NCBI GenBank assembly: GCA_002049455.2
Contig: KV918958.1
Span: 110,717 to 145,436 of the forward strand
Reading direction: 5' to 3'
Length of the DNA stretch: 34,720 nt
From: Porphyra umbilicalis
Lineage: Eukaryota; Rhodophyta; Bangiophyceae; Bangiales; Bangiaceae
Below, piece after piece: positions 1 through 34,720 of the stretch (its first letter is position 1; each line of letters begins with the position of its first letter). Under the pieces are notes generated by a model that saw nothing but the letters and a program-made list of their open reading frames with translations, made no database searches and had not been told where the DNA came from. A program made the position numbers and the translations under genes.

Positions 1-82
1 CCACCGCAGCGGCCGCTTTCAAAGCGCATGCGGCCTCCTCGGCCGCCACCGCACCGTCTACTATGCTTCCAGAGGAGACTGA

Positions 83-838
83 CACGTCGGCGGCCGTCGA
101 AGCGGCCGCTGGCACGTCGGCGGCCGCCCCAGTGGCCGCTGGCATGTCGGCGGCGATGGCGTGTCGTTGCACGAATGGATCGTCGGCGACGCCGTGCGCG
201 CTGCGTATGGACGTGCTCGACGGCATGCGCGTAGACGTGACGCCGTGCGCGCTGCGTATGGACGTGCTCGACGGCATGCGCGTAGACGTGGGTCTGACGT
301 GAGTCGTGCGGCCTCGTCGTGCTTTGTCGACGCGGCCGCAACACCCCTCGGCGGCGCGGCCGCGTCGCGCTCTGGCGACGCGGCCGCAGCACCCCTCGGC
401 AGCGCGGCCGCATCCATCTTTGGCGGCGCGGCCGCGTCCGCTCTTTGGCGATGCGGCCGCCACGCCCCTTGGTGGCGCGGCCGCGTCGCACTTTGGCGGC
501 GCGGCCGCGTCTCCGTTGGCGGCGCGGCCGCGTCGCGCTCTGGTGACACGGCCGCAACATCTCTCGGCGGCGCGGCCGCGTCGCACTTTGGCGGAGCGGC
601 CTCGTCGCCCCTTGGCGGCGCGGGCCACCACGCCCTTTGGCGGCGCGGCCGCGTCGCACTTCGGCGGCGAGGCCGCGTCGCCCCTTGCGGGGCGGCCGTA
701 GAGCGACGGGGAGAACAGGAAGTGGACGATGGGTGGTACATGAATGGCGACACAGGCGGCACGCCTGAGGACTTTGCGCGTCGCCAGCACTTGCGCGATA
801 TGGTGAAGCGGTGGTCGCGAATGTTTTCTTCTCAGTAG
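83..838 (+). CDS. 3' part of a GGCCGC-rich, Ala-rich reading frame, possible transposon gene end
   Basis: The frame is open from 83 (after a TGA at 80-82) to a TAG at 836-838. I see no convincing ATG, so the start is either upstream with a break or absent. Most of the product is low-complexity Gly-Ala-Ala-Ala-Ser coded by GGCCGC repeats. Only the last 40 or so residues look non-repetitive: an acidic stretch (EQEVDDGWY), then FARRQHLRDMVKRW. This loosely resembles the H-x2-L-x2-D-L-x2-HVW tail that ends both transposases in this window. An ENE-like element follows 54 bases after the stop, as for the transposon genes, so I infer the 3' end of a third Harbinger-type gene. The antisense strand is also open over the repeats, so coding here rests mainly on context. 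Confidence 0.35.
   Translation, partial: HVGGRRSGRWHVGGRPSGRWHVGGDGVSLHEWIVGDAVRAAYGRARRHARRRDAVRAAYGRARRHARRRGSDVSRAASSCFVDAAATPLGGAAASRSGDAAAAPLGSAAASIFGGAAASALWRCGRHAPWWRGRVALWRRGRVSVGGAAASRSGDTAATSLGGAAASHFGGAASSPLGGAGHHALWRRGRVALRRRGRVAPCGAAVERRGEQEVDDGWYMNGDTGGTPEDFARRQHLRDMVKRWSRMFSSQ
188..289. repeat. 51-bp tandem duplication (2 copies)
   Basis: The block 188-238 is repeated essentially exactly at 239-289, starting GACGCCGTGCGCGCTGCG. The length of 51 is a multiple of three, so any frame through it stays open. Confidence 0.9.
310..700. repeat. GGCCGC-centred minisatellite
   Basis: About a dozen units, each carrying a NotI-like palindrome (GCGGCCGC) followed by variants of GTCGCACTTTGGCGGC. 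In the frame ending at 838 the palindrome codes for Ala-Ala-Ala. The same palindrome recurs in the coding and spacer DNA of element 1 (3700-4140, 6140-6310, 7930-8500, 9500-9570). Confidence 0.8.
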
Positions 839-892
839 TTTTCTGTAGCTGTCTATATGTACGTATGTAGAGCACGTACGTGGTGCAACAAA

Positions 893-928
893 GAGGTTTT
901 TTTCCCTTCCTCGAAGGTTTTTTTCCTC
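893..928 (+). promoter_or_regulatory. ENE-like RNA element 1
   Basis: Sense strand: lower stem GAGG (893-896) pairs with CCTC (925-928), four pairs. T7 (897-903) faces T7 (918-924). The upper hairpin CCTTC (905-909) pairs with GAAGG (913-917) around the loop CTC; C904 is unpaired. It lies 54 bases after the stop at 836-838. The folding rule is that of an ENE: a U-rich internal loop between two GC-rich stems, known to hold a poly(A) tail in a U-A-U triple helix. Function here is inferred from architecture. Confidence 0.65.
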
Positions 929-938
929 ATGTGCTTGC

Positions 939-2681
939 CTGGGTATGGGGGCATGGGCTGCCGAGCTCAGTCTCTGGTCGTCCGCCACGCACCCCCGCTG
1001 GTGCCCACCACGGCGGGCGATAAGGCGACGCGATTCGCGCTACCCAACGGGGTCAGCGCGCGCAGGCTCGCGCACTGGCGGCGCCTCGAGGGCACCGCAC
1101 CGCCGCGCGGGGACCAGGCATGGCGCCACCCGCGGCATCGTCGGCGCTGGGAGTCGGGTCCCAGGGTCGACCGGCGGCGGCCGGTGCAGCTCCGGTGAGC
1201 TGTGGACGCGGTGCGCGTGGCGGTGGTGGCAGTGGCACGTTTCCCGCGGGGCCTCGGACCTGCGCGCGCGCGTGCCGCGCGTCGGTGGCGCCGCAGGCAC
1301 GCCTCTGTCAGCGCCGCCGCCGGTCGCGGCAGCACCATGCGCGGGCTCACACCTCCCTGGCCCCCGTCACAGTGATGCGACACTTGAGACAGCTCTCTGC
1401 GCGGCCTTTGGGGGTGTGCATGTGTCGTGGTGGCCGCGTGCCTGTGGTGCGTGCTAGCGGTGTTCCGATGCGCGGGCCGCTGCGCGGCGGTGGCGCCCGT
1501 CCGTGGCAGGCGCTTGTATGCGCGTCAGGGGCGCCCCGTCAGGAGTGTCAAAAAAGGCTAACATCCTATCTCGCGCTAATCGCCTTCTCGCACCAATCAC
1601 ATTCACGCGCACGTGAAGGCGACTCAGGAGCAGCCAATGACGTCCTTTCATGAGGAGTCCGCGTCGCGCGTGCGGCGGCGGCTGCGTCTGGGGTGTTGCC
1701 TGCGAGCAGCCGCGTGGCATGCGGTGGGCCGACTGAGTGGACTTGCCTGGCGCCTGTCGGCGGCGTTGTCCGAGGGACAACGCCCAGAAACAGAGCTACG
1801 GCTGACGCGTTGGCGTGTTAGCATTCATGACAGCGAGGACAGGTGCATATCTCCGTGTTCGTGGCCCCCGTTTTGAGAGTGAATCAGCAGCATCCAGGCC
1901 GCGGCGGCGACTTGACTTCTGTCCGTGGGCTCGAATCAGAATTGGGGAACCGCCGAGTGTCGTCTCTCTGAACACTGAGCAGCGCGAGGAACTCGGTGAA
2001 AGCGAGCAGCTGGGGAGCACCACATGAGAAGTGTGGCGGTGGCCGTCGACACGACGTTTGGGAAAGCACAGCAGCCTCGACACGCGGCAGATTTTCGACT
2101 CGAGATGCCCCCCCCGATGTGAGGATCAGCATCTGTGCTCCGCTGACAGGCCGCAATGTGATGAGCGCGCCGCGCGCCAGGTGGCAGGCAGCCAACGCTT
2201 CAATGGCATCACCTGCCGATGGGGCGGGAGCGTCCTTGCATCAATGATGTGCGTCAGACTTGACCGTAGCGACTATTCATTGGATGATCGCGGCTGTCGA
2301 GGTGAACGCCGTCACAGTCGAGATTTTCAGATGCGTGTTTACAGAAAGAAATCTTCAGGTGGCACGTATCGGGCCAATGAAAATGCCTCGCTGACGGCCC
2401 TCCAACGACCGGGAGGACTGCTTTGTGCCTGTTTCTGGGATGGGCGACCGACACTGTCCCGGGGAGCGGAAATTGCGGATGGCGCCCAGCGCGTAGGAGC
2501 CACGGCAGCAGGCCCCCTGTTTGGCAGGTTCTTTTGAGACACCACTCGCATGGAGCTGTGTCTGGCGAGCACGTGGGTGGGGTGGCGTGCTCTGTGTGGT
2601 GGTGGTTTGGGAGGCGGGCGGTGCTGACGCAGCCGCCCCTGCAGAGGGCGGGGGCGCGTGCAACGTGCTCTCATGAGGGCG
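939..2681. other. No gene recognised
   Basis: About 1.7 kb of mixed composition. Short open frames exist on both strands but none has a recognisable domain, and codon content looks random. There are CCAAT-type motifs near 1592 and 1634, the latter overlapping TGACGT, so promoter sequence is possible. If element 1 has a left terminal repeat it may lie here, but I could not find one. Confidence 0.5.
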
Positions 2682-2885
2682 AACCCCGCGACCTTGACAG
2701 CCACCGGCGTCGTGGGGCGCCTCGAACGGTTTCGTGACGTGTGGCTCCCCGACACGCTGGCTGCGTGGTTCAGACTCTTTTGTAACCCCGCGACCTTGAC
2801 AGCCACCGGCGTCGTGGGGCGCCTCGAACGGTTGCGTGACGTCTGGCTCTCCGACACGCTGGCTGCGCAGTTCAGACTCTTTTGG
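2682..2885. repeat. 102-bp tandem duplication (2 copies)
   Basis: Copies at 2682-2783 and 2784-2885 differ at only a few positions. Each begins AACCCCGCGACCTTGACAG. The unit is 34 codons long. It lies upstream of the Pro-rich and Myb-like genes of element 1 and may be its left subterminal repeat. Confidence 0.9.
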
Positions 2886-4596
2886 GGTCGAGGTTGGATG
2901 GTGCCATCCCGTCCCGATACGAACCTGTGGCTGATCTCACCGCGGACGGCCACCCCGTCGTTCCCCCCCCCCCACCCGCCCCCGTCCCGACACCCTGGCA
3001 CCCACCGGCAGGCCTGCTAACACACGCGCGCGCACCGTACCTGTACACCCTTCACACCTGTACGCCCTTGCCGCATATGGTGACCCCCCCCCCGGACCGG
3101 TTGTGTGGGTCGAACGCTGCCCTGAGCGGTGATGGCAACGTTTGGCGGCGGGGCGCCGCCACCGCCACCTCCCCCGCCCCCGCCGCCGCCTCCCCCGCCC
3201 CCAACGCCGCACCAGCCACTGTCGTCGCGTATCAGCAAGACGGAGCGGCGACGGGGGCTGCGGCAACTTTGCACGATGTGTCGCCGCGCGAGGGAAATCG
3301 GACCAGACCACCCCCTGTGCCCGGCCACGTGCCCGTGCCGTGGGCGGCGCGCTCTACAACACGCGCGTCGAGCGCGGCGTCGCAGCCGCCGCCGTTGCAA
3401 CAGCTGCCGCCAGCGCCGCCGCCAGGGCAGCCGCAGCAGCCGCTGCTGTGGCCGCCCGGTGCGCCGCCTTTGACTTACCACCCCGGCCAGCCGTACCTCT
3501 TCCCGCCATCACTTTACCACCCCCCGTACGCCAACCCCCCCCCGTTTCCTATCCTCCCGGCGTGCCGTACGGGGTACCCTCCCCCTTCCTAAGTCCCTTG
3601 CCATTCTCTCCCCCGCAGCCGTCGCAACCGTTGCAAGCGGCTCTTCCCCCTCTCGAGACGCGTACGTTGCTGGAGCCCCCGGAGCTGCGGCCGCCGCAGC
3701 GGCCGCTGTCTCCTCATCTGGCGCCGCCGCTGTCGCCGGGGCTCGAGCGGCCGCCATCGCCACTTCGCCCGCGGCCGCTGACGCCGACGACGCAGCGGCA
3801 TCCGCCTCCCTCTCGCGCGCCGCCGCAGCCGCCAGCGCCCGAGCGGCCGCCATCGTCTCACGGTCGGCCGCAGACGACGGCGCCCGAGCCGCCGCCATCG
3901 CCTGGCAGGCGGCCGCAGACGCCGGTGCTCGAGCGGCCGCCTTCGCATCGCGGGCGGCCGCGGATGCCGGCGCCCCAGCGGCCGCCTTCGCCGCCTCGCG
4001 AGCTGCCGCAGACGCCGGCGCTTCAGCGGCCGCCTTCGCCTCGCGGGCTGCCGCAGACGCCGGCGCTCCAGCGGCCGCCTTCCCCTCGCGGGCGGCCGCA
4101 GAAGCCGGCGCCCCATTGGCCGCCTTCGCTTCGCGGCCGGCCGCAAACGCCGTCGTGGGTGCGGCCGCGACGTCCTCGCCAACGCGGACGTCCCCGCCGA
4201 CGCGGACGTGGCGCCGGCGACCGGATCCGCCGCGGCCGCCCACGCCCGAATGGCTGCGGCCGACGACACCGGGGCAGCGGGGACCGTGGAACATGCCTTT
4301 ACTCAATCAACCTATCCTTCACACTCGGACCGCGGCGGGTCTGCCAATGGAGATTCGCGTGCCTACGTGGCCAATCAAGCCCTACGTGCCGAACCAAGTC
4401 TTCTACACGCCGGAGCCGCTGCCGCCGTCGGAGGAAGACCAAGGAACGACGACGTCCTGGAGGAGGAGGAAGAGGACGTCTTCCCGGACGAGGCGAGGCG
4501 GGAGCACCGGGCTCCCTCGCGCGACCGGTCTCCAGCGCCGCAGTAGGTGCCTCGGCGGCCGCTTTCGCCGGCGTACGAGCGGCGGCCGCCGCACCA
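2886..4596 (+). CDS. Pro-rich coding region, frame interrupted
   Basis: Three + frames carry protein-like Pro-rich text in turn. Up to about 3540 one frame reads QPPPLQQLPPAPPPGQPQQP and ends at a TAA (3590-3592). After a C tract near 3535-3543 the next frame continues as YPPGVPYGVPSPF, then a 12-15 residue repeat of the form RPPSPRGLPQTPALQ to about 4160. Between about 4270 and 4440 a third frame reads EIRVPTWPIKPYVPNQVFYT. No frame has a well-placed ATG at the left. The pattern suggests one Pro-rich protein broken by single-base indels, at least one in a homopolymer, or exons in different frames. Its counterpart in element 2 (18568-19608) also lies directly upstream of the Myb-like ORF and is unbroken. 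The function of these Pro-rich proteins is unknown. Confidence 0.4.
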
Positions 4597-7046
4597 ATGG
4601 CGGCCGCCACTGGCACGGTGGTGGGAGGCGATTCGTCGGCGGCCGCCACAATGACGGTGACGCCAGCGCAGGCGGCCGCGGAGGGTGCCGCGCGTGCTCT
4701 GGCGGCGCCCGTGGTGTCGAGTCCGTCGCCACCGGTGACAGCTGCCGACAGACGGGCTGCGAGTTCTGCTGCGGCGGCGTCACCGGTGGCCAAGAAGAAG
4801 GCGGGGCGCGGCGTGGCGTGGTCGGACGAAGAGCGCTTGTGCCTCTGCAAGGGCTGGCTCACGACGACGGTGGACCCGGTCCTCGGGACGAACCAGACGA
4901 ACACGACGTTCTGGAACGCGATGGTGGACAACAGCCGGGACGCCATGATCGAGGCGCGTCTACCCCAGTTGGAGAAGCGCCTGCAGCGGAGCGACCGAGT
5001 CATGGAGCGGACGTTCCGCTACGACATATCCAACGCGACGCATCGTCTAAACGCGTGTCGCATCTCTGCCGTCAAGCGCCAACTGACAGGCTCGCTGACT
5101 GAGGAGGACCTCGACATGGCCGCAGTGGCCCTGTACAATGACAAGGGGCCCTACCAAGGAATCCGTCGCGAGGCGGCGGCCATCAAGTGCGACTATTTCA
5201 CTGCTGGCGCCTTCTCCGCGCCAACCCCAAGTTTAGCATCGATGCTGCTATGGAGCACCAGACGTTGACGGGCTACAGCGTTTTTGGTGACGCAAGCAAG
5301 GACTCGGACGAGTCCGACGATGACGAAGTGTCCACGACGCCGAACAAGCGCCGTGCTACCGGCGCATTGGAGCGACCGATGGGGACAAAGGCCGCCAAGG
5401 CGGCCTTTCGCTCCGACGTCTCCCTCGAGCGCGAGTCGGCGGCGCACACAGCCGCGCTCAACTCTTTGGCCAAGTCTTCGGCTGAGCGCAATGACCTGGC
5501 GAAACGTAAGCACGCTGTGGAGTTTTGGTCGATGCCACACGTGCGCGACACGCCGCAAGGTAAGGCCTACTGGGCGAGGCAGCTGGACGCGCGGCTGGCC
5601 GAAGAGGGAGGGCTCGCGGCCATCCCCGCAACGTCTGTTCGGGTTGGCGGCGCGGCACACGCGGCGCCCTTGGCGACAAGAGCAGCGTCCTCGACGGCCG
5701 CATTGACGTCTACAGCGGCCGTCGCGGCCGCTGAGGTGGCCGCGACGGCCGCACTGGCGCCAGCGGCCGTCTCAGCTCCGTCTGCGCTTGCGTGCGCCGC
5801 GGCCACGGCGTCCGGTACCATCGCATCGAGCGCCCGGACACCGCCGACACTGGGGGCACACCCCGAACACGTCAAAGACACGGCGGAGGCCGTCGCGGTG
5901 CGAGCAGCTGCCTCTGCGGAGCCGGCCGCGCGCCGTCGCCCTGGTTCGCAGGAGGCCCGTGCCGACGTCGACACGCACCGGCGCCGAGCCGCGGCGGTCG
6001 CCGCCGCTGCGGCCAAGGAGCGAGTTGACGCAGCAGAGTACCTGGCGCACGCCAAGGCGCAGCGCCTCCACGCGGAAAGGCGCGTGGCGCTCGTGCGCCA
6101 GCAGGCGGCGGCGGACGCTGCCAAGGCGGCAACCGGCAAAGCGGCCGCCACCCACGCGGCTACAGACGCTGCCGAGGCGGCGGCCGCCAATGCGGCCGCC
6201 ACTCAGGCGGCCGCAGATGCTGCCGAGGCAGCGGCTGCCACGGCGGCCGCCACTCAAGCGGCGGCGGACGCCGCCAAGGCGGCGGCCGCCACGGCGGCCG
6301 CCACCCAGATGTCCGCGGCCGCCGACGGTGGCGGACGTGTTGCTTTGGCGCCGGCCGCTGCGAATGTCGACGACGTCCTCGACGTCGTCGAGCTTCTCGA
6401 CGACGAGGAGCTCGTGGGTAACACGCTGGTCGAACGCGTCGTCGGGCCCGGCGTCCACGGCGGTGTGCACAACGGCCTGCAGCGTGGCCGCCTCAACGGC
6501 GGACGCGACGGCGGCGGCCGCAAGGATGGCCCCCGCGCGGGAGAAAGCCGTCGTGAGGATGACGACGACACGCCTTGCAGCCCACCGCTGCCGCGGTCGT
6601 CTACCCGGCGCTCCGCACGGGCAAGTGCTGCGATGAAGACCAAGCGGGCGGCCTGGGAGGAGGAGAGGCGAACGACGTCTATGTTCAAGAACATCGACGC
6701 CGCCCTCAAGAGAGCAGCCGCAGCGGCCCACGGCGCCGCGACCTCTCCTGCGTCCGCGACGCCGGTCGCGTCACCTGCGGGCACCGCGGGCGACGGCCAC
6801 ACGTCCAACACGACGGCGAGAGCGTCCACCATGGCCACCGCGCCCGCGGCGCTGCCGACCGCGGCGCGGACTGTCGCGGACGGTGCCCGCAACTGGGACG
6901 CCGACCTCGAGGCCGCGGACCAAGAGTTGTACGACGCTGAGGCCGCGGGGGAGGAGGAGGAGGAAGAGAACCGCGAGGAGGACACGCTCTACCTCGGTAC
7001 GCCGCCGCCGCCCCCCCCCGCCCTCAGCGTTTCCGCGCCTGTGTGA
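4597..7046 (+). CDS. Myb/SANT-like Harbinger accessory protein with NAM-associated C-terminus, one apparent frameshift
   Basis: In Harbinger transposons a Myb/SANT-like protein binds transposon ends and brings the transposase to the nucleus and DNA. The start chosen is the ATG at 4597 (context CACCAATGG). The Myb/SANT-like domain covers 4801-5150, beginning VAWSDEERLCLCKGWL, with LPQLEKRLQR and TGSLTEEDLD matching LPSALEKQFKR and TGNLSEEDI of the element 2 protein. Near 5188-5196 the homology jumps to another frame (HCWRLLRANPKF aligns with ACWRVLRQSDKF); one extra T in the T-run would join them. The second frame runs to 7046 and holds ERPMGTKAAK, the NAM-associated C-terminal signature. It then has Ala-rich 17-residue repeats (DAAEAAAATAAATQAAA type), an acidic patch and a basic AAMKTKRAAWEEERR segment. 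The break could be an assembly error or a real lesion. Confidence 0.7.
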
Positions 7047-7339
7047 CTGGCCGCCGCCCTCCCCTGCCCCCCCGAGGGGCCGCGCGCTCCTGCTCGAGCT
7101 CTGAAGAGAGCGTGGACGTGCGCTTTTGACGAGGTCACGGACACGGTCATGGTTGCTGTTTGTTTTGCGGCCTCATTCTTCTCGTGCCTTGCGCTGTTGT
7201 GTGTCTCTTTGCATGTATGTTTGTGCTTCGGTTTATGCGTGCGGTCCTGTTTGCCTTGTTTGCATTTCTCTATGCGTGTGTTTGCGTGTCTTCTCGTCGT
7301 GAGGCCAGGGTAGGGTAGCATAGCATGTACTGAGCTGGA

Positions 7340-7380
7340 AAGGTTTTTTTTCCTACCGTACGGTAGGTTTTTTTTTCCTC
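7340..7380 (+). promoter_or_regulatory. ENE-like RNA element 2
   Basis: Sense strand: AAGG (7340-7343) with CCTC (7377-7380), three pairs and an A-C mismatch at the base. T8 (7344-7351) faces T9 (7368-7376). The upper hairpin CCTACC (7352-7357) pairs perfectly with GGTAGG (7362-7367) around GTAC. It lies 293 bases after the Myb-like stop at 7046, the longest such distance of the five. Confidence 0.7.
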
Positions 7381-7889
7381 GACATGGGCGTCCGTCGCCG
7401 TGATTGCTGCATCGGAGCAATCGCCGTCTTGTTCGTCTTTTCGCCCCGACCCCTGCTCTGCGGTGCACAGCAGTGCAATGCGACTGCCGGCCATGGCGTG
7501 CATGAGAGACTTTGCTAGCGTGGCGCATGCACATGCAAGCAGCGCAAGAGGAAAGCAAATATACTGGGAGCGCGTCATCGCACACAGCGCAAGTGTGAAT
7601 CCGCACCTGTCCGTCGCCCACCACAACGCAATCTCATTCCGAATGACAGCCCGAAAAGCACGATACGCCGACTTCGAAGCCATGAAATTGACACATTTCG
7701 TACTTACATCCAGCTTCTCGAGAATGAGATTGTACGAGATTTTCTCGTGACGCACCCCGAACGCGAGCCGACTTGCTCGGGCTGCTAAGACGTCACGGGC
7801 CAACTCATCCCTCGAGCCTCTCCAAGCGAGCCACACCCTCATCCCCTGCACAATCTTGCGACTCCAGCGCCTTCGCGTGTGCGCTCTCG
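7381..7889. other. No gene recognised
   Basis: Less GC-rich than its surroundings. Frames are open on both strands over parts of it, but no domain is visible. It separates ENE-like element 2 from the Ala-rich ORF and may hold that ORF's promoter. Confidence 0.4.
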
Positions 7890-8852
7890 ATGCCAACGAT
7901 GGCGCACCACCACCCCACTCACGCCATAGATGACGAGGCCGCCCCGTCGGCGGCCGCCCCGTCGGCGGCCGCCCCGTCGGCGGCCGCCCCGTCGGCGGCT
8001 GCCCCGTCGGCGGCCGCTCCGTCGGCGGTCGCCGCGGCGCCGGCCGCCTCGTCGGCGGCCGCCGCGCCGCCAGCCGCCGCGCCGCCGGCCGCCTTATCGG
8101 CGGCCGCCCCGTCGGCGGTCGCCGCAGCGCCGGCCGCCTCGTCGGCGGCCGCCGCGCCGCCGGCCGCCTTATCGGCGGCTGCCGTTGCGCCGGAGACCCC
8201 GATGGCGGCCGCCACGTCGGCGGCCGGCCTATCGGTGCCGTCCGACGTCATGGCCGCAGACGCTGCCACCCCATCTGCGGCCACCCCGTCGGCGGCCACC
8301 CCGTCGGTGGCCACCCCGTCGGCGGCCACCCCGCCGGCGGCCGCCGTCGAGCCTGCGATTCCGTTGGCGGCCGCCACGTCGGCGGCGACCTCGTCGGCGG
8401 CCGGCATGTCGATGTCGACCGAAGCGATGGCCGCCGACGGTACCACCTCGTCGGCCATCCCATGGGCGGCCGCCCGATTGGCGGCCGCCGCCGCGCCGGC
8501 CGCCTCGTCGGACTCAACGGAGTCAACGGACTCTGAGCCCGCGGAGGCCGCGAGCTCTGAGCTCAAGGGCGAGGGCACGAGGGCGGCCGCCGCAGACCCC
8601 GGGGCGGCCTCCTCGTCGTCCTGTGACGAGTCATCCTCTGGGGGGTCCTCGTCTGACGACGACGACCCGCGTCCTCGCCGCGTTTTCTCCGCGTCTGTTG
8701 CAGACGCGTGGCAGGACTCCGTGCAGACAGCTGCGGCCTCTGGCCGCCGCATGACGCGCTCACTAGAGCGTCCCCCCCCCCTGGTGCGGACCACCAGCAC
8801 ACCGCAGGCGCTCCCGCGCCGCATCATCCGCCGTCGACGTCGCCGTCGCTGA
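7890..8852 (+). CDS. Ala-rich repeat protein in the element 1 spacer
   Basis: An ATG at 7890 (or 7899, in the better context ACGATGG) opens a 320-residue frame. Residues 15-200 are Ala-rich, built from a 15-bp unit giving Ala-Pro-Ser-Ala-Ala. The C-terminal third is more complex: an acidic Ser/Asp part (SSGGSSSDDDDPRPRR), VADAWQDSVQTAA, then a basic tail ending RRIIRRRRRRR. It lies between the two convergent genes of element 1. The opposite strand is also open for about 300 codons over the same repeats, reading Asp-Gly-Ala-Ala-Ala, a motif also present in the transposase C-terminus. I do not recognise the protein. The non-repetitive tail favours the + frame, but coding is not certain. Confidence 0.4.
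   Translation: MPTMAHHHPTHAIDDEAAPSAAAPSAAAPSAAAPSAAAPSAAAPSAVAAAPAASSAAAAPPAAAPPAALSAAAPSAVAAAPAASSAAAAPPAALSAAAVAPETPMAAATSAAGLSVPSDVMAADAATPSAATPSAATPSVATPSAATPPAAAVEPAIPLAAATSAATSSAAGMSMSTEAMAADGTTSSAIPWAAARLAAAAAPAASSDSTESTDSEPAEAASSELKGEGTRAAAADPGAASSSSCDESSSGGSSSDDDDPRPRRVFSASVADAWQDSVQTAAASGRRMTRSLERPPPLVRTTSTPQALPRRIIRRRRRRR
7935..8450. repeat. 15-bp GTCGGCGGCCGCCCC repeat array
   Basis: Near-perfect 15-mers from about 7945 to 8030, then degenerate copies to about 8450. Related units (GGGCGGCCGCCCCGTCAT) lie inside the transposase gene at 9497-9575. The spacer and the coding insertion therefore share one repeat family. Confidence 0.8.
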
Positions 8853-8861
8853 ATCGACGTT

Positions 8862-9095
8862 GCCTCTGTGCTATGTGTGATAGGTTACCGTCTGCGTTTT
8901 CTTTAGCATGACGCTCGTGTTCTTGTATGTACTCTACTGTCATCTCCTTTTGCGTGCTATCAAGTGTGGTGGGTGTGTGCCTCTGTGCTATGTGTGATAG
9001 GTTGCCGTCTGCTTTTTACTTAGCATGACGCTCGTGTTCCTGTATGTACTCTACTGTCATCTCCTTTTCCGTGCCATCAAGTGTGGTGGGTGTGT
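8862..9095. repeat. 117-bp tandem duplication (2 copies)
   Basis: Copies at 8862-8978 and 8979-9095 start GCCTCTGTGCTATGTGTGAT and differ at a handful of sites. They lie directly after the stop of the Ala-rich ORF, so they would form its 3' untranslated region. Confidence 0.9.
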
Positions 9096-9206
9096 GCTGC
9101 GAAGCACGCGGCCGCAAGTGCCTACCGAGTGGCTGCGGTACGCCACACACTCGTGCTTATCGTCCGAGTATACATAAAACACATGTGCCAAGACAACAAG
9201 ATGTGT

Positions 9207-9247
9207 GAGGAAAAAAAAACCCGCAATGCGGGAGGAAAAAAAACCTT
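9207..9247 (-). promoter_or_regulatory. ENE-like RNA element 3
   Basis: Read on the minus strand: AAGG (9247-9244) with CCTC (9210-9207), three pairs. U8 (9243-9236) faces U9 (9219-9211). The upper hairpin CCCGC/GCGGG (9232-9228 and 9224-9220) has a 3-base loop. Three extra bases, CCU (9235-9233), lie on the 5' side between the U tract and the hairpin; their partners are missing on the 3' side, so this copy is asymmetric. It starts 20 bases after the transposase stop. Confidence 0.6.
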
Positions 9248-9267
9248 TACGCCACTCGTGCAACTAC

Positions 9268-10779
9268 TCATCCGACGTACGGCTGCAGCAGCGCACCGCG
9301 CTGACCCCAGACATGCTCTATGAGGTCATCTTGAAGCATCTCATGCTCGTCCTCATCGAGCGCTTGGATACGCGCCGCCAGCGAGTGCAGCAGCGTTCCC
9401 TCAGCGTTGGTTGCCCCTTGCATTCCTGGCAGCAGCTGCAATGCAGGCACGTCTCCGGCCAACGGCTGTAGCACGCCGTCAGCATCCACCTCCCCGTCAT
9501 GGGCGGCCGCCCCGTCATTGGCGGCCGCCTCCCCGTCATGGGCGGCCGCCCCTTCATGGGCGGCCGCCCCGTCATTCGGCTCTTGCTCCCCGCCGTTGAC
9601 CTCGTTGTCGGCGTCGTCATGTTGGTCCGTCACGCCCGCCGCGCGTCGCTCGTGCGAGAGATACGTGTGCTTGTGCTCTTTAACGTTCATGTTGTGCAGG
9701 ATGGCGACGGCCATGCCAGCGCGCCGCAACGCCGCGACGGTCTCGAATCGCGCCGGGCGCAGAATGACGTTGAAGCGACATGAGAGCACCGCATAGAGAC
9801 GCTCGACGTCCTTCCTGAGCGCCTCTTGTAGTCGGTTGTAGGTCAGCTCCTTGCGCGTCGTGGGCCGAACGTGGGGGGTAGCAAAGAAGGGGAAACGAGG
9901 ATAGATACCATCAGCAAGGTAGTAGAGCAATGTCCGCGTGCGACCGTCAAGGGTGAAGGGCTTGTCACGGGGCGGCCAAGCCCCCGAGACAATGTCATGG
10001 TACAAGGGCGACGACTTCAGTACGTTGAGGTCGTTCTGGCTGCCGGCGCAACCAATGTAGAAGTGGTAGATGTACGTGTCCTCGTCGCAGACCGTCTCGA
10101 GCACGACCGTCCGACGGCCCTTGCGGTTCTGGAACTGCCCCGCCAGGGCCGTCGGACAGGCGCGCCATTGCCAGTGCGAGCAGTCGATCGCCCCAATGCA
10201 GCCGGGCATCCCGCGCGCCGCGTTGCGTCGCAGCATCTCGTTCAGCTCAGAGTCGTTGGGTGGCCGCAGGTAGTCGGGGCCAAATCGGGCAATGATAAAG
10301 CGTACGAACTTGTGAACGGCCACAGCGATCGTGGAGCGACTCAAACGAACATACTCATCACCACGGTCATACGCCTGCCCATACCCGAGGACGCGGATTG
10401 CAGCAAACACCTTCTGCAGCGGGTACGCTTGCGGCCGCCCGGTCGCGTTCACCTGCTGCCTCCACCACGGGCGATCTCGCAGCGCCTCGTAAATCTGATG
10501 GAAGAGGGCAGTGCTCATACGGAAACGAGTGCGGAAATGGCGCTCCCCGTAAACGGGCGGCCGCCCCGACCACCCAAAATAGTCCCGCATGATGGACATC
10601 GCCCCCAGGTCGAAATCGCGGGCTACATTGCGAGCACGACCAGGAAAAGAGCCTCCGCGGCCCCGCGGGCTCCGCATGCCTAAAACGCTGCGACGCAGCG
10701 CGCGCGCACGGCGGAGAGAAAGGGTCGCGCTTACCGCGAGCATCTCGCCCATGGCGAGGTCGTCCTCATCAGAGGACAT
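9268..10779 (-). CDS. PIF/Harbinger transposase, Plant_tran type (element 1)
   Basis: 503 residues from the ATG at 10779 (MSSDEDD); the frame is open further up, but that part is translated tandem repeat. The order is a basic N-terminus, a helix-turn-helix-like part (FHQIYEALRDRPWW, then YVRLSRSTIAVAVHKFV), and the RNase H-like DDE core of the Plant_tran/DDE_4 group. Acidic residues: D199 in GAIDCSHWQW, D250 in GSQNDLNVL, a conserved LADGIYP motif, and E326 in LQEALRKDVERLYAVL. D199-D250 and D250-E326 spacings (51 and 76) are identical in the element 2 enzyme. After the core comes a Gly/Ala/Asp repeat insertion and the conserved tail HEMLQDDLIEHVWGQRG. The core looks intact. It faces the Myb-like gene and ends just before ENE-like element 3. 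Confidence 0.93.
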   Translation of the reverse strand: MSSDEDDLAMGEMLAVSATLSLRRARALRRSVLGMRSPRGRGGSFPGRARNVARDFDLGAMSIMRDYFGWSGRPPVYGERHFRTRFRMSTALFHQIYEALRDRPWWRQQVNATGRPQAYPLQKVFAAIRVLGYGQAYDRGDEYVRLSRSTIAVAVHKFVRFIIARFGPDYLRPPNDSELNEMLRRNAARGMPGCIGAIDCSHWQWRACPTALAGQFQNRKGRRTVVLETVCDEDTYIYHFYIGCAGSQNDLNVLKSSPLYHDIVSGAWPPRDKPFTLDGRTRTLLYYLADGIYPRFPFFATPHVRPTTRKELTYNRLQEALRKDVERLYAVLSCRFNVILRPARFETVAALRRAGMAVAILHNMNVKEHKHTYLSHERRAAGVTDQHDDADNEVNGGEQEPNDGAAAHEGAAAHDGEAAANDGAAAHDGEVDADGVLQPLAGDVPALQLLPGMQGATNAEGTLLHSLAARIQALDEDEHEMLQDDLIEHVWGQRGALLQPYVG

Positions 10780-10939
10780 GACGGAGTGGACGATAGCCCC
10801 GGCGAGGAGGATGGTCGTCACAGCGGCGCTCGGCGACGAGTGCACAACGATGACAGCGATGCAGGCATGGCGGCAGCGACGTGGTCGCCAGCAGTAGCGG
10901 GTGCCTCCTAAAAAGCTCCTGCGCCGGGCCGGGTGGAAC

Positions 10940-11690
10940 GGCCGCCGCACCCGTGGCGACGCGGCCACCTCGCCCACCCCCGCAAAACGGACACCTGGAG
11001 GGCCCCCACCACCCCCTACCTGCGAAATCGGTGCCGCTAGAGGGGGGGGGAGGCCGCAGCACCCGTGGCGACGCTGCCACCTCGCCCACCCCCCCAAAAC
11101 GGACCCCTGGAGGGCACCCACCACCCCCTACCTGCGAAATCGGTGCCTCTAGAGGGGGGGGGCAGGCCGCAGCACCCGTGGCGACGCTGCCATCTCGCCC
11201 ACCCCCCCAAAACGGACCCCTGGAGGGCCCCACCACCCCCTACCTGCGAAATCGGTGCCGCTAGAGGGGGGGGGCAGGCCGCAGCACCCGTGGCGACGCG
11301 GCCACCTCGCCCACCCCCCCAAAACGGACCCCTGGAGGGCACCCACCACCCCCTACCTGCGAAATCGGTGCCTCTAGAGGGGGGGGGAGGCCGCAGCACC
11401 CGTGGCGACGCTGCCACCTCGCCCACCCCCCCAAAACGGACCCCTGGAGGGCACCCACCACCCCCTACCTGCGAAATCGGTGCCTCTAGAGGGGGGGGGG
11501 AGGCCGCAGCACCCGTGGCGACGCGGCCACCTCGCCCACCCCCCCAAAACGGACCCCTGGAGGGCACCCACCACCCCCTACCTGCGAAATCGGTGCCTCT
11601 AGAGGGGGGGGGAGGCCGCCGCACCCGTGGCGACGCGGCCTCCTTGCCCACCCCCCCAGATCGGGCCTGTAGAGGCCCATCCCCAGCATC
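10940..11690. repeat. 112-113-bp tandem array, about 7 copies
   Basis: The landmark CCGTGGCGAC falls at 10951, 11063, 11176, 11288, 11400, 11513 and 11625. Units vary mainly in G-run length and in CGCTAGAGG versus CCTCTAGAGG. Each unit holds a G run of about 8-10, a C run of about 7 and TACCTGCGAAATCGGTGCC. The array begins 160 bases upstream of the transposase start. It may be the promoter or subterminal transposase-binding array of element 1. Confidence 0.93.
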
Positions 11691-12345
11691 CACCTGCGAG
11701 AACATGACGCGAGGTACAGCGTGCCACGTCGTGCTGTCCTCGAGGGACGCCGCGCTCATGCGTTTTCGGGCTCCTGACTTCTGACCGCACGACAGGCGAC
11801 CGGCCGCGTGTCGTTTCTCTGCCGCGGTTCTACATGAACCTTGACCGCATGAAAGTTGACCGAGCGTTTGGACATGTGACCGACCTTGACAGGTAGTGTC
11901 GCGCCCTCACAGCCATATCTCCCCTCGCACGCAGTCGACTCCCTGCCCACCTGGCCGTACAGCCATTGCGCACAGTGTAACATACACGATCTGCGAGAAG
12001 GATGCGTCCGTCGCTGATCGTGATTCCACCGCGGGCCGAGATCCACCCTTCCTTTCGCCCCATTCTTGCAGTGTGCGCTCCGCGTCCCCCAATTTTCGGG
12101 CCACCAGGCCATATTCGAAATGCGTGGCGCGGCGCCAGGCCCCCCACAACCCTCATTACGGTCTTTCTGCGCAGTGGTGGACGCTCCAGGACGCTGGAAT
12201 CGAGAGGTATGGCAATGCCGCGTCATCCTTGTCAGCGGCGTGTGATAGCCCAGTCATCTGTCGCGCATGGTGCCGTCTGCACCCACACGTGGCAGCCCTG
12301 GTGATTGTCCTTTCACCGGTTTTAGAGTGCCAGAAGCCCATATTG
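11691..12345. other. No gene recognised; TGACCG cluster at its left
   Basis: The sequence between the two transposons. TGACCG occurs four times in 100 bases (11782, 11842, 11857, 11877), next to the element 1 array. No coding frame with a recognisable domain on either strand. Confidence 0.4.
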
Positions 12346-12424
12346 GACGCCGAAACGGCCCAATTGGGCCAATCTCCGTCCGAAGCGGCGTCAGACGTCC
12401 AGATAGGGGGCCTCCTATCTGGAC
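12346..12424. repeat. Nested palindrome and perfect 11-bp hairpin
   Basis: GACGCCG at about 12346 pairs with CGGCGTC ending at 12392, enclosing the 14-bp perfect palindrome GGCCCAATTGGGCC (12357-12370). Next to it GTCCAGATAGG (12397-12407) pairs perfectly with CCTATCTGGAC (12414-12424) around a 6-base loop. It lies about 200 bases before the insertion site of element 2. Confidence 0.85.
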
Positions 12425-12624
12425 GATGAGATTCTATCCAGACTCGATTAGATTCGTTTGAGATGTACTTACCATGGAAATCTAAGTGGCCAGATGGGCG
12501 TTTCCGGACCAGACGGCTTCGTATTATTGCTCGCACGGCGTTTCCCGACACGTCGCAGCGAATATGCCACGTTTCGGCAATATGGCGCATATCTCAGGTC
12601 GTATCGGTATTGTTGGATCCGCCC

Positions 12625-12627
12625 TAA
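12625..12627 (+). other. Target-site duplication TAA, left
   Basis: TAA directly abuts the left terminal repeat of element 2 and is repeated directly at 21512-21514. A 3-bp TAA or TTA duplication is the hallmark of PIF/Harbinger insertion. Confidence 0.9.
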
Positions 12628-12656
12628 GGGCAATCCCAACAACGTCGGCCCCATCT
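12628..12656 (+). repeat. Left terminal inverted repeat of element 2
   Basis: 29 bp starting GGGCAATCCCAACAACGTCG. It is the reverse complement of 21483-21511 except for one base (A at 12639 versus the G expected from the right copy). Confidence 0.93.
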
Positions 12657-12856
12657 CATATTCGTTACACGTTGTGCCACGAAGCAGAAACGTGTCTCTT
12701 TATTAAGGAAATGGGGCCACCGGGCTTTTCTGTCAACGCGATCGACCCCATTCTGGTCTTCAATGGTCATGATGGAATCCTGGAAGTACGAATCAACTCC
12801 GAAGCGCAGAAATGGGGCGGGCGCTGGACCTGCCCCATTCGTGAAGCGAAATGGGG
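12649..12856. promoter_or_regulatory. Left subterminal ATGGGG cluster
   Basis: ATGGGG or its complement CCCCAT occurs six times: 12649, 12711, 12746, 12812, 12833 and 12851, with a CCCCAAT variant at 12872. The right end has the same motif three times (21414, 21468, 21485). Short motifs clustered just inside both ends are typical binding sites for a transposase or its Myb-like partner. Binding is inferred. Confidence 0.5.
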
Positions 12857-12872
12857 CTGGTCCGGTGCCGGC

Positions 12873-13279
12873 CCCAATGTGTTCTGCGTTCTCATTGGTA
12901 GGGTCAAACTAAATGTATATCGGCGTATATCGGTTTAGGGCGCAACGTGTGTTGGAAGGATCTTGATCAGTTTTGAAAAATAATGGCGCGGTTGTCCACT
13001 TTATTACGATGATGACCGCCCTCGGCATTCGAGAGCGGACCAACAGTTTTAGTCGATTGCAGCTGGGTGACGGAGCAGTCGGTTGGTGTCGCGTGATCGG
13101 ATTCTATCGCGGGGTGCAGCGCGTGCCGCGTCGGATGGGATCGGACATGTCCCTCAGAAAAGCGTACAGTGAGGCTCTCGCTCGCCTCGTGACCCCCGAT
13201 CTGGCCTCTGGAGTGCCTGTTGGTGGCGGGACGATGGATGGTTCAGGTGGTGCCATCACCTCCCTGTGGTCGCTTGGGT
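12873..13279. other. Left subterminal region, no gene recognised
   Basis: Less GC-rich DNA between the ATGGGG cluster and the G-rich tandem repeats. GTATATCGG occurs twice close together near 12915. No coding frame with a known domain. Confidence 0.4.
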
Positions 13280-13760
13280 ACGGCAGGGCGGCCAACACTG
13301 TTGCAGAGCCTCAGAGGGTGGGGGGGGAGGGGGGCTGAGCGAGATCGTGTGGGCGGCCGGGCCCCACACGCACACAGATATTTGCAGGTGGCGGGCCGCC
13401 CGACACTGCTTCAGAGCCTCTGGAGGGGGGGGGGGGGGTCGGACTGGATCGAGCGTTGCTCCCGGCCCGACACGCACACAGCGATTTGCAGGCTATAGGC
13501 GGTCCGCCACCGCACACAGAACGGTTTCAGAGGAGGGGGGGGGGTGGGCGGCGGCCTCGGTCGTCTCCCGGCGCCCGCCCGCCGCATTTGGGGGGGGCTG
13601 GTGGGCCGCCACCGCCCACCGCGCCCCCGCACAGGGGGTGCGGCGGTCGATCCAGGACCAGGCGGTACCTGGTTGGCTGCCTCCCAGTGTTTGCGGGGCA
13701 GGTGGTGGTCCACCACTGCGCACAGTGCCTATTGAGAGGGGGGGGGACTCGGTCCGTCGC
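13280..13760. repeat. Degenerate ~104-116-bp G-rich tandem repeats upstream of the transposase
   Basis: Recurring landmarks are CAGAGCC(T) followed by a long G run (13304, 13412; CAGAGGA variant at 13528) and CACGCACACAG followed by TTTGCAGG (13367, 13471). The G run at 13425-13438 has 14 G. At least three copies are clear; decayed ones continue to about 13760. The position matches the 112-bp array in front of the element 1 transposase, though the sequence differs. Confidence 0.7.
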
Positions 13761-14240
13761 TGTGGCCTGCGCCAGGCGTCGCCCGACCGTTCACTGCCCG
13801 ACCCATCGACGTCGTGCCCATCACTGTGACGCGCGCCGCCATCACCCCCATCGTCCCCGGCCATCACACCCATCGTTACCCCCGCTCTATTCTATCGCCC
13901 TGTTCCTCCTCCACGACGTACCCGCTGCGGCGGCACCTGCCCTGTCCTCGGTTTGAGGTGCACGATCCGCGCACGCAACCCAACTTGTGTGCTACCCCTC
14001 TATTTTTTTTCATCCCCAGCCTCCTGTTCTGAGCTCCACTACGACCTGCGCGCATTGGTCCGTCCCCCCCCCCCTGCGCTGCCGACCCGTGATTGAGTTG
14101 CATTGGCGCCCACGACACGTTTGGCCGTGTCCGGCGCCACCGACCGCGGCGGCTGCCGCCAATCGCTTCCGCGGGCGTTTCCACTCGTCCCCCACCTCCT
14201 GCGCTGACCACCCGCCCTAGGGACCCTCTGCTGAGCACTC

Positions 14241-15782
14241 ATGGACGCTGGCGAGGCGGGGCTGTCGAGCACTGCATCTTTGCTCGCAGACGACGATGGT
14301 GGCGTCGTTTGTGCCGCTGTGCGCGCCCACATGGGCGTGCTGTTCCTGCTTCGACGACGGTCGCGCTCCGGCCGTGCCAACCGCCGTCGTCGCTACCGTG
14401 GCTTCGTTGCTGGGCGTCGGCCAAACAAGCGGCGCGACTTTGCCGCTGGGCTCTTCAACATCCAGCGCGACTACTTTGGGGTCAACGCGGAGGCTCCCAT
14501 CTACGACGACCGTGACTTTGAGACGCGGTTTCGCGTGCCGCGCAGTGTGTTTCGACGCGTCTACCAGGCAGTGAAGGACGAGCCGTTCTTCCAGCAGCGG
14601 ATCAACGCGACGGGTCGCCTGCAGGCCCACCCTCTTCAGAAGGTCGTTGCCGCCTTCCGCGTCATCGCGTACGGCGAGGCGGCCGACCGTGCGGACGAGT
14701 ACGTGCGCCTCTCTCGTTCTACTGTGGCGCAAGCGACAAAGCTACTGCTGGAGTTTATTGTGCAGCGGTGGGGACCAACCTACCTGCGCCGTCCGAACAA
14801 TTTGGAGCTGAAGAAGATGATGGAGCGCAATGCGGAGCGTGGCTTTCCTGGATGCATGGGCTCGCTGGACTGCACGCACTGGGAGTGGCATCAGTGCCCG
14901 ACGGGCATGGCGGGCGCGTATCAGAGCCGAAAGGGCTCGCGCGGTGTTGTCGTCGAGGCCGTCTGCGATGAGGACCTGTGGATTTGGCACCTGTTTGTCG
15001 GTGCCCCCGGGAGCTTGAACGACATCAACGTTATGAACCAATCGCCCCTCTACCTCGACGTCACCGCCGGCCGGTGGCCGCCGCGGGATGTGCCCTTTTC
15101 CATCAACGGGACAACTCACACGCTACCATACTACCTGGTCGATGGTATCTACCCTCGTTATGCCTTCCTAGAGTCGCCCCACCCCATGCCATTGACTGAC
15201 GAGGCAAAGACCTTCAACCGTCTGCAGGAGGCGATTCGCAAGGATGTTGAGCGGCTGTTTGGCGTCCTGACTAAGCGGTTTCACATTGCCTTGCACCCAG
15301 GGCGGTGCCGTTCCGTGAAGCAGCTGATTATGACCTACAAGGCGGTGTGCATTCTACACAACATGTGTGTAGAGGCCCGTCGTGGCACGTTTTTGAGCCG
15401 CCGCAGACATGCACGAGGGAACAACGGGGGTGGGAGTGCGGGTGGTGAGGGTGAGGGTCCTGCAGGTGAGGCTGCCGCTGCAGCGGGGGGTCATGGTGCC
15501 CAAGATGGTGGGTCAGGCGATGGCGGCGCTGCTGCCGCCGGGGGAGCTGCACCTGGCGGCGGCATCGGCAACGGCGGCGGCCTCCCGGCCGCCGCTGACG
15601 CTGTCGCTGACCCGCCCCCGGCACTGAACGCTGTGGAGCAACCCCCCGCGGGCGGCATGGTTGTTGTCTTTGATGCATGGGGTGAGACTCGCAATCCCGC
15701 CGAGCACGAGCAGCTCCGTGCCGACCTGACGGCGCACGTATGGAACGACCGCGGCGAGTTGCTGTCCCCGTATGTTGTGTAG
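14241..15782 (+). CDS. PIF/Harbinger transposase, Plant_tran type (element 2)
   Basis: 513 residues from an ATG at 14241. A basic N-terminus is followed by a helix-turn-helix-like segment (VFRRVYQAVKDEPFF, then YVRLSRSTVAQATKLL). The DDE core reads GSLDCTHWEWHQCP (D210), VCDEDLWIWHLFVGAPGS, LNDINVM (D261), YYLVDGIYP and LQEAIRKDVERLFGVL (E337). These are signatures of Plant_tran Harbinger transposases, which cut at the terminal repeats and insert into TAA or TTA. A Gly/Ala-rich linker (about residues 394-455) leads to the conserved tail HEQLRADLTAHVWNDRG. It clearly shares ancestry with the element 1 enzyme but is well diverged, so the two elements belong to different lineages. A TTTTTTTTTCATCCCCAG tract at about 14005-14022 looks like a 3' splice site, so a 5' leader intron is possible. 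Confidence 0.95.
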   Translation: MDAGEAGLSSTASLLADDDGGVVCAAVRAHMGVLFLLRRRSRSGRANRRRRYRGFVAGRRPNKRRDFAAGLFNIQRDYFGVNAEAPIYDDRDFETRFRVPRSVFRRVYQAVKDEPFFQQRINATGRLQAHPLQKVVAAFRVIAYGEAADRADEYVRLSRSTVAQATKLLLEFIVQRWGPTYLRRPNNLELKKMMERNAERGFPGCMGSLDCTHWEWHQCPTGMAGAYQSRKGSRGVVVEAVCDEDLWIWHLFVGAPGSLNDINVMNQSPLYLDVTAGRWPPRDVPFSINGTTHTLPYYLVDGIYPRYAFLESPHPMPLTDEAKTFNRLQEAIRKDVERLFGVLTKRFHIALHPGRCRSVKQLIMTYKAVCILHNMCVEARRGTFLSRRRHARGNNGGGSAGGEGEGPAGEAAAAAGGHGAQDGGSGDGGAAAAGGAAPGGGIGNGGGLPAAADAVADPPPALNAVEQPPAGGMVVVFDAWGETRNPAEHEQLRADLTAHVWNDRGELLSPYVV

Positions 15783-15799
15783 AGACGCAAGGTTACACA

Positions 15800-15840
15800 A
15801 AGGTTTTTTTTTCCCCGCTGGGCAGGGGTTTTTTTTCCTT
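15800..15840 (+). promoter_or_regulatory. ENE-like RNA element 4
   Basis: Sense strand: AAGG (15800-15803) pairs with CCTT (15837-15840), four pairs. T9 (15804-15812) faces T8 (15829-15836). The upper hairpin is CCCC with GGGG (15813-15816 and 15825-15828), extended by GC with GC (15817-15818 and 15822-15823) around TGG, with A15824 bulged. It starts 18 bases after the transposase stop. It is an inverted near-copy of element 5. Confidence 0.75.
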
Positions 15841-16050
15841 AACATCGTTGTCCATAGTGTGTACCATCAGGTCCGCTCTAGTTGAGATCCCCACCACCTC
15901 AGCTGGCGCTTTTGCGGGGTTCCCTGCCTCTCCGCCGTCCCTTCCCCCAGCCCGCCCACCCCTGCGCCCCCACCTCCTTCCAATGGCACGGCTCGCGGCC
16001 TCCACCTCCCCATCGATCCGCCCGCGCCCACCCCCTCGCAGGGCGGCGCC
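15841..16050. other. Pyrimidine-rich stretch between ENE-like element 4 and the satellite
   Basis: C-rich on the + strand, then an abrupt switch to G-rich after about 16050. No gene recognised. Confidence 0.4.
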
Positions 16051-17235
16051 CGCCGCGAATGCGGCGGCTGCGGCGGCGGCGGCGGAGGTGGCGGCGGCGG
16101 TCGGCGGGGGCGGCGGTCGGCGGGGGCGGCGGTCGGCGGCTGTGGCGGGGCGGCGGTCGGTGGGGGCGGCGGTCGGCGGCGGTGGGAGCGGCGGCCGGCG
16201 GCGGAGGCGGCGGCGGTCGGCGGGGGCGGCGGTTGGTGGGGGTGGCGGCCGGCGGCGGAGGCGGCGGCGGTCGGCGGGGGCGGCGGCTGGCGGCAGGGGG
16301 GCGGCGGTCGGCGGGGGCGGCGGTCGGCGGGGGCGGCGGTCGGCGGGGGCGGCGGTCGGCGGTGGGGGGGGCGGCCGGCGGTTGTGGCGTCGGTCGGCGT
16401 TGGGGCGGCGGCAGACGGCGGGGGCGGCGGTCGGCGGGGGCGGCGGTTGGTGGGGGTGGCGGCCGGCGGCGGAGGCGGCGGCGGTCGGCGGGGGCGGCGG
16501 CTGGCGGCAGGGGGGGCGGCGGTCGGTGGGGGCGGCGGTCGGCGGGGGCGGCGGTCGGCGGGGGCGGCGGTCGGCGGTGGGGGGGGCGGCCGGCGGCTGT
16601 GGCGTCGGTCGGCGTTGGGGGCGGCGGCAGACGGCGGGGGCGGCGGTCGGCGGGGGCGGCGGTTGGTGGGGGTGGCGGCCGGCGGCGGAGGCGGCGGCGG
16701 TCGGCGGGGGCGGCGGCTGGCGGCAGGGGGGGCGGCGGTCGGCGGGGGCTGCAGTCGGCGGGGGCGGCGGTCGGCGGTGGGGGGGCGGCCGGCGGCTGTG
16801 GCGTCGGTCGGCGTTGGGGGCGGCGGCAGACGGCGGGGGCGGCGGTCGGCGGGGGCGGCGGTTGGTGGGGGTGGCGGCCGGCGGCGGAGGCGGCGGCGAT
16901 CGGCGGGGGCGGCGGCTGGCGGCGGAGGTGGCGGCCGACAGCTGGGGGGCGGCCGGCGGTGGGGGCGGCGGTCGGCGGCGGGGGGGCGTCTGACGGCGGT
17001 CGGCGGTGGGGGCGGCGGCCGACGGCGGGGGGGCGGCCGGCGGTGGGGGCGGCGGTCGGCGGCGGGGGGCGCGGCCGGCGGCGGAGTCGGCGGCCGGCGG
17101 CTGTGGCGGCGGTCGGCGGTGGCGTCGGCGGCGGGGGCGGCGGCTGGCGGCAGGGGGGGCGGCGGTCGGCGGGGGCGGCAGTCGGCGGGGGCGGCGGTCG
17201 GCGGCGGGGGGGGCGGCCGGCGGCAGGGACCGGGG
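16050..17235. repeat. G-rich satellite spacer (16-bp GTCGGCGGGGGCGGCG unit)
   Basis: About 1.2 kb almost devoid of A and T, with strong G excess on the + strand. The basic unit is 16 bp. A higher-order unit of about 200-215 bp is visible from TGGCGTCGGTCGG at 16385, 16600 and 16799. Many G runs of 4-7 make G-quadruplexes and R-loops plausible. Long open frames on both strands are a by-product of the missing stop codons and are not taken as genes. The spacer lies exactly between the two convergent 3' ends. Confidence 0.9.
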
Positions 17236-17247
17236 AAATGCACTTGT

Positions 17248-17290
17248 AAAGGAAAAAAAACCCCTGCCCAACGGGGAAAAAAAAACCTTT
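17248..17290 (-). promoter_or_regulatory. ENE-like RNA element 5
   Basis: Read on the minus strand: AAAGG (17290-17286) pairs with CCTTT (17252-17248), five pairs. U9 (17285-17277) faces U8 (17260-17253). The upper hairpin equals that of element 4 except that a C-G pair has become U-G, so pairing survives as a wobble. It starts 60 bases after the Myb-like stop. Confidence 0.75.
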
Positions 17291-17350
17291 GTCATACTCA
17301 ACATGCAAACACATCATGTCCCACACACAGGCAACAAACTACAGGTATCT

Positions 17351-18547
17351 CTACTCGGAGTCATCGTCGTCATCTGTCGACTCGTTCTCTTCGTCCAGGA
17401 GGCGAGTCGTGGCCGGGGTGCGCGCGACCTGAGCCACGGCTGCCTGCCGCTTGGTCTCCATCGAGCGGCGGCCGGCGGCAGTCTTTTGTTGCTGGCGCAC
17501 GCGCGCCACCGCGGACTTGGCCGCCGACGCCGCCGCCAGAGCAGATGCAGATGTCCCATCCGCACCCAACGGCGCCGCCAGCGCTCCTGGCGCCGGCGGC
17601 GCCCGCGCTCCGGCGGCAGGGCCAGCAGCAGTCCGCGGCGTCTCCGTCGTGCCGCCAACACCCAGACCAGCAACGCCGTTCCCCACACCACCGACAGAGT
17701 CGTCAGTCCCCTGACTCCCCCCCAAATCAATAGTAGAAGAGCTCGCCAAACCTGCACGCTCAAGCATCTTCTGCGTAATGGCCAAGCGGTACCGAGCCGC
17801 TTCAGGGGTGTGCCGCATCAGTGGAGAGTCAAAAAAGCAAAGGGCAGTGCGCTCATTTTGCGCGTCCGTCAGCTTGCGGAGGGCCTCAGTACTGTCCTTG
17901 ACTTGAGCGTCCATCTGGATGTCGTCTTGCCGCTGCGTCTTGGCAGCTTTGATGCCAAGAGGGCGACCCTGGAAGCCGCCGTTGCGTCGGCTGCGGCTGC
18001 TGCCGCTGCCACTCGCGTCGTCGTCCGACGACGAGTCGCCAAAAATGTCGTTTGTAGGGGCGTCGCCGCCGTTGGCGGCGCCGCTGAACTTGTCACTCTG
18101 CCGCAATACGCGCCAACACGCCACCCACTTGCAGTGTGCGACCTTGGCCTTGCGTTTGCGAGTTTTGTCGTTGCGCTTGTCTTGGTCTCGGTCGGCACGG
18201 ATGGCGTCGTACACGTCCAGCGAGCAGTAGCGCGCCACAGCGCCGCTAATGATATCCTCCTCAGACAGGTTGCCAGTGGTCGGCATGGCCTTAACAGCGA
18301 GGTAGTGCGACGTGAAGGTGCTCACCCCCGTTCGGATGCGCTTGAACTGCTTCTCCAGCGCGCTTGGTAGCCGGTCCACTCTCATCGGCCCCTTCTTAAG
18401 AACTTTCTCAGCCCACAGCTGGTGAATAGTCCCCCACAGGTTCTCCTTGGTGCGGGCAGTCGCCCTCACCGGGTCACTCGTCACCTCCAGGTAGGCCTCA
18501 CAGAGTGGCACACGGTCGGCGTCCGTCCATCCCAGAGCAGACCCCAT
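17351..18547 (-). CDS. Myb/SANT-like Harbinger accessory protein with NAM-associated C-terminus (element 2)
   Basis: 398 residues from an ATG at 18547. Residues 7-108 form a Myb/SANT-like DNA-binding domain (LGWTDADRVPLCEAYL, NLWGTIHQLW, TGNLSEEDI). A basic segment (KRNDKTRKRKAK, about 124-135) could be a nuclear signal, followed by CKWVACWRVLRQSDKF, an acidic Ser/Asp linker, and GRPLGIKAAK (194-203), the signature of the NAM-associated C-terminal family. In Harbinger transposons this partner binds the ends and supports nuclear entry of the transposase. The reading frame is open for at least 15 codons before the ATG and reads PAVTYALPKK there, resembling the sequence before the Myb domain in element 1, so a longer or spliced form is possible. 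It is intact, unlike the element 1 homologue. Confidence 0.88.
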   Translation of the reverse strand: MGSALGWTDADRVPLCEAYLEVTSDPVRATARTKENLWGTIHQLWAEKVLKKGPMRVDRLPSALEKQFKRIRTGVSTFTSHYLAVKAMPTTGNLSEEDIISGAVARYCSLDVYDAIRADRDQDKRNDKTRKRKAKVAHCKWVACWRVLRQSDKFSGAANGGDAPTNDIFGDSSSDDDASGSGSSRSRRNGGFQGRPLGIKAAKTQRQDDIQMDAQVKDSTEALRKLTDAQNERTALCFFDSPLMRHTPEAARYRLAITQKMLERAGLASSSTIDLGGSQGTDDSVGGVGNGVAGLGVGGTTETPRTAAGPAAGARAPPAPGALAAPLGADGTSASALAAASAAKSAVARVRQQQKTAAGRRSMETKRQAAVAQVARTPATTRLLDEENESTDDDDDSE

Positions 18548-18567
18548 CTTCTTGGGTAGCGCGTAGG

Positions 18568-19608
18568 TTACAGCCGGTACGGAGGCGGAGGGTGTGCAGG
18601 AAACAGCTGGGGAGGGCGCCGAGGCACAGGGACTAGCTCATACGTCGGGTCGAGAGAGGGTTGAGTCCCCTGCACCATGTACACTGGACGGCTCGTTGGC
18701 TCGGATGGCGTCGGCTGCCGCAACGGCTGCGACGGCGCGTGCCACCAAGTCCACGGCGCGGACGTGCTCCGTGCGGGCGTCCGCGTCAGCACCCACTGGA
18801 AGTCCTGCGTGCCTGCCGGACCTCCGCACTGGTCGACCCGCCAGGGCGAGCGCGCGTCAGGCGAGCGCCACAGAGTCGCCGGTGGTGCACACTCCCAGAC
18901 GGGGGGTTGGTCGTCGCCCCACGCCTCGTAGGGGGGTGCCCACCGCCAGCCGGGAGGAGGGCCCGGGGGGTGGCGCGGCAGGTCCCACGGCCGGTCCCAG
19001 TCGCCGCCCCTTGGCGAGCCCCAGTCGGCCGTTGGCGGGCCAGGCGGTGGGCCACACGGCTGTCGCGGCAAATTGCGCGGGCGGTAGTCGTCGGTGCCGC
19101 CCCTGAAATGGGGCGGATGTCTTGGCGGGCTTGGGGGAGGGCCCGGCGGCAGAGGCCGCGGCAGGCGAGGAGGGCTGCACGAGCGGTACCCGCGACCGCG
19201 AGAAGGTGGATGCTGCGGAAAGCGCGGCCGGCCGGCGGGGCGACCAGCCGACAGGCGCCCAGCGCTTGGACCACAGTGGTTGGGGGCGAATGGCGGGCCC
19301 CTTGTAGGACAGGGAGGGGCGCCAAAGGGCACCCGCGGGGGGCTCGGCGGTCGCCCGCCGTCGTTGTTGCCACCGCCGCGCGGATGCACACGCACAGGGC
19401 CTGGAGGGCCGCCGTCAAAACCGGGGCCGTCCCAATCGCCGCGGTGTCGCACTTGCCGCCGTTGTTGGTCACAGTCGTCGCGGTCTCCATGTCGGCGGCC
19501 GCGTCCGACAGGGGAGTACGGCCGCTTAAATGGTCGGGGCCGCCCGCCCTCAGCCGGACGACAAAAGCCGGGGGGCGGGCGATGACCACCCGGCGCCGCG
19601 CGCGGCAT
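18568..19608 (-). CDS. Pro/Gly/Arg-rich ORF upstream of the Myb-like gene (element 2)
   Basis: 346 residues from an ATG at 19608, ending 20 bases before the Myb-like ATG in a different frame. It is rich in Pro, Gly, Arg and aromatic residues (GPPPGPPTADWGSPRGGDWD type), and ends PVYMVQGTQPSLDPTYELVP then PPPPYRL. No globular domain is recognised. Such composition is typical of disordered RNA-binding or condensate-forming proteins, but the role is unknown. Element 1 has a comparable Pro-rich region in the same place, which argues against chance. It may be a separate protein on a shared transcript, or the N-terminal part of the Myb protein joined by splicing or frameshifting. The opposite strand is also open over much of the region. 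Confidence 0.5.
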   Translation of the reverse strand: MPRAAPGGHRPPPGFCRPAEGGRPRPFKRPYSPVGRGRRHGDRDDCDQQRRQVRHRGDWDGPGFDGGPPGPVRVHPRGGGNNDGGRPPSPPRVPFGAPPCPTRGPPFAPNHCGPSAGRLSAGRPAGRPRFPQHPPSRGRGYRSCSPPRLPRPLPPGPPPSPPRHPPHFRGGTDDYRPRNLPRQPCGPPPGPPTADWGSPRGGDWDRPWDLPRHPPGPPPGWRWAPPYEAWGDDQPPVWECAPPATLWRSPDARSPWRVDQCGGPAGTQDFQWVLTRTPARSTSAPWTWWHAPSQPLRQPTPSEPTSRPVYMVQGTQPSLDPTYELVPVPRRPPQLFPAHPPPPYRL

Positions 19609-21413
19609 GGGAGGAGGAGGGGGGGGAGGCGGGGGGGGGGCATGTCGGCGTGCTCGCAGGCGTTCTCGCAGGGACTAGGAGGGGGAGGCGGGCACAGGGT
19701 ACCGTTACGATTGCGCTGCGTGCGCCGCCGCCGTGAGTCGTTGACGCCCTTCCCGCGCGTCATGCTCGGGAGCGGAGGCGTCGTCAAAAGCAGGGGAGAC
19801 GGTGTGCGCGGGCTAAAGACGCCGTGGGAGTGGGGTACGGAGGCGGGCGCCGCGGCGCCGCCGGCGGGTTGCGCGCACACAAACGGCACGCGGAGGAGCC
19901 GCGCGCGGGACACACCACAGGGCCCCCACACTGCGTGCCTGCGACGGTGGGAGACCGTTGGCTGCCCGCCCGCGCCCGCGTCCGTCCACAAAGAGCGAAA
20001 AAGAGTCGCGGTTGACCCGCCCACGGCACGCCACCGCATGCTCTCTATGCGTGCCTGGGTCGGAGGGCGCAGCCTGCGCCCCACCTGAGGTGGCCCGCAA
20101 GAGGCCAAAAGAGGTCGGGCGTCGGACTCGTGCGAGGGGACAACGCGACAGGTCCCATCCCCCCAAACCCACGCGCGGGAACAACGCGACAGGTCCCCCA
20201 AATCGCTGTCTCGCGTGGAAGGCGACCGCCTGTCGGTCCCCTCGGACTGCTCACGCCGGGAGGCGTGTCTCGGCGGACCCACGTGTGCGTGGCGAGCGCG
20301 CGTGTCGAGGCACGCTCTGGCCCGCTCGCGCCACAAAAAAGGCGGCACTCGCCGGACCCGCGCAGGGAAACTGGTCGAGGTCCTCCAATGCGCTGCCTGG
20401 GGAAGCGGGGTGCACCCGCGCAGGCACCCCCGATCCCACAATGCCTGTTAATTGGACCGCACACGATGCGCGGACTGACGACAGCGCAGTGGCTGCCATC
20501 ATCGCTGTACGCCCACGCAACGCAATCAGTCGACATACGTGTGTGTGAGGCCCTAATCGCGATCACGCGACGGGATGACGTAACCACTCATTTCTGCGCA
20601 ACGCTCTCGAACCTCCCACCCAGTGTCACAACTGGCCGCCACATCGTCCGTTTGAGACAAGCGGCGTCCAATCACGTCCACAGGAGGACTGAGGGCGGAG
20701 CCCAGCCCGACCAGATTGCCACAAGATCGAGACAGAACATTTTGAAAATACCTGGATTGCGCGAATGACACTTCGAGGCCGGGGCACGGCTTAGAAATTT
20801 TGCATTGACAGCCAATCAAAGAGCACCTCTTCCGTCCGCTGACTGGAGAGCCTGACCCGAGAGCGTCGCAGCGCAATCGATTCTAAAAGCTTGCACTCCC
20901 AAGAGATGGTCCATGGGTGTTGCGAGCTATTTGGGAGGACCACTCTGCGGTGCGGACAGTGCCGTGGTCCTCTCGGGCAGGTGATTGTCCACCAGACTGG
21001 CCCAGATCGCTGGTGTGGCGCCTCGTGCAACGCAGGTCCTCGCCTGTGTCAGGCGTTGACATCGAATATTCTTGCGCGTGGTGCCGTGGCACTGCCAGGT
21101 GTCGTCGCATTCACCCCATGTTGTTGCGTCTTGAGCCTGATTCCTGTCGGTTTGGGCTTCATTCGGATACTGTGCATCAATTCTTTGTCGCGTGGCATGC
21201 CCGAGCCCATTTTCGAATGAATCTAGTGACTATCTATGCACGATCTGCCATCGGTTTTGGACACATCAGCCAGCGTCGTTCGGCTAGTCCCCTGCAATAC
21301 GAGGCGAGGTCAGATTGGGGCCTCGTCGGACCCACCAATGTAGACCCTATCGTTCAATCGGCCAGAGGGCATTCGATGGTCCATGTAGCAAAGTCCATCG
21401 CGACGTTTGGGAT
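19609..21413. other. Right interior and subterminal region of element 2
   Basis: G-rich tracts (19610-19650) lie just upstream of the Pro-rich ORF. ACAACGCGACAGGTCCC is repeated at 20140 and 20181. TGACGTAA, a bZIP/CRE-type site, lies at 20576. GAGGACCAC (20935-20943) pairs with GTGGTCCTC (20964-20972). A promoter for the minus-strand genes is expected here. No further gene recognised. Confidence 0.45.
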
Positions 21414-21490
21414 ATGGGGCCCCCGGGATGGTCTTTCCATTCAGGGACCCACACGTTGCACCTCCAGATGGGGTTAAATGGAAGATGGGG
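21414..21490. promoter_or_regulatory. Right subterminal ATGGGG cluster
   Basis: ATGGGG at 21414, 21468 and 21485, the last inside the terminal repeat. Matches the cluster at the left end. Confidence 0.45.
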
Positions 21491-21511
21491 CCGACGTTGC
21501 TGGGATTGCCC
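21483..21511 (-). repeat. Right terminal inverted repeat of element 2
   Basis: 29 bp ending GCTGGGATTGCCC. 28 of 29 bases match the reverse complement of 12628-12656. Confidence 0.93.
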
Positions 21512-21514
21512 TAA
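21512..21514 (+). other. Target-site duplication TAA, right
   Basis: Direct copy of 12625-12627, directly outside the right terminal repeat. Confidence 0.9.
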
Positions 21515-23108
21515 GCGCCCGTTTCTGACCCCGTCAGGGCACATTTCCTTGTCCGGATCATCATCTTTGGGCCTCCTCCCCAGCCTCATCCGACTGCTTG
21601 AGGCCATCCAGCCTGCAGGGTTGCGCCCATCGTAGCGCGTGGTGACCTTCCTGCTACAAAAAACACACACCAAAAAGTGGCAGGCGGCTCGCTGCGCTTG
21701 TAATCGGTGTCTTGAGTGGATGTTTTACTTTCAGTAGTCCGTCTACCGGCCCAACACCGCCCGCCTCCCCCCCCCCCTCCACCGCCCATGGACGAAAACC
21801 TGGTGTCTCCCTGTTTTTTGGGGGCCACTGAGGGTGCACAGACACCCTCCACTGTCAAAGAAGACCTCTCCTTGACAAAGGTACAATTTGCCTGGCTCCA
21901 GGGACTTGATGTCGACACCAGTTGCCACTTCCCTGGTGAGATTGCCACCCGATGATGCATAGTGAAGGACGTGCAGTTTCTTGGTCCTTCAGGCAAATCA
22001 TCTCATACCTTCACACAGGACCGGAATGTGCCCCTGCTTGGCCTATGCTCAGCCCTAGATTCCAAGCCTGCTTCACTCAGTCGTCTGGACGGCGCAGGCT
22101 CTAGATTTCTGCCCTTTCTTGCCGTTGACTTGGTCCGAAGCAGGCAGAAAGGTGGCTCAGGGAGCTGCAATCGGCTGCTTACAGCCGGATCAGTCTTTAG
22201 GCACCCGGTCAGTCAGTCATTGGGCAACCTCCCGGTACCGCCGCTGCCACTGATATTGATGCGGTCAATTCGCGGGTCAGTCCTGGCCGGTCTGGTCCCA
22301 TCGCTACGAAAGGTCGTTGGCCACGCGGCGGCTGACACAAGGCCTCGCCCTTGACGCTGGTGACTGCCACGCCGCGGCGCACCCCCTGTACCGAGTAATT
22401 TTCAGCGCTTGTCAGTAGCCCGCCTGCGCGAGCGCCACGCTGACCGCGCTCGCGGTGCCGCCGACACCTCCAGTAAGGCTGGATGAGGCAATGCCGTCGC
22501 CGCCGTTGCCGACGCTCCTGTTGCTACGATTCGATGGAGGGAACAGCGGCAGCGACGCGAAGGGCGGCGGCATCGTTACCGCCGCCGTTGCCATCCACAA
22601 GGCTGGGAGAGCGACGGGCGGCGACGCGCAGTGGTCCCGCGTTGGAACCACATCAGAATTCAAACAGGTCAGCCCAATTGATACATTTCGCAGTTTTCTC
22701 TATCTTTCGTGCGTGTGGCTCGACTTTCATGCATGTAAATGTTGCTGAGTTCGCCTTCCAGAGTCAGGCAGCAAAGCTGTACTAAGAACTTTGGTCGCAG
22801 GGCATCATTCGCTTGCCTCAATCATGCCACTCTCGGCGCCATAACCCCGACGGATGTGCCACAATCCGTGACGGTGGACCGTCGCAGAAGCTGCGCCACT
22901 TACACGTCTGCGCGGGGCCACAGCTTCATCGACACCAGACGACCACGCCCGTCAGTGCTCCCCGAAACGGTTGACCCTTCCATAGCGCCACCGTCGCAGC
23001 TGCCGACGCCGGTGGCACATGGGCAGACGTGCATGTAGACGGTAGAAGCCTGTTACGTCCTTTGGGCTCTGGCCCACTATCAAGAAGCGTCACACCACTC
23101 GCGTGAAA
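21515..23108. other. No gene recognised
   Basis: Host flank of element 2 and distal upstream of the anchor-A gene. A few short open frames without domains. A C/G tract lies at about 21767-21785. Confidence 0.4.
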
Positions 23109-23178
23109 GGTAGTGCCGGTGCCACTACCAGGTCAGCGCCACCTTGGTGGGACTACCGGGTGGCGCCCGCGGGCGCCA
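23109..23178. promoter_or_regulatory. Palindrome cluster upstream of the anchor-A gene
   Basis: GGTAGTG (23109-23115) pairs with CACTACC (23123-23129). GCGCCACC (23136-23143) pairs with GGTGGCGC (23159-23166). TGGCGCCCGCGGGCGCCA (23161-23178) is a perfect 18-bp palindrome. They lie 90-160 bases upstream of the TATA box, as expected for binding sites of dimeric factors. Confidence 0.5.
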
Positions 23179-23267
23179 GCACAGTGCTACAGCTCTGAAC
23201 CTGTGAGCGCCACAGAGCTCAGTCGTGGCAACGCGCGCCGTTCAAGCAACGATAGTGCGTCGCCTCC

Positions 23268-23273
23268 TATAAG
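23268..23273 (+). promoter_or_regulatory. TATA box of the anchor-A gene
   Basis: TATAAG in the context CCTCCTATAAGAGACAG, 181 bases before the ATG at 23449. The leader after it is pyrimidine-rich and has no ATG that I can see. Confidence 0.6.
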
Positions 23274-23448
23274 AGACAGCTATCAGGTCCGAGAAAACAA
23301 CGTCCAGAGTATCCCACACCTCAAGGCACGCGCATCACCAGCATCCCACTCCCAAACACGAGTCTACCAACCTCCACACCAACTTTCTCCCCTTCTCACT
23401 TCCTTTGTTTCATTGCTTCCTCCGGCACCTCCTCGCCATCCACTAACA

Positions 23449-24381
23449 ATGGCCCGCCTCTCCAGCGTCGCGCGCTCCGCTGCCGCCGCTGCGGCGGTCG
23501 GTCTGGCCATCACCACGCCCGCCACCGCGTCGGTGTCGGTCGGCACCGACCCGTGCCGCGCCCTCACCCACTTCAACGTCTTTGCGCTGCGCGACTTTCA
23601 CCTGGCGCGCTCCGAAGTGACGGGCCCCCTCGCTGTCGGCGGCAACGCCATCCTCCGCGGCTTCTCCGTCAATGCCGCCACGCCCTGTACGGCCGCCGCC
23701 GACACAGTGCCCGACTTGGCCCTCGCCGTTGGCGGCGTGCTGCATGCCGACCGCGGACAGATCAATGCGGGAGCCGTCACCGTCGGTGGGCACTACTATG
23801 GAAGCCCCTCGGTCGGCCTCCGCTGCGCGCGGCACGTGTCGGGGGCGTTTGACTTTGAGGGCCTGGCGACGGAGGCGGTGGCCCACCACGCGGCCCTGTG
23901 CGCGACGCCAGTGGTGGACTGCAAGACCGCCATTGGCGCTGACGGGGGCGTCACGTTTGCCGTGACGGGCGGGAGCGACTTCGCCACGTGCGCGGTCGCT
24001 GTGGGGGATCTCAACCGCGCGAGCCGGGTGGCCATCACCGGCCGCTCAGCCAGGCAGGAGGTGGCTTTGAAGGTCTACGGCGGCCACCACTGGTCGAACA
24101 AGACGCTCACGCTGACCAACGTGGCCTTTCATGGCTTTGTGTCGGAGCGCACGGTGCTCGCCGCGTGCAACCGCGTGCACATGGTGGTCATCAAGGACGT
24201 TGGCCTGCCGTCGGCGGTCTCTGCGCCGCACACGGACTTGGTCGGCCCATCGGGGCACATCCGCGGCACGGTGATCGTACGCAGCGTGCGCGGGGGGATG
24301 GAGTTCCGCCACGCGCCGGTGGCATGCGACGCGGCGGCGGCTGATGAGGTGCCGTCGCCATCGCCGGCTGTCGAGTGGTAG
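23449..24381 (+). CDS. Secreted choice-of-anchor A domain protein
   Basis: 310 residues from an ATG with context CTAACAATGGCC. A signal peptide is evident at about 1-28 (Arg near the start, an Ala-rich hydrophobic core, cleavage near TASVS). The rest matches the choice-of-anchor A adhesin-like family: FNVFALRDF (42-50), then GPLAVGGNAILRGFSVN (59-75), repeated LAVGG and TVGG turns, and SGHIRGTVIV near the end (268-277). The family is best known from bacterial surface proteins and is thought to form a beta-rich extracellular domain; its ligand is unknown. There are eight cysteines (36, 80, 126, 151, 158, 181, 240, 293), enough for four disulfides, and one N-glycosylation sequon (NKT, 217). I see no membrane anchor or GPI signal, so secretion or cell-wall location is inferred. 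Single exon with strong GC3. Confidence 0.82.
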   Translation: MARLSSVARSAAAAAAVGLAITTPATASVSVGTDPCRALTHFNVFALRDFHLARSEVTGPLAVGGNAILRGFSVNAATPCTAAADTVPDLALAVGGVLHADRGQINAGAVTVGGHYYGSPSVGLRCARHVSGAFDFEGLATEAVAHHAALCATPVVDCKTAIGADGGVTFAVTGGSDFATCAVAVGDLNRASRVAITGRSARQEVALKVYGGHHWSNKTLTLTNVAFHGFVSERTVLAACNRVHMVVIKDVGLPSAVSAPHTDLVGPSGHIRGTVIVRSVRGGMEFRHAPVACDAAAADEVPSPSPAVEW

Positions 24382-26445
24382 GGCGGTCTGGCGGGTTGAG
24401 AGTGCATCGGGAGCAAATGAAGCCCCTGACTTGTAACAGTGGGAGTACATAACTGAGTATTATTGTCGTGGAGCCGTCGCATTGTGCTTTGCCCCCACGC
24501 TGTCGGTCGCGTCCCGGCTGTCTCGGCTGCGAGCGAGCCTCCATAGCACCAGAATTCTCTTTTTTGTCCGAATGCGGGCAATCAAATCACGCCGCCTGGT
24601 CACTCAGTGACCGCCGCGGCCGCCGTCGCCGCTATACGCACGCGCGTGCCTGTGCGTACGCACAGGCACACCCAGTTAAGACTGGCCGATGCGAGTCTTA
24701 CGGCTTTTCAACTCGTTTCCGGACAATACGGACATTCTATTGGACGATCATTCACTGTCCACTACAGGAACGACAGGGCATTGGGCAATACAACAAATAC
24801 TACAACTACTCTGCACTTTTGGGCGTTTCTTCTCTCTCACCACGCAGCTTCCGCGCTGCCCTCCGCGCCTGGCCATTCTGCAGCGTCTGAAGGACACGTG
24901 GCGTATCTCCTGCGCGACACACAATGTGAAAGTGGGATGGATGGTGCGCATTTACTCGGCCTCGTCACATGATTCCGATCGATCCCCGCCTCCATGGGGT
25001 CGCGCACGCAGCTGAAAGATGAAGTCGACAGAAGTGCATGACGCGTAGTGTTCGCACATGTCTCGGCTCCGACGTACAGAAAATGAGGACAAAAGGCACT
25101 CTGATGGGGTTCTTCTTTGACGCCGAGCAGGGGCGCTCTGCACTCCATCACATTGGCCATATCTAAATAGTACCAAGGGTGGATGCGCATGGACACCTCC
25201 CTCCTCGCCCCCTACCCCACTCCGTCCAGGGCAGCTGAAGCCTCTACTTGATAGTTTCATCTCGTGGTGCACCCTCCGCCGTGCCACGTCCTCCTGTCGC
25301 CGCATCCAATCGCCACCACGCCTTCGCCCCACCACCTCCCCCCCCCACTGCTCCACCAGCCCCTCCCCCCCTGCCCCACGCACCGCCCCTGCCGATGTCT
25401 GAATGACAACAACACATGACCGTGGCCACAGAGAGCAATAAATAGCCAGCCAGTGTAACGACAAGTAGAGATAAGTGACAAAAAAGGCACTGCATCGGCC
25501 AACAAGAGGTCAAATACGCATACCGGGGCCATCGAGTTAGATCTCGCGGTGTACTCGATGCTTGGTAGGGCCGCCATACCACGCTGATGCTGATGGAACA
25601 AACGCCGAATCACATAAACGAATGCTTCATACCGCTTCAAGGGGGGGATTGGGGGGGGGGAGACTCGTCCCGGCACCACTCTCCACGCACAAGCGACGAA
25701 ATGGCACAAACGACGGGCAAACAGCATCGCGTGCTCCCATGTATTGTGGTAGAGGCGGGGGAACTCGGAGGGAGCAGCACAAGTGGTGGGAGAGGGGGGG
25801 ACGGACGGTGACGAGCGTTGGCAGCGGTGGACTCCGTGGTGGTGGTGGGGGGCAGGACGACTGCCGGGCTGTTCCTGAGGGGTGAGATTGACTGTTTTCT
25901 GTAAGAAAACGGGCGACGTGGCCTCTGAAGGTTCAAAACTTTCAACCCAGAAGACTCGGCTTAACTAGGTGTGCAGGGCGCACGTGGGCGGGGACGCGTG
26001 GCCGGTCATCCGCGACAGTATGGATTGAGGTTGGGAGGCCACACCGCGCGGGCGGGTGGCCGTGTGCCTGGCGACAACTGCGCCATTTGGGCAGACAGAC
26101 GCTGCTCGGGAACTGGCATTGCGGTGCGTGGTCAAAGCGGCGTTACGGAAATGGGAGCTGGCAGAAGTGGTGGAGAGCAGCCGCCCCTCCAGCCGCGGCC
26201 AAGCCACCGGCCACACGATGACGAGGGAGCGATGTGGCCGACACAGAGACCGACGACAAGAATAAAAATAGATGCTGTGTGCAGTGACCGTAACACCACA
26301 ACGACAGCCGCAGCCTGTGGCGGTCGGAAAGGAAGATGAAGAAAATACACACCCAAAAAAAACACGTACACAGGACCCCACTCAAACACGCTAAGCTCAC
26401 GCACGCACACACGTGCGGCCGCCAGCATCTACCAGCACACCACTG
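24382..26445. other. Intergenic, no gene recognised
   Basis: The 3' sides of two convergent host genes. Contains low-complexity G-rich tracts (about 25639-25660, 25790-25860) and lower-GC DNA at 24670-24800. No domain-bearing frame or RNA gene seen. Confidence 0.4.
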
Positions 26446-27513
26446 CTACACCATCTTGGTGTACACGTAGATGGAGCCACCCTTGCCACGGCTGATCCTC
26501 ATCTTCTCGTCTAGGTAAAAGGTGTCGAGGAACGTCTCTGGCACCGCCCCGTTCTTCAGCTTCCCGTAGAGCTGTTCGACGGGGAGAGAGCCACCCAAGC
26601 CGCCGAGGTCCAGCTTCCCCGCCAAGCTCTTACCCTTGACGCCCGTCTTTTCCACAACCAGCTCCAGGCGCTCGCCCGTGATGGGTGTCACCCGCGCCGT
26701 CGTGCTGACCGTGCCCGTGATCATCGGGAAGGCGGTCACCTCCACATCATTGACGAGCTCCCCCGAGTCGACCCGCAGCATCTGCTTGACCTGACCCACG
26801 ACCAGTAGCGGCGTCGCCGCGGCCAGCAGCAGCGGAGTTGTCTTGAATAGCGGCTTGGACGCATACACAAGTAGCCACGTGCCGTCAATGAGCGCCGTAT
26901 CCACCGGCGAGTCAGTAGGGTTGGCCGCCTCAAGCATCGACACCAGGTCCTCCACCGCCTCCTTCTGCGCCGATGTAGCCAGCTGTCCACGGTCAGTCGC
27001 CGCCGCAATCTCCAGCAGCTTCCCCTTCATCTCTGTCCGCGACGCGTCCGCGTCAAACGAGGGCGGCTGGTCCTCAGGTTTGCTCGAGTCACCGCCACCG
27101 CTGGTCGGCGGTGGCGGCATGCCGCCGCCGCCCACGCCCGTGCCGACCGAGGCCGCGACCGTCGGCGGCTCGGGCGCGCCATACAGGGCGCTCGTGTCAG
27201 TGGCAGTGTTCGGGTCGTCCTCCTCCAGCTTGTTCAGGTACGCGTCGCCGCCAGCAGTGCCCGACGGACCGGGGTTCACAACGGGGTTGACGGGGCCCCA
27301 CGACGACTTCGGGGCGGACGCGGCGGACTCGCCCTCCAGCTTGTTGAGGTACTCATCGCCGCCGGCAGTGCCCGTCGGCCCGACATCCATGCACGTCCGC
27401 GCCGCGCGCGATGGCGCCGCCGACCGCACCAGGCGGGGCCGCGACCCGAGGGAGGACCGAGCGTGCGCGCCTCGCAGGGCAACGGCGCCCGTGCCGACCA
27501 CAAAGGCGCTCAT
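26446..27513 (-). CDS. Plastid lipid-associated protein / fibrillin
   Basis: 355 residues from an ATG at 27513 in a textbook Kozak context (CCGCCACCATGAG). Residues 1-42 are basic and Ser/Ala/Arg-rich, fitting a plastid-targeting sequence. Residues 45-60 and 82-97 repeat a motif (GPTGTAGGDEYLNKLE and GPSGTAGGDAYLNKLE), followed by a disordered Pro/Gly stretch. The PAP/fibrillin domain spans about 161-354: KGKLLEIAAATDRG at its start, LIDGTWLLVYAS (208-219), VVEKTGVKG, FLDTFYLDEKMRISRGKGG (328-346) and the terminal YVYTK. Fibrillins are lipocalin-like proteins of thylakoids and plastoglobules that bind lipids and help in photoprotection and lipid metabolism. No intron is needed. Which fibrillin subgroup it belongs to is not clear. 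Confidence 0.92.
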   Translation of the reverse strand: MSAFVVGTGAVALRGAHARSSLGSRPRLVRSAAPSRAARTCMDVGPTGTAGGDEYLNKLEGESAASAPKSSWGPVNPVVNPGPSGTAGGDAYLNKLEEDDPNTATDTSALYGAPEPPTVAASVGTGVGGGGMPPPPTSGGGDSSKPEDQPPSFDADASRTEMKGKLLEIAAATDRGQLATSAQKEAVEDLVSMLEAANPTDSPVDTALIDGTWLLVYASKPLFKTTPLLLAAATPLLVVGQVKQMLRVDSGELVNDVEVTAFPMITGTVSTTARVTPITGERLELVVEKTGVKGKSLAGKLDLGGLGGSLPVEQLYGKLKNGAVPETFLDTFYLDEKMRISRGKGGSIYVYTKMV

Positions 27514-30500
27514 GGTGGCGGGAAGTGTAGGGGGAAGGGAGAAACAACAATAACAGATGATGTTGGAGAGGTCGGGGTGAATGAGTTGTGAGACGAGACA
27601 GGTCTGACAGCAAACGTTTGATCGGGGGGGACAGGGAAGTCGAGGGGACGGCGGATGGGGGCAGACGGGGCGTAGGTTGGCGGCCGCGGTGAGATCGTCA
27701 GCGGTAGCAGCGAGGCGGGCAGCCAAACGTTCTCGCAGCCGATCCAATCCCAATGGCGGTGGAAGGCAACCCAATTTCGGTCTGGGAGCCCGTCGGCCAC
27801 AGCGCTGGCAGCCAGCGCGGGCATGTGATTGCAAGACGCGGACAGACCCGAACCAAACCCATCGAGCCAGAGGAGCCGTATGGGCCACCTCCATCGGCTC
27901 GGGGCGGTTTGCAGGCGAAACGACAGCCACGATCGGCAGGGTTTGGGGCCACTTGGGCCGTCTCACAAGGAGATTCTTTCATTCCACGCCCCAGAAGTCC
28001 TTAATCTGAAGCCTGTTCGGAAACTAAGTGTATTTCACGTGACGAAGCGCAGTCTGTACGGCTGAAACCAAGCACGTGTTGCTTCCAAACGATCGGATCA
28101 CAGCAAAACGTCCACCTCGAGGCCTCTCGAGGTCCGGCAGGCGTTGACTCATGGTCATTCTGTGCACACCAGGGGTCTTCAAGCATACTTTTCCTCAGGC
28201 GTCTTCGCGCGTACTTTTCCCTGGCCTTTAGGACAGGGTGCTCTCAAAGTGTAGTGATGCACACATATACTTAGATCACGGGACTTGCTCTCCGTTTCAG
28301 AGGTAGCAGTCTGCATTCGTGTCCTCAGGGATCTGAGGGCGTGTCGACGTTGGAAGGGTCGCGATGACGCTGAAAGCGAATAGAGTTACGCGGCTGAGAA
28401 GGACTGTCCTGCCACAAGGGTCACAGGGCCCGGACGGTGCCTGCCCCCCTATCACCCCCCACCGCCCCGAGTTGGGCGCGGCGACCGCGCGCACCGACTA
28501 CGGGGGTTGAACGCGCCTGCGATGACTCGCGGGTGATCGTGCCTGCGCGCCGGCTTCTGTTGCGGCGGCCCGTCCGCCTGCCATCTAGCGGCGCGGTTAG
28601 AGATGCGCCGCGCGGCAGAGTGAATGCCCCTCCCGTCGGCGTCGCGCGACGCCGGCGAGCCGCCGCCGCTGCGGTGCTGGCGGCGGCACCCTTTTCCCCG
28701 CCCCACGTTTCCCCCGCCACGGCAACGTGGCTGTACGTGCCCCCGTGCGCGCTCGCGGCTATGGAGCCGGCCGGCGTGCCCGGTGTCGATGCGTCGCCAA
28801 GCGCGCCACCGCCCTGAAGGCCAGGGTATTGCACGCACGTGCCTGGAATTTCTTTTGTAAACGATTCTCTTATAACGAGAACGCACTGTAATGGGCCTTA
28901 TCTGAGAGCCAATCACATTTGGTGACGCTTTTCATTTGGATTGTTGATGTAAAAGTACAATAAATGTTCATACATTAACTTTCTCTGGTACCCGGTCAGA
29001 ACGCAGATTCGCCACTACGCTCGGTACGTTTGAACCTGAACTTTCGCGCTCCACATTTGCCGACGCTGGCATGGGTCATACCGAATACGCAGACTGTTTT
29101 TTTAGTTGGGTACGCTTCACGACCCCTGCTCTACACCAGACCGCACGCCCCGAACGTCCGAACGCCGAACGGCGATATCTATGGACATCCCATTGGCCAA
29201 GCATGTCAGCCGCGGCGTTCGAGACCGTTCGCGGCCCTAAATCAGGTCCAAACGGTTTTCCAGCCTTGGGGCCCCTTCAATTGATAGTTCTTGGCGCTTC
29301 ATGCCACGTTTTCGCACCTGGGAGAGCTCCATACCGACGTCCGAGTTCGTGGTCCAAACAGCTCGACGGCGGCGGTCGCCACCGGCGCTCATCACGCGTC
29401 CACCTTGGTGTTTGTAACGCCGTGCCGCACGGCGTGCAGTACTTGCTCCCCACCTACTGCACCGCGTACCCGAGAGCTGCACAGGGAGACCTGCACCCGC
29501 CCTGCCTCCCAGCCTACCGCCCCCCATCTCCGACCCGTACGATTCGCGGACCATGGACAACGTAGTGCAGAACGAGCGCACAGTATTCTTGGTTGTTACT
29601 GCACCGCGTCTGCTCTGTGTTGGCGCGGGCGGTGGTTGGCGCTGTGGGCAGGCGTACTGTGGATGAGAGCCCAATTGAGAGGAAAGTGCAAGAGCGCAAT
29701 TTTCATTTGACTCTTGGAGAAAACTGAGCTTCTGTGGTCAGGATGCCTTGCCCTCAGAAAACCATCTTGCAATTATTGACACATTTCAAGGCCTGTGCAT
29801 TTCCCCGAACGTCCAAACGTCCGAACATTCGAACTTTCAGCCGTTCGGCGTGGTGTAGAATGACTCGTACTGTATGCAGTCAAACGCGGCTGCTTTCGAA
29901 CTTCTGGGCAACTGTCTGCAGGTGCGCCGCGACGATGTGACGCTGCAGCCGCCGCGGTCTGCCTCCCGGAAAGCCTTTCGTGTCTACGCGGCAGTCCGTG
30001 CTGATGACTTGTGCCACACTCTCCAGCCGAGGCATGTCTGACTGGCGACTCAACCCATCCTGGTGCTGTGGGTGTTGCCGGCGGGTCCTCCTTGCGGAGG
30101 GACGGGGGCTCTGGCCGACCACTTGTTTATGCACGGTACAGGCGCCCGCGGGTTGAGGCTTCGAAGCATCCGCCGCGAACAGAGAGGCGCACTCTCACGG
30201 CGGCCACGCAGCGACAGTTCAGGGCCTGCGCTCACCCCCCCTTGCAACTGGTTTGACGGGAGAGATCCCCTCGCAAAGGGGCGCGCCTTTCCGCACAGGT
30301 GGAAGTAGACCAGGCTCGTTGTGCTGACCCCATCCCCGTTCCGGAGGCGTCGAATTCGGGGGGCTCCCCGCCGCCGCCAACTCCTAAACCGCCCCCCGCT
30401 GCTGGCCATGCCCACCGCTTCGTGCGCCTTTGTCTTTGTTGGCGGTCGGGCGGGTCCATGGTGGTGGTAAGAATGCAACAAGAGCTTGCGGGACACACCG

Positions 30501-31203
30501 CACCAGCTATGCCCGATGGTCTGAGAGTGGCGCCGCGCGGCGTGGCGCGGCGTGGCGGGGTGGGGAGGTGGACCCGCCATCACGCAATTTGACAGCGCGT
30601 GCCACCCACAGTGGGCAGCGGACCGACCGCGGACCGACCGCGATCCACGGACGGGAGGGACACACGCGAAACCCGGCCTCCTACCCGAGCCTGCTGCGTT
30701 TCCTGGCCGTCAGGGAGGTTAAGAGCGAGCCCAGCGGTGCCAGTCAACGCCTTTGGTGTAGCGTTTTCAATAACAGCTACAACCAGTTCCATGGGTTCTC
30801 TGCTGTCTGTGCGCCCGCTGCATCTGTGTTCTCTTCAGTACCTCCTCCTCCCCCCAATCACAGATCCCACCCCCGCCGCTCCCCCTATGCGCTGAATGGC
30901 GAGGCGCCCCCCCTCAAAGAAAAACGAGTGCATTCTGCGACCCCTCCCCCCCCACCCTCGGCGAGGTAAAACGAGCTGAAGCTGACGACGACGGAAACCA
31001 ACGCATCCACTCCACGACCTCTCGCTTCACAGCAGCGGTGGCGGCGGGCCGGACTGCGGCAAAATGGGTCGGTAGAGGCGGGGCTCGGGGCCTCCGGCGC
31101 GCGTCTCCTCCGGCCACCGCGTCCCATGATCCCGGACAACAGGCCACACCTCACAAGTTTTGATAGGCTCATCCCACGCCCCCGCTGCCATCTGCGCCTG
31201 CGC
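27514..31203. other. Intergenic, no gene recognised
   Basis: About 3.7 kb. 28430-28830 is a GC-rich island open on both strands but without an ATG start or known domain. 28175-28200 and 28201-28226 are an imperfect 26-bp tandem repeat (GTCTTCAAGCATACTTTTCC type). CCCGAACGTCC followed by AACG recurs near 29148 and 29803. GGACCGACCGCG is doubled near 30622. Unseen small exons are possible, as the neighbouring gene has introns. Confidence 0.4.
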
Positions 31204-33360
31204 TTACGCCCACCGTGCACCGCTAGCCACAGGGTACGGATCCGGGAGAGCCAACGCGGGCGCGGGCACCCCACGGCCAGTGCCGCCAAAAGAGCCGACG
31301 CCAATTGCAACGCCACCGTACGGCCCGCCGTTGTTGCCGCCGCTGCCAAAGCCCCCCCCACCGCCGCTGAGGTCATACAACCCACGTTCGTACGCGTTGG
31401 GGTCGAATTCTGGGTGCAGGTTCCCCTCGTGCTGCGCGCGAAAAAATGCACACAAGACACACCCCAGCAAGTATACGCCAGCCAAACGAGAGTCATTGAG
31501 GAAAGGTTAGATATGGACACTGTTTTGACCTCTCCCGCTGCCTTGCACGCCCGCGTTGGCGCGGAGAGGGACCACAGCACCACAGGCCCACGCGAGAAGC
31601 ATTCGCGCGGGCGCCCATGAGCAAAGTCGAGCGTACCTTGTTTCGGTTGTACAGCTCCCCAAACATCTTGTTGCACACCCTGCAGGCATGGGGCTTGCAC
31701 TTTTGATGCACGTTACGATCGTGTATGAAGAGCGTCCACTTGGTGGCAAACGCTACGGTGTCCCCACGTTCGTCAGGGCCACCCGTAAAGGCGCATCACG
31801 GCACAAATGACGCACAGCAGGCACAACAAAAACGAATCCACAGGCACGTCAGTTCCAGGCCTGCGCATCCGAGCAACGGGTCCAACAAACATGCGTGCGC
31901 TTGCAGCACTGAGCGAGCGCACCACACCACCCACCACGGGCTGCAGCGCCCTCCCCGTCCCCTCACCAAACAAATATAGCACCCCCAAACGTACCCTTGT
32001 CACACGTCGGGCACTCGTGCGGCCGCAGGTGCAGGTGCACCGCATTGAAGTGGCGGTGGAGGGAGCCTTTTTGGCCAAATTTACGACCACACTCGGTGCA
32101 CTCAAAGGGTTTGGCGGAGGCACCCCCCGCCCGCGCGGCGCCGCCGTCACCGCCGCCAGCCCGGTGAGGGGGCACGTGACCGCCCTCCCCGCGCCGCTTG
32201 TCAATAGTGGCGCCAACCCGCAGGCGGTCGGTGAGGGTGTGGGCGCTGCGGCTGCCGCGCGGAGGCGGCGCCACCCAGCCTCTATGGCTGCTGGCGGGGG
32301 CCTCGTCTGACCGCGAGGAGCGGTGGCCGTAGGCGGCGCTGGAGGCGCCGCCGCCTCCGCGCCATTCGACGGCAGGGGCGGCGCCGTGGGGGGCGCCCCA
32401 GCCCCACCCAGGGAAGCCGGCGGCGGCCAGCGGCGGCGCCGCACGCACCAGACCGCTGCCACCAACCACGCTCCCATGGTCATAGGGCGCGCGACGGGGC
32501 CACAAGGTGGCAGAGTCGGCGGCGGTGGCCCCGCGGGCGCCCCCACCGCCAGTGGCGGCAAAGCCCGCCGGCGCGCGCGCGCCGCTCCCGTCAGCCCCCG
32601 CGACGCCGAGTGCCGACGCGAGCGCCGCAAAGCCCGGCAAGGACGCACCCTGCCGATCGTCGCACCCCGCCGCCGCCGTGGCCTGCACCGGCATCGGCTG
32701 CTGCCGGGCGTGTGGCACTACCGTCGACCCTGCCGGCGGAAGCCGCACCCGCTCGCCGCCGTCTGCCGCCCCCGCTGTTGCCGCCATGCAGCGGCCGGTC
32801 GCCGCCGCAGGGACCGCGAAAGGTGCGGTGTCGGCGACAGCGACGTGAGCAGAGTCCGTGGCAGCGGCGGTGTCGGCCGCCCGCGCCAGCGGGGGCGTCC
32901 ACACGGACCCAGGGCGGGATGAGGAAAAAGGCGGTTCGTTCCCAATCCCCAGCTGGTGGAGCGACGGCAGCGACGGCTTGCGATCGACGAGCACTCCCGC
33001 CGTACCGGGTGGCGTCACGGCCGTTCCGGGCGGGCGGCGGTCGCCGTCGGACGGTCCTGAGGACGGGGTCCCAAACGGGCGGTCGCCCCCCAAGGGCGAC
33101 CCCCAACCGCGCGCCACTGCGCCGAGACCAGACGCGACGCGGAGCGGCCGCGGAACAGACGCCTGCGTCGGCAAACCCGCCACCTGTGGCACCGACAGGG
33201 GCACCGGCGACGCGCGGAGCGGCGACGCGGCGGGCGGGTACGCTATCGAGGGCGGGACAAAGAGCGGCGCCGACACGGCGGGTAGGCGTGGCGGCGTGCC
33301 CGCACCGTCCCCACGGCGGCCGTCTTGTTTGTCGTCAGATAGCAACCGGGACAGGTCCAT
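31204..33360 (-). CDS. C2H2 zinc-finger protein, three exons: 33360-31995, 31752-31637, 31431-31204
   Basis: Spliced product of 569 residues, start ATG at 33360 (context GCGCCCATGGAC, MDLSRLLSDDKQDG). Residues 1-415 are low-complexity Ala/Gly/Pro-rich, probably disordered. Three C-terminal fingers follow, each C-x2-C-x12-H-x4-H: C421/C424/H437/H442, C450/C453/H466/H471 and C479/C482/H495/H500, exactly 29 residues apart. Finger 1 lies in exon 1. Finger 2 starts in exon 1 (CPTCDK) and ends in exon 2 (FATKWTLFIHDRNVH). Finger 3 starts in exon 2 (CRVCNKMFGELYNRNK) and ends in exon 3 (HEGNLH). The perfect spacing strongly supports both introns. A Gly-rich tail (GGGGGFGSGGNNGG) ends the protein. 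Probable sequence-specific nucleic-acid binding; targets unknown. The frame is open upstream of 33360, but this start has the best context. Confidence 0.85.
31432..31636 (-). other. Intron 2 of the zinc-finger gene (205 nt)
   Basis: Donor GTACGC after AAC AAG; acceptor TTTTTTCGCGCGCAG before CAC GAG. Phase 0. Removing it joins NRNK to HEGNLH and completes finger 3. Confidence 0.85.
31753..31994 (-). other. Intron 1 of the zinc-finger gene (242 nt)
   Basis: Donor GTACGT after AAG G; acceptor GACACCGTAG before CG TTT GCC. Phase 1. Removing it joins CPTCDK to AFATKW and completes finger 2. Confidence 0.85.
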
Positions 33361-34720
33361 GGGCGCCCCGCGGTCGCGACCGTGACTGCCCGCGCGCGCG
33401 CGCCGTCGACGTCGAGCTGTGGCGGTGGGGGCCGTGCGTCGCCGTGCAGGGAGCAGCGGCAGATTTGTGAGGTGTCTGATATAGGGAAAACCCCGGCCCA
33501 CTGTTGCGCGCGTGCCACGGGCGCGAGTGAGTTGCGCCACGTGCGGAGGAGCTGGGAGGGGGCCCCCGCCCACGCGGTCTGCCGGCCAAAAGAGCCAGCG
33601 GTGCGGGTTTGTGCATTCGCGCGACCCGTGCAGCCACGGCCGCCGCGGCTCCCCCACCCAGCAAGGACAAGCTGACGGGTGGGGCGAGACACGGGGGGCA
33701 CCGCCGCCGCTGTTGCCGCCTGGGCGTGCCGCGCGCCTACGTTCCGCTGAGAGACGCGCCGACATGCGCCCACAGCGGCGACAGGAGGGGGGTCCCGGCA
33801 CACGTGGATCAAATAGGAGCTCGCCTCGTCGGCCTGATGGTTTGGCACACGGCCCCGTCAGGCCCCGTCACTGAGGTACAAACGGCCAGCAAGGCAAAAG
33901 TAACAAGAAAAACAGAAAAGTGCCACGCACGCGTGTGTGTGCTGTCTCCCGCACTATTGGACCACCGATTCCCCGTGCCAGGCACGTCGGCCCTCCTCTG
34001 ACCAGATGCACATGGCCGTCGGAGGGGCTGGGAGTGGGTGGATGCGCGGGACGCGGCACAGCCTCTTCACCCTGTAAAAACAGAGCAACAATGTCCGATG
34101 GGGCATGCGGCCGAGAGCGAGGCGTAGGGAGATACCAGCGGCTGCGGCCGCCCGTGAGGCTGCTAACGTTGGAGACGCGCGGTGCCGAGCGTAAATAGCG
34201 AGGCGTCCTGCGCGGGAGGGGGTCAGCTCCGCGGCTGGCTCGCGTCCTCCCGCCCCTCCACCACGGATCTCCCTCCACCCCAGCTACCCTCGGGGGCCCC
34301 CGAGGGGCAGCGCTGCGGAGGAAAAATCGACATGATGTTGGCCGCAACAGCGGGGTCCGCCAGTCGGGCAGTCGCGACGAGCCCCTGCGAGCCGCGCCCC
34401 GCCACTCGCCCGTGGCGAGTCACCCGACGGTTGTCGATTGCCTGGCCACGCCTATTCGAGCGGCAGAAAAGGGCGCGAGAAGCCACATTCGCCCAGCCCA
34501 TTGGCGGCCGAGTGCCCCTGGACCTTCGTGCGAGCGCTGCCTCGCCCGAACGGGTGCTTGGGAGACGACGCCCTCCACTTCTTGCTGCCCATTGCCGAAG
34601 CAGAACCGTGTTCGATTGGGATGTGTGTGTGCGGTCGGCGGGGAGGTGCTTGGCCAGCAACCCGCGACGGGCCACGTCGAGTGGCGCGCTGTGCGGTGGA
34701 CTCTAGGGTGGGGTGCGTAC
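33361..34720. other. Upstream of the zinc-finger gene, no further gene recognised
   Basis: GC-rich and open in several frames, without a recognisable domain. It should include the promoter and 5' leader of the minus-strand zinc-finger gene. No clear TATA box found. Confidence 0.4.

What the first reader, a model, noticed from the sequence alone, without database searches (positions are those of the whole stretch)
15800..15840. ENE-like, poly(A)-clamping RNA elements at the 3' ends of Harbinger transposon genes
Five elements in this window (893-928, 7340-7380, 9207-9247, 15800-15840, 17248-17290) share one plan in the sense strand: a short lower stem, U7-U9, a GC-rich hairpin, U7-U9, closure of the lower stem. 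Two facing U tracts between two stems is the defining geometry of an ENE, which captures a poly(A) tail as a U-A-U triple helix and blocks deadenylation. ENEs are known from PAN RNA, MALAT1 and transcripts of plant and fungal transposons. All five lie 18-293 bases after the stop of a transposon or transposon-like gene and point in the sense direction. U8-U9 tracts would allow an unusually long triplex. A transposon of an alga-like eukaryote using this device for both of its mRNAs would be new to me.
Basis: partly seen in the sequence, partly recalled or inferred. Interest (0 to 1): 0.93.

Follow-up and report, generated by a model that had tools for sequence, protein, structure and literature searches.

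The report
ENE-like RNA hairpins in algal transposons
Harbinger-type jumping genes in a red seaweed carry, just after their coding regions, a small RNA hairpin with two facing runs of U that most likely grips the message's own poly(A) tail to protect it; the U runs look longer than in known examples of this device.

Summary
All five elements exist, each reading [A]GG-U7..9-hairpin-U7..9-CC[U], in sense, 19-295 nt after a stop. The motif occurs 327 times in this 83.8 Mb genome against 4 for the reversed pattern. Of the first 30 of the 327, 29 have a PIF/Harbinger transposase or NAM-associated partner gene within 1.5 kb upstream in sense, none antisense. The 86 elements with enough flank fall into 29 flank clusters. 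The upper hairpin covaries. In four of six compared pairs the element is 95-100% identical while coding ends are 55-83% identical. It is therefore a conserved 3'UTR RNA structure of Harbinger transposons, very probably of a Bangiales red alga. Best explanation: an ENE that clasps the poly(A) tail as a U-A-U triplex; that step is inferred, not shown. It differs from described ENEs in long uninterrupted U tracts (7-12 nt; two patterns with 5-6 U in both tracts gave 0 hits) and a basal stem of about 3 bp without covariation. Many Harbinger copies lack it. Verdict: a new variant of a known kind. Poly(A) binding, mRNA ends and effect on stability are untested.

The parts
15800..15840 (+). Element named in the finding: AAGG-U9-CCCC(GCUGGGCA)GGGG-U8-CCUU, 3'UTR of the transposase of transposon 2
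   Evidence: 40/41 identical to a subfamily whose last 300 coding nt are 82% identical
15804..15812 (+). 5' U tract (U9)
   Evidence: sequence
15813..15828 (+). upper hairpin CCCC-GCUGGGCA-GGGG
15829..15836 (+). 3' U tract (U8)
   Evidence: sequence
17249..17289 (-). AAGG-U9-CCCC(GUUGGGCA)GGGG-U8-CCUU, 3'UTR of the NAM-associated gene of transposon 2
   Evidence: 41/41 identical to a subfamily at 83% coding identity
9207..9247 (-). AAGG-U8-CCU(CCCGC-AUU-GCGGG)-U9-CCUC, 3'UTR of the transposase of transposon 1
   Evidence: 39/41 identical to families at 71% and 55% coding identity
7340..7380 (+). AAGG-U8-(CCUACC-GUAC-GGUAGG)-U9-CCUC, 3'UTR of the NAM-associated gene of transposon 1
   Evidence: the element matches alone as a 47-nt island on contig C363
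893..928 (+). GAGG-U7-C(CCUUC-CUC-GAAGG)-U7-CCUC, 56 nt after the stop of an unidentified third gene of transposon 1
14241..15782 (+). transposase gene of transposon 2 (PF04827, PF13359)
17351..18547 (-). partner gene of transposon 2 (NAM-associated, PF14303)
12628..21511 (.). transposon 2: terminal inverted repeats GGGCAATCCCA[A/G]CAACGTCGGCCCCATC at 12628 and 21511, with TAA target-site duplications at 12625-12627 and 21512-21514
9268..11124 (-). transposase gene of transposon 1 (PF04827); open frame, true start probably internal
5187..7046 (+). partner gene of transposon 1 (NAM-associated, PF14303); open frame, possibly with further exon(s) upstream
161..838 (+). 3' part of a third, unidentified, low-complexity gene of transposon 1
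   Evidence: copy L196 without Pfam match; conserved spacing

Best explanation
The elements are ENE-like RNA structures in the 3'UTRs of PIF/Harbinger transposon mRNAs of what is very probably a Bangiales red alga. Shown: a covarying G/C-rich hairpin flanked by two facing uninterrupted U tracts (7 nt or more) and closed by a short AGG/CCU stem, in the sense strand wherever the gene was identified, usually 2 to 100 nt after a long open frame, conserved more than the coding ends around it, in many families. Inferred: after cleavage and polyadenylation downstream of the element, the poly(A) tail threads into the U/U internal loop, pairs Watson-Crick with one tract and Hoogsteen with the other (up to about 8-9 U-A-U triples), hides the 3' end from deadenylases and raises the level of the transposon mRNAs.
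For: Window: 5 against 0.00 in shuffles. Genome: 327 against 4 reversed-pattern matches. Context: of the first 30 of 327 hits, 29 have a Harbinger transposase (15) or partner gene (14) within 1.5 kb upstream in sense, 0 antisense, and 19 have the other gene downstream in antisense; among the first 100 hits, 13 convergent pairs within 4 kb (12 if the doubled element on C21 counts once), 0 same-strand, 0 divergent. Structure: 37 model matches (36 distinct), 17 cells changed on both sides (14 in the upper helix) against 4.9 shuffled, 0/500, and every slid register scores lower; own halves of 34 distinct hairpins pair better than swapped halves, 13 of 5000 shuffles at least as good, MFE 1 of 500. 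Selection: element 40/41, 41/41, 39/41 and 39/41 identical where the last 300 coding nt are 82, 83, 71 and 55% identical and the next 60 nt 53-70% (four of six pairs; the other two in the Full report section). U tracts: 0 genome hits for two patterns with 5-6 U in both tracts. C-G pairs beside the U tracts (CC after U1 in 95 of 105, not required by the pattern), as needed in the Evade ENE (PMC12501189). Of 48 distinct elements with 400 nt downstream, 38 have no A run of 8 or more there, and 9 of the other 10 runs belong to an antisense element, so a poly(A) tail is the natural partner.
Against: No transcript, 3'-end, binding or stability data. The basal stem is short and does not covary beyond GG/CC (pair 1: 24 of 29 paired against 22.7 shuffled), and GG/CC was itself required by the pattern; in the fitted alignment the pair next to the loop is G-C in 26, G-U in 9 and gapped in 1 of 36. 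The 5' flank AAA is conserved as sequence (27, 27 and 22 of 29), which a plain ENE does not ask for. U tracts exceed the three to five triples usual for natural RNA triplexes (PMC12609000). Many Harbinger copies lack the element: 31 of 47 transposase domains have no strict match within 2 kb, and of 20 of those inspected 15 have no model match within about 1.1 kb. One element (L160) has a genomic A8 about 100 nt downstream.
Confidence: 0.77

Rival explanations
1. A structured 3'-end signal: the hairpin with U tracts directs cleavage/polyadenylation or termination, keeping the two convergent transposon genes apart; no triplex with the tail.
For: Usually shortly after the stop; the two convergent elements can be as close as 167 nt; AAA just upstream is conserved.
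Against: 29 of 30 sampled hits follow Harbinger genes, so it is not a general signal of this genome. A processing signal does not call for two facing U tracts of at least 7. Many Harbinger genes do without it.
Confidence: 0.13
2. A binding site for a U-rich-RNA-binding host or transposon protein (export or localisation), with the hairpin as scaffold.
For: Uninterrupted U tracts; a loop sequence, GYUGGGCA, shared between several flank clusters.
Against: In other families the hairpin sequence varies while pairing persists; facing tracts on both sides of a helix are more than a U-binding protein needs (inference).
Confidence: 0.07
3. A DNA-level element: A-tract bending, transposase binding site or boundary between convergent genes.
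For: Two A tracts about two to two and a half helical turns apart; in transposon 2 the two elements form a 48-nt inverted repeat, 96% complementary.
Against: Fixed sense orientation relative to the genes; compensatory hairpin changes; in transposon 1 the elements differ in hairpin sequence, so pairing between them is not conserved.
Confidence: 0.02
4. Chance or low-complexity sequence.
For: The window is rich in simple repeats.
Against: 327 against 4; 0.00 in shuffles; conserved islands.
Confidence: 0.01

Closest known systems
ENEs of plant and fungal transposable elements (Tycowski, Shu and Steitz 2016; not held here, known from its citation in PMC12501189 and from recall)
   Same: U-rich internal loop in a stem-loop, G-C pairs flanking the U tracts, 3' region of transposon transcripts, including DNA transposons (hAT, by recall)
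   Different: Here PIF/Harbinger in a red alga, at both genes of one window transposon and three of the other; uninterrupted tracts of 7 U or more (by recall, predicted stacks there do not exceed five triples); about 3-bp basal stem
Evade (Copia93) ENE of Arabidopsis (PMC12501189, first of five parts and passages read)
   Same: 3'UTR, U-rich internal loops closed by G-C pairs; tested there to protect from deadenylation and raise mobility
   Different: LTR retrotransposon, four U-rich tracts; here a DNA transposon with two tracts
KSHV PAN RNA ENE (recalled)
   Same: poly(A)-tail partner, two facing U tracts
   Different: viral non-coding RNA with a longer basal stem and short tracts (recalled)
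MALAT1 / MEN-beta triple helix
   Same: U-A-U triplex; ten major-groove base triples in MALAT1, as follows from the variants described in PMC12609000 (passages)
   Different: Encoded A-rich tract (recalled) and a stack interrupted by a C-G doublet; here mostly no A tract downstream and no interruption

Membership tests
ENE | stem-loop with two facing U-rich strands in an internal loop | tested here: met
   upper stem covaries
ENE | stable lower stem | tested here: inconclusive
   2-5 bp; AGG/CCU conserved, no covariation beyond GG/CC; GG/CC was part of the search pattern
ENE | G-C pairs next to the U tracts | tested here: met
   CC after U1 in 95 of 105; of the two basal pairs the outer is G-C in 35 of 36 and the inner in 26 of 36, with 9 G-U and 1 gap
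ENE | sense strand, 3' end of a transcript | tested here: met
   position after the gene; the transcript end itself was not seen
ENE | poly(A) site downstream of the element | not testable with these tools
   no transcript data; A tract downstream absent in 38 of 48 and antisense element in 9 of the other 10
ENE | U-A-U triplex with poly(A) | not testable with these tools
   needs melting, probing or structure
ENE | raises RNA stability | not testable with these tools
   needs a reporter assay
ENE | short stacks (up to five triples, recalled; three to five usual for natural triplexes, PMC12609000) | tested here: not met
   min(U1,U2) is 7 in 13 and at least 8 in 92 of 105, in a set whose pattern demanded 7 or more; 0 hits with 5-6 U in both tracts. 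A descriptive range, not a requirement of the family
PIF/Harbinger transposon | DDE transposase of the Plant_tran / DDE_Tnp_4 type | tested here: met
PIF/Harbinger transposon | second, Myb/NAM-like gene | tested here: met
   PF14303 at 28.0 and 32.1 bits against a cut-off of 27.7
PIF/Harbinger transposon | terminal inverted repeats and 3-bp TAA/TTA target duplication | tested here: met
   transposon 2 only; transposon 1 not resolved

The most novel reading that the evidence does not exclude
These elements form uninterrupted U-A-U triple helices of 7 to 9 triples with the poly(A) tail, longer than any natural uninterrupted stack known to me, held by a basal stem of only about 3 bp. DNA transposons of red algae have fitted them to several of their own genes as a general anti-decay device, with minimum tract length under selection.
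Probability: 0.42. Interest if true: 0.82.

Novelty: new variant of a known kind. Interest (0 to 1): 0.72.

Why it matters
It would carry poly(A)-clasping RNA elements into red algae and the PIF/Harbinger superfamily, with hundreds of natural variants in one genome. The long pure U tracts challenge the view (recalled) that natural triple-helical stacks stay at five or six, and the set makes the length rule, the basal stem and the tail-protection model directly testable. It also suggests that DNA transposons, whose mRNA is not their transposition intermediate, still gain from defending that mRNA against decay.

Tried and rejected
Rfam: no match at gathering in the window; at E<=10 for 15700-15900, five weak matches, none an ENE. 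Transposase relatives in viral and prokaryote contigs: none among the 4 and 12 pattern hits. GU-rich downstream signal: not enriched (0.150 against 0.142 expected). Pairing between the two elements of one transposon as the conserved feature: rejected, since it holds in transposon 2 but the hairpins of transposon 1 differ. L171 as a relative of the partner protein: not shown, so 1 of 30 sampled elements stays unassigned. Transposon 1 inverted repeats: not found; part of L239 reads N.

Literature. PMC12501189: first of five parts plus passages. PMC11411715, PMC12609000, PMC8250186: passages only (the last was not used). Search listings, of which I saw titles and starts of abstracts: 20 of 181; 20 of 77; 3; 20 of 23; 10 of 22; 0; 15 of 54,569, spoilt by 'ene' matching 'energy'; no listed title or abstract start describes an ENE in red algae or in Harbinger. 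The library lacks Tycowski 2016 and Brown 2014, whose statements on stack length are recalled, so earlier mention of red algal ENEs cannot be excluded.

Full report
What is there. The window lies at C198:110717-145436 of an 83.8 Mb genome in 665 contigs. A PAP/fibrillin protein encoded in the window is 77% identical over 70% of its length to one of Pyropia vietnamensis, and the transposase is 60% identical over 73% to one of Pyropia yezoensis, so the host is very probably a Bangiales red alga; the species is not identified. Two Harbinger-type transposons occupy much of the first 21.5 kb. Transposon 2 (12628-21511) has near-identical terminal inverted repeats flanked by TAA duplications, a transposase gene (14241-15782 +) and a convergent NAM-associated gene (17351-18547 -). 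Transposon 1 has a transposase (9268-11124 -), a NAM-associated gene (5187-7046 +) and, it seems, a third, unidentified gene (161-838 +; copy L196 without Pfam match). Three probes from its parts keep their spacing in other copies: 6320 and 2000 nt in the window, 6330 and 1988 upstream on the same contig, 6217 and 1978 on C45, 6372 and 2329 on C37; on C77 the first two lie 6171 nt apart. Not fitting or incomplete: C19 has the second and third probe (1832 nt apart) without the first, C351 the first alone, C186 pieces of the first. Each of these five genes carries the element after its stop. A sixth open frame, 7773-8852 + (Ala-rich, no Pfam match), lies between the convergent genes of transposon 1 and has no sense element of its own; whether it is a gene is unknown.

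Is it more than chance? In the window there are five matches against 0.00 in 100 shuffles. In the genome there are 327 against 4 for the same pattern read backwards. The hairpin pattern without the outer GG/CC gives 603+221 overlapping counts against 5. I read 20 of its listed places that were not in the strict list: 18 have no intact GG/CC frame and look mostly like decayed copies of the same families (two, L222 and L234, close with AAAG/CUUU instead), and 2 (L226, L238) are intact with an 11-nt 3' tract, beyond the 10 that the strict pattern allows. Two patterns with exactly 5 or 6 U in the first tract and 5-6 in the second, with CC directly after the first tract, give 0; mixed short/long tracts were not searched, and one model match (L153:739) has a 6-nt 3' tract.

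Where does it sit? The listing shows 100 of 327. For the first 30 in contig order, tblastn finds a Harbinger transposase (15) or partner gene (14) within 1.5 kb upstream in sense for 29, none antisense; 19 have the other gene downstream in antisense and one has a transposase match downstream in sense. From the gene side, on contigs C1-C51, 16 of 47 transposase domains (from the best 150 of 624 candidates) and 13 of 31 partner domains (from 112 matches) have a strict element within 2 kb downstream in sense; 9 and 5 have an antisense one there, presumably the convergent partner's; 0 of 78 have one upstream in either strand. Of 20 transposases without a strict match (20 of 31), 5 have a model match in the sense strand and 15 have none within about 1.1 kb. 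So the element is common but not universal in this superfamily. Copies of one family are not independent; 86 elements with enough flank fall into 29 flank clusters.

Is it an RNA structure? Hairpins differ between families and keep pairing: CCUACC/GGUAGG, CCCGC/GCGGG and CCUUC/GAAGG within transposon 1 itself, and CCCUGC/GCAGGG, CCUGCC/GGCGGG and GCCA/UGGC elsewhere; 2 of 37 fold to nothing on their own (L168, L191). On 37 model-aligned matches (36 distinct) 83% of cells pair against 76.2% shuffled, and 17 cells change on both sides (14 upper, 3 lower helix) against 4.9, reached by 0 of 500 shuffles; all slid registers score lower (the alignment was fitted to the model and leans towards it). 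Without that structural fit in the measure, own halves of 34 distinct hairpins give 3.68 bp against 3.31 swapped (13 of 5000) and MFE -4.38 against -3.61 (1 of 500); a first version with 60 hairpins gave 3.48 against 3.21, with a maximum of 3.50 in 1000. The lower stem is AGG/CCU; pairing beyond GG/CC is no better than shuffled (24 of 29 against 22.7; 12 against 10.3; 7 against 7.8; 7 against 6.7). The upstream AAA is conserved as sequence (27, 27 and 22 of 29).

Is it selected? In six compared pairs the element is 40/41, 41/41, 39/41, 39/41, 35/41 and 38/40 identical, while the last 300 coding nt are 82, 83, 71, 55, 68 and 94% identical and the next 60 nt 70, 67, 53, 63, 60 and 82% (the fifth pair has different hairpins). 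In DNA searches the element appears as a short island (42-59 nt of the query) at places where nothing else of the query aligns.

How it probably works. Two U tracts facing each other between two helices, with G-C pairs at the borders, in the sense strand near the 3' end, is the geometry of an ENE, which takes up the poly(A) tail as U-A-U triples and blocks deadenylation. This was reported for the Arabidopsis Evade element, where G-C pairs next to the U tracts are also essential (PMC12501189). Of 48 distinct elements with 400 nt downstream, 38 have no A run of 8 or more; 9 of the other 10 runs belong to an antisense element and one (L160, A8) does not. So an encoded A tract of MALAT1 type is not the rule, and the tail added after cleavage would be the partner. 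Capture, protection and the number of triples are inferred.

What differs. In 105 elements (100 of the 327, plus the window's five) the 5' tract is 7-12 and the 3' tract 7-10 nt, within a pattern that demands 7 and caps the 3' tract at 10; the shorter of the two is 8 or more in 92 of 105. PMC12609000 states that most structurally validated natural RNA triplexes have three to five base triples. Recalled and unchecked: Tycowski 2016 found no predicted stack above five, and Brown 2014 argued that stacks longer than six do not occur. The basal stem is short. The carrier is PIF/Harbinger in a red alga, with an element at several genes of one transposon. No title or abstract start listed reports this, but the key 2016 survey is not held, so priority is uncertain.

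Verdict.

Noticed in passing
L184 (C21:46852-46909) and L236 (C10:189770-189900): A third U tract: CCTACAAGCGA is repeated after the element, giving U-hairpin-U-hairpin-U, a possible natural step towards a double-domain ENE.
   Followed up: partly
window 161-838; L196: Third, low-complexity gene of transposon 1 with its own element; no Pfam match for the copy in L196. Its function is unknown.
   Followed up: partly
C198:97009-105727 and the window: Two copies of transposon 1 about 14.5 kb apart on the same contig, same orientation.
   Followed up: partly
window 7773-8852 +: Ala-rich open frame without Pfam match between the convergent elements of transposon 1; not known whether it is a gene.
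   Followed up: no
window 16080-17230: GC-rich repeat (GGCGGCGGTCGGCGG type) between the two convergent elements of transposon 2; the distance between the elements differs in another copy (1028 nt on C11).
   Followed up: no
window 10920-11640: Tandem array with a unit of about 120 nt (by eye) upstream of the transposase of transposon 1.
   Followed up: no
window 2690-2885: Direct duplication of about 100 nt (by eye).
   Followed up: no
window 23113-24378 +: Open frame with an ice-binding-like adhesive domain (PF20597, E 1.5e-33).
   Followed up: no
29 flank clusters: AAA immediately 5' of the GG is conserved as sequence although it mostly does not pair beyond the first A; its role is unexplained.
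   Followed up: partly
L239 (C198:106000-110716): A long stretch reads N (gap or withheld); left alone.
   Followed up: no
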